NCBI GenBank assembly: GCA_036654455.1
Contig: JAVVRZ010000003.1
Span: forward strand, 1 to 64,000
Direction of reading: 5' to 3'
From: Clostridia bacterium
GTDB lineage: Bacteria; Bacillota; Clostridia; Christensenellales; CAG-314
Length of the DNA: 64,000 nt
How positions within the stretch are numbered: position 1 is the first letter of the stretch; every line of letters begins with the position of its first letter. The position numbers were made by a program, and so were the translations under genes. Below the pieces are notes generated by a model, which saw nothing but the letters and a program-made list of their open reading frames with translations, was not told where the DNA came from and made no database searches. Shown here in pieces: positions 1 to 64,000 of this stretch.

Positions 1-9
1 GACGGGATA

Positions 10-33
10 GCATTTTGGCGAATGCCAAAATGC
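10..33. other. perfect 10-bp hairpin
   Basis: GCATTTTGGC pairs perfectly with GCCAAAATGC around a GAAT loop. No T-run follows on either strand, so it is not an obvious intrinsic terminator. The window starts too close to it to say which gene it belongs to. Confidence 0.5.
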
Positions 34-65
34 GTTACTGTTCGCAGCCCTAGCTCGTAGCAATA

Positions 66-101
66 CAAAACCACCCAAAAGGCAATAGCCTATTTGGGTG
101 G
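66..101 (-). terminator. terminator after tRNA-Ser
   Basis: The stem CCACCCAAA/TTTGGGTGG lies just downstream of the leftward tRNA-Ser gene. On the minus strand it is followed by TTTTG, as expected for an intrinsic terminator. Confidence 0.75.
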
Positions 102-107
102 TTGCGG

Positions 108-197
108 TGGCGGAGAGCTAGGGATTCGAACCCCAGTTAGGCTCTCGCCTAAAACGGTTTTCAAGACCGCCGCATTCAACCGCTCTGCCAGCTCTCC
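108..197 (-). tRNA. tRNA-Ser (anticodon TGA)
   Basis: The minus strand folds as a class II tRNA. The acceptor stem GGAGAGCT pairs with AGCTCTCC, followed by discriminator G and an encoded CCA end. The anticodon loop CTTGAAA gives anticodon TGA, reading UCA and other UCN codons. The long variable arm and the GGTTCGAATCC T-arm are visible. The 90-nt length is normal for tRNA-Ser. Confidence 0.95.
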
Positions 198-505
198 AAA
201 ATTTGATTTACTTACAAAATACTGTGATAGTTTAGCATAAATATGTTGTTTTATCAAGTGTTTTAACATTATTAGACCAAAAACAAATATGATTATTGCT
301 TTTATTATTATTAAATAGAATAAATTTTTATATTTTATTTATAGTTTAGCAGTCAAGCTAAAAACGAAGGCTGTCGTATTTATTTACGACAGCCAAAAAT
401 GTTTTAAAATTGATTAGACAGCTTTATGTTTTGCTTAACGATAATTTAAGTAAAATTACGTTAATAATTGCGTTGCATAGATATATTATAAAGGTAATTA
501 TTAAA
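198..505. other. intergenic, tRNA-Ser to catalase
   Basis: About 300 bases of AT-rich DNA. The only structure I see is the catalase terminator at 369-394. I found no open frame with a ribosome binding site on either strand. Confidence 0.6.
369..394 (-). terminator. terminator after catalase
   Basis: GGCTGTCGTA pairs with TACGACAGCC around a short TTTATT loop. On the minus strand it is followed by TTCGTTTTT. It lies about 110 nt past the catalase stop codon. Confidence 0.75.
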
Positions 506-2005
506 TTATAACGTCGCTTTAATTAACGCAGTATTATCAAGCCTTGATAGTTTGATTACTCTTGATAAGTCTAGTCCGCAAGCCTTAGTAAAACGCTCGC
601 CGTATTCTTTGTCGGCAAGATAGCAGTGAACTGCGTGACGATATTTAATATTTTGCGTGCAAGGAGCGATATCTCCTGCCGTATTTGAAATAAGTATTTG
701 CTTTTTGTCTTCGCTAAGCACTCGCCATAAATCTCCGCCTGCTCTAAAACAGTCGTCGGTTGGGTCGCCTTTGGGGTCGTAACGATACATTGCGCCTGAC
801 AAATCTAGCGGTGGCTCGGCTACTTCGGGTTGCGCCGACCAAACGCCTGCGCTATTTGGAGTATACGCCGGCAGTCCGCCATAATTGCCGTCTACACGCA
901 TAGCTCCGTCTCGGTGATATTCGTTGACTTCGACTTTTGCACGATTGACAGGAATTAAATTGTGATTTACGCCTAAGCGGTAACGCTGAGCATCGCCATA
1001 GGCAAATAATCTACCTTGCAAAAATTTATCGGGGCTAAACCCTATGCCCGGCACAACGTGGGCGGGCGTAAAGGCTGATTGTTCAACTTCGGCAAAATAG
1101 TTTGCAGGGTTGCGGTTAAGTTCTAGCACGCCAACTTCGATTAGAGGATATTCGCTATGACGCCATATTTTAGTAATATCAAAAGGATTTTCATAATGAT
1201 TTTTTGCTTGTTCTTGGGTCATAACTTGTATATACATAGTCCACTTAGGATAATCTCCCCTTTCTATTGCCTCATACAAGTCTTTACCGTGAAATTCTCT
1301 ATCCATTCCGTTAATTTTGCAAGCTTCTTCGTTAGACAAATTTGCTATGCCCTGTTGAGTTTTAAAGTGGAATTTGCACCAAACACGCTCGTTTTTGGCA
1401 TTATAAAGAGAGTAGGTATGCTCTCCAAAAAAGTGCATATTGCGGAAACTTGCAGGAATACCTCTATCGCTCATAACTATTGTTATTTGGTGGAAACACT
1501 CGGGCAATAAAGTCCAAAAATCCCAGTTGTTTTGCGCTGAACGTCTTCCGGTTAGAGGGTCACGCTTAACTGCTCGGTTAAGGTCGGCAAAATTATGTAC
1601 GTCACGAATGAAGAAAGTCGGCGTATTGTTGCCAACCATATCCCAGTTGCCTTCTTGGGTGTAAAACTTGACGGCTACGCCTCTAATATCACGTTCGCAG
1701 TCGGCTGCGCCTCTTTCGCCGGCAACAGTAGAAAACCTAGTAAAAAGTTCGGTCTTAGCGCCTTTTTCAAAGACTTTTGCCCTGCTATACATTGAAATGT
1801 CGCTGTTTGACGTAAATACGCCATACGCTCCCCAACCCTTAGCGTGCATACGCCTTTCGGGTATAACTTCTCTATTAAAGTGAGCCATCTTCTCCATTAA
1901 CCAAACGTCGCTCATAACAACAGGTCCACGTTCTCCGGCTGTAATTGCATTCTCGTTATCGGGTATTGGAGAGCCTACTTCATTTGTCAATTTCTTAATA
2001 TCCAT
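506..2005 (-). CDS. katA: heme catalase
   Basis: Catalase (2 H2O2 to 2 H2O + O2), 499 residues, the usual size for a small-subunit clade 3 monofunctional catalase. The distal heme pocket shows the catalytic His near residue 54 in the [12 protein letters not shown] segment. The conserved [11 protein letters not shown] segment is near 125-135. The proximal heme ligand is the Tyr near 336 in [14 protein letters not shown]. There is no signal peptide, so it is cytoplasmic. An AGGAGGAAC ribosome site precedes the ATG, which fixes the start. It stands alone with its own terminator. In a genome with an [FeFe] hydrogenase operon it probably protects an anaerobe during oxygen exposure. I could not identify a convincing PerR box upstream. 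Confidence 0.96.
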
Positions 2006-2159
2006 AGTGTTCCTCCTAGAATTAATTCATTAGTGTGTTGGCTAATTACTAATAATAATATCATAAAAGATACCAATAGTCATTATCTGGCAAAAAATAT
2101 AAATTATTTATATTCGATAATTAAAGATAAACTATCGCTTTATTTGATTAAACATAAAA

Positions 2160-2182
2160 AAGATAATCTAAAAATTTATCTT
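2160..2182 (-). terminator. terminator after DUF4062 ATPase gene
   Basis: On the minus strand AAGATAA pairs with TTATCTT, followed by a run of T. It lies about 35 nt past the stop of the DUF4062 gene. The stem is short and AT-rich, so the call is moderate. Confidence 0.5.
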
Positions 2183-2215
2183 ATTAAACCAAAAACATAG
2201 ACAAGCTGACAATAA

Positions 2216-5200
2216 TTAACAACTTCTAAGTAAATATAATTTATTTGAACTATCTATAAACCAAAGATTGCCCTTATACTCGTTTATTTTAAGCAACGGC
2301 GCAACTGCGTTTTTTATCTTTATATCGTTATAAAAGATTTCACCGTTTTTGCTAAGTAGAAGTTTGTCGCCCTGCGTGTAAATTTCGCCGTCGTTTTCAA
2401 TACTAGATACGGTTTTTGAGCCGTCTACTAAGTCAAGAATGGTAATTGCATTGTCGTCGCAAATATAGAAACACTTTTGCTTATAAAAGCACCAATATCT
2501 TTCTTTATTTCTATTTACAAGTATTTCATTCGTTTTATAAGCTACAAGCATTTGTTTACTATCAAGCGAATACAAAAATATACTGTTGAGATTGTCTACA
2601 AGCATAACTAAATTGCCGTCTTGCTGAGAATTACCTAAGCTATCCATTTGTATATTTCTTATTTCGCCACAAATACCATTAATACAGTCAATGGGTCGTT
2701 GATTATAATAGACTAAAACATTGTTATTTTCTAGTTGCAAAAACACAAAACCATTAAATTGATATATTTTTACAATTTTTATATCAGTTGTAAACAATTT
2801 TTTAACTTTGTCAAGAAAAATAGCCGTAAATGAGCCGTCGTCAAAGGCGGATAACAAGTTATGTCCGTCGTTTTCAAGCGCAAGCAGTTTTGCGGGATAG
2901 TCGAATTTAACTTTGTTATGGTCGATATCTATCACGCACAATTCGCCTTGAATATTTGCATAGTAGAGTTTGTCGTCAATAAAAGATACGGCGTCTGCGT
3001 TACCGTCCCAATCACAATCAAGATTAAACACAGCGTCTACGATTAAACAGTTAAAGTAAGCCTCTAAATCAATGGTTAAATTGCTATTTGCCAAAAACAT
3101 ACTATTAAGAAATTGATAGATAGGCAAAAACTCTCCGCCTATTAATAATTGTTGCTTTACTCTGGGCAAATAAAACAAATTAATCTCCATATCTTGATAA
3201 GGCGAAAAATTTGACTTTTGGTTTAATTCGCAAGCTCCTATTAAATAGCTTGCAATATAATTATTAAAGGCGGAAATATCGCTCTTAAATAAATCTAGAC
3301 TACTCGTTAAGGCTTTTCTTATATAAACTAAACTTTGCTTAGTTTGGGATAACCTTTGATTAAGACGAAAAATTCGGGCATTTGCAAGTTCTTCAATTTT
3401 TTGAGAGTAACCTTGTTTGTCGGTTGGAGTATTGTCATATAAAAAATTATTAAAATCATTAAAAACTTTTGCAAGACCGCACAAACGCATTTTATTGGTT
3501 ACAAAATAATAGTTTGTCAACAAACTTTGGTAAGGTATGGCTTGACATTGCTTTGTACGACTATTTAGGCAAAGCAAATGATAAGTTAATTCGTTAAAAG
3601 CGTTTGCATCTTTTCCTTTATATGTGGAATTTCCATCGACGTCTGCAAAGGAATTAAAAACTTTAAATAACAAATTATGATAAAGGGAGAAGTTTACGCT
3701 ATAACGACTTATACAAACTAATTTAAAAGAATGATAAAAAAAGTTGATTGTAATTCTATTAGTTATAAAGCCTCTACATTGTCTAACGATATAATTAATT
3801 GTGTCCTCTATTTGTAAAATAGAATATTGGTCTAAATTAAGTTTCATAGCTTGCGACATTTCTTTAATACTTAAACCATTTCTAGAAGCCGACAACAACC
3901 CAAAGAAAAGCGGTACGGCAACGTTAAACGGAATATCGCAATAATTTGCGTCATTTTCAAGTCTATTTAGCATTGAAGTAAAACAACTACTGATTGTATC
4001 GCCTAACTCGTAAAACTTATCTTTTAAAATTTGGTAAGAACCATACTGCCTTAACTCGTTTAAAGCAACTTTTAAAAACAAGGGGTTAACATTTTGACTG
4101 TTTACAATTTGTTCGATAAAATTATGGTCTAAACTTTTTAAATACTGATTTAAATAGTTGTTTATAAGCAATATCGTTTGGTTTTTATTAAGTTGATTAA
4201 TTGTTATTATATTTGAATTTAAACTTTCAAAAAACTCTTCCGTTTGCTCGTTTAACTTAAAACTATAAATAATCTTAACGTTTAGTTTGCTAAAAACGTA
4301 TTTCCATTGAGCAAAATTTTGGCTGATTTGGTCAAGTCCGTCAAAAACAAGCGTGATATTGCTCTCGCCATTTAAAAGTTTAGCGAAATAGTCAATAATT
4401 TCGTTAAGCTCAAACATTTCATCTTTGTAAGAATTAGGAAAAATTTGTTTGATTAAAGAAGTCAACACGCTCTCGATAGTAGACGAATTTGAGGAAATAC
4501 CCAAAAATCTATAATAAATATTGTGTTTTACCTTATTATTTATAATGTAGTTAGCAAGCAAAGTAGTTTTGCCCTGTCCCGCTTGCCCGATAACTGCAAG
4601 TAGCTTGTTGTCGCTATCAAAAAAGGCGTCTATTTGACTCTCGATATCTTGGCGTTTAATATAAGTTTGGCTGTTTTCGTATAAAAAATTGTCTTGTATG
4701 CTTAGCTCGTCCGCTTCATTTTCGGCGTTTGAAACAGTGTCAAGCTGATAGCTGTCAACGATAGCGTTCCAAAGTTGGTCGATTATAATTTGGCAAAGCG
4801 GAATTTCTTCTACCTTAAAAGAATCGAGTCGACCCTGCGTGTAGTCAAGCCCGCCTTGATTTAAATATGCAAATTCGGGAGTTAATTGCTTACGGTTCCA
4901 ACTTGCCGAATAACTTGTAACGTCGAATTTAGCTTTGATTTTTTGTTTAAAGTCTAGCAAGAGTTTGTCTTGCGTAAGTTCGTATTCGTTATCAAGATTA
5001 ATTTTATTTGTATAAATTGGTAAAAAATGGCTTGGCAAGCTATGTAAATAAGCATCTTGCCTAAAATAAAAAAATGCGTTTTTGTCTGCGCTAGATATTA
5101 TTTTATCAAGTACGGCTTGATTTACTTCCATTTCGGTTATTGATTCGTTTCTTGACAAATGTTTAAGCAAAATTTGGCTATCTATGCCGTCAAGCTCGCT

Positions 5201-5491
5201 CAAATTAACATCGTCTTTTTTAGGAACCCAACCTCGCCGTTGTCCTAAAAAGCACAAGAAAAAAGGCTTGCAAAAAGCAACATTTTTCAAACAAATTTCT
5301 ACCGTCTTTTTATTTTCGGTTGCATCTTTATAAGTTATGCCCCACCTTAAATCAATATCTTTAACATGCAGTTTATACTTTTCGCAACGTTGCGACAATT
5401 CGGGAATTACCCTTTTAATAAGGTAATCACGCTCGGCAAACATATCGTTAAAAGTGCTACTTATAAAAATGTAAACGTCTTTCCACTCCAT
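2216..5491 (-). CDS. DUF4062-STAND NTPase with propeller-like C-terminus
   Basis: A 1091-residue multidomain protein. Residues about 5-95 match the DUF4062 pattern (VYIFISSTFNDMFAERD, then DLRWGIT), an N-terminal module also known from TEP1/NWD1-type proteins. Residues about 270-480 form a P-loop NTPase: Walker A GQAGQGKTT at 302-310, a Walker B-like LVFDGLDQIS at 381-390, and NPLFL near 469, reminiscent of the STAND-family GxP region. The middle is helical. From about residue 780 to the end, short beta-rich segments recur (for example LLSAFDDGSF, NLWFIDSSNKLYLL), suggesting a degenerate beta-propeller sensor. There is no signal peptide or membrane helix. GGAGG precedes the ATG, and the gene has its own promoter and terminator. 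STAND proteins of this layout often act as ligand-triggered signalling or anti-phage switches. That role is inference here, and no effector domain is obvious. Confidence 0.8.
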   Translation of the reverse strand: MEWKDVYIFISSTFNDMFAERDYLIKRVIPELSQRCEKYKLHVKDIDLRWGITYKDATENKKTVEICLKNVAFCKPFFLCFLGQRRGWVPKKDDVNLSELDGIDSQILLKHLSRNESITEMEVNQAVLDKIISSADKNAFFYFRQDAYLHSLPSHFLPIYTNKINLDNEYELTQDKLLLDFKQKIKAKFDVTSYSASWNRKQLTPEFAYLNQGGLDYTQGRLDSFKVEEIPLCQIIIDQLWNAIVDSYQLDTVSNAENEADELSIQDNFLYENSQTYIKRQDIESQIDAFFDSDNKLLAVIGQAGQGKTTLLANYIINNKVKHNIYYRFLGISSNSSTIESVLTSLIKQIFPNSYKDEMFELNEIIDYFAKLLNGESNITLVFDGLDQISQNFAQWKYVFSKLNVKIIYSFKLNEQTEEFFESLNSNIITINQLNKNQTILLINNYLNQYLKSLDHNFIEQIVNSQNVNPLFLKVALNELRQYGSYQILKDKFYELGDTISSCFTSMLNRLENDANYCDIPFNVAVPLFFGLLSASRNGLSIKEMSQAMKLNLDQYSILQIEDTINYIVRQCRGFITNRITINFFYHSFKLVCISRYSVNFSLYHNLLFKVFNSFADVDGNSTYKGKDANAFNELTYHLLCLNSRTKQCQAIPYQSLLTNYYFVTNKMRLCGLAKVFNDFNNFLYDNTPTDKQGYSQKIEELANARIFRLNQRLSQTKQSLVYIRKALTSSLDLFKSDISAFNNYIASYLIGACELNQKSNFSPYQDMEINLFYLPRVKQQLLIGGEFLPIYQFLNSMFLANSNLTIDLEAYFNCLIVDAVFNLDCDWDGNADAVSFIDDKLYYANIQGELCVIDIDHNKVKFDYPAKLLALENDGHNLLSAFDDGSFTAIFLDKVKKLFTTDIKIVKIYQFNGFVFLQLENNNVLVYYNQRPIDCINGICGEIRNIQMDSLGNSQQDGNLVMLVDNLNSIFLYSLDSKQMLVAYKTNEILVNRNKERYWCFYKQKCFYICDDNAITILDLVDGSKTVSSIENDGEIYTQGDKLLLSKNGEIFYNDIKIKNAVAPLLKINEYKGNLWFIDSSNKLYLLRSC

Positions 5492-5509
5492 TTAATTTCC
5501 TCCACGACT

Positions 5510-5538
5510 ATATTAACATTACTATGCCGATTGTTCAA
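5510..5538 (-). promoter_or_regulatory. promoter of DUF4062 gene
   Basis: Minus-strand TTGAAC and TAATAT hexamers are separated by exactly 17 nt, about 20 nt before the start codon. It lies behind the terminator of the upstream LRR gene, so the ATPase gene is its own transcription unit. Confidence 0.65.
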
Positions 5539-5593
5539 CAATTTTTCTAGCCATAAATTATACTTTTTTAATTAAAATTTTGTATAACATAAA

Positions 5594-5619
5594 AAGCTAC
5601 TTAAATAATTAAGTAGCTT
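5594..5619 (-). terminator. terminator after LRR lipoprotein gene
   Basis: AAGCTACTT pairs with AAGTAGCTT around an 8-nt loop. On the minus strand a T-rich tail follows, just past the LRR gene stop. Confidence 0.7.
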
Positions 5620-5641
5620 ATAATTTAACCTATAAGTTTGC

Positions 5642-8188
5642 TTAAACTTTTGTCCACTTTGCGTAAACTCTTGTGTCATCTTTAAGAAAATAGATATTTT
5701 TAATTTTGTCGCCCGTACATTCGGCGTTATCAAACCAACCTTCAAATATATAGCCTTGTCTAGTAGGGTCAATTTCCAACTGTCCGTAGGGATTAGTTTG
5801 ACTAACTACAAAAGAAATAAGATACGTATTCTGGCTGTCAAAAGTGCAATCCATAACCGTAGTGCAAAAACCCTCAGCCGAATTAGCATTCCATCTAGCA
5901 AGCCAACCTTGGCTTGGTAGTTTGACATTTGCATAGATAACTAGCGAGTCGCACCCCGAAAAAGCGTCGTTCATAATATATTTAATTGTATTTGGTATTA
6001 AAATTCTTGTCAATTTATCACAGCTTGCAAGCGCACGTTCGGCTATTGCAAAAGCAGAAGCGTCCAAAACAAAATCTCCGCTTAACCTTTCGCCACGATA
6101 TCCTATTAGCCAGCCGTCAAGATAAACCGGCATATTGTTAGGTTGGCTATTCCACCAACCCGTACGCATAAATGCGTTGCTACCGACAATTTGGACTGAA
6201 CTAGGAATATTTATTAAAGTTACTCCGGTACAATTATGAAATGCTTCCTTACGAATTTCAATTAAAGTACCGCTTAGACTAATCTCGCCTACAAGACCGC
6301 TACAATTATCATAGGCAGATTGACCAATCTCTTTAATACAAGAAGACATATTAAGTTTGGTAAAGCCTGTACAATCCTGAAAAGCGCAATCTAACACGGC
6401 GGTAACGCTATTTGGTATAGTTAGTTCGCCGATAAGATTCTTACAGTTATAAAAGGCGTAAGCGCCGATACTTAAAATACCGTCGGGAAGCACTAATTTA
6501 CCGCTAAGCCCGGTACAATTAGAAAACAATCCGTCGCTAATTTTATCAATTTTAGTTGGTAAATCAACGCTTGTTAATTTCTCGCAGTTTGAAAAAGCAT
6601 TTGCCCCTAAAAAGGAAATTGAATTAGGTAAATCTAACTTTCCTTCTAGATTGACGCAATTTGCAAAGGCGCTAGTTCCTATCGTACTTATTTTATTATT
6701 CCAAATAATTGATTTGAGATTACCGCAGTTGAAAAATGCTCCTTCTCCAATGCAATCAAGATTACCGTTAAGTGTAATTACGTCATATCCGCAATATGAA
6801 AAAGTTCTTGCTAAAATCGCAGTAATTGAGGACGGAATAATTAACGTCCCATTTAAACTACTTGCCCTAGAAAAAGCTTCTTCTCCTAACTGTGTTAAAC
6901 CGTCGTGCAAAGACAAACTAGTTAAACTCGAACAGCTATAAAACGCTCTGTCGCCTATTTTTGTTATGTTTTTAGGAATTATCAGTTCGCCACTTAATTT
7001 AGTACAATTTTCAAATACTTTTGCTTTAATTTCAGTAATGGCGTTTGGTAATGTTACGCCAACAAGCGAAGAACACTTAGAGAACGCTCCCTCGCCAATA
7101 TCAATTAAAGAATTAGGCAAGATTAAATTGTTTGTAAGTCCGGAGCACTCTGCAAAAGCATATTTGCCAATGCTTATCAAGCCGTTAGGTAAGATTATAT
7201 TTGTAAAGTTAATGCCTTTGCCACTTTGATTTACGCAATGAAAGAAGGCGTAATCGCCAATTTTTGTAAAGTCGTCAGTAGTATTTGGAATAACACTACC
7301 CAAGCACCCAAGTATCAAAGTCTTTGAGTTAATGTCTATTAAACAATTACCTAAACTTTTATAAGCTAAGTTACCGCTATCGACTTCAATCGAAGTAAAT
7401 TGACAGTTAGTGAAGGCTCTCTCGCCTATATGTTTGACCGAGTTAGGAATAGTTAACTTGCCGGTTAATGTGGTACAGCTATAAAAAGCTTCGTCGGCAA
7501 TACCAACGGTACCGCTTTCTATTTCCAAACTGCCTATCGGCTTTTGGCTCTTGTAGCCAAGTAACCAATTATTTAAATAAACTATTCCCGTTTGTTGTCT
7601 ATCCCACCAACGTGTGTTGGTAAATATAAATTTGCCTAAGTGATTTAATTCGCTAGGTATAGAAACTTCAACGATATCTTTGTAACCGTCGAATGCTTGC
7701 GAAGCAATACTTACTACTTTTTGACCTTTCTCATTGATATAAGGCACGTATACTTCTTTGATTTTTTGGTCTTCTGCGCCAATTACTTCTACTCCGCCAT
7801 CTACTTCAACATAGGTTAAGCCCTTAGTGACAATAATATCTTCATAGTTATAGTCGCATTTAGCACAATGTTTTATATTGTGAGCTACGCCGTCGATTTC
7901 TTCATAGACCCAGTCAAGAGAAGAGTGTGTCGCTTCATTTGAGTAGTGTTCAATACATATTTGACATTTTAAATTACTTCCGTCGTGTTTAGCAAGGGGC
8001 AAAGCCTGCTTTTCGGTATGACCACAATCAACGCAAGAATGTTCTCTTTCGCCCTCTTTGGTACAAGTACTTTCACGTGTTGTAGTCCAACGACCATAGG
8101 AATGTTCGTGGTCGCTATTACAGCTAACTAAGCAGGTGGCAAATAAAAGTATGACTAGAATAAATATGCTAATTTTAACTTTTTTCAT
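5642..8188 (-). CDS. BspA-like leucine-rich-repeat surface lipoprotein
   Basis: An 848-residue exported protein. Residues 1-22 form a lipoprotein signal with lipobox LVSC (lipidated Cys23). A His/Cys-rich segment follows (about 25-85, with CVDCGH and CQIC pairs). Residues about 130-760 are many copies of the LRR_5 (BspA-type) repeat, for example LTIPNSVKHIGERAFTNC, with recurring IxxxAFxxCxxL. The last roughly 70 residues look like an InlB/Listeria-Bacteroides beta-grasp repeat (GYIFEGWF and VYAKWTKV). Such proteins sit on the outside of the membrane and are usually linked to adhesion or substrate binding. The ligand is unknown. An AAGGAGC site precedes the ATG. It is monocistronic with a strong promoter and terminator. 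Confidence 0.88.
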   Translation of the reverse strand: MKKVKISIFILVILLFATCLVSCNSDHEHSYGRWTTTRESTCTKEGEREHSCVDCGHTEKQALPLAKHDGSNLKCQICIEHYSNEATHSSLDWVYEEIDGVAHNIKHCAKCDYNYEDIIVTKGLTYVEVDGGVEVIGAEDQKIKEVYVPYINEKGQKVVSIASQAFDGYKDIVEVSIPSELNHLGKFIFTNTRWWDRQQTGIVYLNNWLLGYKSQKPIGSLEIESGTVGIADEAFYSCTTLTGKLTIPNSVKHIGERAFTNCQFTSIEVDSGNLAYKSLGNCLIDINSKTLILGCLGSVIPNTTDDFTKIGDYAFFHCVNQSGKGINFTNIILPNGLISIGKYAFAECSGLTNNLILPNSLIDIGEGAFSKCSSLVGVTLPNAITEIKAKVFENCTKLSGELIIPKNITKIGDRAFYSCSSLTSLSLHDGLTQLGEEAFSRASSLNGTLIIPSSITAILARTFSYCGYDVITLNGNLDCIGEGAFFNCGNLKSIIWNNKISTIGTSAFANCVNLEGKLDLPNSISFLGANAFSNCEKLTSVDLPTKIDKISDGLFSNCTGLSGKLVLPDGILSIGAYAFYNCKNLIGELTIPNSVTAVLDCAFQDCTGFTKLNMSSCIKEIGQSAYDNCSGLVGEISLSGTLIEIRKEAFHNCTGVTLINIPSSVQIVGSNAFMRTGWWNSQPNNMPVYLDGWLIGYRGERLSGDFVLDASAFAIAERALASCDKLTRILIPNTIKYIMNDAFSGCDSLVIYANVKLPSQGWLARWNANSAEGFCTTVMDCTFDSQNTYLISFVVSQTNPYGQLEIDPTRQGYIFEGWFDNAECTGDKIKNIYFLKDDTRVYAKWTKV

Positions 8189-8222
8189 AAAATGCTCCTT
8201 AAACTTGAAGATTAATGGTATA

Positions 8223-8251
8223 AGTATATCTAATATTGTCTATTTTGTCAA
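8223..8251 (-). promoter_or_regulatory. promoter of LRR lipoprotein gene
   Basis: A perfect minus-strand TTGACA is followed after 17 nt by TATACT, about 35 nt before the start codon. It predicts vigorous, sigma-A-type expression. Confidence 0.75.
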
Positions 8252-8366
8252 CAACTGTAAAAAATATAAGAATAGACTTTTGAATTATATAACTAGATTG
8301 TACAGTTTGTAATTACTTAGCTTATTTTAATAAATAATTAAAGTAAGTTGGAAAAGTGTCACAAAA

Positions 8367-8390
8367 AAAGGTTGCAATCTCGCAACCTTT
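8367..8390 (-). terminator. terminator of yloU-fakA operon
   Basis: AAAGGTTGC pairs with GCAACCTTT and is followed on the minus strand by TTTTTT. It lies about 30 nt beyond the fakA stop codon. Confidence 0.85.
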
Positions 8391-8417
8391 AAAAAATTAT
8401 TGATAAGTAGTATTAAA

Positions 8418-10097
8418 TTATTCGATAGACATAATGTAATAATATAATGGTTGACCGCCAAAAAACATACAAAATTCGCAATCGGGGTAAGCTTCTTGTA
8501 ACTGTTCAAGAAGTTTGTTAGCTTCTTGTTCGGGAACATCGGCGCCGTAGTAAAGCGTGACTATCTCGTCGCTTTCCTTCTTCATCTTTTTAATTAAATC
8601 TTTAACAACTTCGCCCTTGTCTTTGCCCTTACAAACGATATTGCCCCTTTCGATGCCTATAATATCGCCTTGCGAAAGTTTAAGATTGTCTATTTGAGAA
8701 TTTCTAACCGCATAAGTAACGCTTGCATCTCTAACCGATACAATAGAACTGTTCATTTCGGCTAAAATCTCGGGTAGAGAACTGTCGGGGTTGTAGCTAA
8801 GCATAGCTGAAATACCCTGAGGAATATTTGAAGTTGGTATAACGTAAAGGTCTTTGTTGTTGATTAAACTTCTCGCTTGTTCTGCGGCTAAAACAATATT
8901 TTTGTTGTTGGGTAGAATGATAATGTTGTCGGCATTAATTTTACGAGCCGAAGACGCAATATCTTCTGCCGAAGGGTTCATTGTTTGTCCGCCGGACACA
9001 ATTTGGTCTACCAGCAAATCTTTAAAGATATTTGCAAAACCTTCGCCTGCGCAAATTGACAAAACGCCAATGGGTTTGCGTTCGGCTTCGAGCTTCTTTT
9101 TAAGCTCACGGTTCTGTTCAAGCATATTCTCAATTTTAACCCTGTCAAGCTCGCCTAATTGAAGGGCGTGAGCAAGCACTAAGCCGGGATTATTAGAGTG
9201 AACGTGAACTTTTATTAAATCAAGGTCGCCTACTACTACAACCGAGTCGCCTATTTCGTTAAAATACTCACGCATTTTGTCAATATTAGACAAAGTTGTC
9301 TTCTTGTAAATATTAATAATAAAGAATTCTGTACAATAGGCAAATTCTATTTCGTCTAAATTGTGATAATCTATAAATACGCCGTCGCTACCATCGTCAA
9401 AGCCTTTGCTCTGTATAACGTTGTTATCGGGAGAAGAAGTTTCTAGACCCTCTTCAATTTCTTGTCCAAGATAGCCCTTCAACATACCCCTAAATAAAAC
9501 GACTAAACCAAAACCGCCCGAGTCAACTACGCCGGCCTTTTTAAGCACATCAAGCATTTCGGGTGTTTGCGCCAAAATTTCTTCGCCACAAGAGATAAGT
9601 TTATTGAAAAAATCTTCAAAGTCATTTACAAATTTGCTTAGTTCAAGCGCCTTTTCGCTCATTACTCTAATTACGGTAAGCATTGTGCCTTCCCTAGGAC
9701 GAGAAACCGCCGAGTAAGCTAACTCTGTGCCTTTTTTCATAGCCTTAGCAAATATTCTTGTGTCTATTTCTTGCGACTCGGCTACAACAAGGCTAAAACC
9801 TTTGAGAATTTGTGATAGAATAACTCCGCTGTTACCCCTTGCGCCTTTAAGAGCGCCTTTGCTTACAATATCGCACACAATTTCCATTTTAGACCCGGCG
9901 TCAACGCTAAGTCCGTCAATAACCGATGCCATAGTTAGCGACATATTTGTGCCGGTGTCGCCGTCAGGCACGGGGAAAACGTTTAAGGAATCTATTTGAG
10001 CACGATTGAGTTTAATATTTTTTCCGCCGGCAATTAACATCTTTTTGAGTATTGGAGGCGTTATAATTTTGTTTGCGTTAAGTCTAGCTGCTACCAT
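8418..10097 (-). CDS. fakA: DAK2/DhaL-domain fatty acid kinase catalytic subunit (YloV)
   Basis: A 559-residue YloV/FakA family protein. FakA phosphorylates exogenous fatty acids bound to a FakB carrier, feeding phospholipid synthesis. The N-terminal DhaL-type ATP/Mg domain (about 1-200) is recognisable from FPVPDGDTGTNM and GARGNSGVILSQ. The middle and C-terminal domains follow, with length typical of the family. It is co-transcribed with yloU, 15 nt downstream of it, the same pair as in B. subtilis yloU-yloV. No FakB gene lies in the window. A strong terminator follows. Confidence 0.9.
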   Translation of the reverse strand: MVAARLNANKIITPPILKKMLIAGGKNIKLNRAQIDSLNVFPVPDGDTGTNMSLTMASVIDGLSVDAGSKMEIVCDIVSKGALKGARGNSGVILSQILKGFSLVVAESQEIDTRIFAKAMKKGTELAYSAVSRPREGTMLTVIRVMSEKALELSKFVNDFEDFFNKLISCGEEILAQTPEMLDVLKKAGVVDSGGFGLVVLFRGMLKGYLGQEIEEGLETSSPDNNVIQSKGFDDGSDGVFIDYHNLDEIEFAYCTEFFIINIYKKTTLSNIDKMREYFNEIGDSVVVVGDLDLIKVHVHSNNPGLVLAHALQLGELDRVKIENMLEQNRELKKKLEAERKPIGVLSICAGEGFANIFKDLLVDQIVSGGQTMNPSAEDIASSARKINADNIIILPNNKNIVLAAEQARSLINNKDLYVIPTSNIPQGISAMLSYNPDSSLPEILAEMNSSIVSVRDASVTYAVRNSQIDNLKLSQGDIIGIERGNIVCKGKDKGEVVKDLIKKMKKESDEIVTLYYGADVPEQEANKLLEQLQEAYPDCEFCMFFGGQPLYYYIMSIE

Positions 10098-10112
10098 TTA
10101 ATACTCCTACAA

Positions 10113-10463
10113 TTACAATTTTACGCCAACGACGTGAACGTTGACTGTCTGTACAATCATACCAGAAAATTTTTCAAGTTCGTATTTGACTGTACTCTTT
10201 AAAGACTCGGCAACGGCGGAAATGGATATGCCATATCTAAACACGACAAAGAGGTCGACAAAAATTCTGTCGCCCTTAACTACCACTTTAACGCCTCTGC
10301 TCTTGTTATTAATTTTGAATAAATCTGCTAGGGTATCAGAAAAACGTGTAGGGACCATATCGACAACGCCGTAACAGTCTAAGGCATAATAACCAGCCAG
10401 TGACGCTATTACGTCGCTAGTTATGATAATAGCACCATAATAATTTTGGGTGCGTAGTGACAT
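10113..10463 (-). CDS. yloU: Asp23/Gls24 family protein (YloU)
   Basis: A 116-residue Asp23/Gls24 envelope-stress family protein, as found beside fakA in many Firmicutes. The role is not established; family members associate with the membrane. A longer frame begins 27 nt upstream (MNCKGGY...). I reject it because AAGGAGGG sits 8-9 nt before the ATG at 10463, and the best promoter (10494-10522) would start transcription at about the upstream ATG. The protein therefore starts MSLRTQNYYG. It is the first gene of the yloU-fakA operon. Confidence 0.88.
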   Translation of the reverse strand: MSLRTQNYYGAIIITSDVIASLAGYYALDCYGVVDMVPTRFSDTLADLFKINNKSRGVKVVVKGDRIFVDLFVVFRYGISISAVAESLKSTVKYELEKFSGMIVQTVNVHVVGVKL

Positions 10464-10493
10464 AGAACAGTACCCTCCTTTGCAGTTCATTCT

Positions 10494-10522
10494 ATTTTAC
10501 AACACTTAACGAATATTTTCAA
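10494..10522 (-). promoter_or_regulatory. promoter of yloU-fakA
   Basis: Minus-strand TTGAAA, 17-nt spacer, TAAAAT. The predicted transcript start falls near 10487, which supports the shorter YloU start. Confidence 0.7.
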
Positions 10523-10570
10523 GCGAATTAATTAATTTTATCATATTTTAATTAAATTAATCTAAAACAG

Positions 10571-10599
10571 TTGTCAAATTTAACGAATAATGCTATTAT
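10571..10599 (+). promoter_or_regulatory. promoter of rpmB
   Basis: TTGTCA, 17-nt spacer, TATTAT, about 45 nt before the rpmB start codon. It is divergent from the yloU promoter. Confidence 0.7.
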
Positions 10600-10642
10600 A
10601 CCTAAGGTCAATTCAAATAACAAACGGGAGGTGTACTCAATA

Positions 10643-10831
10643 ATGGCAAAAGTATGTGCTTTATGTGGCAAAAGCAAAATGTCTGGCAATCTTGTATCTC
10701 ACTCTAAACGCAAGACACCAAGGACTTATAGCGCTAATCTACAAAAGGTTAAATTAGAAATTGACGGCAAAGAATCTTCCGAATATGTTTGCACCCGTTG
10801 TTTAAGAACGTTGGACAAAGACGGAAAATAA
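10643..10831 (+). CDS. rpmB: 50S ribosomal protein L28
   Basis: A 62-residue L28 of the large ribosomal subunit. The start is the ATG at 10643 (MAKVCALCGKSK), with GGGAGGTG upstream. A longer in-frame start at 10571 lies inside the promoter and is rejected. It is the zinc-binding form, with CALC near the N-terminus and CTRC near the C-terminus. In B. subtilis rpmB lies between spoVM and yloU. Here it keeps that position and is read divergently from yloU. A terminator follows immediately. Confidence 0.95.
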   Translation: MAKVCALCGKSKMSGNLVSHSKRKTPRTYSANLQKVKLEIDGKESSEYVCTRCLRTLDKDGK

Positions 10832-10847
10832 TTTTTTATTAACCATT

Positions 10848-10875
10848 AAACCCTTTTTGAGTAAAGGGTTTTTTT
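10848..10875 (+). terminator. terminator of rpmB
   Basis: AAACCCTTT pairs with AAAGGGTTT, followed by a run of T, 17 nt past the rpmB stop. Confidence 0.85.
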
Positions 10876-10956
10876 ATACTCTTTTTTAAGTAAGAGATTT
10901 AAAATATATAATTTTGTTAAATTTTGTTAAATTTTTGGGCTAGTTTTAAATTTTAC

Positions 10957-10984
10957 TTGATTTTTGATAATTGTGTGTTAGAAT
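10957..10984 (+). promoter_or_regulatory. promoter of PAP2 gene
   Basis: TTGATT, 16-nt spacer, TAGAAT, about 28 nt before the start codon. Reasonable but not perfect hexamers. Confidence 0.5.
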
Positions 10985-11012
10985 ATTTAAATACAGGTAA
11001 GGAGAACTATTT

Positions 11013-12110
11013 ATGCAAATTTTATCAGTTATAGGCAATTCGTTTTGGTTTGGTTGGGAAGTTGACTTAATTGTTTGGCTTCAACAAGCAAATGGCGCTT
11101 TTCTAACTTTTTTAGCTTCGGCATTAACAATGTTTGGCGAAGAACTTATAATGATAGGCATACTTGGTCTTCTCTATTGGGGTTTAGACAAAAAATTCGG
11201 CGAGTATATTGGCTTTAACCTTCTTGTCGCAATTACGCTTAACCCGCTTGCAAAAAATATAGCTAATCGTCGAAGACCCTATATGGACAATTCCTCTATT
11301 CAATGCCTAAAACCCGTAGCCGACGGCGATATTATGGACGCAGTAACGCAAGGTTTCTCATTTCCCAGCGGTCACTCAACCGGCGCAGGAGCGTTGTATC
11401 CCAGCCTACCCTTTTATAAAAAGAAAAATTGGTTAATAGTGCTAGCTATTGTTATACCTTTAATTGTCGGGCTAACAAGAATTTATCTCGGCGTACACTA
11501 TCCTACCGACGTAATCGGCGGTTGGGCGCTAGGTCTTGCAGTTGTCTTTCTTGTTCATTTACTTAGAAAAGCAGTTAAAAATAAATATTTTATTTATCTA
11601 GCTATGCTTATAGTATGTTCGGCGGGTATGTTTTATTGTAGAACAAACGACTATTTTACAAGCTATGGTTTGCTACTTGGGTTTGTCGGCGGTATTTTCT
11701 TTGAAGAAAAAATAACTAAGTTTGAAAATACTAAAATTTGGTGGCGAGTTATATTAAGGGTTGCCGTTGGCGGAGGACTGTATCTGGGTCTAAACGCTTT
11801 GTTCAAACTTCCCGTAACTCTTTTTTGGGGCGAAGCAGGTAAAATTTGGTTAGAAACAGCTTCGGCAGGCAACTTTGCATTCCGTACTATTAGATACGCC
11901 TTGGTCACTTTTATCGCTATTGGAATATATCCTATGAGTTTTAAATTATTTGACAAACTTTGGCTGAAAATGGGCTTAATAAAAAAAGTTACGGCTACGC
12001 AAGCAGTTACAACCGAAAATGTTGTTACGGCTACGCAAGAAACATCAATTAAAGAAGATAATCAAGAGAATACGGCAAAACAAGGCGAAATTAATCAAAC
12101 GCAAGACTAA
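11013..12110 (+). CDS. PAP2-family membrane phosphatase
   Basis: A 365-residue integral membrane protein with about eight hydrophobic segments. The PAP2 acid-phosphatase signature is complete: KNIANRRRP (motif 1, about residues 85-93), FPSGHS (motif 2) and TRIYLGVHYPTDVIGG (motif 3), with catalytic His in motifs 2 and 3. Likely substrates are lipid phosphates or pyrophosphates such as undecaprenyl-PP or phosphatidate; I cannot tell which. The C-terminal 35 residues are Thr/Gln/Glu-rich and presumably cytosolic. AAGGAG precedes the ATG. It is monocistronic, set between rpmB and the SpoVM-like gene, and absent from that place in B. subtilis. Confidence 0.88.
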   Translation: MQILSVIGNSFWFGWEVDLIVWLQQANGAFLTFLASALTMFGEELIMIGILGLLYWGLDKKFGEYIGFNLLVAITLNPLAKNIANRRRPYMDNSSIQCLKPVADGDIMDAVTQGFSFPSGHSTGAGALYPSLPFYKKKNWLIVLAIVIPLIVGLTRIYLGVHYPTDVIGGWALGLAVVFLVHLLRKAVKNKYFIYLAMLIVCSAGMFYCRTNDYFTSYGLLLGFVGGIFFEEKITKFENTKIWWRVILRVAVGGGLYLGLNALFKLPVTLFWGEAGKIWLETASAGNFAFRTIRYALVTFIAIGIYPMSFKLFDKLWLKMGLIKKVTATQAVTTENVVTATQETSIKEDNQENTAKQGEINQTQD

Positions 12111-12156
12111 AAATATTAAAAACAATTAAATCACAACAATATTTAATTTCAATTAA

Positions 12157-12194
12157 AAAATACTAGTCATAACATTTGTTATGACTAGTATTTT
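12157..12194. terminator. bidirectional terminator between PAP2 and SpoVM-like genes
   Basis: A perfect 17-bp stem (AAAATACTAGTCATAAC and its complement) around a short loop. A-runs and T-runs flank both sides. It serves the PAP2 gene from the left and the small SpoVM-like gene from the right. Confidence 0.85.
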
Positions 12195-12196
12195 AA

Positions 12197-12277
12197 TTAC
12201 TTGCAAATATATTTTTTAAATATAAGTCTAAAAAAAGGTCTAAAAAATTTGGGCGGAACAAAACAAATTATCTTCAT
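12197..12277 (-). CDS. spoVM: SpoVM-like 26-residue sporulation peptide
   Basis: A 26-codon frame starting MKIICFVPPKFF and ending KKYICK. B. subtilis SpoVM, an amphipathic peptide that marks the convex forespore membrane and recruits the coat ATPase SpoIVA, is also 26 residues. A gapless alignment keeps Met1, Lys2, Pro9, Lys10, Phe11 and Arg17. Support here: AAGGAG 8 nt before the ATG, a terminator directly after the stop, and the exact syntenic place of spoVM between rpe and rpmB. A sporulation-type -10 lies upstream and the rpe operon terminator is behind it. The peptide is strongly basic and aromatic. Identity rests on position, length and a short motif, so it remains a well-supported inference. 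Confidence 0.75.
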   Translation of the reverse strand: MKIICFVPPKFFRPFFRLIFKKYICK

Positions 12278-12300
12278 AAATACTCCTTAATGTTTTTCTT

Positions 12301-12309
12301 TATTATATG
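12301..12309 (-). promoter_or_regulatory. possible mother-cell sigma (SigE/SigK) -10 for the SpoVM-like gene
   Basis: On the minus strand CATATAATA fits the CATA-NNN-TA form of sporulation sigma-K -10 elements and the CATA core of sigma-E. It lies 24 nt before the start codon and after the rpe terminator. No sigma-A -35 sits at 17 nt; the nearest TTGTAA is about 20 nt away. AT-rich chance matches are possible. Confidence 0.4.
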
Positions 12310-12323
12310 TTTATTAAAATAAA

Positions 12324-12351
12324 AGTGTTACAAAAATTAACTTGTAACACT
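12324..12351 (-). terminator. terminator of the rpe operon
   Basis: AGTGTTACAA pairs with TTGTAACACT. On the minus strand it is followed by TTTATTTT, about 40 nt past the rpe stop. It separates the housekeeping operon from the SpoVM-like gene. Confidence 0.8.
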
Positions 12352-12390
12352 AATAAATATTTAACTATAATGGATAAAATAATCTAGAAA

Positions 12391-13032
12391 TTATATTTTT
12401 CTTAGGTCGATTATACTCTTTGCCCTATCGTTTGACTTAAATATTGCGCTACCCGCAACTAAACAATTTGCGCCCGCCTTAATTACTTCGGCAGAATTTT
12501 TTTGGCTTATGCCACCGTCAACTTCAAGCAAAATATTGCGGTCGCCTATTAAATTTCTAGCTTGTTTAATTTTTTCTAAGCTACCGTCAATAAAGCCTTG
12601 CCCACCAAAACCCGGCTCGACACTCATAATAAGAATTAAGTCGACTAAATCTAAATAGGGTTTTATTGCCTCTACCGGCGTATTTGGTTTGATTGATAGA
12701 CCGGCTTTTGCGCCGTTATTGCGAATAAGTTGAAGCGTTTCTTTAACGCAACCGCACGCTTCTAAATGAATGGTAACAATATCTGCGCCCGAAGAAATAA
12801 ATAGCTCGACATATTTTTCGGGATTAATTATCATAAGATGTACGTCTAGAACATTTTCGCATACTTTGTTAATATCGTTGATAAATTTAATGCCAAAAGT
12901 AATGTTAGGGACAAACACACCGTCCATAACGTCGCAATGCAACATATCAGCGCCGTTTGCCGTCAATTCCTGCGCCTCTTTGCCAATATTAGCAAAGTCA
13001 AACGACAGTAACGACGGAGAAATATAAATCAT
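12391..13032 (-). CDS. rpe: ribulose-phosphate 3-epimerase
   Basis: A 213-residue TIM-barrel epimerase interconverting ribulose-5-P and xylulose-5-P in the pentose phosphate pathway. The metal and active-site motifs are present: HCDVMDGVFVPNITFG, DVHLMI and LEVDGGI. The length is normal. It is the last gene of the long leftward operon and is followed by a terminator. In B. subtilis rpe also follows rsgA (cpgA); here a glutamine amidotransferase gene is inserted between them. Confidence 0.95.
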   Translation of the reverse strand: MIYISPSLLSFDFANIGKEAQELTANGADMLHCDVMDGVFVPNITFGIKFINDINKVCENVLDVHLMIINPEKYVELFISSGADIVTIHLEACGCVKETLQLIRNNGAKAGLSIKPNTPVEAIKPYLDLVDLILIMSVEPGFGGQGFIDGSLEKIKQARNLIGDRNILLEVDGGISQKNSAEVIKAGANCLVAGSAIFKSNDRAKSIIDLRKI

Positions 13033-13098
13033 AATTTATGCCCTTCCTTATGTATATTATTTATAAATATATGTCTACTTCTTATTTAATTTATGTAC

Positions 13099-13785
13099 TT
13101 ATTTATTTATATGGTCGATTAACGCCTTAAATAAACTCTGTTGAGCTGTCTGCTCAACTAATTTTTCGGGGTGCCACTGAACGCAAAGATAAAACTCATT
13201 ATCGTCACGTTCTATTCCTTCGATTACTCCATCGCTAGATACGGCGTTAATTACAAAACCCTTGCCAAGAGTCTTTACGGATTGATGATGCAAACTATTG
13301 ACAAGAATTGTTCCGCTTAAATATTTGCCCAGTTTGGTGTCGGGTAAAATGCTAACTTGATGTAGCAAACCTTCTTTGTTATGTTCTATTAAAACATCGT
13401 CGTTGAATATTTGTTTATTGATGTCTTGATACAAACTTCCGCCACATAAAATATTGCTCATTTGCATTCCTCTACAAATACATAACACAGGCTTATCGCC
13501 GCTAAGCAATAACGGAATAAGATTTTTTTCAAGCTCGTCTCTTTTTTCGCCGCCTGCTACGTAATACAGTCGTTCTTCGCCGTAAAGAGCAGGGTCAATG
13601 TCAGCCCCGCCTGAAATTACAAAAGCGTCATAATTCTCATAGACTTCTTTTGCCGAACTTTCATCTAGCGGATAATCGATTATATCCGCCACCGCCCCTT
13701 GACTTGTTACCGCTACTACGTATTGATTTGTGCATAGTTGGTCGTTATTTGCCTTACAAACATCTCGAATAATGGCTACTTTCAT
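13099..13785 (-). CDS. class I glutamine amidotransferase / gamma-Glu-GABA hydrolase-like (peptidase C26)
   Basis: About 228 residues, PuuD-like. The nucleophile elbow is LCICRGMQ with the catalytic Cys. The His-Glu pair is in VQWHPEK near the C-terminus. DAFVISGGADIDPALYG is typical of the family. Probable hydrolysis of a gamma-glutamyl amide; the substrate is unknown. The ATG at 13785 is chosen (MKVAIIRDV). A GTG nine nt upstream (13794) is an alternative, and the ribosome site is weak (AAGTGAG). It lies between rsgA and rpe, with about 80 nt to the former. Confidence 0.85.
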   Translation of the reverse strand: MKVAIIRDVCKANNDQLCTNQYVVAVTSQGAVADIIDYPLDESSAKEVYENYDAFVISGGADIDPALYGEERLYYVAGGEKRDELEKNLIPLLLSGDKPVLCICRGMQMSNILCGGSLYQDINKQIFNDDVLIEHNKEGLLHQVSILPDTKLGKYLSGTILVNSLHHQSVKTLGKGFVINAVSSDGVIEGIERDDNEFYLCVQWHPEKLVEQTAQQSLFKALIDHINK

Positions 13786-13876
13786 ATTTCTCACTTAATT
13801 TATATATTATATTTTTATAATGATTGTTTTAAAAACCGTTAATTTATTTTTAGTATTACTTATAATATGCTTTACT

Positions 13877-14761
13877 TTAATATTTGTCTTTTTCTTTTTG
13901 GCAAAGTTGCTTATATAACTCGACATACCTTTCATATCTGCCTTGACAAATAATGTTTTGGCTTACGGCTTGCTTGACCATACAATCGGGTTCTGCCGTG
14001 TGCGTGCAAGTGCTAAATTTGCATTGTCTTGCATGCTCGCTAAAATCTGGGTAGTAAGTCATAAGTTCGCTACTCTTTACGGTTGATTCGTCAATATCAA
14101 GCAAAGAAAACCCCGAAGTATCCACAAGCTGAATTTGCTCAAAATTTATAATCGATGCGTAGCGAGTAGTATTTTTACCACGCATAATACGTGCTGACAA
14201 CTCGCCTGTAAGCCCTACGCTATGCCCTACGAGAGCGTTGATTAACGAGGTCTTACCAACACCCGATTGCCCTGCAAAACAGCTTACACCGCCTTGCGCC
14301 GACTTAAAAAGCTCATCTATTTGGTTGTTGTAGCAAGAAGCGTAAATAATACTTGCTATTTCCTTATAGTTTTGATTAATTTTTTGGATAAATTCGCAAC
14401 TAGCTAATTCGCTTTTGTTTACCACAATTACATAGTCGATATTTTGGTAAATACAGTTTACTATTATCTTATCGATTAAAGATAAGTCCGGGCTAGGTTC
14501 GGGCGCAGTTACTATAAAAACTCTATCTATGTTGGCAATCGGCGGACGAACAAGACTATTTTTCCTGGTCAAAATTGTTTCGATACAGCCTACCCTGCCA
14601 TCAAGCGAAAAAGTGCAATAGTCGCCTACCATTATGGCGTAATCTTTTAGTTTTTTCCGTGCAACGACACGATATGTTCGTTCGCCCGAAAAAACCGTAA
14701 ACATACCGCCTACGCCTTTAATTACTTTACCGTTTAAAATTTTATTCTTACTATTACTCAT
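13877..14761 (-). CDS. rsgA: ribosome small-subunit GTPase RsgA
   Basis: A 294-residue circularly permuted GTPase assisting late 30S maturation. An N-terminal OB-fold comes first. The G motifs then appear in permuted order: VVNKSEL (G4), GQSGVGKTSL (G1, about 165-175) and DTSGF (G3). The C-terminal zinc-binding region holds CKFSTCTHTAEPDC. The length matches the family. It starts 1 nt after the rlmN stop, so translation is probably coupled. In B. subtilis prpC-prkC lie between rlmN and this gene; they are missing here. Confidence 0.95.
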   Translation of the reverse strand: MSNSKNKILNGKVIKGVGGMFTVFSGERTYRVVARKKLKDYAIMVGDYCTFSLDGRVGCIETILTRKNSLVRPPIANIDRVFIVTAPEPSPDLSLIDKIIVNCIYQNIDYVIVVNKSELASCEFIQKINQNYKEIASIIYASCYNNQIDELFKSAQGGVSCFAGQSGVGKTSLINALVGHSVGLTGELSARIMRGKNTTRYASIINFEQIQLVDTSGFSLLDIDESTVKSSELMTYYPDFSEHARQCKFSTCTHTAEPDCMVKQAVSQNIICQGRYERYVELYKQLCQKEKDKY

Positions 14762-14762
14762 T

Positions 14763-15836
14763 TTATTTGTTATCTATTGGTTTGTCAATAGGTTTTGAAA
14801 CTTTTTGTTCTAAATAGCTCTGCCTAAGCTGTCCGCAAGCGCCGGCAATATCTACGCCGAGTTGGCGTCTAAGCGTTGCAGAACAACCAAATTCGGTAAG
14901 TTTGGTTAAAAAATATTTAGCGTGTTGGTCGTTTGTTGGACGATGCTTGCGTTCGGCTACGGGGTTGAGCCTAATTAAATTTATATGGTGGCTAAACCCT
15001 CTTGTAAGTTGAGCTAATTGATAAGCGTCGTCAAGCCCGTCATTTACGCCGTCTATTAAAGTATATTCGAAAATAACTCGCCTACCCGTAGTTGTAAAGT
15101 AATATTTTGACGCTTCGATTAGTTCGGTCAAATTGTATTGCTTAGCAATCGGCATTATTTCTTCTCTCTTTTCTTGATATGCCGAATGTAGCGATATGGT
15201 TAAGTTTACGCCGAGTTTTAGGTCGGCAAGAGCGTAGATATTAGGAACAATTCCGCAAGTTGACAGAGAAATATTGCGATAACTAATATTAAGTCCGTCT
15301 TTGCTGTTAATTGCCGACAAAAAAGCGACAACATTGTCAAAATTATCAAGAGGTTCTCCGCTACCCATAAGCACAAGATTTGTCACAGAGCGTTTCTCTA
15401 TTGTTCCGCCATTATCTAAGTTTACAAGCGTAACGAAAGAAACCATCTCGCCTACCGAACAGTTACGAATTAGCCCTTTTAAAGTGCTTGCGCAAAAAGA
15501 ACACCCCATTCGACAGCCCACTTGGGTAGAAATACAGAGTGTATTACCATAATTGTAACGCATAAATACGCCTTCTACAACGTTGCCGTCGGTAAGAGAA
15601 AACAAATATTTGATTGTTCCGTCACGAGAAATAAATTTTTGTAAAATTTTTGCTCCCTGAGCATAAAAATTAGAATCTAACGTTGTCCTAAGCTGTTTGT
15701 CTAGCGTTGACATATCGTTAAATTCGTAGCCCTTAGCAAGCCATACGGCAATTTGTTTGACTTTGTAGCTAGGTATATTGTATTCGCTTAGAACTTCTTC
15801 AAGCCCTTGCAAATTATAGTCGGTTAAAATTTTCAT
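14763..15836 (-). CDS. rlmN: 23S rRNA A2503 / tRNA A37 C2-methyltransferase RlmN
   Basis: A 357-residue radical SAM enzyme methylating A2503 of 23S rRNA. The cluster motif CRMGCSFCAS is at about 110-120. The acceptor Cys near the C-terminus is in GACGQLR, and HSAYQEKREEIMP is family-typical. The ATG at 15836 is preferred because GGAG lies 5 nt before it. An in-frame GTG at 15845 would add MEN. Part of the fmt-rsmB-rlmN-rsgA run. Confidence 0.95.
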   Translation of the reverse strand: MKILTDYNLQGLEEVLSEYNIPSYKVKQIAVWLAKGYEFNDMSTLDKQLRTTLDSNFYAQGAKILQKFISRDGTIKYLFSLTDGNVVEGVFMRYNYGNTLCISTQVGCRMGCSFCASTLKGLIRNCSVGEMVSFVTLVNLDNGGTIEKRSVTNLVLMGSGEPLDNFDNVVAFLSAINSKDGLNISYRNISLSTCGIVPNIYALADLKLGVNLTISLHSAYQEKREEIMPIAKQYNLTELIEASKYYFTTTGRRVIFEYTLIDGVNDGLDDAYQLAQLTRGFSHHINLIRLNPVAERKHRPTNDQHAKYFLTKLTEFGCSATLRRQLGVDIAGACGQLRQSYLEQKVSKPIDKPIDNK

Positions 15837-15875
15837 ATTCTCCACTATTATTAGTTTATAGATTGGTTAAAATGT

Positions 15876-17159
15876 TTAAGATTTTCTAACAAGTCTTGCT
15901 ACGTAGTAGCCCTCGACATTATCTTCGTAAGGAAGAAATTGTTTGCAAGCTTGATTGATTACATATCCGTCTAGGCTAAACGGCGACAAGGCAAAATTCG
16001 AATGATTTGCAAGAAAAGCGTCAACTATATCTTGGTTCTCTTGTTTGAGTAGCGAACAAGTCGAATATACTAAAATTCCGCCTACTTTTACATATTTTGA
16101 GGCATTTGCTAAAATCTTGCCTTGTATTGCAATTAATTCTTGTAAATTTTGCTCCGTTCTAAATAGTTTAATATCGGGCTTGCCATAAAAGACGCCAAAA
16201 CCCGAACAAGGCGCATCGCATAAAACATAGTCGTAGTTAGAAGCAAAGTTTGGATTAAATTCGGTTGCGTCGCTTTCAACTATATTAAGTCTATTCTCAA
16301 CCCCCATACGTTTAGCGTACGAGGCGATTAAAGAGAGTCTATGCGGATAGATGTCGCAAGCTACAATTCTTGCAGACTTGTTGAGTTGAGCAAGATAAAC
16401 AGCTTTGCCTCCGGGCGCAGAACACAAGTCTAACACTCGGGCTTGACCTACGCAACTAATACATCTTGTTACAAGACAGCTACCTAGCGACATAGCCGTA
16501 TAATACGTTGGGTCAATTCCAATTAACCCGCCTTTTACAAACAAGCAGTCGTCAAGAGGCGACTCAAAAGTTGCGGACTTTTTGTCTTTGACATATTCTA
16601 AAAAGTCGTTAAGACTTATTTTTTCTAAATTAATTCTTATATGCGTATTGTGGTCAAATTTGTGAGAAAGAATTTTAATTGTATCGCTAACGCCGTATTG
16701 TTCGATTAACAATTTCGTAGCGAAAAGTGGAAAAGAATAGTAAATTGATAGATAGGTCGTTTTGTCCTTAGGATAAAATATTTTGTCGGCGGTAAGGGCG
16801 TCATAAATATTACGTAAAGTTGCGTTTACAAAGCCTACAAGTTGAGTTTTGCCTGTTGTTTTAGTAAGTTCGGCGCAGTCGTTGATTACGGCATAAACAG
16901 GTATGGATAAAAATTTTAAACAATAAACGCCTATTTTAAGTATAATTTTTATTACGGGTTTAATTGACTTTGCAAACCCCGAAATAATATATTCTAGGTG
17001 TAAGTTGTTGTCAAGCACGCCATAGACAATCTTAGTCACAAGCGATTTATCCCTGACATTACAGCTAATTAAAGTGTTATTTAGGGCAATCTCGCTATAC
17101 GCTTGTTGCCTAAATATTTGGTCTAAACAATTATAAGAAGCTAAAAAAGCGTTATTCAT
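15876..17159 (-). CDS. rsmB: 16S rRNA m5C967 methyltransferase RsmB
   Basis: About 427 residues. An N-terminal NusB-like RNA-binding domain (1-140) is joined to a Rossmann methyltransferase. The SAM motif is DLCSAPGGKAVYLA, followed by CDAPCSGFG and YSTCSL with the two catalytic cysteines. The start ATG at 17159 overlaps the fmt stop (ATGAATAA), indicating coupled translation. An upstream TTG (17165) is possible but unsupported. The order fmt-rsmB-rlmN is as in B. subtilis. Confidence 0.94.
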   Translation of the reverse strand: MNNAFLASYNCLDQIFRQQAYSEIALNNTLISCNVRDKSLVTKIVYGVLDNNLHLEYIISGFAKSIKPVIKIILKIGVYCLKFLSIPVYAVINDCAELTKTTGKTQLVGFVNATLRNIYDALTADKIFYPKDKTTYLSIYYSFPLFATKLLIEQYGVSDTIKILSHKFDHNTHIRINLEKISLNDFLEYVKDKKSATFESPLDDCLFVKGGLIGIDPTYYTAMSLGSCLVTRCISCVGQARVLDLCSAPGGKAVYLAQLNKSARIVACDIYPHRLSLIASYAKRMGVENRLNIVESDATEFNPNFASNYDYVLCDAPCSGFGVFYGKPDIKLFRTEQNLQELIAIQGKILANASKYVKVGGILVYSTCSLLKQENQDIVDAFLANHSNFALSPFSLDGYVINQACKQFLPYEDNVEGYYVARLVRKS

Positions 17160-18078
17160 TGCCAAATACCATACCCAAACTAACTTTTCTTCCGTTGATA
17201 AAGTCTTTTGCGGTTACAGCCTTATTTCCCTCTAATTGTATAACTTTAAGTCCAACATACCCTTTGCCACAAGCCACGACTATTCTATCCTTTCGTAGTT
17301 CGATTACTTTGCCCGCTTGGTCTTTGCCTATTTGAGCGATTTGCTCGCATTCTATTATTTTTACTCGTCTACCTTGCAAAAAAGTGTATGCCGAAGGCGT
17401 AGGAGAGAGTCCTCTAACTAAATTTACAATTTGATAACTTGGTTTGCTCCAATCGATAAGTTCAAGCGACTTAGTTATTTTACCGCACTTAGTCGCAAGC
17501 GAATTGTTTTGCGGTATAGAAGTAATATCGTTTTGCACAATTAAATCTAGGGCATTTACAATTAAACGGCTAGAAAGCACGCTTAATTTTGCGCTTAAAC
17601 TGCCAAAATTGTCGTCTTTTGAAATTGCTATTTTGCTACTTAATATTACGTCGCCTGCATCAAGAGCAAGAATAGTACGCATTATTGTAACGCCTGTATG
17701 CGTTTCGCCATTGATTAACGCCCAATTAATGGGAGCTGCTCCCCTATATTTAGGTAGTAACGAAGCGTGAACATTTAGCACGCCATATTTTGCTATGCTT
17801 AAAAATTCCTTGCTAAGCATTTGTCCAAAGGCGCAAGTGATTATGACATCGGGGTTAAGCGAAGAAATTTCTTCAATACCAAATTTACTTACGCTACTAT
17901 ATTGTAAAACTGGAATATCTAGCTCGTTTGCCTTTTGTTTTACCGGACAAGGCGTAATTTTATTGCGATTGCCTATTTTATCTAACGGCGTTACTACGGC
18001 TAATATTTCGTGATGTTGACTAAGGTTAACTAGCGGGGCAACGGCGAAGGACGGCGTGCCCATAAATACAATCTTCAT
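17152..18078 (-). CDS. fmt: methionyl-tRNA formyltransferase
   Basis: A 308-residue enzyme formylating initiator Met-tRNA. It begins MKIVFMGTPSFAV with GGGAG 8 nt upstream, which fixes the start at 18078. An open in-frame extension (to 18147) is a decayed repeat of the def 3' end and is rejected. The formyl-THF site HASLLPKYRGAAPINWALINGE is visible. It lies directly after def and works in the same pathway. Confidence 0.95.
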   Translation of the reverse strand: MKIVFMGTPSFAVAPLVNLSQHHEILAVVTPLDKIGNRNKITPCPVKQKANELDIPVLQYSSVSKFGIEEISSLNPDVIITCAFGQMLSKEFLSIAKYGVLNVHASLLPKYRGAAPINWALINGETHTGVTIMRTILALDAGDVILSSKIAISKDDNFGSLSAKLSVLSSRLIVNALDLIVQNDITSIPQNNSLATKCGKITKSLELIDWSKPSYQIVNLVRGLSPTPSAYTFLQGRRVKIIECEQIAQIGKDQAGKVIELRKDRIVVACGKGYVGLKVIQLEGNKAVTAKDFINGRKVSLGMVFGNE

Positions 18079-18101
18079 TATTTCTCCCTTGTGTTTAATG
18101 T

Positions 18102-18200
18102 TTATGCGTTTTGTCAATAAATAATCGTTATTTATGCGTTTTTGCATTTAACAACATTTAATCGTTGCTTATGCGTTTTTGCATTTTGTCAATAAATAAT
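18102..18200. repeat. degenerate repeats derived from the def 3' end
   Basis: The last codons of def and the def-fmt gap share repeated sequence. ATTATTTATTGACAAAA occurs twice on the minus strand, in def and again just before fmt. AAATGCAAAAACGCATAA occurs twice, followed by the variants GCAACGATT and ATAACGATT. A third copy lacks 8 nt. It looks like a small tandem duplication of the gene end. Confidence 0.75.
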
Positions 18201-18613
18201 ATGCCGTCAAGATGGTCTAACTCGTGCAGAAAAGCTCTTGCGGTATAGTTTTCCGCCGTTACGGTTTGCTTTACTCCAAAGCGGTCGAAGTACTCTAAAA
18301 CAATGTTTTGAGGACGCTCGACAACCCCTCGACATTCGGCGACGGACAGGCAACCTTCGTTGTCTACCGACTTACCCGAGTAAGAAACCAAACAAGGATT
18401 GACAACTTCGTAACGTTTATCGTCAATTTCTACTATATATACTCTTTTAAGCACGCCAACTTGAACTGCCGCAAGCCCTAATCCGTCGGCGTGAAGCAAA
18501 GTTTCGTGCAAATCGTCAAGTAATTCGCCTAGATGTTGGTCGAAATTGACTACGGGTTTGCTAATTTTTCTTAAAATTGGGTCTGGACTCTTTAAAATAT
18601 TTCTTCTTGCCAT
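18158..18613 (-). CDS. def: peptide deformylase
   Basis: A 151-residue metallohydrolase removing N-formyl groups from new proteins. The three family motifs are complete: GLGLAAVQVGV, NEGCLSV with the metal Cys, and HELDHLDG with the HExxH metal site. The last residues (MQKRISND) lie in the repeat shared with the fmt leader, so the C-terminus may have been extended or altered by that duplication. It begins 1 nt after the priA stop. Confidence 0.95.
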   Translation of the reverse strand: MARRNILKSPDPILRKISKPVVNFDQHLGELLDDLHETLLHADGLGLAAVQVGVLKRVYIVEIDDKRYEVVNPCLVSYSGKSVDNEGCLSVAECRGVVERPQNIVLEYFDRFGVKQTVTAENYTARAFLHELDHLDGILFIDKMQKRISND

Positions 18614-18614
18614 T

Positions 18615-20807
18615 TTAACTTAAATTTTGCGGATTTCTCTCGCAAAATACTGAAACCTCCTTATCTTGAATATCGGTAGCTTGGTAAATTTGTTGTAGTA
18701 TTTGGTCTGCGCTATCAGCCGACAACTTAATTAAAATTTGATATCGGTGCTTATTCTCTATTCTTTGCAAAGGACATCTCATTCGTTGCAAAAATAAAAA
18801 ATCATTTGGGTAACTTTCTTTAATATTCTCAATTACTGCGTAATGCTTATTGAGTAGGTCTACGCACTTTTGACTTGTTGGGCTAGTATATAATATTCTT
18901 ATAACTTCGGTAAAGGGTGGGAAATTTGTCGCTTCTCTAAGATTTATTTCTTTTTTATAAAAAGCTAAGTAATCTTGGTCTTTGGCAAGTTGCAAACAAT
19001 AGTGCTTTGGGGTATAAGTTTGTAACACTACCTTGCCTACTTGCTTATCTCGTCCGCTTCTACCGCTAACTTGGGTTAGTAATTGGTAAGTCTTTTCGCT
19101 ACTTAAATAATCGCTGTGATACAAACTTTGGTCGCCGTCAAGAATACCTACAAGAGTTACATAGGGAAAGTCGTGTCCTTTGGCTATCATTTGAGTGCCT
19201 ACAAGTATTTGCGCCTTGCGAAGTGAAAAAGCGTCGAGAATACGAACGTGGGACTCTTTGGTTTGAGTGGTGTCAAAATCCATACGCAAGACTTCTACTT
19301 CGGGATAAAGCGTCTTTAAATAGGCGACGACTTGTTCTGTGCCCATTCTGCCCTGCCGTAGTTTATTATTTTTGCATACGGGGCAAACGTCCAAAACTTT
19401 ATATCTATTTTTACAATAATGACATTTAAGCTGGTTGTCTTCTTTGTGGTAAGTTAAGGCTACGTCGCAATCTTTACACTTAGCTACATAACCGCATTTG
19501 GGACACATTAAGAAACTCGAATACCCTCTACGGTTGACAAACAGCATTGCTTGGTTGCCCTTAGCCAAACATTCGTCAAGCTCATTTTTTAAGGTAACCG
19601 AAAACAAAGCGTTGTTGCCCATTCGCATTTCTAGCGACATATCTACAAGCTCTACCTTGGGCAAAGGTCGTTCGTTTATGCGACTAGGCATATTTATCAA
19701 TTTATATTTGCCCTTTGTAGCGTAATAAAACGTATCTAAACTTGGCGTTGCGCTACCTAGCACAAGGCAACAGTTGTTGTATTTGGCTCTAAATTCGGCT
19801 ACTACTTGGGTATCATAACGTGGGTTAGATTGACTAATATAGCTAGAATCGTGTTGTTCGTCAATAATAATAACGCCTAAATTTTGTAAAGGAGCAAAAA
19901 TAGCGCTTCTTGCCCCAACGGCAATGCGAGCCTGCCCTCGTTTAAGCCTTTGCCATTCGTCAAAGCGTTCGCCGACCGATAGTCCGCTATGTAGTATAGC
20001 TACATTTTCGCCAAACCTAGACCTAAATAGTCTAAGCATATTGGGCGTTAAAGATATCTCCGGCACTAACATAATAGCCGTTTTACCGCTAGCTATAACT
20101 TGTTCTATTACTCTTAAATATACTTCGGTCTTACCGCTACCCGTAACTCCAAAAAGAAGATATGGGTCGCTTAAATTTGACATTATTGTATCGTAAGCAT
20201 TTTGTTGGTCGGTAGTTAAAATATGCGCTTGTTTTGTTTGACTTAAAGACTTGTAAGGCGTTCTTTGACGAGGAGTAAAAGAAATATCTATGTAGCCTTT
20301 TTTTGTAAGAGCGTTTAAAGCAACGCCAAACATTTTGTTAAGCGTTATTGTATCTTGACTGCCAACTTCTACTAAATAGTTTATTAATTCTACTTGTTTT
20401 TTTGCTTTTTTACCTAGTTCTATAAGAATTTGCTGACTGGTGTAATTTGTTGAGATACTGGCTGTTTTGCTAAAAACTTCTTTAACTTTGCCTCCACGCA
20501 TTTGAGAAGGGATAAACAGCCTCAACGCATCGATTAGTCGCAAGTGATATTTATATTGTAGGTAGCTTGCAAGCGAGAGCATCTCGGGACTTAACGCCAC
20601 ATATTCGTCAAGCGGTAACAATAGCGATTTAAGCTTATTATCGGGTACGTCGGTATGTTCTTTTTTGCCAACGATAAACCCTTCGATTTGCTTATTTGCA
20701 AAAGGCACAAGCACACGTTGTCCCACGCAAAAAAAGTCTTCGCCATAATAATCGAAAACTTTATCTACGTTGCTACTTGAAATATCTACAATGACTTCGT
20801 ATATCAT
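18615..20807 (-). CDS. priA: primosomal helicase PriA
   Basis: A 730-residue replication-restart helicase. An N-terminal DNA-binding domain comes first, then helicase motif I LFGVTGSGKTEVYLRV (about 220-235). The Walker B motif is DEQH rather than the DEEH I expect. Eight zinc-cluster cysteines follow (CPKCGYVAKCKDC, CHYCKNRYKVLDVCPVC). Helicase motifs V/VI contain GTQMIAKGHDFP and SGRSGRD. The ATG overlaps the coaBC stop by 4 nt (ATGA). Confidence 0.95.
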   Translation of the reverse strand: MIYEVIVDISSSNVDKVFDYYGEDFFCVGQRVLVPFANKQIEGFIVGKKEHTDVPDNKLKSLLLPLDEYVALSPEMLSLASYLQYKYHLRLIDALRLFIPSQMRGGKVKEVFSKTASISTNYTSQQILIELGKKAKKQVELINYLVEVGSQDTITLNKMFGVALNALTKKGYIDISFTPRQRTPYKSLSQTKQAHILTTDQQNAYDTIMSNLSDPYLLFGVTGSGKTEVYLRVIEQVIASGKTAIMLVPEISLTPNMLRLFRSRFGENVAILHSGLSVGERFDEWQRLKRGQARIAVGARSAIFAPLQNLGVIIIDEQHDSSYISQSNPRYDTQVVAEFRAKYNNCCLVLGSATPSLDTFYYATKGKYKLINMPSRINERPLPKVELVDMSLEMRMGNNALFSVTLKNELDECLAKGNQAMLFVNRRGYSSFLMCPKCGYVAKCKDCDVALTYHKEDNQLKCHYCKNRYKVLDVCPVCKNNKLRQGRMGTEQVVAYLKTLYPEVEVLRMDFDTTQTKESHVRILDAFSLRKAQILVGTQMIAKGHDFPYVTLVGILDGDQSLYHSDYLSSEKTYQLLTQVSGRSGRDKQVGKVVLQTYTPKHYCLQLAKDQDYLAFYKKEINLREATNFPPFTEVIRILYTSPTSQKCVDLLNKHYAVIENIKESYPNDFLFLQRMRCPLQRIENKHRYQILIKLSADSADQILQQIYQATDIQDKEVSVFCERNPQNLS

Positions 20808-21982
20808 TTAAGATTGATTATTTTGTCTAATATAATATCGGCAAGGTCAATTTTACTCATACAAGGAAGTTCGGTTTGAGAAGATTTATCGATTAAAGTA
20901 ACTATGTTGGTATCACAGTTAAAACCTGCGCCTAGTTTAGTAACATCGTTAGCTACTACTAGGTCGGCTGACTTATTAATCAGTTTTGCGGTGGCGTTAG
21001 CGACTAAGTCGTTTGTTTCGGCAGAAAAAATTACGAGTTTTTTGTCGCCTTTAATTTTGCCGACGGCTTTTGCTATATCTACATTTTTAACTAGGTTGAG
21101 CGTTAAAACGTTCTCTTTATGTTTTGTTTCTTGGTAATTTTCTACCCTGTAATCGCTTGGGGCTGCCGATTTAATGATAATGTCGGCGTGTTCGAGCTCT
21201 TGCATAACAGCTTCGTACATTTGTTGAGTAGTGTCAACGTTAATAATTTTGCAATTCTTTGGAAGTTCGCAAGAATGTCTACCTAATATTAAAGTGACCT
21301 CAGCCCCCCTATTAATTGCCGAATTTGCTAAGCTTACGCCCATTTTGCCCGAAGAAAAATTGGTTATAAAACGAACGGCGTCTACTTTTTCGATAGTAGC
21401 GCCAGCCGTAACTAAGACTTTTTTACCTAAGTAATCTCGTTTAGGCATTAAAACGTCGACAATAGCGTTAAAAATAATGTCAATGTCGGCAAGTCTACCT
21501 ACGCCTACGTCGCCACAAGCTAATCTACCGCAAGTAGCTTCGACGATAGTCATACCACGCTTTGTAAGCGTTAGAAGATTTTCTTCAAAAGCGGGATTTT
21601 GGTACATATTGCAATTCATTGCAGGCGCTACTATAATAGGACATTTAGTTGCAAGAATAGTGGTAGACAAAAAGTCGTCGGCTATGCCACGAGCAATTTT
21701 ACCGATAATATTTGCCGTCGCAGGAGCAATTACAAAACAATTAGCTTTGTTTGCAAGCGAAATATGTTCAATCTCCCATTCGTTTTGACCGAACAAATCG
21801 GTGATTACTCGGTTGCCCGACAAACTCTCGAAAGTTAGGGGCGAAACAAATTCTGTTGCGTGGGCAGTCATAACGACAATAACATTTGCGTCGGCTTTTT
21901 TAAGTCTGCTTACAAGCTCGCAAGCCTTATAAACGGCTATTCCGCCCGAAACGCCTACTACTACGGTCTTACCTTTAAGCAC
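20804..21982 (-). CDS. coaBC: bifunctional phosphopantothenoylcysteine decarboxylase/synthetase
   Basis: A 392-residue CoA biosynthesis enzyme. The N-terminal flavoprotein CoaC half (1-180) shows GGIAVYKACEL, the HISLANKA His region and PAMNCNMY. The C-terminal CoaB half begins near LVTAGATIEKVDAVRFITNFSS and joins cysteine to 4'-phosphopantothenate. It starts 4 nt after rpoZ and overlaps priA by 4 nt, the B. subtilis order. Confidence 0.95.
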   Translation of the reverse strand: MLKGKTVVVGVSGGIAVYKACELVSRLKKADANVIVVMTAHATEFVSPLTFESLSGNRVITDLFGQNEWEIEHISLANKANCFVIAPATANIIGKIARGIADDFLSTTILATKCPIIVAPAMNCNMYQNPAFEENLLTLTKRGMTIVEATCGRLACGDVGVGRLADIDIIFNAIVDVLMPKRDYLGKKVLVTAGATIEKVDAVRFITNFSSGKMGVSLANSAINRGAEVTLILGRHSCELPKNCKIINVDTTQQMYEAVMQELEHADIIIKSAAPSDYRVENYQETKHKENVLTLNLVKNVDIAKAVGKIKGDKKLVIFSAETNDLVANATAKLINKSADLVVANDVTKLGAGFNCDTNIVTLIDKSSQTELPCMSKIDLADIILDKIINLK

Positions 21983-21986
21983 TCTA

Positions 21987-22184
21987 TTAATCTTCCTTAA
22001 CTATAACTGTCTTGCCCGAAGCAAGTTCTTCCGAAGCGATTGTAATCGCCTTAGCGTTTGTGGTTACGGTTTCTTTTGATAATTTTTCGTTCAATTTCTT
22101 AGCTCTTTTAGAAGTCGAACAGCAAAGAACATATTTGTTGCCTGCAATCTTGGTTAAATCGTCAATAGGTGGTTTTGTAATCAT
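21987..22184 (-). CDS. rpoZ: RNA polymerase omega subunit
   Basis: A 65-residue omega subunit that helps assemble RNA polymerase. Family hallmarks are the PPIDDLTK start and the NKYVLCCSTSKRAKKL helix. AGGAG precedes the ATG. In most Firmicutes gmk lies between yicC and rpoZ; here yicC is followed directly by rpoZ, so gmk must be elsewhere. Confidence 0.92.
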   Translation of the reverse strand: MITKPPIDDLTKIAGNKYVLCCSTSKRAKKLNEKLSKETVTTNAKAITIASEELASGKTVIVKED

Positions 22185-22268
22185 ATTATATCTCCTAAAA
22201 AAATTAGATTTTTTAATTTACTTATAAGTTTGTTATTTATTGTTTTTATTGTTTAATTTATATTAAAG

Positions 22269-23144
22269 TTATTCGATATTTTGGCATTGTTCTCTTAACT
22301 TTTCAATCTCATTTTTGAGGTCTACGCCACTACGAGTTACGGCTAAGTTGTTACATTTACTGCAAATTGTGTTAGCCTCTCGGTTCATTTCTTGTATTAA
22401 AAAGTCAAGTTTGCGCCCGATTGCTATATCGCTAGACAAAAATTTACCGCATTGGTGAATATGACTAGTAAGCCTGTCGAGTTCTTCGTCAATATTGCTA
22501 CGGTCTACAAAAAAAGCGATTTCGTTGACTAACCTTGCTTTGTCTATATCTACGCCGTTTAATGCTTCGGTAAGTCTTATAGAAAGTTTTTCGGCGTATT
22601 CTTTGGCGACCTGGGGAGCGACAAAGCTAATACTATCTTTGCACTTAGATATCTCGGCTAAGCGTTCTTTCATAATTGTCGTAAGTTTCGTACCTTCGTC
22701 AAGACGCATTTTGTTAAGAGCGCAAAGAGCGTTGTTTACACATTCGATTAAAAGTTGATTTAAGTCGTTTTCCTCTTCTTCCTTGACAATATAAGTGAGT
22801 ATATCGGGAGTTTTAACTAAGGCGTTAAGCTGAAAGTCGTTTTTTAGCCCAAATTGTTTGGCAAGTTGATTTGTCTTATCAATTACTTCTTCCGCAAGGG
22901 CAAAGTCAACTACGACTTGCTTGTTGCTTGTATCTCGGTCAATATAATTAATAAATATATCGAGATGCCCTCTTGAAACGCTGTTTGATACGGTCTTTCT
23001 AACTAAGTCTTCGTAAGCGTTAAAAATGCGGGGCATTTTGATATTAATATCAAGATAACGGTGATTTACCGACTTAATCTCGACGGATATTTCTTTACCT
23101 TGTCTTTCAATTCGGCTTTTGCCGAACCCTGTCATACTATTCAT
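22269..23144 (-). CDS. yicC: YicC family endoribonuclease
   Basis: A 291-residue YicC/YloC protein, starting MNSMTGFGKS and ending with the DUF1732-type C-terminus (FLIQEMNREANTICSK). Family members are endoribonucleases linked to RNA turnover. It is the first gene of the leftward operon running through rpoZ, coaBC, priA, def, fmt, rsmB, rlmN and rsgA to rpe. A strong promoter lies about 90 nt upstream. Confidence 0.92.
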   Translation of the reverse strand: MNSMTGFGKSRIERQGKEISVEIKSVNHRYLDINIKMPRIFNAYEDLVRKTVSNSVSRGHLDIFINYIDRDTSNKQVVVDFALAEEVIDKTNQLAKQFGLKNDFQLNALVKTPDILTYIVKEEEENDLNQLLIECVNNALCALNKMRLDEGTKLTTIMKERLAEISKCKDSISFVAPQVAKEYAEKLSIRLTEALNGVDIDKARLVNEIAFFVDRSNIDEELDRLTSHIHQCGKFLSSDIAIGRKLDFLIQEMNREANTICSKCNNLAVTRSGVDLKNEIEKLREQCQNIE

Positions 23145-23230
23145 ATAATTCTTCCTAAATATATTTTACCGTTGGCAACTACATTGATAATTAGCAGTAT
23201 GCAAATTTAATTTGTAAATTACCACATTGT

Positions 23231-23259
23231 ATTATAACACACTTGGTTACTTTTTCCAA
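23231..23259 (-). promoter_or_regulatory. promoter of the yicC-rpe operon
   Basis: Minus-strand TTGGAA, 17-nt spacer, TATAAT. About 87 nt lie between it and the yicC start codon; I see no riboswitch in that leader. Confidence 0.7.
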
Positions 23260-23296
23260 ATAATTAATAATGTTTTATCTATTTTTCAATTAATCT

Positions 23297-25228
23297 TTAA
23301 GAGAGCAACTTGATAAATTCGTCTTCTGTCATTATTTGTATATTTAGCTGTTGAGCTTTTGCAAGCTTGCTACCTGCCTGTTCGCCTACTATTAGGATAT
23401 CTACCGACTTAGAAACGCTAGTTGCAATCTCTCCGCCGTTTTGCTCAATCAACTTTTGGGCTTGTTCTCTTGTGTAATTTGTCAAAACGCCGGTAATAAG
23501 CATTTTTTTGCCTGAAAAGATGCCTACTGCGTTTTCTTTATAGGTTGGAGCTATGCCTAACCTAGCAAGCTCGGCAACTTCGTTTATGTTAAATTCGTCT
23601 TCAAAAAATTGGGCTACTCCCTCGGCTACAATCTCGCCGACTTCGTCTAACCGCATAAGTTCTTCCCTAGTTGCGTGGCTTAACGCTTCTACGCTACCGT
23701 AACGCTTTGCAAGTTGTCTTGCCGAAACTATGCCGATATTATCTATGCCTAGCGCATAAATAAAGTTGGCAAGTTGAACTTTTTTACTTTGCTCTATTGC
23801 GCTAAGTAAGTTGTCTATTCGCTTTTGTTTAAAGCCTTCTAGGTTTGCAAGGTCATTTGAAGTTAATTTATAGAGCTGACTTGCTTGTCTTATATTTAAT
23901 ACTTGGGATAGTTGTTCGGCGGTCTTGCCGGAAAGCCCTACGATATCGGTTGCTGATTTACTTGCGTAGTGAGTTAGCCTAGCTATAATTTGAGCCGAGC
24001 AGTTTAAGTGATTTTGACAAAATATATGCGCCCCTATTGATTTAAGTTCGCTGTTACAAGACGGACAATTTTTAATCAATTCAATTTTTGTAGAATTTTC
24101 ATTCTCTTCTAATATACTTAACACTTCGGGGATAACATCATTGCTACGGCGAATAAGCACAAGACTATTTTTCGACAGCTTTTTTCGTCTTATATCGTCA
24201 AAATTATTAAGAGTAGCCCTTTTAATAGTCGCACCGCATAACTCAACGGGCGAGAGTATGGCAAGCGGTGTAAGTTTGCCGGTACGGCCAACTTGCCAAA
24301 CGCAATCAATCAAAGTTGTGGCGACTTCTTCCGCCTCAAACTTGAAAGCGATAGCCCAACGAGGGAATTTATCGGTATAACCTAGAACTTTTCTTTTTTC
24401 AAAGTCGTCTACCTTGATTACTATGCCGTCAATAAGAAAGTCGTAGTTATCTCTTTCAACTTCTATTCGCTTAATAATTTCTAATATTTCTTGATAATTT
24501 TTTGCTGTTTTAAAAACATCATTTGTTTTAAAAAGATTTTTTTGTAAAAATGCAACCAACTCGACTTGGGAATTAACGCTTGCGACTTCGTTGCCGAGCG
24601 CATACATAATTATGTCAAGATTGCGTTGCATAGACACCTTAGGGTCAAGATTTCTTAACGCCCCGGCAGCTCCGTTACGAGCATTTTTAAGTTGCTGATT
24701 AGGAAAAAGTTTATTATAGTTAGCAAGCGAAGATAATTTCATAATAGCTTCGCCGATAAAAGTAGTTTGCTCTTTGTACCCTATTGTAAGCGGTAAAGTG
24801 CGTACGCACCTAGCTTGGGCGGTGATATTTTCGCCCACTTTGCCGTTGCCCCGTGTAGCGACGGTTTGAAGTAGACCATTATTATAAATTGCCGAAACCG
24901 ACAGCCCGTCATATTTAAGTTCGACCGTATAAGTAACCTTGCCTACGGCTTTTTCAACCTTAGTAGTCCAGTCCTCAATAGCTAAATAAGTTTGCGCTTT
25001 GTCAAGACTATACAGTCTATTAGGGTGAACGTACTGCTCAAACTTCAAGAGAGGCTCACCGCCTACTTTAAGCGTAGGCGAACAAGGCAAAACAATACCG
25101 CTTTCTTTTTCAAGTTTGACTAATTTGTCGTAGAGGGCATCGTAAGTACTGTCGGGAACGCTTGGTTGGTCAAGACAATAGTATTCGTAAGCCCATTTAT
25201 TAAGTTGGTCGATTATTTGTTGCATCAT
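23297..25228 (-). CDS. ligA: NAD-dependent DNA ligase
   Basis: About 643 residues, slightly short for LigA. The adenylated lysine is in ELKYDGLS near residue 105. The zinc finger CPSC...FCQNHLNC is near 400-425. Helix-hairpin-helix repeats and a C-terminal BRCT domain (GIFSGKKMLITG to the end) follow. The start is uncertain: ATG at 25228 or 25225, or a TTG at 25240. GAGG lies about 13 nt before 25228. It is downstream of pcrA as in many Firmicutes, with a tandem repeat between them. Confidence 0.94.
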   Translation of the reverse strand: MMQQIIDQLNKWAYEYYCLDQPSVPDSTYDALYDKLVKLEKESGIVLPCSPTLKVGGEPLLKFEQYVHPNRLYSLDKAQTYLAIEDWTTKVEKAVGKVTYTVELKYDGLSVSAIYNNGLLQTVATRGNGKVGENITAQARCVRTLPLTIGYKEQTTFIGEAIMKLSSLANYNKLFPNQQLKNARNGAAGALRNLDPKVSMQRNLDIIMYALGNEVASVNSQVELVAFLQKNLFKTNDVFKTAKNYQEILEIIKRIEVERDNYDFLIDGIVIKVDDFEKRKVLGYTDKFPRWAIAFKFEAEEVATTLIDCVWQVGRTGKLTPLAILSPVELCGATIKRATLNNFDDIRRKKLSKNSLVLIRRSNDVIPEVLSILEENENSTKIELIKNCPSCNSELKSIGAHIFCQNHLNCSAQIIARLTHYASKSATDIVGLSGKTAEQLSQVLNIRQASQLYKLTSNDLANLEGFKQKRIDNLLSAIEQSKKVQLANFIYALGIDNIGIVSARQLAKRYGSVEALSHATREELMRLDEVGEIVAEGVAQFFEDEFNINEVAELARLGIAPTYKENAVGIFSGKKMLITGVLTNYTREQAQKLIEQNGGEIATSVSKSVDILIVGEQAGSKLAKAQQLNIQIMTEDEFIKLLS

Positions 25229-25250
25229 ATTATGAAACAAACCTCATAAA

Positions 25251-25315
25251 AATATTGTGTAAATAGCGATTTGATTTGCTATAAATATTGTGTTAAATAG
25301 CGATTTTATTTGCTT
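25251..25315. repeat. tandem 32-bp direct repeat between pcrA and ligA
   Basis: Two adjacent copies (25251-25281 and 25284-25315) share AAATATTGTG(T)TAAATAGCG, then ATTT(G/T)ATTTGCT. They differ by one indel and one substitution. Each carries an ATAGC...GCTAT-like dyad. They lie just upstream of the ligA start. Confidence 0.8.
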
Positions 25316-25383
25316 ATTTCGGCGTTTATGTTTTGCCGTTATTTAAGTTATATAACCATTACTAATACTTAAATATTTAGTAA

Positions 25384-27510
25384 TTAAGCCTTAGTTAACG
25401 GAGCGTATTTAAGAGATAAATTCTTTTTGCCTACGGTGTCAAAGGCGACGATTGCGTTACCGCTGTCGATTGAAAGAATTATTCCTTTGCCAAAAGTAGA
25501 GTGAACTACCACTTCGCTTACGGTATAAATGCTAGGGTCAATGTTGAGCTTGGGGGTAACTTGTCTAGTGCGAGGAGTGTAAGTGGGCACGCCTTCATTA
25601 TCGTAACTAGGCGTAGGCGGTGGCGTAATAAGGTCGCTTACTTCCTTATAAAATGGCGAAGCCGAACAAAAGCTACGGCTACCATACACAAAACGAGATT
25701 GTGACCTAGTTAAATACAACCTTTCTTTTGCCCTTGTTACGGCAACGTAGGCAAGACGGCGTTCTTCTTGCATTTCTTTGTTAGAATAACTTGCCCTTGA
25801 AAGCGGGAAAATACCATTATCAAGCCCGACAACAAAAACAACCTTAAATTCTAGTCCCTTAGCCGAGTGGATTGTAGAAATTGTCACAAAGTTATCTTGG
25901 TCAACTTCGCCGTTGTCCGCCATAATAGAAACCGACTGCAAATATTCCGCAAGAGTGGCTTCTTGCCCGTTTTCTTGGCAAAATTGCTCGACGGAAGAAA
26001 TAAGTTCGTCAATATTTAATGCTCGTTCGGCGTCTTCTTCGCTTTGAGTTAAAGTTTGCTTATATTGCGTGCGAGAAATGGCCTTTTTAACAAAATCTAA
26101 TAAGCTATTATTTTGTTGCAACTTAACTAAATCTTCATAAAGAGCATAAAAATCAACTAATTTGTGGCTTGTTGTCGAACCCAAAAATTCAAGATTGCGT
26201 TCGTCGGCTAAAAATTGCAATATGGATATGCCATAACTATTTGCTTGTTGAGTTACTTTATTAATAGTCGCAAGCCCTATTCCACGTTTAGGCGTGTTGA
26301 TTATACGTAGCAAAGCCGAATTATCATATATATTATTGACAATTTTAAGATAAGCTAATAAGTCTTTAATTTCTTTGCGGTCAAAGAATTTAAACCCGCC
26401 AAAAACTTTAAACGGTAAATTATACTTTAAGCACTCTTGCTCAAAGTTACGGCTTAATGCGTTAACCCTCATAAGAATTGCAAAGTCGCTATAATTATAT
26501 TTATTAAATCTAATTAACGCTAACATTTGTTCGACAACGTATCTAGCTTCTTGCCCTTCTTCGTTTGCCGAGAATTGTTCGACTTTTACTCCGGCTTCGT
26601 GTTCGGTAAAAAGTTCCTTTTTATGGCGTTGCTCGTTCTTGCTAATTATTTCGTTAGCAACTTGAAGTATTTTTTTGGTGCTACGGTAGTTTTGCTCTAA
26701 CGTAAAGACGTTAGCCGAGGGAAAATCTTGGTTAAAATTAAGAATATTGTCAATTTCCGCCCCTCTCCAACCATATATTGACTGGTCGTCGTCGCCAACT
26801 ACAAACAAATTGCCATATTTTTTGCTAAGTAACTTAATAATGTTATATTGAACCTTATTAGTGTCCTGAAATTCGTCGATACTGATATATTTAAATCTTT
26901 CTTGATACTTTTCTAGCGTTTGCGGAAAATTTTCAAATAAGTATAAACAGTTGTTAAGAAGTCCGTCAAAGTCGAAAGCGTTGCTTTTTTTAAGTTGTTG
27001 AAGATATTTTTCGTAAACGTAGGCGAACAATTCGCTATCGGTTGTAACAATCTCGCTTGCTTCTTCTACCGTTAAATTGTAAGTTTTTGCCATATTGATA
27101 TTATTAACTATTTCTTTTTTTAGTTTATCGTCATCGATATTTTTTTGGCTAAAAATACTTTTAAGCAGAGTTGCCGTATCTTGTTCGTCATAAATACTAA
27201 AATTACTGTGGTAGCCTAACAATTCGGCTTCGTTACGCAATATTCTAACCGCAAGCGAGTGAATTGTGCAAACGGTAAGCCCTTTTGAACCTACCATATC
27301 GTTAAGTCTAGCCTTCATTTCATTTGACGCTTTATTTGTAAACGTAATAGCAAGTATCTCGTAAGGCGATATACCACGAGCTATCATATTTGCTATACGA
27401 TAAGTAAGCACTTTTGTTTTTCCGCTACCTGCGCCTGCAAGTACTAATACTGCGCCTTCTATACAATCTACTGCCCGCTGTTGAGCGCTGTTAAGCTGTT
27501 GTTCATTCAT
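25384..27510 (-). CDS. pcrA: UvrD/PcrA-type ATP-dependent DNA helicase
   Basis: A 708-residue superfamily 1A 3'-5' helicase for repair and plasmid replication. Walker A is GAGSGKTKVLTYRI near residue 25-38. Motif Ia ITFTNKASNEMK, motif II FISIDEFQDTN-like, QNYRS (motif IV) and VAVTRAKERLYL (motif VI) are all present. The C-terminal Tudor-like tail (VVVHSTFGKGIILS) is typical of PcrA. AAGGAG precedes the ATG. Confidence 0.95.
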   Translation of the reverse strand: MNEQQLNSAQQRAVDCIEGAVLVLAGAGSGKTKVLTYRIANMIARGISPYEILAITFTNKASNEMKARLNDMVGSKGLTVCTIHSLAVRILRNEAELLGYHSNFSIYDEQDTATLLKSIFSQKNIDDDKLKKEIVNNINMAKTYNLTVEEASEIVTTDSELFAYVYEKYLQQLKKSNAFDFDGLLNNCLYLFENFPQTLEKYQERFKYISIDEFQDTNKVQYNIIKLLSKKYGNLFVVGDDDQSIYGWRGAEIDNILNFNQDFPSANVFTLEQNYRSTKKILQVANEIISKNEQRHKKELFTEHEAGVKVEQFSANEEGQEARYVVEQMLALIRFNKYNYSDFAILMRVNALSRNFEQECLKYNLPFKVFGGFKFFDRKEIKDLLAYLKIVNNIYDNSALLRIINTPKRGIGLATINKVTQQANSYGISILQFLADERNLEFLGSTTSHKLVDFYALYEDLVKLQQNNSLLDFVKKAISRTQYKQTLTQSEEDAERALNIDELISSVEQFCQENGQEATLAEYLQSVSIMADNGEVDQDNFVTISTIHSAKGLEFKVVFVVGLDNGIFPLSRASYSNKEMQEERRLAYVAVTRAKERLYLTRSQSRFVYGSRSFCSASPFYKEVSDLITPPPTPSYDNEGVPTYTPRTRQVTPKLNIDPSIYTVSEVVVHSTFGKGIILSIDSGNAIVAFDTVGKKNLSLKYAPLTKA

Positions 27511-27529
27511 TACAAATTCTCCTTATTGT

Positions 27530-27558
27530 ATTATACCAAATTTGCGTCAATTAATCAA
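27530..27558 (-). promoter_or_regulatory. promoter of pcrA
   Basis: Minus-strand TTGATT, 17-nt spacer, TATAAT, about 20 nt before the start codon. Confidence 0.7.
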
Positions 27559-27570
27559 GGGTAAAAACAA

Positions 27571-27597
27571 AAAGCAGTTATTTATTTATAACTGCTT
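27571..27597 (-). terminator. terminator of the rpsU-hypothetical unit
   Basis: AAAGCAGTTAT pairs with ATAACTGCTTT. TTGTTTTT follows on the minus strand. It lies about 45 nt past the stop of the 132-codon gene. Confidence 0.75.
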
Positions 27598-27640
27598 TGT
27601 AAACTAATTTTAAAAGACATAAAAACTAACGGCTAAAACA

Positions 27641-28039
27641 CTATATATTTTTATCTTGTTCGAGCGTTTTTTGTTTTGCGTAATATTTATCTTTAACTTG
27701 ACGGTACTTACTGGCTAATTTGAGTAGATAGGCTTGACGCTGACTTGACGACATTTGCTCCATTTCTTTTTTATTTGCAAGCATACCGATAGGATTAACT
27801 AGAACTTCTTGACTTGTAATTAATTCTATAACTCTACGCTCAAACTCTTTTTCATTTTCAAAGTCGTGATTGTAAATCTTATTTTTTATTTCGGCTTTAT
27901 TTTCTTCAAGCAGTGGCACTGCGCTTTTGCCACAAGTTGCGGCTACTTCTTTTTCTTGAATACGTGTTTGTTTAATTTCGTCCCAAAATCCGCTAGCTAA
28001 TCTTTTTTTGGCGTCTTTGGCATACTTTTTAAAGCTCAA
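27641..28039 (-). CDS. uncharacterised 132-residue helical protein
   Basis: I do not recognise this protein. It is hydrophilic, Lys/Glu-rich and predicted helical, with a basic N-terminus (KKYAKDAKKRLASGFWDEIKQ) and a basic C-terminal helix (LASKYRQVKDKYYAKQKTL). It has no signal peptide or membrane segment. GAGGGAGGGG lies just before the ATG. It occupies the place directly downstream of rpsU where B. subtilis carries yqeY, but shows no YqeY features. A hairpin separates it from rpsU, so it may be expressed by readthrough. Confidence 0.75.
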   Translation of the reverse strand: MSFKKYAKDAKKRLASGFWDEIKQTRIQEKEVAATCGKSAVPLLEENKAEIKNKIYNHDFENEKEFERRVIELITSQEVLVNPIGMLANKKEMEQMSSSQRQAYLLKLASKYRQVKDKYYAKQKTLEQDKNI

Positions 28040-28135
28040 TTACTACCCCTCCCTCAAACAATAATGTAAAAAGTGTAAAATTATGCCCAACAACGAATGT
28101 AAAAAATGTAGAAAAATGTCGAAACGTGTATAAAT

Positions 28136-28170
28136 AACTACTGCCTACCCTTGACGGATAAGCAGTTGTT
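28136..28170 (-). terminator. hairpin terminator/attenuator after rpsU
   Basis: A 15-bp stem with one mismatch and two G-U pairs around a GTCAA loop, starting 27 nt past the rpsU stop. ATTTAT follows on the minus strand, a weak U-tract that may allow partial readthrough into the next gene. Confidence 0.6.
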
Positions 28171-28196
28171 TAATTTATCATAAGTAATACTTGTGT

Positions 28197-28376
28197 CTAG
28201 CCCTTAGCGTTACGCTTTCTTGCGGCTTCCGCCTTCTTTTTACGGCGAACACTTGGTTTTTCGTAGTGTTCTTTGCGACGAAGATCGCCAATGATACCAT
28301 CTCTTGCGCATTTGCGTTTGAAACGACGTAGCGCTGAGTCAAGGGTCTCTGTTTCTCCTACTCTTATTGTTGACAT
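28197..28376 (-). CDS. rpsU: 30S ribosomal protein S21
   Basis: A 59-codon S21 gene starting [20 protein letters not shown] and ending in the family's basic tail ([14 protein letters not shown]). S21 joins the 30S subunit and helps mRNA selection. GGGAGG lies 8-9 nt before the ATG. The gene is preceded by a perfect promoter and a small leader hairpin. Position next to HIT and mtaB matches the conserved dnaK-rpsU region of Firmicutes. Confidence 0.95.
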
Positions 28377-28431
28377 ATCTTTCGCCTCCCTTCCGTAAAA
28401 ACGGGAATATTTGCTTTAAACTAGCTTTTTG

Positions 28432-28460
28432 ATTATAACCTATATGTATTAAATTGTCAA
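28432..28460 (-). promoter_or_regulatory. promoter of rpsU
   Basis: A perfect TTGACA-N17-TATAAT on the minus strand. The leader contains a short TTCCGT/ACGGGAA hairpin at about 28391-28407, just before the ribosome binding site. Confidence 0.8.
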
Positions 28461-28466
28461 ATAATT

Positions 28467-28865
28467 TTAATAAAGTTTTAATTTTTGGCAAATTTCGTCC
28501 AAATTCATATCAAATTTGTCAATAAAGTTCCAGGCTTTAAGGTTGTCGCCAACTTTGCGAGGAATAATATGAAAATGTAAATGAAATACAGTCTGTTCGG
28601 CGCAAGCGTTGTTTGCGTTAAAAATATCAACGCCCTCGTAACCGCAGTCGTCTATATAGTGATTGCTGATAAGTTTTACAGCCTTAATCGTTTCGCATAG
28701 ATATTGTTCGGGGCAATCAAGGATATTTTCGCAATGTTTTTTAGGAATTACAAGAGTATGCCCGACGGTATCTTTGGCGATATCTAAAAATGCGTAGACA
28801 TAGTCGTTTTCATAAATTTTTTTACTGGGAATTTCACCATTGATTATTTTACAAAATATACACAT
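28467..28865 (-). CDS. HIT family nucleotide-binding hydrolase
   Basis: A 132-residue histidine-triad protein of the HinT branch, probably hydrolysing nucleoside phosphoramidates or adenylates. The active site HLHFHIIPR lies near residue 95-103, and CIFCKIINGEIPSKKIYE is the typical N-terminus. AAGGAG precedes the ATG. It follows mtaB by 71 nt in the same direction, a common clostridial arrangement. Confidence 0.93.
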   Translation of the reverse strand: MCIFCKIINGEIPSKKIYENDYVYAFLDIAKDTVGHTLVIPKKHCENILDCPEQYLCETIKAVKLISNHYIDDCGYEGVDIFNANNACAEQTVFHLHFHIIPRKVGDNLKAWNFIDKFDMNLDEICQKLKLY

Positions 28866-28936
28866 TGTTTTTCTCCTTAAATTATAATAGTTGTTTTAAA
28901 ATGTAAATTGTGATTAGTTTGCTTAAATATTTGTTT

Positions 28937-30229
28937 TTAGCTTTCGACTACGCCTAAAATGCCGTCTAAATATAGCTCTTTTAACTTGACGTTGACAAAT
29001 TCCCCGATTGCTACCTTTTCTTTGACGTAAACCTTGCAATAATTGTCGGTATAGCCTACATAATAGCCTGACTTAATTTCTTCTACAAGCGTAGAAGTAG
29101 TCGTGCCTATTTGCTTAGTTAGATATTCGCTTCTTAATTTATGTTTAAGTTCGGTAAGTATAGCTAGCCGTTGCTTTACGACTAGGCTATTTGGTTTTTC
29201 AAGCCCGTACGCCTTAGTTTTTTTGCGTGGTGAAAACGGGAAAATGTGAATATCGGCAAATTTAATTTTATTGATAAAGTCTACGGTGTCACAAAAATCT
29301 TGATTAGTTTCGCCACAAAAACCGACTATAACGTCGGTGGTTATGCTTATGTTGGGGTAATACGAACGAATTAAATTAACGCTATTTTCATATTCCTTAG
29401 TAGTATAATGGCGGTTCATAGCTCGCAAAGTGTTGTCGCAACCGCTCTGCAAAGACAAGTGCAAATGTTTGCATACGTTTTTTTGCATAGAAGAAAGCAA
29501 ATCGCCGTTGATTGCGCATTGATAAATACTACCTAATCTAATACGGCAATCGGCAAATTGTAAAGCGTTAAGTAAGGTTGATAAATTTGTATTAATATCT
29601 ACTCCGTATTGAGAGATGTCAATGCCTGTTAAAACATATTCGTTTGACTTAGTTTGCTTAACTTCGTCTACTATGCTTTCTACGCTTCGACTGCGATTAC
29701 GCCCCCTAAGATATGGCACAAGGCAATAGCTACAAAAGTTGTTACAACCGTCTTGAATTTTAATATAAGCCCTTGTATGACTAGGATAAGCGTAGATACC
29801 TTCTACAAATTTGTTAGGTAGAGTGTCAATGCTTGTAATTTGCTCTAAGCAAGTATTTTGAGAAATTTTACTGGCAATGTCGTCTACGACCTTGCCCAAG
29901 TTTAGCTTGTCTGCGTTACCCGACAAATAGACAACGTTTGTCAAAGAAGAAAATTGCGTTGGATTATTTTGAGAGGCGCAACCTACCACAATTACGCTTG
30001 CCTTAGGATTAAATTTCTTTGCCCTCGCAACTGCTTGACGGCTCTTGCTTTCTGCCTCGGCTGTGATAGCGCAAGTGTTAATGATATAAATATCTGCCAT
30101 TTTAAGCCCGTCACTAGCCCCGTAGCCCCGACTAATTAAGTCTGCGACTATTTGTTGGCTCTCATAATAGTTGGTTTTACAGCCTAGCGTAAAGACTGAA
30201 ATTGTAACTTTTGCATTATTATTTTCCAT
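28937..30229 (-). CDS. mtaB: tRNA t6A37 methylthiotransferase MtaB
   Basis: A 430-residue radical SAM methylthiotransferase converting t6A37 to ms2t6A. The N-terminal cluster domain contains TLGCKTNYYESQ and INTCAITAEAE with its cysteines. The radical SAM motif CNNFCSYCLVPYLRGRNRSR is near 155-175. A C-terminal TRAM domain ends the protein. AAAGGAAA precedes the ATG. The 283-nt gap to the upstream rsmE gene holds only AT-rich sequence. Confidence 0.93.
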   Translation of the reverse strand: MENNNAKVTISVFTLGCKTNYYESQQIVADLISRGYGASDGLKMADIYIINTCAITAEAESKSRQAVARAKKFNPKASVIVVGCASQNNPTQFSSLTNVVYLSGNADKLNLGKVVDDIASKISQNTCLEQITSIDTLPNKFVEGIYAYPSHTRAYIKIQDGCNNFCSYCLVPYLRGRNRSRSVESIVDEVKQTKSNEYVLTGIDISQYGVDINTNLSTLLNALQFADCRIRLGSIYQCAINGDLLSSMQKNVCKHLHLSLQSGCDNTLRAMNRHYTTKEYENSVNLIRSYYPNISITTDVIVGFCGETNQDFCDTVDFINKIKFADIHIFPFSPRKKTKAYGLEKPNSLVVKQRLAILTELKHKLRSEYLTKQIGTTTSTLVEEIKSGYYVGYTDNYCKVYVKEKVAIGEFVNVKLKELYLDGILGVVES

Positions 30230-30512
30230 TTATTTTCCTTTAAAAAGTTCTAAGAAAGGTTATGATTAATTGTAATTTTTTACTAAATTAAGTTTTGCAT
30301 TTGCAAGTTTTGTCTATAAACTTAGCTAAAATATCTAATTTATTAGGTAAATATTTGCTAAACAAATTGACAAAAATTTAAATATATATGTTATATCCTG
30401 CAATTATAAATTAAAAAATATCAATCTAAATATGCGTATTATTTATTTTAGTTGTATATCAAAACAGACTTTATTTTATTTTAGATAAATATTAGAATAT
30501 TATTAATATTCT

Positions 30513-31244
30513 TTAACCTCTAAAAGTCGTTTCGGCTAGTTCGTTTAAAACCGAAAGAATGTAAAAAGTTGCCGTTTCGGCTCGTAAAATTCGCTTGCCC
30601 AGACTTATTGAAATTGAAATTTTACCTAAAATATCTTGTTCTTGTTGACTAAAACCGCCTTCGCTTCCAACTACTACGGCAATTCTATTTGCGCAAGATA
30701 AGTCAAGCGAAAGCAACTTTTCTCCGCCGTTTTCGTTACAAAATATAACGGCGTCGTAGTTAGGCAAAAGGGAGCATAGAGCGTTAAAATTTATTGAAGG
30801 TTCAACCCCCACTTGCTTTGCCCTGCAACACTGCTTGCTTGCTTCGTGAGAAATTTTTGTAAGTCTGTTTGCTTTGTCGTTGTCTACGCAAGAAATTGTA
30901 AACTGCGACTCGAAAGGTTTAATGTAGTTTACCCCAAGTTCGACGGCTTTTTGAACTACTAAGTCCATATTTCCGCCTTTTAAACAACCACAAAATAAGG
31001 TAATATCTAGTTTGCTTTCGCAATAGTTTATATTCGAGCTTACTATGTTTAGATAAACGGTAGACTTGTCAATGTTTGTAACTTCGCAAACATAGTCTAT
31101 AAGCTCATTCTCAATGTTGATTACGAAGCGTTCGCCGACCCTTGCCCTAAGTACCTTAGCTATATGGTTGTAGCTAGAAACTATTGCGAAGCTGTCGCCG
31201 ATATGTTCTTCTTTAAGGGCAAAAAATCTTCTTAATTGTCCCAT
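30513..31244 (-). CDS. rsmE: 16S rRNA m3U1498 methyltransferase RsmE
   Basis: A 243-residue SPOUT methyltransferase acting on U1498 of 16S rRNA. It has an N-terminal PUA-like region and a C-terminal knotted SAM site, with VVVGSEGGFSQQE and SLGKRILRAETA as signatures. It overlaps prmA by 13 nt, so the two are co-translated. The order prmA-rsmE-mtaB is that of B. subtilis yqeT-yqeU-yqeV. Confidence 0.94.
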   Translation of the reverse strand: MGQLRRFFALKEEHIGDSFAIVSSYNHIAKVLRARVGERFVINIENELIDYVCEVTNIDKSTVYLNIVSSNINYCESKLDITLFCGCLKGGNMDLVVQKAVELGVNYIKPFESQFTISCVDNDKANRLTKISHEASKQCCRAKQVGVEPSINFNALCSLLPNYDAVIFCNENGGEKLLSLDLSCANRIAVVVGSEGGFSQQEQDILGKISISISLGKRILRAETATFYILSVLNELAETTFRG

Positions 31245-32113
31245 TTATTTATAAGTAGCGTTGCCGACCACTCCCCCTGACTAATCGTGTCTAATTTACT
31301 GAGATTAAAAACACTATAAAGTTTATCTAATTGAGTTGTTAAAATGCCCGAAAAAATAACTAAACTGTCTTTTTTAAGAACTTTTGGCAAACTGTCTTTT
31401 AATTTAGACAAAATATCAATAGTGATATTAGCCATTACTATATCGAACTTTCCTTCGACTTTTTCAAGTAAGTTACTGTTTTTTACAATAATTTGTTGGT
31501 CAAAATGGTTAATCTTTGCATTTTTTAGCGTGGTATTTACGGCTTCGTCGTCATAGTCTACGGCAACAACTTGTTTTGCGCCCAATTTACAAACGGCTAC
31601 GCTTAATATTCCGCTACCGCAACCGATATCAAGCGCAGTTTTGCCTTGACAATTTATTTTTTGCAAAAAAGAAAGGCACATAGAAGTTGTTTCGTGTTGC
31701 CCTGTGCCAAAAGCTAGGCAAGTATCTATAAAGATAGGCTCTTTACAAATTTTGCCTTTATATCCGTAAGGAACTACGGTCAAATTGTCTATGTCAATAG
31801 GCGTAAAGTATTCTTTCCATTTGTCGAGGTACTCTACGTCGTCTTTACAAACTACGTTAAGATTGCTAGCAAGGTTAGCCTTGATTAATTCTTGCTTGAT
31901 TAGTTCGACTTTATCAATTTCGTCAATGCCCAAATAACCTTTGACAACGCAACCGCTCTGCGTTACGCCTTGCTCAATATACTCGATATTGAGTTTTTCA
32001 AGGTCGGTGGAGTCATATATAGCCACGCTTTGCCCTGTGACTTCTTGCAAAATGTATGCGACAAGTTCGCTTAACTCTGTCGTCGTTTCAACCGCAATTT
32101 CGTAAAATTTCAT
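31232..32113 (-). CDS. prmA: ribosomal protein L11 methyltransferase
   Basis: A 293-residue SAM methyltransferase that modifies L11. The substrate-recognition region is N-terminal. The catalytic domain has CLAFGTGQHETTSMCL, then ALDIGCGSGILSVAVCKLGA, and MANITI (NPPY-equivalent). It follows the PadR gene by 11 nt, so its expression probably depends on the PadR promoter. This is an unusual insertion in an otherwise standard dnaJ-prmA neighbourhood. Confidence 0.93.
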   Translation of the reverse strand: MKFYEIAVETTTELSELVAYILQEVTGQSVAIYDSTDLEKLNIEYIEQGVTQSGCVVKGYLGIDEIDKVELIKQELIKANLASNLNVVCKDDVEYLDKWKEYFTPIDIDNLTVVPYGYKGKICKEPIFIDTCLAFGTGQHETTSMCLSFLQKINCQGKTALDIGCGSGILSVAVCKLGAKQVVAVDYDDEAVNTTLKNAKINHFDQQIIVKNSNLLEKVEGKFDIVMANITIDILSKLKDSLPKVLKKDSLVIFSGILTTQLDKLYSVFNLSKLDTISQGEWSATLLINKWDN

Positions 32114-32124
32114 TTGTGTAACGG

Positions 32125-32454
32125 TTAGCCTTCGATTAAAATGTCGATTAATTTTTTAGCGTTTTGCCAAGCTAAAACATTTGACTTGTAGAATTGCCTA
32201 CCTTGTTCGGTAATCTCGTAATATTTACGAGTGACGCCGGCAAGTTCGCTCCCCCAAGTGCCTTTAACGCACCCAAGTTCTTCTAAACGGTGATAAGCGG
32301 AATACAAACTCTGTTCGTTAGGAAGAAATAATTCCTTAGTCTTTGCGATAATCTCTTTTCTAATCTCGTTACCGTATTTTTTGCCGTCAAGTAGACAAGC
32401 TAGTACGATAGTATCGAAATTGCCTCTTAATAAATCACTAGAAATGATAGCCAT
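32125..32454 (-). CDS. PadR family transcriptional regulator
   Basis: A 109-residue winged-helix regulator. LLDGKKYGNEIRKEI and SLYSAYHRLEELGCVKG are the PadR hallmark helices, and GVTRKYYEITEQGRQFY is the wing. It lacks the long C-terminal dimer domain (subfamily 2 size). It has its own perfect promoter and leads a short operon with prmA and rsmE. Candidate autoregulatory dyads overlap the -10. The effector and target are unknown. Confidence 0.88.
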   Translation of the reverse strand: MAIISSDLLRGNFDTIVLACLLDGKKYGNEIRKEIIAKTKELFLPNEQSLYSAYHRLEELGCVKGTWGSELAGVTRKYYEITEQGRQFYKSNVLAWQNAKKLIDILIEG

Positions 32455-32483
32455 ACTTAATCTCCTTTACTATGTCAGTAATA

Positions 32484-32512
32484 ATTATAGTACATATTAT
32501 TTTATTTGTCAA
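32484..32512 (-). promoter_or_regulatory. promoter of padR-prmA-rsmE with overlapping dyads
   Basis: A perfect minus-strand TTGACA-N17-TATAAT. The -10 sits inside the inverted repeats TATGT-N16-ACATA and TACTAT-N13-ATAGTA, plausible operator halves for PadR. Confidence 0.7.
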
Positions 32513-32550
32513 AGGCAAATTATATGATTTTTTGTCATTTTATTTGATAA

Positions 32551-32578
32551 ACAAAAAAAGGTCTTAATTAAAGACCTT
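32551..32578 (-). terminator. terminator of hrcA-grpE-dnaK-dnaJ operon
   Basis: AAGGTCTT pairs with AAGACCTT, followed on the minus strand by seven T. It lies about 40 nt past the dnaJ stop. Confidence 0.85.
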
Positions 32579-32620
32579 AATTAAATATTATTTGATATAT
32601 TAGAATTGTTATTTTGATTG

Positions 32621-33748
32621 CTATTTATAAAGTTTTGAGGCTTCTTCCAAAAAAACTCGTCTTAGCGGATAGTTGTTAAGGCTATTAGATTTTTCATAGT
32701 CGTTTAAGGCTATTTTTTGTGTTTTTGTAATATTTTTAGGTATTTCTATATTTACTTTTACGTATAGGTCGCCTGTTCCTCGCAAAGTCTTAATGCCTTT
32801 GCCACGAAAACGGAACAACTCGCCGTTAGGAGTGCCTTCGGCTATGTGTTGAACTTGCATACCCTGTAAAGTTGGAATTTCTATATCTCCTCCGCACACC
32901 GCAGTTGCGTAAGGAATAGGTATCTCGCACACAATATCAAGTCCGTTACGAGAAAAAACTCCGCTCTTTGCTACTTTAATTACAAGCAATAAGTTTCCGG
33001 CTTGCCCGTTATATGACCTTGCCGAGTTTCCTTCGCCTCTAAGTTGAAGCACTGCGCCATTCTCTACCCCGGCTGGAATTTTAACGTCCATAACTTTCTT
33101 TTTAAGTCTTATGCCCTTGCCATTACAAGACTTACAAGGATTAGTTACAACTTTGCCTATTCCACCGCATTTGTCGCACGCCGATTGTACTATTTGCGTG
33201 CCAAAAAGAGTCGACTTTTGATAGTTAAGATAACCGCTTCCGTGACACTTATCGCAGGTTACAAAACTAGCCGAATCTCTTGCGCCTGTTCCGTTACAGT
33301 CGCTACATTGTTCGTTGCGTGAAAAAGACACCGACTTAGTAGTTCCTTGCGCCATTTCCATAAAGGTAAGCTCGATTGTATAAGTAATATCGCTACCAAC
33401 CGGAGTTGATTGTTGACGGCTTCTATTGCTATTCCCTCCCATAAATGAGGAAAATATATCGAATATATCGTCAAAACCGCCTGCGCCACCGCCTGCGCCG
33501 AAGGGATTGAAACCGCCTGCGCCACCATCAAAGTCAAGCTCGCCCCTATCGTACTTGCCACGTTTATCTAAGTCGCTAAGCACCGAATACGCTTCGTTAC
33601 ATTCTTTAAATTTTTCCGCAGCGTCTTTATTATTGGGGTTTAGGTCAGGGTGATATTTTTTAGCTAGTCTGCGGTAAGCCGACTTTATCTCGTCTTCGCT
33701 AGCGTTTTTGTCAACGCCTAAACAGCCGTAGTAATCTTTTTTTGCCAT
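32621..33748 (-). CDS. dnaJ: chaperone DnaJ
   Basis: A 375-residue type I Hsp40. The J domain with HPD is in KYHPDLNP (about 32-39). A Gly/Phe linker follows at about 75-95. Four CxxCxGxG zinc repeats start at CSDCNGTG and end at [10 protein letters not shown]-terminal substrate domain completes it. It stimulates DnaK ATPase. It is the last gene of the heat-shock operon. A hairpin without a T-tract separates it from dnaK. Confidence 0.96.
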
Positions 33749-33759
33749 TATTTAACCAT

Positions 33760-33795
33760 CTTTACCCTAGTTTGATATTTCAAGCTAGGGTAAAG
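33760..33795 (-). other. dnaK-dnaJ intercistronic hairpin
   Basis: CTTTACCCTAG pairs with CTAGGGTAAAG. No T-run follows on the minus strand. It is more likely an mRNA-stabilising or processing element than a terminator. Confidence 0.6.
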
Positions 33796-33818
33796 CCTTA
33801 TTATTATTTTAGTTTAGA

Positions 33819-35645
33819 TTAGTTCTTGTTATCGTCGTCGTGAACGTCGTAGCCTACGCCTTCGTCGGTTGTATTTTGAGCTTGTTCGCCCTCTTTTTGT
33901 TTTGGAGCGTTAGCTTGGTAGAAACGTTGCATAATCTCGGCGTTATCTTTGGCAATCTTATCGCTTGTTGCTCGAATATTCTCAATATCGCCTTTGCTTA
34001 AAGCGTCTTTGCCTTCTTTAATCGAGGCTTCGAGTTTCTCTTTATCTTCCTTAGGAAGTTTGTCGCCCGACTCTCTAATAAAGTTTTCAAGCGAAAGCAC
34101 TAATTGGTCTAGACTATTTCTAACTTCTACTTCTTCTTTGCGCTTCTTATCTTCTTCGGCGTACATTTCAGCGTCTTTTACAGCTTTATCAATATCGGCT
34201 TCGGAAAGGTTGGTTGAAGAAGTGATTGTTACCGATTGTTCTTTTTGCGTGCCTAAATCTTTCGCCGTAACGTGTACGATACCGTTAGCGTCAATGTCAA
34301 ATTTAACTTCGACTTGCGGAATTCCTCTTGGCGCCGGCGCAATGCCTGACAAAGTAAAGTTACCTAGCGTCTTGTTGTCGGCTGCCATTTGTCTTTCGCC
34401 TTGTAGGACGTGGATATCTACGCTTGTTTGGTTGTCGGAAGCTGTGCTAAATACCTGAGATTTGCTTGTAGGTATAGTAGAATTTCTTTCGATTAGTCTT
34501 GTTGTTACTCCGCCTAATGTTTCAATACCTAGTGAAAGTGGCGTTACGTCTAGCAATAGAACGTCTTTGACTTCTCCGCCTAGTACGCCTGCTTGTATTG
34601 CCGCTCCAATAGCTACGCATTCGTCGGGGTTAATGCCCTTATAGGGTTCTTTGTTGCAGAAATTCTTAACGGCTTCGACAACTGCTGGTATACGAGTCGA
34701 ACCGCCGACAAGAATAACTCTATTTAGGTCGTTATTTGTTAAATTAGCGTCTTTCATAGCTAGTTGCATAGGAGTAATCGTCTTGTCGACAAGAGGCTTG
34801 GTTAATTGGTCAAATTTAGCCCTTGTTAAGTCTATGTCTAGGTGCTTAGGACCGGTTGCGTCGGCTGTAATAAATGGCAAGTTGATATTGGTTTTAAGCG
34901 TGCTAGACAGCTCAATTTTAGCTTTTTCGGCTGCTTCTTTAAGTCTTTGAGTAGCCATTTTATCCTTTGTTAGGTCAATGCCATTGCTCTTTTTATATTC
35001 GTCGGCAAGATAATTCATAATAATTTGGTCAAAGTCATCTCCGCCTAGTCTATTATTGCCGTTTGTTGCAAGCACTTCAAATACGCCGTCGCCGATTTCT
35101 AGGATAGAAACGTCGAATGTGCCACCGCCTAAGTCGTAGATAAGTATTTTTTGATTTTTGTTCTCGCCCTTATCTAGTCCATAAGCAAGCGCCGCCGCCG
35201 TAGGCTCGTTTATAATACGCAAAACTTCTAGTCCTGCAATCTTGCCTGCGTCCTTAGTCGCTTGGCGTTGAGCGTCCGAAAAGTATGCCGGAACAGTTAT
35301 AACGGCTTGGGTTACTTTCGAACCTAAATATGCTTCTGCGTCAGCTTTAAGTTTGCCTAGAATCATTCCGCTAATCTCTTGCGGAGAATATTTTTTACCA
35401 TCTATCGCTACGGTGTGCGAACTTCCCATTTCTCTTTTAATTGAAGAAATTGTGCGGTCGGCGTTTACAATAGATTGTCTTTTTGCTACTTGTCCAACTA
35501 ATCTTTCGCCCTCTTTTGTAATCGCTACTACCGACGGAGTTGTGCGGTTACCTTCGTTATTTACTATTACAACGGGTTCTCCGCCCTCTAATACTGCTAC
35601 ACAGGAATTTGTCGTTCCTAAGTCAATTCCTATAATTTTTCCCAT
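33819..35645 (-). CDS. dnaK: chaperone DnaK (Hsp70)
   Basis: A 608-residue Hsp70. The ATPase domain begins [13 protein letters not shown], with [12 protein letters not shown] near 170. The [18 protein letters not shown] linker and substrate-binding region follow near 365-385. The C-terminal lid ends in an acidic DDDNKN tail. AAGGAG precedes the ATG. Between grpE and dnaK lies about 135 nt without a second CIRCE element. Confidence 0.97.
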
Positions 35646-35781
35646 AATTTATTTCTCCTTGATATAATTATTTTTTTAAATTTTTAAGTTGTTTTACAAC
35701 TTTTAGTTTGTTTAATTTGTGTTTTTACTATTAATTTTTAGTTTGTTTAAGTCTAGTATACCAAACTTTTTAAATTTATTT

Positions 35782-36453
35782 TTATTTTCCAACTACGACT
35801 TGGGCGTAACGGATAATATGGTCTTTATAAATAAAGCCTTTTTGGTACACTTCAACGACCTTGCCTTTTTGCTCGTCTTTAACTTCGATACTATTTACCG
35901 CATTAGCGGTGTTGTGGTCAAAAGGTTTGTCAAGCACGTCAAGTTCGGTTATGCCCATTTCAAATAATGCCTTACAAAATTGACGGTAGATAAGTTCGTA
36001 GGCTTTGCCGTCGCCTATATCTACACGAGCTTTTTCAAGCGTATCAATAAAGGGAAAGATTTTTTCGATTGTTTTTAATGTTCCTTCTTCTTTGCTAATA
36101 TCTGCGTCAAATCTTATGCGTTGCTTGTAACTTTCAAAATCATTTTTAATTGCTACAAGTTGGTCGAGATAAGAATCGCCTTTTTTAAGCATAGCTCTTA
36201 ATTCGTCAACTTTCTTTATTAAATTTTCATTTTCTTTGGTCAAAGCGTTGTTCAACTCGCCTTGAAAGCTTACAAAGTGACGCAGTTGCTCGATAGATAA
36301 GTCTTCGAGTTTGACTTTGTCTTCTTTATTTTCTTTTTCTTCTTTTGGGGCTTGGTCTTTTTGAGTTTGCTCTTTGCTATCTTTTTGAGCTTCGGTTTGA
36401 TTTGTTTGCTCTTGATTTTGCTTTTCTTCTGGTTGTTTATCGTCTTTTGACAT
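35782..36453 (-). CDS. grpE: nucleotide exchange factor GrpE
   Basis: A 223-residue DnaK cofactor that promotes ADP release. The first 50 residues are highly charged low complexity (Lys/Glu/Gln). A long coiled coil follows at about 60-110, then the conserved C-terminal wing (VKDEQKGKVVEVYQKGFIYKDHIIRYAQVVVG). AAGGAG precedes the ATG, 3 nt after the hrcA stop. Confidence 0.94.
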   Translation of the reverse strand: MSKDDKQPEEKQNQEQTNQTEAQKDSKEQTQKDQAPKEEKENKEDKVKLEDLSIEQLRHFVSFQGELNNALTKENENLIKKVDELRAMLKKGDSYLDQLVAIKNDFESYKQRIRFDADISKEEGTLKTIEKIFPFIDTLEKARVDIGDGKAYELIYRQFCKALFEMGITELDVLDKPFDHNTANAVNSIEVKDEQKGKVVEVYQKGFIYKDHIIRYAQVVVGK

Positions 36454-36456
36454 TGA

Positions 36457-37485
36457 TTATTTCTCCTTATTATCTAATATATTATCAAGTAATTTATTGA
36501 TGTGGTCTAATACCGACAAGACTTTTTTGTAATTCATTCTAACCGGGCCTATTACCGCTGCGCTACCTATTGTAAGCCCATCTACGTTTAACGGCGAAGA
36601 TATTACCGAGCAACCTTCCGGCACGTGATTGTTGCCGTCAGCCATTGTAATAGATACGCCTTTATTTTGCTCGCCTTTTACTACTTCGGCAATTTCTTCT
36701 TTGTCTTCCATAGCGGTTATAAAATCTCGGGCTTTGCCTACGTCGTCGTACTCGGGGTGTTCAAATATTGTAGTCGCCCCTTCGGTAATGACGTTATATT
36801 TACTTCCGCTATTCATTTTAATCAATATAAGAAGAACTTTATTATAAATATCTCGGTAGAGAGTAAATTCTTCGGTTATTGCCTGTTCAATGCCCTTTGC
36901 TTTTGCAATATCTAGTAGCCTTTTGCCTGCAAATAATTTATTAAGCCATACGCTAGCTTTGTTTATCCACTTAGAGTCAATGCCTTGTGGCAAATCTATA
37001 AAGTTATCTTTATAGATGTTAGAGTCGGTGATAATTACTACTAGCGCAGATTTATCGTTAAGTTGCAATAATTTAATATTATCTAATTTTTCGTTTTTAC
37101 TGCCTTTTACGACTACCGAAGTATAGTGAGTAATGCTAGAAAGAACTTTTGCAACCGAACCGACCATATCTTCTACGCTTGTTATTTGGTGGTCAAAGTA
37201 GCTATCTACAAGTTTTATTTCTTCTTCGCTAAGCGGACCTGTCTCCATTAATTCGTCAACGTAAAGCCTAAACGCTTTTGCCGAAGGCGCTCTGCCTGCC
37301 GAAATATGAGGTTGCACAAGATATCCCATACTTTCAAGCGCCGAGAGCTCGTTTCTAATGGTCGCCGAAGAACAGTCGTTAAGACATTTTTCCTGTATGT
37401 CTTTGCTTGATACAGGGTTGGCCGTTTCAATATAACTGTCTACAACGGCTTGTAAAATTTTCTTTTTTCTTTCGGATAATGCCAT
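36457..37485 (-). CDS. hrcA: heat-inducible transcription repressor HrcA
   Basis: A 342-residue repressor of class I heat-shock genes. It has an N-terminal winged helix (SERKKKILQAVVDSYIETANPVSSKDI, then SSATIRNELSALESMGYL) and a C-terminal GAF-like dimer domain (SVISSPLNVDGLTIGSAAVIGPVRMNY). HrcA folds with GroEL help and releases CIRCE when GroEL is titrated. Its own promoter carries a CIRCE variant. It leads the hrcA-grpE-dnaK-dnaJ operon. Confidence 0.96.
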   Translation of the reverse strand: MALSERKKKILQAVVDSYIETANPVSSKDIQEKCLNDCSSATIRNELSALESMGYLVQPHISAGRAPSAKAFRLYVDELMETGPLSEEEIKLVDSYFDHQITSVEDMVGSVAKVLSSITHYTSVVVKGSKNEKLDNIKLLQLNDKSALVVIITDSNIYKDNFIDLPQGIDSKWINKASVWLNKLFAGKRLLDIAKAKGIEQAITEEFTLYRDIYNKVLLILIKMNSGSKYNVITEGATTIFEHPEYDDVGKARDFITAMEDKEEIAEVVKGEQNKGVSITMADGNNHVPEGCSVISSPLNVDGLTIGSAAVIGPVRMNYKKVLSVLDHINKLLDNILDNKEK

Positions 37486-37520
37486 ATTACCGCCTACTAT
37501 ATCAATATTTTATGCAAGTG

Positions 37521-37547
37521 CTAGCAATCTAGTGCGTCGACTGCTAA
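37521..37547 (-). promoter_or_regulatory. CIRCE-like HrcA operator upstream of hrcA
   Basis: On the minus strand TTAGCAGTC-N9-GATTGCTAG. Canonical CIRCE is TTAGCACTC-N9-GAGTGCTAA. The left arm carries the same C-to-G change as the groES site; the right arm has two mismatches to canonical CIRCE. It begins 11 nt after the -10 and so overlaps the transcription start region. Confidence 0.8.
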
Positions 37548-37558
37548 GTTACAGATAA

Positions 37559-37587
37559 AATATAACACCGCAGTATTTATGTGTCAA
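37559..37587 (-). promoter_or_regulatory. promoter of hrcA operon
   Basis: Minus-strand TTGACA, exactly 17 nt, TATATT, directly upstream of the CIRCE-like site. Confidence 0.85.
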
Positions 37588-37594
37588 GTAGTTT

Positions 37595-37607
37595 TTACCA
37601 CTTTTTT
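37595..37607 (-). promoter_or_regulatory. shared heat-shock upstream box
   Basis: AAAAAAGTGGTAA on the minus strand, 7 nt upstream of the -35. The identical 13-mer lies at the identical distance from the groES -35 (55393-55405). Function unknown; possibly an activator site or a modified UP element. Confidence 0.6.
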
Positions 37608-37807
37608 ACATTTTTTCAAGTTTATTTATATAAATTTTTAAAAAAACTTATTTAAATTATGAAGACTTAATTTTTGTCTAAATAAACTTGTTTTCTGCGA
37701 TGTTATTGATATTAGTTTAGTCGATTAACCTATTACTTATTCGCATAAATTAATTTTTTATCTATTATAATTAAAAACATAGATTAGCTAGAAGTAAATT
37801 TTTACAA

Positions 37808-38923
37808 TTAAAATAATAGGTCAACTAGAATTGCGTTAAGAATATATAAGTTTGTAGCCGTAATTATGCCGTCTTTATTGATAAGTAGTCCTTGACTGAT
37901 AAGTTTATTTAACTTTTCTTTGTAGTAAGCAAAAAAGTCTACGCCAAACTCATTAAAAAAATCTTGTGTGTTTAGTCCTTTTTCTCGCCTTAACGCAAGC
38001 ATAGTATATTCAAAGTAACATTCTTCGCCCTTAATATGCTTTTTAGACGAATAAACAGGCAAATTAGAATTTATTTTGCTAATATATTTTTGCCGATTTG
38101 CAATATTTGTGTATCTAACTTTACCGACAAAGCCACTTGCAGAAACGCCAACAGCAAGGTAGTCGCCGTAATCCCAATATCTACAATTATGTTTACAGGC
38201 ATAGTTAGGCTTTGCGTAATTAGATATTTCATATCTATTTATATTATTATTTTTTAACACCTTGCAACACACGTCATACATATCTACAACTGTGTCCATA
38301 TCGGGCAAATTTAATTTCATTTTGTAAATAGGCGTTCCCCTCTCGACTTTTAAGGCGTAGCAAGAGAAGTGAGGAATGTTTAAATCTAGACAAAGTTTAA
38401 GCGTATCTTCTACGTCCTTAATGGTTTGGTTGGGTAGACCTAGCATAATGTCGCAACTGATATTATCAACCGATAGACTATGGAGAATATTTATAGTGTT
38501 TACAAAGTCGCAAGTATTGTGCGGACGTCCAATTAAACGCAAAATATCGTCGTTTGCGCATTGTAGACCAACTGAAAAACGGTTAACCCCTAACTCAACA
38601 AACCGTTTAAGTTTAGTTTTGTTTGCCGAAGAAGGATTAACCTCTAATGTAATTTCGGTATCTTCAAGAACAAAATTAGATTTAATCGCTTCAAAAATAC
38701 AAGCTAATTGTTCTTCGCTAAGTAAAGACGGTGTTCCGCCTCCAAAATAAACGCTAAGTAATTTTTTGCCACGACAAGAAAAATTACGAGCTTTTTGCTC
38801 GATTTCACAGCACAAAGCCTTGATATAGCTGTCGTAGTCGTCGCAAACGCTACTGTTAAAATTGCAGTAAATACATTTGCTAACACAAAAAGGAATATGA
38901 ATATATAGGGCTAAATCAGTCAT
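37808..38923 (-). CDS. hemW: radical SAM heme chaperone HemW-like protein
   Basis: A 371-residue HemW/HemN-like protein. The cluster motif [10 protein letters not shown] lies near residue 13-22 (CxxxCxxC). [10 protein letters not shown] and [17 protein letters not shown] are family signatures. HemW is thought to insert heme rather than act as coproporphyrinogen oxidase; annotations as hemN are common and uncertain. It overlaps the lepA end by 8 nt, the standard lepA-hemW-hrcA order. Confidence 0.9.
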
Positions 38924-40706
38924 CTATCTTTAAAATTGACATAAAGGCTTCGCTGGGAATTTCTACGTTACCTACTTGGCGCATACGTTTTTTGCCTTCT
39001 TTTTGCTTTTCTAGAAGTTTTTTCTTACGAGAAATATCACCGCCGTAACATTTTGCCAGTACGTCTTTTCGCATAGCTTTTACGGTTTCTCTCGCAATAA
39101 TTTTACCGCCGATTGCAGCCTGAACGGGTATTTCAAACATTTGGCGTGGTATAACGTCACGCAATTTTTCGGCAATTTGTCTACCTCTTGTGTAAGAACG
39201 ACTTTCGTGTACGATTAAGCTAAGCGCATCGCAAATTTCTCCGTTAAGCAACATATCTAGTCGCACTAATTTGCTTTGCTTGTAACCTGTTATTTCATAG
39301 TCAAGGCTAGCGTAGCCCCTTGTGCGAGATTTTAAGGTGTCAAAAAAGTCGTAAATAATCTCATTTAAAGGTAAAATATATTTAACGCAGGCTCTTTTTG
39401 GGTCGGGATAACTTATATCTACAAATATTCCTCGTTTATCTTGACAAAGCTCCATAATAGCGCCGACATATTCGGGCGGAGAATAAATTGAAGCGTTGAC
39501 AATAGGTTCTTCTATATATTCTATTCGGTCGGGAGAAGGCAATTTGGTAGGGTTGTCAATATCTAAGATTGCCCCCGAGGTTAGACAAACTTTGTAAGAT
39601 ACGCTTGGCGCTGTTGTAACTAAATCGAGGTTAAACTCCCTTTCTAACCTTTCTTGTATAATTTCCATGTGAAGAAGACCTAAAAACCCGCATCTAAACC
39701 CAAAACCTAGGGCTATTGAAGTATCGGGTTCGTAAAGTAGAGCGGCGTCGTTAAGTTTAAGTTTTTCAAGAGCTTCTCTTAAATCATTATATCTACTACC
39801 GTCGGCTGGGAAAATTCCGCAAAAGACCATAGGTAAGGCTTTTTTATAACCGGGCAAGGCTTTGTCGCAAGGGCGGTCGGCGTTAGTGATTGTGTCGCCT
39901 ACCGAAGTGTCGGAGATTGTCTTAATGCTTGCTGAAATATAGCCTACTTCGCCAGCAGAAAGCGAGGAAGCGCTAAGCATATCGGGGACAAGAACGCCGA
40001 CTTCGACAACGTCAAAAATTTTAGAGCTTTGAAACATTTTTATTCGGTCGCCAACTTTTACGCTACCGTTGACTATGCGAACAAAACATACTACGCCCTT
40101 ATAATTGTCATATTGACAGTCAAATATTAAGGCTTGCAAAGGTTGATTTATATCGCCTTTTGGCGCAGGAACTTTTTCAACAATAGCCGACAAAACTTGG
40201 TCGATATTTATACCTTCTTTTGCAGATACGCAAGGAGCGTCTTCGGCAGACAAACCTATACAATCTTCAATTTCATTTTTAACTTCGTCTATTCTTGCCG
40301 AGGGCAAATCAATCTTATTAATTACGGGTATTATTTCTAAGTTGTTGTCAAGCGCTAAATAACAGTTAGCAAGCGTTTGCGCTTCTACGCCTTGCGTTGC
40401 GTCAACTACTAGCAAAGCGCCTTCGCACGCAGCAAGCGAACGGCTGACTTCGTAATTAAAATCTACGTGACCGGGCGTGTCGATTAAATTAAGAATGTAG
40501 TCTTGACCGTTGTGCTTATAAAGCAACCTTACCGCAGTAAGTTTAATAGTAATGCCCCTCTCTCGTTCTAAATCCATACCGTCTAATAGTTGAGCCGACA
40601 TATCACGTTTGGCTACAAGTTCGGTCTTTTCAATCAATCGGTCGGCAAGAGTTGACTTACCGTGGTCGATATGAGCTATAATACAAAAATTTCTAATATT
40701 TTTCAT
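38916..40706 (-). CDS. lepA: elongation factor 4 (LepA)
   Basis: A 596-residue translation GTPase acting on the ribosome during stress. The G1 motif [13 protein letters not shown] is near the start, then DTPGHVDF (G3) and NKIDLP (G4). The LepA-specific C-terminal domain ends in [18 protein letters not shown]. The ATG at 40706 gives the family N-terminus MKNIRNFC. No ribosome binding site precedes it. The best promoter predicts a transcript starting about one nucleotide before the ATG, so the mRNA may be leaderless. An upstream TTG (40742) lies inside the -35 and is rejected. Confidence 0.95.
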
Positions 40707-40713
40707 ACTATAT

Positions 40714-40742
40714 ATTTTATAGTAAAAAAGTAATTTTGACAA
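40714..40742 (-). promoter_or_regulatory. promoter of lepA
   Basis: Minus-strand TTGTCA, 17 nt, TAAAAT, ending 7 nt before the lepA ATG. It is back to back with the rightward promoter at 40758-40786. Confidence 0.7.
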
Positions 40743-40757
40743 GTTATATTTTATATA

Positions 40758-40786
40758 TTGTTTTTATGTGTATATTGTTATATAAT
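40758..40786 (+). promoter_or_regulatory. promoter of glycerophosphodiesterase gene
   Basis: TTGTTT, 17 nt, TATAAT, about 24 nt before the start codon. The ribosome site AAGGAG follows. Confidence 0.65.
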
Positions 40787-40810
40787 AATTAAGTTAAGGA
40801 GAGCTAAATT

Positions 40811-41554
40811 ATGAACATTTATGATACTTGGTTAGTAAACAAACAAATTGCGCACCGAGGGCTTCACGATGAGGTTAGCCCGGAAAATACTCCTTCGGCA
40901 TTTGAAAAAGCTATAAATAACGACTATGCAATAGAGATGGATTTGCAAATGACGCTTGACGGCGTGGTTGTAGTTTTTCACGACGACAATATGAAACGCC
41001 TAACCGGGCTAGACAAAGACATTCGTCAAACGCTATTTAAAGACATTAAAGATTTATCTATATTAAAAAGTCAAGAAAAAATTTCTACTTTCGACGACTT
41101 TTTAAAACAAATTAACGGCAGAACGCCCCTACTTATCGAAGTTAAAAGTCACGCAAACATCGGTATTATGGAGCAAAAAATTCTTAACTACCTCTCAACT
41201 TACAAAGGCGAATTTGCCCTTCAATCTTTTAACCCCTTTATTGTCAAATGGTTTGCAATTAACGCTCCGCAATATATAAGAGGGCAACTTTCAAGTCGCT
41301 TTAAAGGCGAACGCACGCTTAACGCTTTAAAAAGATACCTTTTGCGTAACTTATTCTTCATTAAATCAAATAAAAGCCAGTTCGTGTCTTATGACATAGA
41401 CGGTCTACCTTCAAGATTAGTCACAAGGGTTAAAAAGCGTATGCCCGTACTTGCTTGGACGGTTCATTCGCAACAAGAAATCACGCAAAAACATCTTTCT
41501 TTTGACAACATAATTTTTGAAAACTTTATTCCCGCTTCCAAACAAAAGAATTAA
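40811..41554 (+). CDS. glycerophosphodiester phosphodiesterase family protein
   Basis: A 247-residue GDPD-family TIM barrel, probably releasing glycerol-3-phosphate from phospholipid head groups. The active site shows IAHRGLHDEVSPENTPSAF (His and Glu near residues 15-30) and EMDLQMTLDGVVVVFHDD (metal Glu/Asp and catalytic His). There is no signal peptide, so it is cytoplasmic. It is monocistronic with promoter and terminator. Confidence 0.9.
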   Translation: MNIYDTWLVNKQIAHRGLHDEVSPENTPSAFEKAINNDYAIEMDLQMTLDGVVVVFHDDNMKRLTGLDKDIRQTLFKDIKDLSILKSQEKISTFDDFLKQINGRTPLLIEVKSHANIGIMEQKILNYLSTYKGEFALQSFNPFIVKWFAINAPQYIRGQLSSRFKGERTLNALKRYLLRNLFFIKSNKSQFVSYDIDGLPSRLVTRVKKRMPVLAWTVHSQQEITQKHLSFDNIIFENFIPASKQKN

Positions 41555-41643
41555 CAATAGTAACTAGTGTTTACTAAATAATATTAATATAAAGTTTAGA
41601 TAAATAATGTTATTAAAAAGTTTAATTTATTAAAAAATATTTT

Positions 41644-41676
41644 AAATTACCTTAGAAAAAACTAAGGTAATTTTTT
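41644..41676 (+). terminator. terminator of glycerophosphodiesterase gene
   Basis: AAATTACCTTAG pairs with CTAAGGTAATTT and is followed by further T. Confidence 0.8.
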
Positions 41677-41745
41677 ATTATTATAACCGTGGCTAGAAAC
41701 TTTAAGCATATCAATTAAGCGCTATACAGATTAATGATTGATAAT

Positions 41746-41773
41746 ATAAGTAAATCAAACATAATTTACTTAT
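41746..41773 (+). promoter_or_regulatory. hairpin abutting the aspartate kinase start codon
   Basis: ATAAGTAAAT pairs perfectly with ATTTACTTAT around an 8-nt loop, and its last base touches the ATG. No ribosome binding site is present. It could be an operator at the transcription start or a translational switch. Confidence 0.5.
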
Positions 41774-42976
41774 ATGATAACTGTTTGTAAATTTGGCGGA
41801 ACTGCCATAACAAAATTTAATCTAGATAAAGTTAAAAAAATATACGATAAAATAGAGGGCAAAAAGTTTATCGTGGTGTCGGCGTATGGCAAAGACGGCT
41901 TAAATTTGCCAAAAATTACCGATATGCTAATAGAACTTGCAAATTCGATTAAGAATAAACAAGAATTGTTAGCAAGCCCTATTTATAAGCAAATTTATGC
42001 AATTCACAAAAATTTAATAAAAGAATTTAATATTGAAATTGATATTGACCAACTTTTCAAGTGTTTTGACAAAAATGAGCTTTATTACGACTATATTGTT
42101 TCTCGGGGAGAATATTTGTCGGGTCGAATTGTCGCAAAATTTCTTGATATAGAGTTTTTTGACAGTCAAGATTATATTGTTTTTGATAAGTCGGGGCTAA
42201 ATATTAAAAAAAGCGTAAAAAACATTAAATTAGCTTTCAAAAATAAAAAAAGCGGACTTTTAACTGGCTTTTACGGCAAATATTTAGACAAAATAAAACT
42301 TTTTACTCGTGGCGGTAGCGATATAAGCGGAGCTTTGCTTGCAAGCGGAGTCGACGCCGACATATATTTAAATTATATCGACGTAAACGGCTATTTGCAA
42401 ATTAGCCCCAAAATTGTCTCGCTAAGTCAAACTGTGCCAAAATTAAGCTATTCGCAATTACTTGACCTAAGTCAAATGGGCGCTGACGTGCTTCATAAAG
42501 ATACGATTTTACCGTTAATTGATAAGAATATACCTATAAATATTAAAAATTTATACAACCCTGATAATCAAGGCACTCTAATATGCCATAATCCAAACAA
42601 ATACGGCCTAATCGCTATAACAAGCGAAAAAGCCTATCTATATACAATTTACAAAAAAAGCAACTGCAAATTAGAAAAACTAGCTGGGATATTAAACAAC
42701 AATTATATTATGCTAGTAGATAGACGACAAAAAACTTACTTTTCCACAAATATTGATATTTTTGAGTTACTTAGCAAACAATTTTGCAACTACAAAATAA
42801 CGCAAGAAATAATAACTTCAACTCAAATATTGTACGGAGACAGTTTGCCCTGTCAAAAAATAGTCAAGGTATTGCAAGAGTACAAAAAACCGATTATTTA
42901 CGGCGAGGTAGAAAAAGAATATTGTCTATTCTTTACCAAAGAAAAAATTGCCGACATTCTATATAAAAACCTTTAA
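41774..42976 (+). CDS. aspartate kinase
   Basis: A 400-residue divergent aspartokinase, the first step to lysine, threonine, methionine and DAP. The amino-acid kinase motif CKFGGTA lies at 5-11. FTRGGSDISGALLASGVDADIYLNYIDVNG matches the kinase's nucleotide/aspartate site (about 180-205), and LSYSQLLDLSQMGADVLH is typical. The C-terminal 120 residues are in the place of the ACT regulatory domains but are poorly conserved. DAP dehydrogenase in this window is a partner in the same pathway. The gene lacks a ribosome binding site. A terminator follows. Confidence 0.85.
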   Translation: MITVCKFGGTAITKFNLDKVKKIYDKIEGKKFIVVSAYGKDGLNLPKITDMLIELANSIKNKQELLASPIYKQIYAIHKNLIKEFNIEIDIDQLFKCFDKNELYYDYIVSRGEYLSGRIVAKFLDIEFFDSQDYIVFDKSGLNIKKSVKNIKLAFKNKKSGLLTGFYGKYLDKIKLFTRGGSDISGALLASGVDADIYLNYIDVNGYLQISPKIVSLSQTVPKLSYSQLLDLSQMGADVLHKDTILPLIDKNIPINIKNLYNPDNQGTLICHNPNKYGLIAITSEKAYLYTIYKKSNCKLEKLAGILNNNYIMLVDRRQKTYFSTNIDIFELLSKQFCNYKITQEIITSTQILYGDSLPCQKIVKVLQEYKKPIIYGEVEKEYCLFFTKEKIADILYKNL

Positions 42977-43012
42977 ATAATATGAAAAACTGTCAATACA
43001 GTCGTAAAATTA

Positions 43013-43042
43013 AAAGTGGCAAGAAACATTTCTTGCCACTTT
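43013..43042. terminator. bidirectional terminator, aspartate kinase / DUF1015
   Basis: AAAGTGGCAAGAAA pairs with TTTCTTGCCACTTT between the two convergent genes. AT-rich tails lie on both sides. Confidence 0.75.
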
Positions 43043-43107
43043 AATAAAAATTTATTAATTAGTTGAAAAATTGTTATAAACTAAAAACAGCTTACGGATA
43101 TTTGTAA

Positions 43108-44301
43108 TTATCTAATTTTTCTTGCTTCGATATAATAACGCTTTTCGACGGCTTCGCCCATTGAGAAAGTTTTGCGAGGAAGCGCTCCGTGTTCTTCAAC
43201 GTAAGCGAATAATTCTTTTTTAGCAAGGGTGGGCAAAAGTATAGCAAGACTAGACGGATTAGCGTTACTTACTTCGACAGCGTCTTTATCGCCGTGAACG
43301 TAGTCGACAGACGAATTAGGATTTGCCTTGACAAAGTCGTCTATTACTTGTTGAACAATTTTTATTGCTTCGACTGTGCCGGAAGGTAAATTAAGTTGAA
43401 GTTCCTTACCCTCAAAATAAATTTTATGTTTTGCCTTACCGCCGATAGCTTGCAAACTGTCGATTAAAGATTGATTTGCATTAAACACTACACGGTGAAT
43501 AGGCTCGAAAGCTATGCCTTCGTCGTACAAGTTTGTAGCTTCGCAAAGAGCAAAACGAGCGGGGTGATTTACACGTTGTTCGGGCGTTAAGGTCTTCTTA
43601 GTTTCTTCCCAAATTGCCTTAGCGGTAGCGAGCGAGTGATTGCCGTCGCCTACTGCAAGTAAAATACTGCTGTCTTTTTGAGTAGCTTTAAGTTTTTCAA
43701 TTATTTCAAAACAATTATCTACTCTGTAACCTTCGATATGACCGCCATTGCACATTAAGTCAAAATCATAAAGTTTGGGTAAATTCTTACGGTTTTCATA
43801 AAGAGAACCTAGGACTTTATTTTGTTTGTCATTAAATAAAACCAAAATATGAGGAAGTTCAAGCAAAGCGTTCTTGCGGATACGAACTCTTGGTGGAATT
43901 CTTTCAAGAACTGTGCCTTCGGTTGCCCTAATTGGCGTAGTCGAACCAACCGCATAATCGTAATCTTCTAGGTCAACTGCAATCATAAGACCAATTCTTC
44001 GAGGCGTAAACGGGGTTGAACGAACGGTTAAAATAAAGCACTGTCCTTGCGACACTAAAACATTGTTATCGCAATATTGTTGCATTGTAGTATTGATGTC
44101 GTCAAGCATAGCGTCATTAATTTTGTTTAAGTAAATTTCCGGCAAAACTATGTGGCGAGTAGAATAAGCATCTTTGGTAAGTTCGTTGACCTTATCCCAG
44201 TAAGCAGGTTGAGATGTAAATTGGTCGCAAGCGATAACCGCCCACTTAGAATAATCTACCGTTCTGTTAGGTAAATAAATATTGGGTATTTTTATTGACA
44301 T
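43108..44301 (-). CDS. DUF1015 family protein
   Basis: A 397-residue DUF1015 member: IYLPNRTVDYSKWAVIACDQFTSQPAYWDKV at the start, VGDGNHSLATAKAIWEE in the middle and GEAVEKRYYIE at the end. The function is not established. There are no membrane segments. GGAGGC precedes the ATG, 21 nt after the CdaR-remnant stop, so it is likely co-transcribed with cdaA, an unusual partner. Confidence 0.85.
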   Translation of the reverse strand: MSIKIPNIYLPNRTVDYSKWAVIACDQFTSQPAYWDKVNELTKDAYSTRHIVLPEIYLNKINDAMLDDINTTMQQYCDNNVLVSQGQCFILTVRSTPFTPRRIGLMIAVDLEDYDYAVGSTTPIRATEGTVLERIPPRVRIRKNALLELPHILVLFNDKQNKVLGSLYENRKNLPKLYDFDLMCNGGHIEGYRVDNCFEIIEKLKATQKDSSILLAVGDGNHSLATAKAIWEETKKTLTPEQRVNHPARFALCEATNLYDEGIAFEPIHRVVFNANQSLIDSLQAIGGKAKHKIYFEGKELQLNLPSGTVEAIKIVQQVIDDFVKANPNSSVDYVHGDKDAVEVSNANPSSLAILLPTLAKKELFAYVEEHGALPRKTFSMGEAVEKRYYIEARKIR

Positions 44302-44322
44302 TTATAGCCTCCAAAAAATATA

Positions 44323-44451
44323 TTATACAAATAAATAGCCTACAAGTAGCCAAATAACAACCGCCGCAAGCAAAGCTAGCAGTTTAAGAACTATATTGTT
44401 TACAAATATTTTGCGTAAAAAATTGCCAAAGGCTTTACCCTTATTCTTCAT
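44323..44451 (-). CDS. 42-residue CdaR remnant: membrane anchor without YbbR domains
   Basis: A 42-codon frame starting MKNKGKAFGNFLRKIFVNN with one membrane helix (VLKLLALLAAVVIWLLVGYLF). This resembles the N-terminal anchor of CdaR (about residues 1-30, KxLALLLAxxLW), which regulates CdaA and normally carries several extracellular YbbR domains. Here a stop follows directly after the helix. The start overlaps the last 11 nt of cdaA, the usual cdaA-cdaR coupling, and DUF1015 follows. It is either a truncated, still functional anchor or a decay product. It is short, but position, overlap and helix agree. Confidence 0.6.
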   Translation of the reverse strand: MKNKGKAFGNFLRKIFVNNIVLKLLALLAAVVIWLLVGYLFV

Positions 44452-45277
44452 ATTTCGCACCCCAAATTAGCTGTTCTTGTTCGCTACCGCCAGAAATGTT
44501 TAAAGCGTGTTTGACTACCTTGACCAAACTTTCGCCGTCTAAATACCTAATTAATCTACCATCGTGGCTAGCCGAGATAATGCCGGTTTCTTCGGATACA
44601 ATAATCGCCGTGTTTTGAGGGAACTGCTCGGTATGCCCTATGCCTGCACGGTGACGAGTGCCTAAGTCTTTGGATAAGTCCGTGCGGGAAGTAAGCGTTA
44701 AATAACAGCCCGCCGATATAAGTTTGTCCCCTACTATTAAAACTGCGCCGTCGTGCAAAGGCGAACGAGGGAAAAACAAAGTTTCAATAAGTTGACTAGA
44801 AATTTCTGCATTTAGCGAAGTACCGCTCTCTACTATGGATTGATTTATGTTGTCGGCAATAATTATCAATGCGCCTATATTTGCTTTACTCATATTAAGG
44901 CAAGCTTTTACAATATTGTTAACCGACTGTTGAAGTTCTTCTTGCGATAGCTCTTGCGCCGACAAAACATTAAACTTTCGTTTCCAGCTAAGCCTAAATA
45001 GCCCTCTCTTAATCTCACCGCTAAATAATATAAGCGGAAAAAGACAAAGCAACATAAGCAAAGCAAAAATATAAATTTTACCGCCTACAAACCCTAGTGT
45101 GTTAAACAAAAAAACTAGTAAAATTGCAATTATTTCAGCAAAACAAAACCAAGTTGAATTGTTTTTCTTGTAAAAACTATAAGAAAAATATATAACAACA
45201 AAGATAAACACAATCTCAATCGCCGAAATATAATTAAAATTTGTTATTGTTTTATATAAATAATCGGTAAAGTTCAA
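44441..45277 (-). CDS. cdaA: diadenylate cyclase CdaA
   Basis: A 278-residue membrane enzyme making c-di-AMP from two ATP. Three hydrophobic helices (about 15-80) precede the DAC domain with PLHDGAVLI (DGA) and GTRHRAGIG (RHR). The start codon is TTG at 45277, with AAGGAG 7 nt before it; no better ATG exists. c-di-AMP controls potassium and cell-wall homeostasis. The normal partners CdaR and GlmM are reduced or absent here. Confidence 0.93.
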   Translation of the reverse strand: MNFTDYLYKTITNFNYISAIEIVFIFVVIYFSYSFYKKNNSTWFCFAEIIAILLVFLFNTLGFVGGKIYIFALLMLLCLFPLILFSGEIKRGLFRLSWKRKFNVLSAQELSQEELQQSVNNIVKACLNMSKANIGALIIIADNINQSIVESGTSLNAEISSQLIETLFFPRSPLHDGAVLIVGDKLISAGCYLTLTSRTDLSKDLGTRHRAGIGHTEQFPQNTAIIVSEETGIISASHDGRLIRYLDGESLVKVVKHALNISGGSEQEQLIWGAKYEE

Positions 45278-45594
45278 TATAATTCTCCTTACATTAAGTC
45301 ACTATAATAATACAATATAAACGCAAAAAAATAAAGCCTTTTACAACAATTTTACATAGAATTACATTTAGATTTAAAATTGTATTATAATAGTCAATAA
45401 TGCGATACGCAACAAGCAAAGGACAAAACTAAATTATAACTAGTTGCGTTATAAAAAGTTTCTTCATAATTAAATTATCGCCTAGATAAAAGAAATATTT
45501 CTTAGCGATAATATAAAAGGATAAATAATTTGCCTCGCCGAGTACTCAGCGAGGCAAAAATGATAATTATTTAATTAAATTACAGCTAACCAAA
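45278..45594. other. intergenic, hydrogenase operon end to cdaA
   Basis: 317 nt, AT-rich. It holds the hydrogenase terminator (45529-45558) and a second stem around 45474-45510 (TTATCGC...GCGATAA). A TATTATAATA stretch near 45383 could be a -10 for cdaA on the minus strand. I see no open frame with a ribosome site. Confidence 0.5.
45529..45558 (-). terminator. terminator of hydrogenase operon
   Basis: TTTGCCTCGC pairs with GCGAGGCAAA. On the minus strand it is followed by TTATTTAT. It lies about 37 nt past the HydA stop. Confidence 0.8.
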
Positions 45595-47337
45595 TTACTT
45601 AATAGGCTTTGCCGTATAGTGGGTGTGCAATAGTTCGTGCGACTTATGAGAGTTGGGTTCGCCTAAAAATTCCTTATAAATTTCGATTATTTCGGGATTT
45701 TCGTGACTCTTTCTAGCTAAGCTCTTTTTGTCGGTGTCGTAAATTGCCTTTGCCCTAACTGCCCTAACGTCAATTTTGTCCCAGACATTTTCGGGTTGGA
45801 TAGGTTGACCGCCACCGGTTACGCAACCGCCCGGACAACACATAACTTCTATAAAGTGATAATCGCTAATTTTGCCGGCTTTAAGTTCTTCAAGAATAAG
45901 GTGAGCATTCTCAATACCATTAGTTACGGCTACCTTAACGTCAACGCCTGCTACTTTAACGGTTGCTCTCTTAATGCCTTCTGTGCCTCTTACTGCCTTA
46001 AAATCAAGCTTTTCAAGAGGTTTTTTCTCTAAAACTTCGCTTACTGTACGTAAAGCTGCCTCCATAACACCGCCCGTTGCTCCAAATAATAGACCGGCTT
46101 CGCTACCGTGACCGATTAAAGAATCAAAGTCGCCTTCGGGTAGTTCGGCAAAGTCAATACCGCAACGACGAATCATACGAGCAAGTTCACGAGTGGTAAT
46201 TGTAGCGTCTAAGTCTCTTATGCCCTCGGCATTCTGCATTTCGGGACGAGCAATTTCAACTTTCTTAGCTACGCAAGGCATAACGGTTACTGCAAAAATT
46301 TTGCGAGGGTCGATGTTGTGCTTTTCGGCGTAGTAAGTTTTTACAAGAGCGCCTGCCATCATTTGAGGACTCTTGCAAGTTGATAGATGCGGTAATAATT
46401 CGGGATAGTATTGTTCGATATAATTTATCCAGCCGGGAGAACACGAAGTAAACATAGGTAGAACTCCGCCCTTAGTAAGTCTGTTGATAAACTCTGTGCC
46501 TTCTTCCATAATTGTAAGGTCGGCTGCAAAGTCAATGTCAAGAACAGAATCAACGCCAAGTCTACGCATAGCCGTAACAAGTTTGCCTTGTTGATTTGTG
46601 CCAACGGGATAACCAAATTCTTCGCCGATTGCTACTCTTACGGCTGGGGCTGGCATCATAACTACGTGAATATCTTTGTTGGCAATAGCCGAAAAAACTT
46701 TGTCGGTGTCATCTTTTTCACGCAAAGCGCCTGTTGGACAAACCGTAATACATTGTCCGCAAGCTACGCAACCGACCTTGTCTAAGTCTTCGCCAAAGAA
46801 TGTGCCTATATGAGTGTTAAAACCACGCTCGTTTGCGCCGATTACAGAAACGTGTTGACGAGATTTGCACATAGCTACGCAACGACGACAAAGAATACAC
46901 TTAGAATTGTCTCTAATTAAATACGGCGTAACTTCAACTTCGCCCTTAGTCTTTGCGCCATCAAAACGATTAGCGTCACAATTATATTCTTGCGAGAGTC
47001 TTTGAAGTTGGCAGTTTTGGCTCTTCACGCAACTGTTGCAATCGTTGTTGTGGTTAGAGAGCATTAATTCTAGCGTAGTCTTGCGACTATCTAAAACTTT
47101 GTTTGTGTGAGTGAAAATTTCCATATTGGGAGTTGCTGGCAGAACGCAAGCGGCTTGCAGTCCACGCATATTCTTAACTTCAACAACACAAATACGGCAA
47201 GCGCCGAGAGGATTAAGGTCTTTAAAATAGCACAATGTAGGAATATTAACGCCTACGTGACGGCACGCCTGTAAAACCGTGCTACCCTCGGGTACTTCAT
47301 ATTGAATATTATCAATTTTTAAGGTAATTGTTTTCAT
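45595..47337 (-). CDS. hydA: [FeFe] hydrogenase catalytic subunit (HydA/HndD-type)
   Basis: A 580-residue NADH-linked hydrogenase. The N-terminal 2Fe-2S domain has Cys36, 47, 50 and 64. A His-Cys cluster lies near HNNDCNSCVKSQNC. Two 4Fe-4S sites are CILCRRCVAMC and CVACGQCITVCP. The H-cluster motifs are TSCSPGW (L1), MPCVAK (L2) and MCCPGGCVTGGGQP (L3). L1 has Ser where CpI of C. pasteurianum has the second Cys; I believe this is frequent in NAD-dependent enzymes but could not check. With the 595- and 166-residue subunits it forms a HydABC-type complex that probably evolves H2 from NADH and ferredoxin. It is last in a ten-gene operon. Confidence 0.95.
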   Translation of the reverse strand: MKTITLKIDNIQYEVPEGSTVLQACRHVGVNIPTLCYFKDLNPLGACRICVVEVKNMRGLQAACVLPATPNMEIFTHTNKVLDSRKTTLELMLSNHNNDCNSCVKSQNCQLQRLSQEYNCDANRFDGAKTKGEVEVTPYLIRDNSKCILCRRCVAMCKSRQHVSVIGANERGFNTHIGTFFGEDLDKVGCVACGQCITVCPTGALREKDDTDKVFSAIANKDIHVVMMPAPAVRVAIGEEFGYPVGTNQQGKLVTAMRRLGVDSVLDIDFAADLTIMEEGTEFINRLTKGGVLPMFTSCSPGWINYIEQYYPELLPHLSTCKSPQMMAGALVKTYYAEKHNIDPRKIFAVTVMPCVAKKVEIARPEMQNAEGIRDLDATITTRELARMIRRCGIDFAELPEGDFDSLIGHGSEAGLLFGATGGVMEAALRTVSEVLEKKPLEKLDFKAVRGTEGIKRATVKVAGVDVKVAVTNGIENAHLILEELKAGKISDYHFIEVMCCPGGCVTGGGQPIQPENVWDKIDVRAVRAKAIYDTDKKSLARKSHENPEIIEIYKEFLGEPNSHKSHELLHTHYTAKPIK

Positions 47338-47349
47338 TTATTTTTCTCC

Positions 47350-49137
47350 TTACTTCTTGTAAATTGCGCCCTTAGGACACTTAGCGGCGCATAAACCGCA
47401 CTTGATGCACTTAGTTACGTCTAGGGTGTGAACTTTCTTAACTTCGCCCGAGATTGCTTTAACTGGGCAATTTCTTGCGCACAAAGTACAACCGATACAT
47501 TTCTCGGGGTCAATGTGGAAGTTAATAAGAGCTTTGCACACGCCGGCAGGACAAACTTTGTCAACTATATGAGAAACATATTCGTCTCTAAAATATCTTA
47601 ATGTTGATAGTACGGGGTTAGCCGCAGTCTTGCCCAAAGCGCATAGAGCGGTATCTGCCATATATTCGGCGAGCGACTCCATTTTGTCAAGGTCTTCCAT
47701 TGTAGCCGTACCCTTAGTAACCTTAGTGAGCATTTCAAGCAGTCTTTTTGTGCCGATACGACAAGAAGTACATTTACCGCAAGATTCGTCAACGATAAAT
47801 TCTAGGTAGAACTTAGCGATGTCGACCATACAGTTGTCTTCGTCCATAATAATCATACCGCCACTACCCATCATTGAACCCATCTCGATAAGTTTGTCAT
47901 ATTCGATTGGTATATCTAGGTGAGCCGCAGGGATACAACCGCCCGAAGGTCCGCCTGTTTGAACTGCCTTAAATTTCTTACCGTTACGGATACCTCCGCC
48001 TATCTCATAAATTACCTCTCTAAGCGTAGTGCCCATAGGAATTTCTACTAGACCAGTGTTAACAATTTTACCGCCGATTGCAAATACTTTTGTGCCACGA
48101 GAACGTTCTGTCCCCATTGTCTTAAACCAATCTGCGCCCTTATTTATAATTTGAGCGATATTTGCATAAGTTTCTACGTTATTTAATATTGTGGGCTTAG
48201 CAAAAAGACCTTTAACGGCTGGGAAAGGCGGGCGTACTCTGGGTTCGCCACGATTACCTTCGATTGAAGTCATTAAGGCTGTTTCTTCGCCACATACAAA
48301 TGCGCCTGCGCCTAATTTAATGTCTAGGTCAAAGCAAAATGAAGTGCCAAAGATATTGTTGCCTAGCAAGCCATATTCTTTTGCGTCGGCTATTGCCTTT
48401 TTAAGTCTTTTAACCGCTATTGGATATTCTGCACGAATATAAACAAAACCTTGACTTGAACCGATAGCGTAGCCTGCGATTGCCATAGCCTCGATTACGC
48501 AGTGAGGGTCGCCTTCAAGAATTGACCTGTCCATAAATGCGCCCGGGTCGCCTTCGTCGGCGTTACAACAAACATATTTAACGGGATTATCTTGTAAATA
48601 TGCAAATTCCCACTTCTTGCCTGTGGGGAAACCGCCACCGCCACGACCACGCAAACCGCTATCTTTGATAACATTGATAACTTCTTCTTTGGTCATTTCG
48701 GTTAAAACCTTGCCTAAGGCTTGATAACCGTCGTGAGCGATGTATTCTTCGATATTTTCGGGGTCAATTACGCCACAGTTGCGTAGCGCAACCCTTACTT
48801 GCTTCTTTAAAAATTCGGTTTGACTTAAAGAAAGGACTTGTTCCTTAGTGTCGTCCTCAGTATGAAGCAATCTCTTGACAATTCTACCCTTAATAATATG
48901 CTCGGCGACAATTTCTTTTACGTCGGCAACCGTGATTGAGTGGTAGAACGCTCCCTCGGGATAAACTACCATAATTGGACCCTTAGCGCAAAGACCGAAA
49001 CAACCAGTCATAATAACTTTGACTTCTTCTTCAAGCTTATTAGCCTTAATTTCAGCGTTTAGCGCATCGATAATTTCGTGTGAGTGGTTAGAGGTACAAC
49101 CTGTGCCACCACAAACTAGTATGTAAGACCTTATCAT
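47350..49137 (-). CDS. hydB: NADH-binding hydrogenase subunit (HydB/HndC, NuoF-like)
   Basis: A 595-residue flavoprotein. A thioredoxin-like 2Fe-2S domain (VCGGTGCTS, then TGCFGLCAKGP) comes first. The NuoF core with FMN/NADH motif GRGGGGFPTG (about 172-181) follows, then the 4Fe-4S site SCGKCTSCRIG near 475. Two C-terminal ferredoxin motifs (CIGCTLCARNCP and CIKCGLCAAKCP) end the protein. It passes electrons between NADH, ferredoxin and HydA. It lies 12 nt from hydA. Confidence 0.95.
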   Translation of the reverse strand: MIRSYILVCGGTGCTSNHSHEIIDALNAEIKANKLEEEVKVIMTGCFGLCAKGPIMVVYPEGAFYHSITVADVKEIVAEHIIKGRIVKRLLHTEDDTKEQVLSLSQTEFLKKQVRVALRNCGVIDPENIEEYIAHDGYQALGKVLTEMTKEEVINVIKDSGLRGRGGGGFPTGKKWEFAYLQDNPVKYVCCNADEGDPGAFMDRSILEGDPHCVIEAMAIAGYAIGSSQGFVYIRAEYPIAVKRLKKAIADAKEYGLLGNNIFGTSFCFDLDIKLGAGAFVCGEETALMTSIEGNRGEPRVRPPFPAVKGLFAKPTILNNVETYANIAQIINKGADWFKTMGTERSRGTKVFAIGGKIVNTGLVEIPMGTTLREVIYEIGGGIRNGKKFKAVQTGGPSGGCIPAAHLDIPIEYDKLIEMGSMMGSGGMIIMDEDNCMVDIAKFYLEFIVDESCGKCTSCRIGTKRLLEMLTKVTKGTATMEDLDKMESLAEYMADTALCALGKTAANPVLSTLRYFRDEYVSHIVDKVCPAGVCKALINFHIDPEKCIGCTLCARNCPVKAISGEVKKVHTLDVTKCIKCGLCAAKCPKGAIYKK

Positions 49138-49150
49138 TTTTCTCCTCCGT

Positions 49151-49516
49151 TTATACTAAATTTATATATTCTTTTACTGGGTTGCCATTGACTAGATGCT
49201 CGGTGACAATTCTGGCAACTTTTTCGGGAGTAACCAACACATAAGTAACTTTTTCTTTGTTGGGCATAAACACTTCTACGATAGGCTCGTATTTGCACAT
49301 ACCTATACAGCCGGTTTGGCTGACAATAACATTTTTAAGGTTGCGTTTAGCTACCTCGGCAATTAATTCGTTTAATACTGGTCTTGCGCCTGCCGCTATA
49401 CCGCAAGTTGCCATACCAACAACAACTCGGGTTGTTTCTTCGCCGACATTTTGACGATTAAGCCCCATATTAAGCACTTTTTCTTTGATTGCGTTAAGCT
49501 CTTGTAAAGATTTCAT
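49151..49516 (-). CDS. HndB-like (2Fe-2S) thioredoxin-fold protein
   Basis: 121 residues. A thioredoxin-like ferredoxin with cysteines in GMATCGIAAGA and SQTGCIGMCKYEP. It resembles HndB of the four-subunit NADP-reducing hydrogenase of Desulfovibrio, here in addition to the three HydABC-type subunits. Its start overlaps the preceding GHKL gene by 4 nt. Confidence 0.85.
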   Translation of the reverse strand: MKSLQELNAIKEKVLNMGLNRQNVGEETTRVVVGMATCGIAAGARPVLNELIAEVAKRNLKNVIVSQTGCIGMCKYEPIVEVFMPNKEKVTYVLVTPEKVARIVTEHLVNGNPVKEYINLV

Positions 49517-50070
49517 AAAATCTCATATCCTCCATTTGTCTTATTTATATTCTCTAAAATATAATTACTAATAAATTGCGTCACTTCGGGTTGAACTATT
49601 GATACTTCGCCTAGCATTTCTTTAATTTCTAAGGTGCTAAATATAAACTCCTGTTTATTTACTCTGTAAGTAAATAGGTAGTTAATATTCTGGTTTGCTT
49701 GAATTAACAAACTAATAGTCGAAGCAAGGTCGCCCATAGGCATACGGTCAATATTGTTTATTTCAAAGGTAGCCGTAATAGTCGTGCCAAAGCCTACCTT
49801 AGAGGTAATGTTAAAACTGCCGTTTGACTGCAAGGCCGAAAGCTTAAATAGTGGTATTCCTAAGCCGACTTTGCGAGTTGTGCGAGTTGTGGTAAAAGGG
49901 TCACAAACCTTAGCTATAAACTCTTGACTCATACCGCAACCATTGTCGGTAATTACTAGGGTAAGCAAATTGACGCTAAAATTATAATCTACCACAATAT
50001 CAATTTGAGTTGAACCCGCTGTAATTGAGTTGTTGACTATATCTAATATATTTAGTGATAATTCTTTCAT
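49513..50070 (-). CDS. GHKL ATPase-domain protein
   Basis: 185 residues of a histidine-kinase-like ATPase fold, without a sensor or phosphoacceptor domain. An N box-like ILDIVNNSITAGST is followed by TDNGCGM (G1) and GLGIPLF (G2). Such stand-alone ATPases recur in clostridial [FeFe]-hydrogenase operons. It could act as a regulatory kinase. It overlaps both neighbours by 4 nt (ATGA-type), suggesting tight stoichiometry. Confidence 0.8.
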   Translation of the reverse strand: MKELSLNILDIVNNSITAGSTQIDIVVDYNFSVNLLTLVITDNGCGMSQEFIAKVCDPFTTTRTTRKVGLGIPLFKLSALQSNGSFNITSKVGFGTTITATFEINNIDRMPMGDLASTISLLIQANQNINYLFTYRVNKQEFIFSTLEIKEMLGEVSIVQPEVTQFISNYILENINKTNGGYEIL

Positions 50071-50783
50071 AATTTGTTTGGTCTAACCGACAGCATATTA
50101 ATTAAGTTGGTCTTTGACAAACTGTCAAGTTCGATATAACTGCTAAATCTAACTAACGCCTCGATATTATGAGCGTCGCTGTCGCAAATGATGTTATATT
50201 TGCCACGATATTGTTCTATCAAACTAGCCGGACAAACAGACGACACTTCAAGAGTAGTTACGTTGAGGTCTGGCGGAAGGCTACCCAGTACGGACAATAC
50301 GCTAAAACTATCTCGGTCTATGTGAGCTGGAATTGCAACCCCGCCTAACTTTGACACCTCGTCTACGAGTTCAAAAATATCGTAACAAGTCGCAACGTTA
50401 AGCAAATCGTCGTATTGTTTAACGACGTTGTCGTCTTTATCTAATACAAGTTGCTTGTTGTAAAAAGAGGTGTTAAGCGGATATTTTGGTATTTGCTGAT
50501 AAATACGCTTAAATAAATCTAACCCTTGCTTATATGTTCTAAAAAGACATAGAACGTGTATTTCTTCGCTAGTAGTAACTTCCATAGCCGGAATTGTAAC
50601 TATGCCATACTGTCTTGCATACGCTTCTAACGCAGGGTAATTCTCGATTGCGTTATGGTCGGCAAGAGCGATAATTTGGGTATCCAGAAGATGGCTCATA
50701 TTGACAATATTTGAAATTGTATTATCTTCTTCTGCGCAACCGCTCAATACCGAATGAATATGTAAATCAGCCTTTATTTGCAT
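50067..50783 (-). CDS. PHP-domain metal phosphoesterase
   Basis: 238 residues. PHP motifs: ADLHIHSVLSGC (metal His), ALADHNAIENYP, PAMEVTTSEEIHVL and a C-terminal ICDSDAHN. Probably a small-molecule phosphatase. The substrate is unknown, but the hydrogenase-operon setting suggests a regulatory nucleotide. The ATG at 50783 is preferred (GTGGAG 8 nt upstream); a longer frame to 50798 is rejected. It overlaps the upstream DRTGG gene by 17 nt. Confidence 0.82.
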   Translation of the reverse strand: MQIKADLHIHSVLSGCAEEDNTISNIVNMSHLLDTQIIALADHNAIENYPALEAYARQYGIVTIPAMEVTTSEEIHVLCLFRTYKQGLDLFKRIYQQIPKYPLNTSFYNKQLVLDKDDNVVKQYDDLLNVATCYDIFELVDEVSKLGGVAIPAHIDRDSFSVLSVLGSLPPDLNVTTLEVSSVCPASLIEQYRGKYNIICDSDAHNIEALVRFSSYIELDSLSKTNLINMLSVRPNKL

Positions 50784-51123
50784 TGATATACTCCACAATT
50801 AGTCTAGCCGAATCAAATGATGTTAACTTTGTGCCGAGTATGCAAATATTCTGGGTTTGCGCCCTTTCAAGTAGAACAGCGTCGGGTATAACCGAATCGC
50901 AAAGCAACACACAACTACATTCGGTAAGCTTAGCAACCGCAAGTACATTGACGTTAGACATAATTGTTAGCCAACAACAATTTGTTTGAGCTTTGCCCAT
51001 TACAAAGCTAAGTAAGTCCCCTATGTAGAAGTTTGTAACCGAACAAGTTTCGCCCGGAACATAAGTCGTAGCCGAAACAATACTGGCTATATCTCTATTA
51101 GTAAGGGGTATATTATTTGTCAT
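50767..51123 (-). CDS. DRTGG-like domain protein (second copy)
   Basis: 118 residues, a paralogue in pattern of the DRTGG protein at 52802-53146. DRTGG-like domains are thought to be ligand-binding regulatory modules. It is cytoplasmic. Its start overlaps the sensory-hydrogenase gene end by 11 nt. The ligand is unknown. Confidence 0.7.
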   Translation of the reverse strand: MTNNIPLTNRDIASIVSATTYVPGETCSVTNFYIGDLLSFVMGKAQTNCCWLTIMSNVNVLAVAKLTECSCVLLCDSVIPDAVLLERAQTQNICILGTKLTSFDSARLIVEYINANKG

Positions 51124-52363
51124 TTTTAAGCCTCATCATAACGCATTGTTTAATGTCGACTAGACCCTGCACTACGTCTTCGGCAAAAGAACGGCAGTTA
51201 GGCGAACCGCATACGCCACAATCTAATCTAGGCAAACAATTAAGAACTTTTTCGAGGTGTTCCATCTTATCCATAGCTACGGTTATGTCGCTATCTAGCT
51301 TGTACACGTCCTTAGTTTGCCATTCCCAAGAGTCTTGGTAATATTCTACGGGCTTATCTAATCTATCGCACGAATTTGTCTTATTTAATAAAGTAGTCTT
51401 GCGCAAAGTGTGAATTTTGCTCTTAGCGATAAAAGTATTGATAACGTTAAACACTCCGCCTACGCAACCGCTGTGACAAGCGTGTAATTCGACAAAGTCA
51501 ATATTTTCTAATTTGCCGTCTTCTAGCTCACGCAAAATTGAAATGCAGTTGTCAATGCCGTCAGCCGCAAGTTGACGAGTGTTAGGAAAACTTGCCGCTT
51601 CGCCTCCGCTAGTCGACCAAGCTATGCCGTTGCTTGACGCTTTAAGCCTTTGCTTGATAACTACGTCGTCTTTATCTACCTTTTGCAAACGTTTGCAAAC
51701 TTCTGACACGCTTAACGCCCCAGAAAGTTCGGGTACGCTTGAATAAAAACCATCGATTATAGCTTGCGCTTTTGCCGGGCAAGGAGAAATGTAGAATACG
51801 CCGATTTCGCTGTCGGGTAAACCGCTAAGCTCTCTCGCTTCGGCTCGGGCTTCCTTTGCGGCAAGCACAAGAGGCGGTAAATGAGTTACTAAATTATCTT
51901 TTAAACATTGATATTTTGTTAAAATAAGTTCTACGCAAGCCGGGCAAACAGTTGAAATTGCCGGAGTCTTGCAGTCGCCCATAATAAAGGTTTCACGTTT
52001 GATTAAGGACAATAAGTCTGAGGCACGAGCAGTTTCGTAAACGTGGTCAAAACCTATGTTATATAAACCATTAAGGATTAAATCTGGGTCGTCTAAGTGA
52101 GGAAATTGAGCAAATAAGCACGAAGGCGCAAGCGCAACGTTAAATTTATAATTGCCTAGCGTATCAAAACCGTCGCATTGGGCGGAAATGGCGTGAGAAG
52201 GGCAAGCTCTAACGCAATTACCACAAGAAATACACTTGTCATAATTGATTGACGCTTTACCTTGACGAACTCTTATTGCTTGGGTTGGGCATTTCTTCAT
52301 ACAGTTAGTACAGCCCACACACTTAGCGGTGTCTAATTGAATTGACTTAAACCCCTTAGTCAT
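51113..52363 (-). CDS. sensory-type [FeFe] hydrogenase-like protein
   Basis: About 416 residues. Two N-terminal 4Fe-4S motifs (CVGCTNCMKKCP and CISCGNCVRACP) precede a shortened hydrogenase core. The C-terminal Fe-S domain has CGVCGSPNCRSFAEDV. The H-cluster loops are degenerate: STVCPACVEL for L1, SPCPAK for L2, ELHACHSGCVGG for L3. The ligand cysteines could remain, but the first Cys of the usual TSCC (the proton donor) is replaced and L3 lacks GGGQP. This fits an H2 or redox sensor rather than a turnover enzyme. The start is set at ATG 52363 (AGGTGG upstream); an in-frame GTG at 52372 would add three residues. Confidence 0.82.
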   Translation of the reverse strand: MTKGFKSIQLDTAKCVGCTNCMKKCPTQAIRVRQGKASINYDKCISCGNCVRACPSHAISAQCDGFDTLGNYKFNVALAPSCLFAQFPHLDDPDLILNGLYNIGFDHVYETARASDLLSLIKRETFIMGDCKTPAISTVCPACVELILTKYQCLKDNLVTHLPPLVLAAKEARAEARELSGLPDSEIGVFYISPCPAKAQAIIDGFYSSVPELSGALSVSEVCKRLQKVDKDDVVIKQRLKASSNGIAWSTSGGEAASFPNTRQLAADGIDNCISILRELEDGKLENIDFVELHACHSGCVGGVFNVINTFIAKSKIHTLRKTTLLNKTNSCDRLDKPVEYYQDSWEWQTKDVYKLDSDITVAMDKMEHLEKVLNCLPRLDCGVCGSPNCRSFAEDVVQGLVDIKQCVMMRLKNDK

Positions 52364-52382
52364 ATTGTCCACCTAATAAAAA

Positions 52383-52805
52383 TTACATTTTGAATGTCAT
52401 TGTTATGGTAGTGCCTACGCCTACCGTTGATTGAATATCCATAGAATCGCTATATTTTTTCATATTTGGCAGTCCCATACCTGCGCCAAAACCTAATTCT
52501 CGTATCTGCGAAGTAGCGGTTGAATAACCTTCCTTCATCGCTAGTTCGATATTTTCTATGCCCTTGCCGGTGTCGGCAAGCGTAACGGTAATAACGCTAG
52601 GGTCCATTGTAACAATAGCGTAACCGCCGTTTGCGTGGATAACCATATTTATTTCGCCCTCGTACATAGCTATTACCACACGGCGAATTGTTTCGTCGGC
52701 AATACCTAGTTGTTTAAGCCTAGATTTAATCTGTTGAGAGGCGTGACCGGCAAGGTCAAAATTACTGCCGTCTACCTCAAACTTCCACTCTATATTTGGC
52801 ATCAC
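52383..52805 (-). CDS. RsbW-like GHKL ATPase / anti-sigma-type kinase
   Basis: 140 residues of an HATPase_c fold. VVIAMYEGEINMVIHANGG is the N box, VTLADTGKGI the G1 box and LGFGAGMGLPNMKKYSD the G2 box. It resembles serine kinases of the RsbW/SpoIIAB group. In this operon it may phosphorylate a regulator. It overlaps the DRTGG gene by 4 nt. Confidence 0.8.
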   Translation of the reverse strand: MMPNIEWKFEVDGSNFDLAGHASQQIKSRLKQLGIADETIRRVVIAMYEGEINMVIHANGGYAIVTMDPSVITVTLADTGKGIENIELAMKEGYSTATSQIRELGFGAGMGLPNMKKYSDSMDIQSTVGVGTTITMTFKM

Positions 52806-53146
52806 ATACCACCTATTATGCCGGCGGAATAGAGCTTACCGCAAGCGGTAAACATTTTCTCTTTGGTTGTAAGCAAAATTATGTTGTTTTCTTTGGCTAG
52901 TTGAATGGTCTTGTCGTCGGGCAACTTGCCACGAACAAAACAAACGCATTTCATATCCATCATAAGAGCAGTTCTAACTACTTGCGGATTGGCTAGCCCG
53001 GTAAGAAGAACAGCTTGGTCTTTGACCATAGCAAGCACGTCGGACATCATATCGCTACCGCAAGCCGATACGATGTTAGTATCAAGTAAATCTTCTCCGT
53101 TTAGCACATCTGCGCTCAATAAAGTTGCTACTTCTCTTATAGTCAT
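52802..53146 (-). CDS. DRTGG-domain protein (first copy)
   Basis: 114 residues starting MTIREVATLLSADVLNG, a DRTGG-like fold with MVKDQAVLLTGL and CVCFVRGKLPDDKTIQLAKEN. Function unknown; DRTGG domains accompany CBS domains and hydrogenase genes elsewhere. It is the second gene of the operon, 14 nt after the NuoE-like subunit. Confidence 0.75.
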   Translation of the reverse strand: MTIREVATLLSADVLNGEDLLDTNIVSACGSDMMSDVLAMVKDQAVLLTGLANPQVVRTALMMDMKCVCFVRGKLPDDKTIQLAKENNIILLTTKEKMFTACGKLYSAGIIGGM

Positions 53147-53160
53147 AACTACTTACTTCC

Positions 53161-53661
53161 TTATAAATTTCTGTATTTATCTACAATTTCATCAACTAAT
53201 TTGGGTGTCATTTTGCCGTATACGTCTTCGTTTACCGTAAGCACCGGCGCAAGACCGCAACAACCTACGCAACGCATAACTGTAATTGAGAATTTGCCGT
53301 CGTCTGTGCATTCGCCTTCGCTAATACCGAGTACGGTAATAAGCCTATCAAGGACGGCTTTGGCGTCGTTGACATAGCAAGCTGTGCCTAAACATACTGC
53401 AAAATTGTATTTTCCCTTAGGAAATAAGCTAAATTGTGAGTAGAAAGTGCCGATACCGTACAATTCTTCTTCCGACCTATTAATAGCCTTGCTAACCCTA
53501 GTAAGTACTTGTTTAGGCAAATAACCATAAATTACTTGTACTTCTTCAAGCACGGCTACCGCCGAATCTTTAATACCGGCATACTTGTCAAGAACGGCTT
53601 GTAATCTCTTTGCCTGTTCGGCTGTTTCTAAAAAATCACCTTGAATTACTTTTGAGCTCAT
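53161..53661 (-). CDS. hydC: NuoE-like 2Fe-2S hydrogenase subunit (HydC/HndA)
   Basis: 166 residues. Thioredoxin-like 2Fe-2S subunit with CLGTACYVNDA and RCVGCCGLAPV (four ligand cysteines) and a helical N-terminus typical of NuoE. It completes the HydABC-type complex. It is the first gene of the operon. The ribosome site is GGGGG at AAAGGGGGAAGAC. Confidence 0.93.
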   Translation of the reverse strand: MSSKVIQGDFLETAEQAKRLQAVLDKYAGIKDSAVAVLEEVQVIYGYLPKQVLTRVSKAINRSEEELYGIGTFYSQFSLFPKGKYNFAVCLGTACYVNDAKAVLDRLITVLGISEGECTDDGKFSITVMRCVGCCGLAPVLTVNEDVYGKMTPKLVDEIVDKYRNL

Positions 53662-53715
53662 TGTCTTCCCCCTTTGGTATGTATAAATATATTTTTTTAA
53701 AGTATAACCTTAAAG

Positions 53716-53744
53716 AGTTTAACATTATTTAGGGCATAAGTCAA
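53716..53744 (-). promoter_or_regulatory. promoter of hydrogenase operon
   Basis: Minus-strand TTGACT, 17 nt, TAAACT, about 55 nt before the hydC start. I see no strict Rex operator; ATGTTAA-N5-TTAAGG over the -10 is a weak match only. Confidence 0.65.
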
Positions 53745-53793
53745 TAGCAATTTGTTTAAATGTTCTAACATTTTTCGCAAGCGGTAAGCTATT

Positions 53794-54693
53794 TTAAATT
53801 AAAGTCCAGATGTCGCTTCTTTCACTTAAAAAATACTTAAATGGTATATCCATCAAGGTATATGCCCCTTTTTGAGTCAATTTATCAATAGAAAACGATA
53901 TAGCCCGCATAATACAAGCCGTAAAATACGGGTTAGATTTCATACGACAAGCAAGCGTTAAGTCGTAGTTTTTACCTACGCAAATTACTTCGCCCTTGTG
54001 AGAAATATCATTCTTAACAGAAGCAAATTCTTCTTGATTTACAAAGATTATTTCGCAGGGATAATCGGCAAAGTAGTTGTAGTCGCCTAGTATTTGCCTT
54101 GCAATCTTTGCGTTATCGGCATTGTTTTTAGGTAAAACTATAACTTTTCTTATATGTTTTTGGTAAGGTTTTTTACTTGGTTGACCTTGATAAGCCAAAG
54201 AAATTTCGCTTTCGACAGGTATAGTATAAGCTACGCAGTCTTCTACCCCTTCAATTTTTCTTACGGCGGAAGAATGACCTAGCGAAACGCCCTTGCCCCA
54301 AAAAGTATGAGTATTGCCTAATCGACTTGAAATTGCCCTAGCAAGCGAAAAAAGTCCGCAGTCCCACCCTGCGCCAACTATTGCGATATTATTATTGCTT
54401 TTTGCATTTTTGTCAGCGGTATCAAAATATTCTTTAAAATTACCGTGAACGTCGTAACAATCAATGGTAGAAGTATAACGCAAAACTTCGCCGAGCTTTT
54501 GAGGCAATATGGTCGAGCTTAGGCACATATAAGCGTAAGTTAAGTTGTGTCTACCAAGTTTATCGTAATCAAAATAATCAAACGAAGTAGAAATATTCTT
54601 TTGCGAAGTATAAATAATGGCTTGCTCATTATGTTCTTGCAAAAGTTGCTCTACCGCCTTGCCCAAAGCGCCGTAACCTATAATTCCTAACAT
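53794..54693 (-). CDS. ddh: meso-diaminopimelate dehydrogenase
   Basis: A 299-residue NADPH-dependent enzyme making meso-DAP from tetrahydrodipicolinate in one step, for cell wall and lysine. The N-terminal Rossmann fold is GIIGYGALGKAVE. The substrate region shows GAGWDCGLFSLARAI and THTFWGKGVSLGHSSAVRKIEGV. Ddh enzymes known to me read GWDPG, so Pro to Cys is a variant. It implies the short DAP pathway. It is monocistronic upstream of the hydrogenase operon. Confidence 0.88.
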   Translation of the reverse strand: MLGIIGYGALGKAVEQLLQEHNEQAIIYTSQKNISTSFDYFDYDKLGRHNLTYAYMCLSSTILPQKLGEVLRYTSTIDCYDVHGNFKEYFDTADKNAKSNNNIAIVGAGWDCGLFSLARAISSRLGNTHTFWGKGVSLGHSSAVRKIEGVEDCVAYTIPVESEISLAYQGQPSKKPYQKHIRKVIVLPKNNADNAKIARQILGDYNYFADYPCEIIFVNQEEFASVKNDISHKGEVICVGKNYDLTLACRMKSNPYFTACIMRAISFSIDKLTQKGAYTLMDIPFKYFLSERSDIWTLI

Positions 54694-54793
54694 TTGTTTT
54701 TACCTCACAACATATTTATAATAAAATAAGACTTTTTACAAAATTTGATTAGCCCTTACTAAATATATGCTAAACAATATTACTAATTAACAC

Positions 54794-54823
54794 TTGACAA
54801 CTAAGTTAGCGGTAAACTACAAT
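54794..54823 (+). promoter_or_regulatory. promoter of deaminase gene
   Basis: TTGACA, 18 nt, TACAAT, about 26 nt before the start codon. Confidence 0.65.
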
Positions 54824-54849
54824 TAATCTATAATAAGGAGAAAACAAGT

Positions 54850-55311
54850 ATGGATAAGTGGGATAAAAGATTTATGCAACTTGCCTATGCCGTTGCATCG
54901 TGGAGTAGTTGTTATCAAACAAATAGACACGTTGGGGCTGTCGTTATCAAAGATAAACGCATATTGACAACGGGCTATAACGGAGCGCCTAGCAATATTA
55001 CAAGTTGCCTAGATAAAGGCGAATGTATGCGCAGAAAACTAGACATTCTTTCCGGCACAAGACAGGAATTATGTTACGCCGTTCACGCCGAACAAAACGC
55101 AATAATACAAGCCGCAAGAATTGGCATAAGCCTAAACAACGCAACTATGTATGTCACGCATCAACCTTGTATAATATGCGCAAAAATGATTATCAATAGC
55201 GGTATTAGCCGAATTGTATATAACGAAGGCTACCCCGACGAATTTGCCCTTCAACTATTTAAAGAAGCTAATCTTACGGTAGAAAAATGCGATTATGAAT
55301 TGCCGTTATAG
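54850..55311 (+). CDS. dCMP deaminase (ComEB-like)
   Basis: A 153-residue zinc deaminase converting dCMP to dUMP for thymidylate synthesis. The zinc site is HAEQNAI with QPCIICAKMI. The upstream TGYNGAPSNITSC and KGECMRR stretch is typical of dCMP deaminases with a second metal site. AAGGAG precedes the ATG. Confidence 0.88.
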   Translation: MDKWDKRFMQLAYAVASWSSCYQTNRHVGAVVIKDKRILTTGYNGAPSNITSCLDKGECMRRKLDILSGTRQELCYAVHAEQNAIIQAARIGISLNNATMYVTHQPCIICAKMIINSGISRIVYNEGYPDEFALQLFKEANLTVEKCDYELPL

Positions 55312-55392
55312 TAAAACAAAAATTACCGCAAAGCTTTAAAAAGCTCTTTTACATAATTAAACAAAATCTATAAATATTTGCATTTTTTTATA

Positions 55393-55405
55393 AAAAAAGT
55401 GGTAA
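55393..55405 (+). promoter_or_regulatory. shared heat-shock upstream box (groES copy)
   Basis: AAAAAAGTGGTAA, 7 nt upstream of the groES -35; same 13 bases and same spacing as at hrcA (37595-37607). Confidence 0.6.
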
Positions 55406-55412
55406 TTAAATC

Positions 55413-55441
55413 TTGACATTTCATTTTATATGGTTTAAAAT
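55413..55441 (+). promoter_or_regulatory. promoter of groES-groEL
   Basis: TTGACA, 17 nt, TAAAAT, ending 1 nt before the CIRCE-like operator. Confidence 0.85.
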
Positions 55442-55442
55442 A

Positions 55443-55469
55443 TTAGCAGTCTAATAGATAGACTGCTAA
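55443..55469 (+). promoter_or_regulatory. variant CIRCE operator upstream of groES
   Basis: TTAGCAGTC-N9-GACTGCTAA, a perfect 9-bp inverted repeat with the standard 9-nt spacer. Compared with canonical CIRCE (TTAGCACTC-N9-GAGTGCTAA) both arms carry the same compensating C/G exchange. Confidence 0.88.
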
Positions 55470-55512
55470 TTTACATTAGTAAAATAAAAAATAAATATAT
55501 TGGAGGCAAAAT

Positions 55513-57434
<1,922 letters not shown>

Positions 57435-57462
57435 AAAGTATAACAAAACCAAAATTACTTTT

Positions 57463-57494
57463 TAGGGGCTTGAACAAATTTGTTCAAGCCCCTA
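57463..57494 (+). terminator. terminator of groESL
   Basis: TAGGGGCTTGAACAAA pairs with TTTGTTCAAGCCCCTA, about 30 nt past the groEL stop. The T-tract after it is weak (CTTTATT). Confidence 0.7.
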
Positions 57495-57607
57495 CTTTAT
57501 TGCTAAAATTACTTTTTTAAAATTACCTAACTTCTACTTAATTTTTAAACTTCTACTATTTAATTTAGTATAAAATATTTTTAATAGTTAAAAATTTTCT
57601 TTATTAT

Positions 57608-58081
57608 TTAAACTACGATTTTTTTGGTAAGGTCAACCCAGGCTGTATAATTACTTAGCTGTTCAAGCTCGTCTATTGTTAATTTTATCGCCGAATTATC
57701 TGTTCCGCAAGAAGGGTAAACATATTGATTTGCTTTTAAAGAAACATCAAGATAGACCGAAATTTGGCTAGGTATGCCAAAAGGGCAAACTCCGCCTATC
57801 TCGTGATTGGTAAATTCCACAACTTGTTGGCTTGTAAGCATGGTCGCTTTTTTGCCAAAGTAATCTTTATAAAGACGATTGTCGACCTTGCAATCGCCGG
57901 CGACAAGTATCATTATACATTTGCCGTCAAGCAAAAACGTAAGCGACTTAGCAATTTGAGCGGGAGATACACCTACGGCAAGGCTTGCTAACGCAACAGT
58001 TGCCGAACTAATGTCAAATAACATAATTTTTTTGTCAAAGCCGAATTTTTGTAAATAGAGTTTAGCATTTTCAAGCGACAT
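57608..58081 (-). CDS. YbaK/EbsC family aminoacyl-tRNA deacylase
   Basis: 157 residues. YbaK/ProX fold hydrolysing mischarged tRNA such as Cys-tRNA(Pro). The signature HEIGGVCPFGIPSQISVYLDVSL lies near residue 94-116, and CKVDNRLYKDYFGKKATML near 65-83. It is convergent with groEL and appears monocistronic. Confidence 0.88.
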   Translation of the reverse strand: MSLENAKLYLQKFGFDKKIMLFDISSATVALASLAVGVSPAQIAKSLTFLLDGKCIMILVAGDCKVDNRLYKDYFGKKATMLTSQQVVEFTNHEIGGVCPFGIPSQISVYLDVSLKANQYVYPSCGTDNSAIKLTIDELEQLSNYTAWVDLTKKIVV

Positions 58082-58279
58082 AATTTTTCTCCAAAGTAAC
58101 AGTTTATGTATATGGGAGCATTTAATTTTATTTAATTGTACCTAAGTTTAAGATAAAAATCAAGCAAGTTAGCGAAAGAGAATAAACAAACAATTATTAC
58201 GTAACTGTGGTATAATTAAAATATAATGCAAGTTAGCCTTAATTTACAAAATACGACAGCTAAAAATATTGGAGGAAAT

Positions 58280-58795
58280 ATGAAAAATAGTAAGACGAAC
58301 AAAAATTTATCGATTAAGGAATTAATTTCTACTTTTATTGCCTTTATTACTCTTGCCCTAGTTGTAGAAGTAGCAATTCTTGTGACAACAAAACTTGTGG
58401 GTTGGCAACCGTCAATTATGGGTAGACCCTGGGTAGTCTCGGCGCACGTACATATTATGGTGCTTGGAGCTTTCTTTACCCTTATAATGATGCTACTTGA
58501 CAAAAGTTATTCGATTACTAAGACTAAATTATTTAAACCTTTCTTTATTACCTATCTTGTAGGATTTAGCTTGCTACTTGCCTTTATATTATACAAAGGA
58601 TTTGTTCAACTACTTGACGCAACAATCATTAACGGGCTACTGCAAGCCGGCGCAGGTCTTGCTCACATCACTATGTTTGTAAGTTTGTTTATGTTTTGCG
58701 CCGTACTTAAAGATGCTTGCAAAGAAAAACCGTTGCTAAATAAAGAACAACCTTATGTTCTTAGCTCAAACAACGACCAGTCAAATACAAAATAA
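58280..58795 (+). CDS. DUF2871 family membrane protein
   Basis: 171 residues with four hydrophobic segments. SAHVHIMVLGAFFTLIM (about 53-70) is the family's most conserved part, with two His in a helix, and AGLAHITMFVSLFM adds another His. These may bind a heme or metal by analogy, but nothing is proven. GGAGG precedes the ATG at 58280; a longer frame to 58226 lacks support. Confidence 0.75.
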   Translation: MKNSKTNKNLSIKELISTFIAFITLALVVEVAILVTTKLVGWQPSIMGRPWVVSAHVHIMVLGAFFTLIMMLLDKSYSITKTKLFKPFFITYLVGFSLLLAFILYKGFVQLLDATIINGLLQAGAGLAHITMFVSLFMFCAVLKDACKEKPLLNKEQPYVLSSNNDQSNTK

Positions 58796-58836
58796 ATAAA
58801 AAAATTACAAACAAACGTCAACTGTCTAGTACAAAC

Positions 58837-58877
58837 AAAAAACACTAAGAAGGCTAAAAAGCCCTTAGTGTTTTTTT
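58837..58877. terminator. bidirectional terminator, DUF2871 / tRNA-Gly
   Basis: AACACTAAG pairs with CTTAGTGTT, with an inner GGC/GCC pair. A-run on the left and T-run on the right serve both strands. Confidence 0.85.
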
Positions 58878-58950
58878 GGAGCGGATGAAGGGAATCGAAC
58901 CCTCAACTAAAGCTTGGGAAGCTTTCGTTTTGCCACTAAACTACATCCGC
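58877..58950 (-). tRNA. tRNA-Gly (anticodon CCC)
   Basis: The minus strand folds as a class I tRNA. Acceptor GCGGATG pairs with CATCCGC, with discriminator T and an encoded CCA. The anticodon loop TTCCCAA gives anticodon CCC reading GGG. The T-arm is GGTTCGATTCC. Confidence 0.95.
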
Positions 58951-59387
58951 AAATATAAAATATTGTAAACTTTGCAAGTAACGCAAATATAAAAAGTCTG
59001 TAAGTCCAAAAACAAAATTTGTATATAGGCAAATATTTATATATGTTCATATTTGACAAGTGAACATTTGAACATATCTGCATACTCTACTGTTTTTGAC
59101 TGTGTTGATTTTAACACAACCTTGACAAAAAATCAATATTTTTCTCTTGTTTGTTCGGTATTTTTATAAACATAGCTTTACTTTGATTATATGTTTAACC
59201 TAGTTAAAATATTTTATACTTTCTAAAATGTTATGTATGCCCCAGCCGACTTTTTTGCCGTAAACATAAGATAGACAAATTTGCCCCTACTTAATATATG
59301 CTAAGTAGAGGCAAATAAATGTTGTCTATGTTTTAAGAAACTACACGTGTTTATATGTTCATACGAACATTTGAATAAATTTGACTT
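58951..59387. other. 437-nt AT-rich intergenic region with several dyads
   Basis: No gene is visible. It holds ATATGTTCA-N19-TGAACATAT (59041-59077), TGTGTT-N6-AACACA (59101-59118), the terminator at 59280-59315 with longer flanking complementarity (ATAGACAA), and ATGTTC-N4-GAACAT (59355-59370). The GTTCA motif recurs at both ends. Confidence 0.55.
59280..59315 (-). terminator. terminator of HTH/acidic-repeat operon
   Basis: TTTGCC-C-CTACTTA pairs with TAAGTAG-A-GGCAAA with one internal mismatch, about 70 nt past the acidic-protein stop. The T-tract is weak. Confidence 0.6.
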
Positions 59388-59882
59388 TTATTCGTCTTCG
59401 TCGTCTTCGTCTTCGTCTTCTTCTTCTTCGTCTTCTTCTTCGTCTTCTTCTTCGTCGTCGTCTTCGTCGTCGTCTTCGTCTTCTTCTTCGTCGTCGTCTT
59501 CGTCTTCTTCGTCGTCGTCGTCTAAATCGTCTTTGTCTAAATCTTCCTTAGAAACCTCGTAGTGCATCAACAATTTAATGTCTTTGTCGTCCATAAAAGG
59601 GAGCATACTTTGCGTAATTGGCTTACCGTTATCGTTAATATACGCTAGCACAATTTGGTGCATGGCTTTACTTGAAATAAACGGATAAAACCCCGATAAA
59701 CCATAATTTGCGTCGGGCTGATTGTAAAGTTTAACAAAAGCTTGATCTATTGCCTTTTCGCTTGCAAAAGGAAGTACTGAAACTACTTTTGACATAGCCA
59801 AATTATCCTTTTCAACTAGTTTGTTTAGATACAAATCAACGTCTTCTTCATCCATAAATGGAAGTAGGTTGCTAATTTTCAT
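59388..59882 (-). CDS. four-repeat protein with a 44-residue Asp/Glu tail
   Basis: 164 residues, not recognised. Residues 1-110 hold four copies of an approximately 29-residue repeat centred on LPF or YPF (positions 7-9, 37-39, 66-68 and 94-96), each followed by an acidic or polar residue pair and an amphipathic helix, as in LPFMDEEDVDLYL and LPFMDDKDIKLLM. Residues 121-164 are only Asp or Glu. No signal peptide. The tail could mimic nucleic acid, bind a basic partner or chelate cations. It is the last gene of an operon with an XRE regulator and a basic 52-residue protein. The DNA coding the tail is a trinucleotide tract prone to length change. Confidence 0.85.
   Translation of the reverse strand: MKISNLLPFMDEEDVDLYLNKLVEKDNLAMSKVVSVLPFASEKAIDQAFVKLYNQPDANYGLSGFYPFISSKAMHQIVLAYINDNGKPITQSMLPFMDDKDIKLLMHYEVSKEDLDKDDLDDDDEEDEDDDEEEDEDDDEDDDEEEDEEEDEEEEDEDEDDEDE
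59391..59523. repeat. GAA/GAC trinucleotide tract
   Basis: Almost uninterrupted TCG/TCT/TTC/GTC triplets (minus strand GAC/GAA) coding the acidic tail. Such tracts often expand or contract in whole codons. Confidence 0.8.
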
Positions 59883-60030
59883 TTGCGTAACCTTCCTTAT
59901 TTTTATTTTCTTGTTTTTTTATTGGTATACGATAGTATTTTTTGTTGTGACACAAGCCTGTTTCTTGATTTTTTACGCTAAAATTGTAATTATCTAAAAT
60001 ACAGCTAAAATTTGTAAAATCTACTTTCAT
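59872..60030 (-). CDS. small basic protein of the HTH/acidic operon
   Basis: 52 codons, starting MKVDFTNFSCILDNY, with a basic middle (KKYYRIPIKK) and a polar C-terminus. I do not recognise it. It has a strong AGGAGGAG site. Its ATG overlaps the HTH stop (ATGA), and its end overlaps the acidic gene start by 11 nt. The double overlap argues that it is translated. Confidence 0.65.
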   Translation of the reverse strand: MKVDFTNFSCILDNYNFSVKNQETGLCHNKKYYRIPIKKQENKNKEGYANEN

Positions 60031-60524
60031 ATTCTCCTCCTAAATTTATTAGTTTTTATTTCTTCTTTATATAATTTTGAATTAAAAAATTGCTTTTCTA
60101 AGCCAGTTAGCATATTCCAAAGAGCTTCCATATCAGTATTTAGATATCTTTCTCTATTTTTTTTAATGCTTTTTAGTATAAGCATACGTTCTTCTAAGTT
60201 AAATTGGTCTATGCAATTTGCAAGATTTATATTCGTTTTGCCCTGTACGATTTGCCCGATAACATAGTTATGCGAACAATCTGCAAATAAGTCGTCTTCG
60301 CTGAGCTGTTTAGGGTTGTCAAGGCAAAGCAAAGTTTCTACATTAACGCCAAATAATTCGACAAGACAACAGATATTATCAATGGTAGGCAAGGCTAAAC
60401 CTTGTTCCCAACGGCTTATAGCTTGTCTAGACACAAGCAGAGTTGTGGCTAATTCGTCTTGCGTAATGTTGAGCGAAGTTCTAAGATGTCGTATATTCGT
60501 TCCTATCTCGACTAAGTTAAGCAT
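60027..60524 (-). CDS. XRE-family helix-turn-helix regulator
   Basis: 165 residues. The N-terminal HTH (about 5-65) shows IRHLRTSLNITQDELATTLLVSRQAISRWEQGLALP. The C-terminal 90 residues are helical and unknown, with CIDQFNLEERMLILKSIKKN. A perfect dyad overlaps its own -10, so autorepression is likely. It leads the operon with the small basic and acidic-repeat proteins. Confidence 0.88.
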   Translation of the reverse strand: MLNLVEIGTNIRHLRTSLNITQDELATTLLVSRQAISRWEQGLALPTIDNICCLVELFGVNVETLLCLDNPKQLSEDDLFADCSHNYVIGQIVQGKTNINLANCIDQFNLEERMLILKSIKKNRERYLNTDMEALWNMLTGLEKQFFNSKLYKEEIKTNKFRRRI

Positions 60525-60536
60525 TTATTTCTCCTT

Positions 60537-60560
60537 GTTGTGATTGTATTGTATCACAAC
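60537..60560 (-). promoter_or_regulatory. operator dyad at the HTH promoter
   Basis: GTTGTGAT-N8-ATCACAAC, a perfect 8-bp inverted repeat covering the -10. A related palindrome TTGTGACACAA occurs inside the small basic gene (near 59945-59955). Confidence 0.7.
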
Positions 60561-60576
60561 ATAAATTACACTTCAA
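60548..60576 (-). promoter_or_regulatory. promoter of HTH operon
   Basis: Minus-strand TTGAAG, 17 nt, TACAAT. The -10 lies within the operator dyad. Confidence 0.65.
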
Positions 60577-60608
60577 GCAATTAGTAATTGCCTATTTTGA
60601 TAAAACAC

Positions 60609-60637
60609 TTGAAACATAAAATACCTTGTGCTAAAAT
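60609..60637 (+). promoter_or_regulatory. promoter of SDR gene
   Basis: TTGAAA, 17 nt, TAAAAT, about 20 nt before the SDR start. Confidence 0.65.
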
Positions 60638-60657
60638 TATATTGCGGAGGTTAACTT

Positions 60658-61470
60658 ATGAAATACGCTTTTGTTACCGGCAGTTGCGGAGGACTAGCCG
60701 ACATAACTATACAAGAACTGTTGCGTTGCGGTTATACGGTGTTTGCAGGCGACAAACTAAATCAAACCGACACCATAAACGGCAATAGGCACGATATTCC
60801 TCTTGACGTGACCGACCAAACAAATATTGAACAGTGCGTGCAATATTGCAAACAATTTACCGACAAACTTGACATTGTGATAAACTTTGCAGGCATTGTT
60901 AGGCTAGGTTCGCTTATAGAAAACGCAGATAAATTGACGCAAATACTCAACATAAACGTAGTTGGAATGTATCTAGTAAATAAAGCTTTGTTTGAATTAG
61001 TTAGAAATGCAAAAGGTAGATATATTAATATTTCTAGCGAATACGGCAAGCTTGACGCCGTACCTTTTCACACCTATTACACGCTTGCGAAACACGGTGT
61101 TGAAGTATATAATGACGGACTGCGACGAGAGCTACAATTCTTTAATATTCCCGTAATAGCTATTCGACCCGGAGCATTTGCAACGGCTATGCAAGGTTCG
61201 ATTGTAAATCAATTCGATACTCTTTTGCTCACTACAAATTATTACGTAACCCCATTGTTAAAAATGAAAAAGATGATGGAAAACGAACTAAAACGTGCTA
61301 AACACCCCGAAATTTTTCTTAAAACTATGCGCAAAGCCTTATTTAGCAAACACCCCAAAATATACTATAATGTGGGTAATAGCCTAAAAATGAAGTTGCT
61401 TAGCGTCCTACCGGCAAAACTACAAGATAAAATATTTAAGCTATATTTTCTTAAAAATAAAAACAAATAA
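60658..61470 (+). CDS. short-chain dehydrogenase/reductase
   Basis: 270 residues. The Rossmann start is VTGSCGGLADITI (variant of TGxxxGIG), with NFAG in place of NNAG. The catalytic Ser is in INISSEYGK, and Tyr/Lys in YYTLAKHG. The substrate is unknown; the C-terminal basic region (LKMKKMMENELKRAKHPE) resembles SDRs of lipid or sterol type. GGAGG precedes the ATG. Confidence 0.88.
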   Translation: MKYAFVTGSCGGLADITIQELLRCGYTVFAGDKLNQTDTINGNRHDIPLDVTDQTNIEQCVQYCKQFTDKLDIVINFAGIVRLGSLIENADKLTQILNINVVGMYLVNKALFELVRNAKGRYINISSEYGKLDAVPFHTYYTLAKHGVEVYNDGLRRELQFFNIPVIAIRPGAFATAMQGSIVNQFDTLLLTTNYYVTPLLKMKKMMENELKRAKHPEIFLKTMRKALFSKHPKIYYNVGNSLKMKLLSVLPAKLQDKIFKLYFLKNKNK

Positions 61471-61523
61471 ATTTTTATAAAAATTAAATATTGTTAAGTT
61501 TTTGTAAAAATTAAACAAAACGT

Positions 61524-61592
61524 ACGGCTAAATCATATCGCCTCTTTAAAGTATCTAACTTTTTGGGGCGTATTTGATTTAGCCGTCTTTTT
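61524..61592 (+). terminator. terminator of SDR gene
   Basis: ACGGCTAAATCA pairs with TGATTTAGCCGT around a long loop, followed by CTTTTT. Confidence 0.75.
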
Positions 61593-61662
61593 AAAATATT
61601 AAAATTTTGGTTGTTACAGTTAATCCTTATAACAACTTCGTTACTATTGGCAAACTTAGACT

Positions 61663-63102
61663 TTAAGAGTTTGGCAAATTCTCAATTTCTTGCAAGTCCT
61701 GTTTCTCAGCTTTAATTCGCAAATTATGGTGTTTAATTGCAAATATAAGCGGAACTATTGCAAGAATAGTTATAATTAAACTTGCTAAAAATAGCCACTT
61801 TGTAGGCAAATACTGCCCTTCGACCTTAATACCTTCGATAATCATATCGGTGACTTCGCCCGTCGCTTTGATAATAGGATTAGCGATAAGCGGGCCTGCA
61901 ACCATTGGGAATAAGACAAAGAACAATATGCGAATACCCTCAAATTGCCCTTTTTGTTCTTCGGGATAAAGTTTCTTCATCCAAACCATATAAGTTTGTA
62001 TGCTTGCGACATAGCCTATGCCTACGCAAAGTATACCTAAATAAAGAGGAAGATTGTCAAGCGAAAGCCAAGCTCGGTAAGTCTCTCCCGAAGGAACTGT
62101 GGCAAGCGAATTGCCTTCGCCTACGCCAAAGAAAATAACAATGCACCCTATAACGGTAATTATAATCGAACCTATTGCAATTAAAGGAGATTTATTGTGA
62201 TTAATTAAAAATATAAACGGAATTGTAATAAGCACCGAAAGGACAAGGGGTATGCCAAGCAATAATCCGCCGTTGCCTGCGCCAAAGTTAAGAGTATAGC
62301 AAAGCCAGTTCATAATATGCACAAAATAGCAGTTAAAACCTATGAAAAACACCGTTACGGTTAGGTTTACCCAAACTAGCTCTTTGCGTTTGAAAAATTC
62401 CTTAAAATTAAATACAGAAATAAATTGCTTCCAAAAACTGCCGTTTTTATAAGGTTTGAGCGTGGGCGAATCTTTTACGGCAAACAAAGCGATAAGACCA
62501 AAGATAATTACAAATACACCCATAATTATAAAGAATGCCATATAACCTGCGCCTCTATCGCTTGCGCCAAAGTAATCTATAATAACACCGCCAATTAGCG
62601 TGCCGACAAGCGTGCCGATTACGGGCTGAGCTGCAAGCGCCATACCTATTTGACCACGATTAGAGTCGTCTAACATATCCGAACACCAAGCGTTAAAACC
62701 GCTGTCATTGCCGGCAGAACCAAAGAAACTCATAATAGTGTCGGTCGCTACGATTATAATTGCAATTACTGCGATATTGTCGCTAATTGCGCCCCTATAT
62801 AAGTGCGTCAAGCCATAAACTATTGTAAATATGCCCCAAGCTATGTAGCCAAAGGCTATAAAAGGTTTGCGTGTGCCTAGTCGGTCGGCAAGCGTACCAA
62901 ATAAAAAAGTAGCAAAAGTAGTAGCTAGGGCGGAAAAAATCGTCATTGCCGTAACTATGCCTACATAAAAACCAAAGTCTGCATATAAATAGTTGGCAAA
63001 CCAAGTATTCTCGACACACCAACAAAGCTGTCCTGCAAGACCTAGCGCCCAAATAAGAAACCAATTTTTAGCTCCAACTTTTTGTTTAGGTAAAACTGTC
63101 AT
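61663..63102 (-). CDS. MFS transporter
   Basis: 479 residues with about 12 membrane helices. The MFS motif A-like FGTLADRLGTRKPFIAFGY follows helix 2. A shorter central loop and a basic C-terminal tail are present. Substrate unknown; similarity to sugar/cation (GPH-like) symporters is possible from the overall pattern. The ribosome site AAGGAG is unusually far (about 13 nt) from the ATG. It is monocistronic with a perfect promoter. Confidence 0.85.
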   Translation of the reverse strand: MTVLPKQKVGAKNWFLIWALGLAGQLCWCVENTWFANYLYADFGFYVGIVTAMTIFSALATTFATFLFGTLADRLGTRKPFIAFGYIAWGIFTIVYGLTHLYRGAISDNIAVIAIIIVATDTIMSFFGSAGNDSGFNAWCSDMLDDSNRGQIGMALAAQPVIGTLVGTLIGGVIIDYFGASDRGAGYMAFFIIMGVFVIIFGLIALFAVKDSPTLKPYKNGSFWKQFISVFNFKEFFKRKELVWVNLTVTVFFIGFNCYFVHIMNWLCYTLNFGAGNGGLLLGIPLVLSVLITIPFIFLINHNKSPLIAIGSIIITVIGCIVIFFGVGEGNSLATVPSGETYRAWLSLDNLPLYLGILCVGIGYVASIQTYMVWMKKLYPEEQKGQFEGIRILFFVLFPMVAGPLIANPIIKATGEVTDMIIEGIKVEGQYLPTKWLFLASLIITILAIVPLIFAIKHHNLRIKAEKQDLQEIENLPNS

Positions 63103-63140
63103 AAATTTATCTGTTAGCTCCTTTAATGTAATATATTTAT

Positions 63141-63169
63141 AGTTTAGTCACAAAACAAGCAAATGTCAA
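63141..63169 (-). promoter_or_regulatory. promoter of MFS gene
   Basis: Minus-strand TTGACA, 17 nt, TAAACT, about 40 nt before the start. Confidence 0.7.
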
Positions 63170-63177
63170 TAGACATT
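63162..63177. promoter_or_regulatory. palindrome over the MFS -35
   Basis: AATGTC-N4-GACATT, perfect 6-bp arms overlapping the -35; a candidate repressor site. Confidence 0.45.
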
Positions 63178-63214
63178 TAAAAAATAAGCTATTTAGCATA
63201 AAGATAATATTTCC

Positions 63215-63243
63215 TTGACAAAATTAGGTAAAAAATCTACAAT
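63215..63243 (+). promoter_or_regulatory. promoter of glyS
   Basis: TTGACA, 17 nt, TACAAT, about 31 nt before the glyS start. The leader is too short for a T-box. Confidence 0.75.
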
Positions 63244-63274
63244 TAAATTAACAAAATAAAGGAAGTACATTTTA

Positions 63275-64000
63275 ATGGCATTAACAATGGACAAGTTGGT
63301 TTCTCTTTGCAAAGGTAGAGGCTTTATATACGCAGGTAGCGAAATTTATGGCGGTCTAGCAAATACCTGGGACTACGGTCCGTTAGGCGTAGAGCTAAAA
63401 AACAACGTTAAAAAAGTTTGGTGGAAAAAATTTATACAAGAATCGCCTTATAATGTGGGCGTTGATTGCGCTATACTTATGAACCCAACAACGTGGCAAG
63501 CAAGCGGTCACTTAGGCAACTTTAACGACCCCTTAATGGACTGCAAATCTTGCAAATCTCGCCATAGAGCCGACGAATTAATCGAAAATTATTCTAATAA
63601 ACACAACCTAAACATAAGTCTTGTTGGAAAAACATTTGCCGAAATGGAAGAAATTATTAAACAATATAATATTCCTTGCCCGGTCTGCGGTAATTGCAAT
63701 TACACAAATATTAGACAGTTTAATATGATGTTTAAGACTTTTCAAGGCGTAAACGAGGACAGCGCAAATACAATCTATCTTCGCCCCGAAACAGCGCAAG
63801 GCATATTTGTAAATTTCAAAAACGTAGCCCGCACTACTCGTAAAAAAATACCTTTTGGCGTTGGTCAAATAGGCAAATCTTTTAGAAATGAAATTACGCC
63901 GGGCAACTTTACCTTCCGCACAAGAGAATTCGAACAAATGGAATTAGAATTTTTCTGCAAACCCGATACAGACCTAGAATGGTTTGAATATTGGAAGAAT
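63275..64000 (+). CDS. glyS: glycyl-tRNA synthetase, single-chain type (partial, runs off the end)
   Basis: The first 242 codons of a class II glycyl-tRNA synthetase of the homodimeric type; the rest lies beyond the window. Motifs: [15 protein letters not shown], a [15 protein letters not shown] zinc-like stretch, [12 protein letters not shown] and, for class II motif 2, [25 protein letters not shown]. The ATG follows GGAAG. Transcription starts about 25 nt upstream, so no T-box leader is present. Confidence 0.92.

Follow-up and report, generated by a model that had tools for sequence, protein, structure and literature searches.

We identified an unannotated 26-codon gene on the minus strand of the window (the whole 64,000-nt stretch of DNA analysed here). 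It is a genuine gene, almost certainly a diverged spoVM of an uncultured Clostridia-like member that forms spores or did so until recently. The ORF runs from an ATG at 12277 to a TAA ending at 12197 and encodes a 26 amino acid product, MKIICFVPPKFFRPFFRLIFKKYICK; on the plus strand the same interval reads as an unrelated translation. A sequence-only reading had picked out this ORF correctly, leaving its strand unstated, and its account of the flanking signals also stands: AAGGAG is present and ends 5 nt before the ATG, with an SD-like site preceding 41 of 49 spoVM genes of relatives, and a terminator follows the stop codon directly. The latter is a perfect 17-bp hairpin (-20.9 kcal/mol) with a T run on both strands, common to spoVM and a convergent gene of the PAP2 family (Table 1).

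Table 1 Features of the spoVM locus in the window
Feature	Coordinates	Strand	Basis
spoVM CDS, product MKIICFVPPKFFRPFFRLIFKKYICK	12197..12277	-	only profile match in genome; conserved post-rpe position
Shine-Dalgarno AAGGAG, 5 nt before ATG	12283..12288	-	sequence
Predicted -10 element CATATAAT, sigE/sigK type CATAnAnT, 32 nt before ATG	12302..12309	-	
Predicted -35 element GTAACACTT, order consensus GTAACnTTT	12323..12331	-	conserved columns, fixed CATA distance
Bidirectional terminator, convergent spoVM/PAP2 gene	12157..12194	.	17-bp perfect stem, z -7.5
rpe intrinsic terminator hairpin	12324..12351	-	11 pairs plus T tail; z -3.2
rpe, ribulose-phosphate 3-epimerase, upstream neighbour	12391..13032	-	
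PAP2-family membrane phosphatase, 365 aa	11013..12110	+	PF01569 E 1e-21
rpmB, ribosomal protein L28	10643..10831	+	TIGR00009, residues 25-80 of ORF 10571-10831
yloU, Asp23 family	10113..10490	-	PF03780 E 9e-27
yloV-like (DAK-type) gene	8418..10097	-	position and sequence only

The genomic position is that of spoVM, whose location near rpmB is a known conserved trait (PMC5607322). The rpe stop codon (12391) lies 113 nt upstream and rpmB (L28 match E 4e-18), yloU and yloV follow beyond, as had been read from the sequence; the PAP2-family gene that separates spoVM from rpmB had gone unmentioned. Other genes of the window include a full catalase gene (506-2005, minus), present alongside a large cluster of the [FeFe]-hydrogenase/NADH-dehydrogenase-like kind that typifies anaerobes (45595-53661, minus). 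A 1091-aa STAND-type NTPase (2216-5491, minus) with an N-terminal DUF4062 and a NACHT/NB-ARC ATPase had no match in PADLOC and is possibly an unclassified defence or signalling protein. The gene at 5642-8188 (minus) encodes an 848-aa lipoprotein-like surface protein that has BspA-type leucine-rich repeats and a Listeria-Bacteroides repeat, and that at 59388-59882 (minus) a 164-aa protein which consists almost entirely of Asp/Glu in its C-terminal third and had no Pfam match.

The sequence-only reading had drawn its identification from six residues shared with B. subtilis SpoVM (M1, K2, P9, K10, F11 and R17). These identities are correct, the B. subtilis sequence having been checked against PDB 2MVH, but do not amount to proof: six identities occur in 6.6% of composition-matched shuffles of the window peptide (P 0.066), and other short ORFs of the window score 6-8. 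We therefore set aside the pairwise comparison with B. subtilis SpoVM, 6/26 being within chance without intermediates. Neither NCBIfam SpoVM model (NF033436, NF011327) matched the window peptide, nor did a Pfam search, and the suggestion that length cut-offs caused the gene to be missed is thus only half of the explanation, as both NCBIfam models also fail on the peptide itself.

Homology could be established through intermediates. Profile A1, built from the peptides of 35 relatives with the window left out, gave a single match in the whole of its own genome, the window ORF (E 8.5e-5). When the closest relative was also excluded the ORF scored E 4.2e-5 among the 1412 short-ORF readings of the window, the next best scoring 0.08. 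The profile search that had been proposed as a check thus recovers the ORF with a profile of relatives rather than with the NCBIfam models. With E 0.1 as the limit, profile A1 matched 53 of 61 relatives; for most of them E was no higher than 1e-8, and with few exceptions the matches adjoin rpe. NF033436, an independent curated model, matches the same post-rpe spot in about 20 relatives, which ties the post-rpe peptides of the order to B. subtilis SpoVM; the chain therefore runs from NF033436 to the order's peptides after rpe, to profile A1 and to the window ORF. The best NF033436 score in the genome scan was 29.6 bits, below the cut-off of 31, and with peptides scored alone relatives at the same position reached 31.0 and 30.7 bits, indicating that the model does not reach widely enough to cover this lineage. 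We took its cut-off as a matter of annotation and not as a biological feature that defines SpoVM.

Conservation was assessed in 61 genomes of the same family and order by reading the DNA downstream of rpe, which was located in 60 of them. In one genome the rpe frame is broken by an in-frame TAA (G034:C52:8851-9477), a possible assembly error or pseudogene. Most genomes carry a small post-rpe ORF of the form M-K-I-x-C-h-K-x-P-K/R-h-h-x-x-h-h-R/K-h-h, so that the frame, whose conservation had been put forward as decisive, is found downstream of rpe in most close relatives. Every one of the 35 aligned relatives has both Pro9 and Cys5. The peptides of G007 (MRILCFNPPRFLKPLLRLIFRRLICK) and G054 (MKIICIKPPKIIRGILRLIFRKQLN) resemble that of the window in post-rpe position, SD, Cys5 and Pro9, and G007, the closest relative, has the same promoter and 15 of 26 residues identical. 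Comparison with G007 over the 26 codons gave a dN of 0.30 and a dS of 2.6, a dN/dS of about 0.12 which is approximate because dS is near saturation. In one species-rich genus of the family the peptide is extended by two residues at its N-terminus (MKSKIFCFKLP...) and has a longer tail. The window peptide is the most divergent member, with Val7 in place of the Lys or Asn found in nearly all relatives, and with Phe6 and Phe15; it nonetheless combines the rpe/rpmB surroundings with the 26-aa length and Pro9 that characterise SpoVM.

These data bear on the simplest alternative, that a chance ORF downstream of rpe happens to resemble SpoVM. An ORF of 26 codons is short, its B. subtilis identities are equalled by other ORFs of the window and the NCBIfam models do not match it. 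The leave-out profile nevertheless singles it out both in the window and genome-wide, its position, SD and promoter are shared by dozens of relatives, and it is under purifying selection. We consider chance resemblance to be refuted for practical purposes, because frame, position and promoter are conserved in relatives.

The gene has its own predicted promoter of the mother-cell sigma type directly upstream. The motif CATANNNT lies ≤46 nt from the start codon in 36 of 48 genes (window included), against 1.65 expected from shuffles. Once the genes were aligned on CATANNNT, GTAACnTTT appeared at a fixed upstream distance although it had not itself been selected for, giving an order-wide pattern of GTAACnTTT…GCATATAATG. 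In the aligned promoters there is an A at -19 in 31/36 and a C at -18 in 26/36, and a G directly precedes CATA in 27/36. In B. subtilis the -10 consensus is KCATANANTN for sigE and GCATANNNTA for sigK (PMC3416734). The spoVM -10 element fits both, and the -35 element, which is overlapped by the 3′ arm of the rpe terminator hairpin, is intermediate, its AC being sigK-like and its trailing TTT sigE-like; we therefore call the promoter mother-cell type and leave sigE versus sigK unchosen. When upstream regions were scanned one at a time by strict B. subtilis-style sigE criteria, the signal was only weakly significant per gene, becoming clear once relatives were combined. A sigma-A promoter (GTAACA-18-TATAAT, 10/12) is disfavoured, since sequences of relatives such as GCATATACTG, GCATATATTG and GCATACAATG retain CATA and lose TATAAT. 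Ahead of spoIVA the same GTAAC/CATA promoter was not recovered, with loose sigE-like matches only, in some genomes. The C. difficile spoVM is under sigE control and that of B. subtilis also requires SpoIIID (PMC5607322).

The host genome (1.37 Mb, 95% complete) encodes Spo0A, SpoIIGA, sigE, sigK, sigG, YlmC, SpoVAD and a full-length SpoIVA of 487 aa (Pfam E 4e-111; TIGR02836 629 bits). The spoIVA, spo0A, sigE and sigK genes that the sequence-only reading had asked for are thus all present. Across the 61 genomes SpoVM is present in 50 of the 55 with sigE and in one of the six without it (Fisher p 2e-4), and in none of the four that lack both SpoIVA and sigE; the co-occurrence p-values (2e-4, 4e-4) are indicative only, as the genomes are related and not independent samples. 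The correspondence has exceptions in both directions. Five relatives have SpoVM and no detected SpoIVA, three of them <77% complete (G005 and G006 are not), and five SpoIVA- and sigE-positive genomes among the 61 had no detectable SpoVM.

Type I toxin-like and membrane-stress peptides are also short, basic and hydrophobic. On composition the window ORF could accordingly be a small amphipathic peptide of this kind, unrelated to sporulation. We regard this as very improbable, given that the curated SpoVM model recognises this locus in relatives, Pro9 is invariant, the promoter is of mother-cell type and the gene is absent together with SpoIVA and sigE.

That the organism is a spore-former or descends from one, as the sequence-only reading had proposed, is plausible from these genes, with one qualification that the reading did not foresee. 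Neither alpha/beta SASP (PF00269) nor the GPR protease (PF03418) was detected in 37 genomes of the family (own and 36 relatives), which nonetheless keeps coat, sigma-factor and DPA-uptake genes. In other families of the order GPR was found in 18 genomes and SASP in 7. As several genomes with GPR likewise gave no SASP match, PF00269 has low sensitivity here; with GPR missing as well, true SASP loss in the family is likely, not certain, and diverged SASP/GPR replacements below model sensitivity are possible. This suggests that the proteins which usually protect spore DNA play no part in the family's sporulation or have replacements diverged beyond detection, and any spores the family forms may be unusual.

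The same observation raises the prospect that spoVM is a relic here, sporulation no longer being completed or the engulfment programme serving a purpose other than dormancy. The absence of PF00269 and PF03418 hits from all 37 family genomes, the small genome and the unusual Val7 and Phe6 of the window copy would fit such a reading. We hold it to be rather unlikely, however, since the frame is under purifying selection and the forespore DPA-uptake gene spoVAD, sigE, sigK, sigG and full-length SpoIVA are intact. Epulopiscium, a known case of repurposed sporulation, moreover shows the opposite gene pattern, keeping SASP and GPR and losing nearly all DPA genes (PMC3416734).

Taking the peptide as a functional SpoVM, it comprises a short N-terminal strand, a kink at Pro9 and a basic amphipathic helix of residues 10-23. 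The helix has a hydrophobic moment of 0.70 (0.49 in B. subtilis), a value reached by 4% of shuffles, and the net charge is +7. Pro9 is the sole residue conserved across all SpoVMs (PMC5607322). In B. subtilis the amphipathic helix inserts into the convex outer forespore membrane (PMC5607322), Pro9 is required for curvature recognition and Ile6 for SpoIVA binding near Gly486 (PMC5607322; PMC7911427). By analogy, the window peptide would enter the outer forespore membrane, which is positively curved, and would use the N-terminal stretch near residue 6 to recruit the genome's own SpoIVA, which would start the basement layer of the coat. The analysis shows the gene, its conservation and promoter sequence, the amphipathic pattern of its product and its co-occurrence with sporulation genes; expression in the mother cell, the sensing of curvature, the binding of SpoIVA and the initiation of the coat are inferred for the window peptide, and the simplest reading is that it may do the same job as B. 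subtilis SpoVM, marking the forespore and recruiting SpoIVA. An essential role should not be assumed, as SpoVM is largely dispensable in C. difficile (PMC5607322).

Cys5 distinguishes the SpoVMs of this order. It adjoins position 6, the SpoIVA contact in B. subtilis, and is invariant in about 50 genomes (35/35 aligned and others read), whereas elsewhere in the class (about 30 SpoVMs) the readable residue at position 5 is Val, Ala or Thr and never Cys. The SpoIVA of B. subtilis has a single cysteine, C98 (PMC4396682). All eight complete SpoIVAs of the order have an extra cysteine four residues from the C-terminus, near the Gly486 contact region (Cys484 in the own SpoIVA). A disulfide or other thiol bond between Cys5 and Cys484 could conceivably lock the coat basement layer in a SASP-free sporulation programme, a proposal that we regard as distinctly unlikely. 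Treating Cys5 and Cys484 as order-specific covariation was weakened by two Oscillospiraceae SpoIVAs, from plasmid records, that also end in CIIL, indicating that this cysteine of SpoIVA predates the order or extends beyond it. No SpoIVA was found in solved structures or in viral contigs. Plasmid-labelled records that carry spoIVA are NZ_AP023421.1 (pMM59_01 of Pusillibacter faecalis, 504 kb, typed as conjugative; locus 180080-184552), where spoIIIAA and spoIIIAB follow spoIVA, and OY725841.1 of Subdoligranulum variabile; they represent either off-chromosome sporulation genes or mislabelled replicons.

SpoVM is rarely annotated, and Galperin et al. 2012 asked about distant clostridial versions where searches had failed (PMC3533761). 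Here a whole order (the window and roughly 50 relatives) carries a diverged SpoVM that is missed by current models and can be found by position plus promoter, providing a ready profile and a strong genomic sporulation marker for uncultured lineages. As a surprise this is modest. What gives it value is that SpoVM now extends to an order missed by the models, together with the observations on Cys5 and SASP/GPR, which make variation in coat anchoring and spore DNA protection without SASP testable.

Compared with known systems, the window gene shares with B. subtilis SpoVM (PDB 2MVH/2MVJ; NF033436, NF011327) the length of 26 aa, the rpe/rpmB neighbourhood, a SpoIVA in the genome, the residues Met1, Lys2, Pro9, Lys10, Phe11 and Arg17, and a proline kink followed by a basic amphipathic helix. 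It differs in being identical at only 6/26 positions, with Cys5 in place of Thr5, Phe6 in place of Ile6 and Val7-Pro8 in place of Lys7-Leu8, in lacking Gly13-Gly14, and in the PAP2 gene inserted before rpmB. The C. difficile SpoVM, to which it is likened by description, is a small SpoIVA-binding peptide encoded near rpmB and transcribed by sigE (PMC5607322). There spoVM shares a transcript with CD25622 (PMC5607322), whereas the window gene has its own predicted promoter directly after the rpe terminator.
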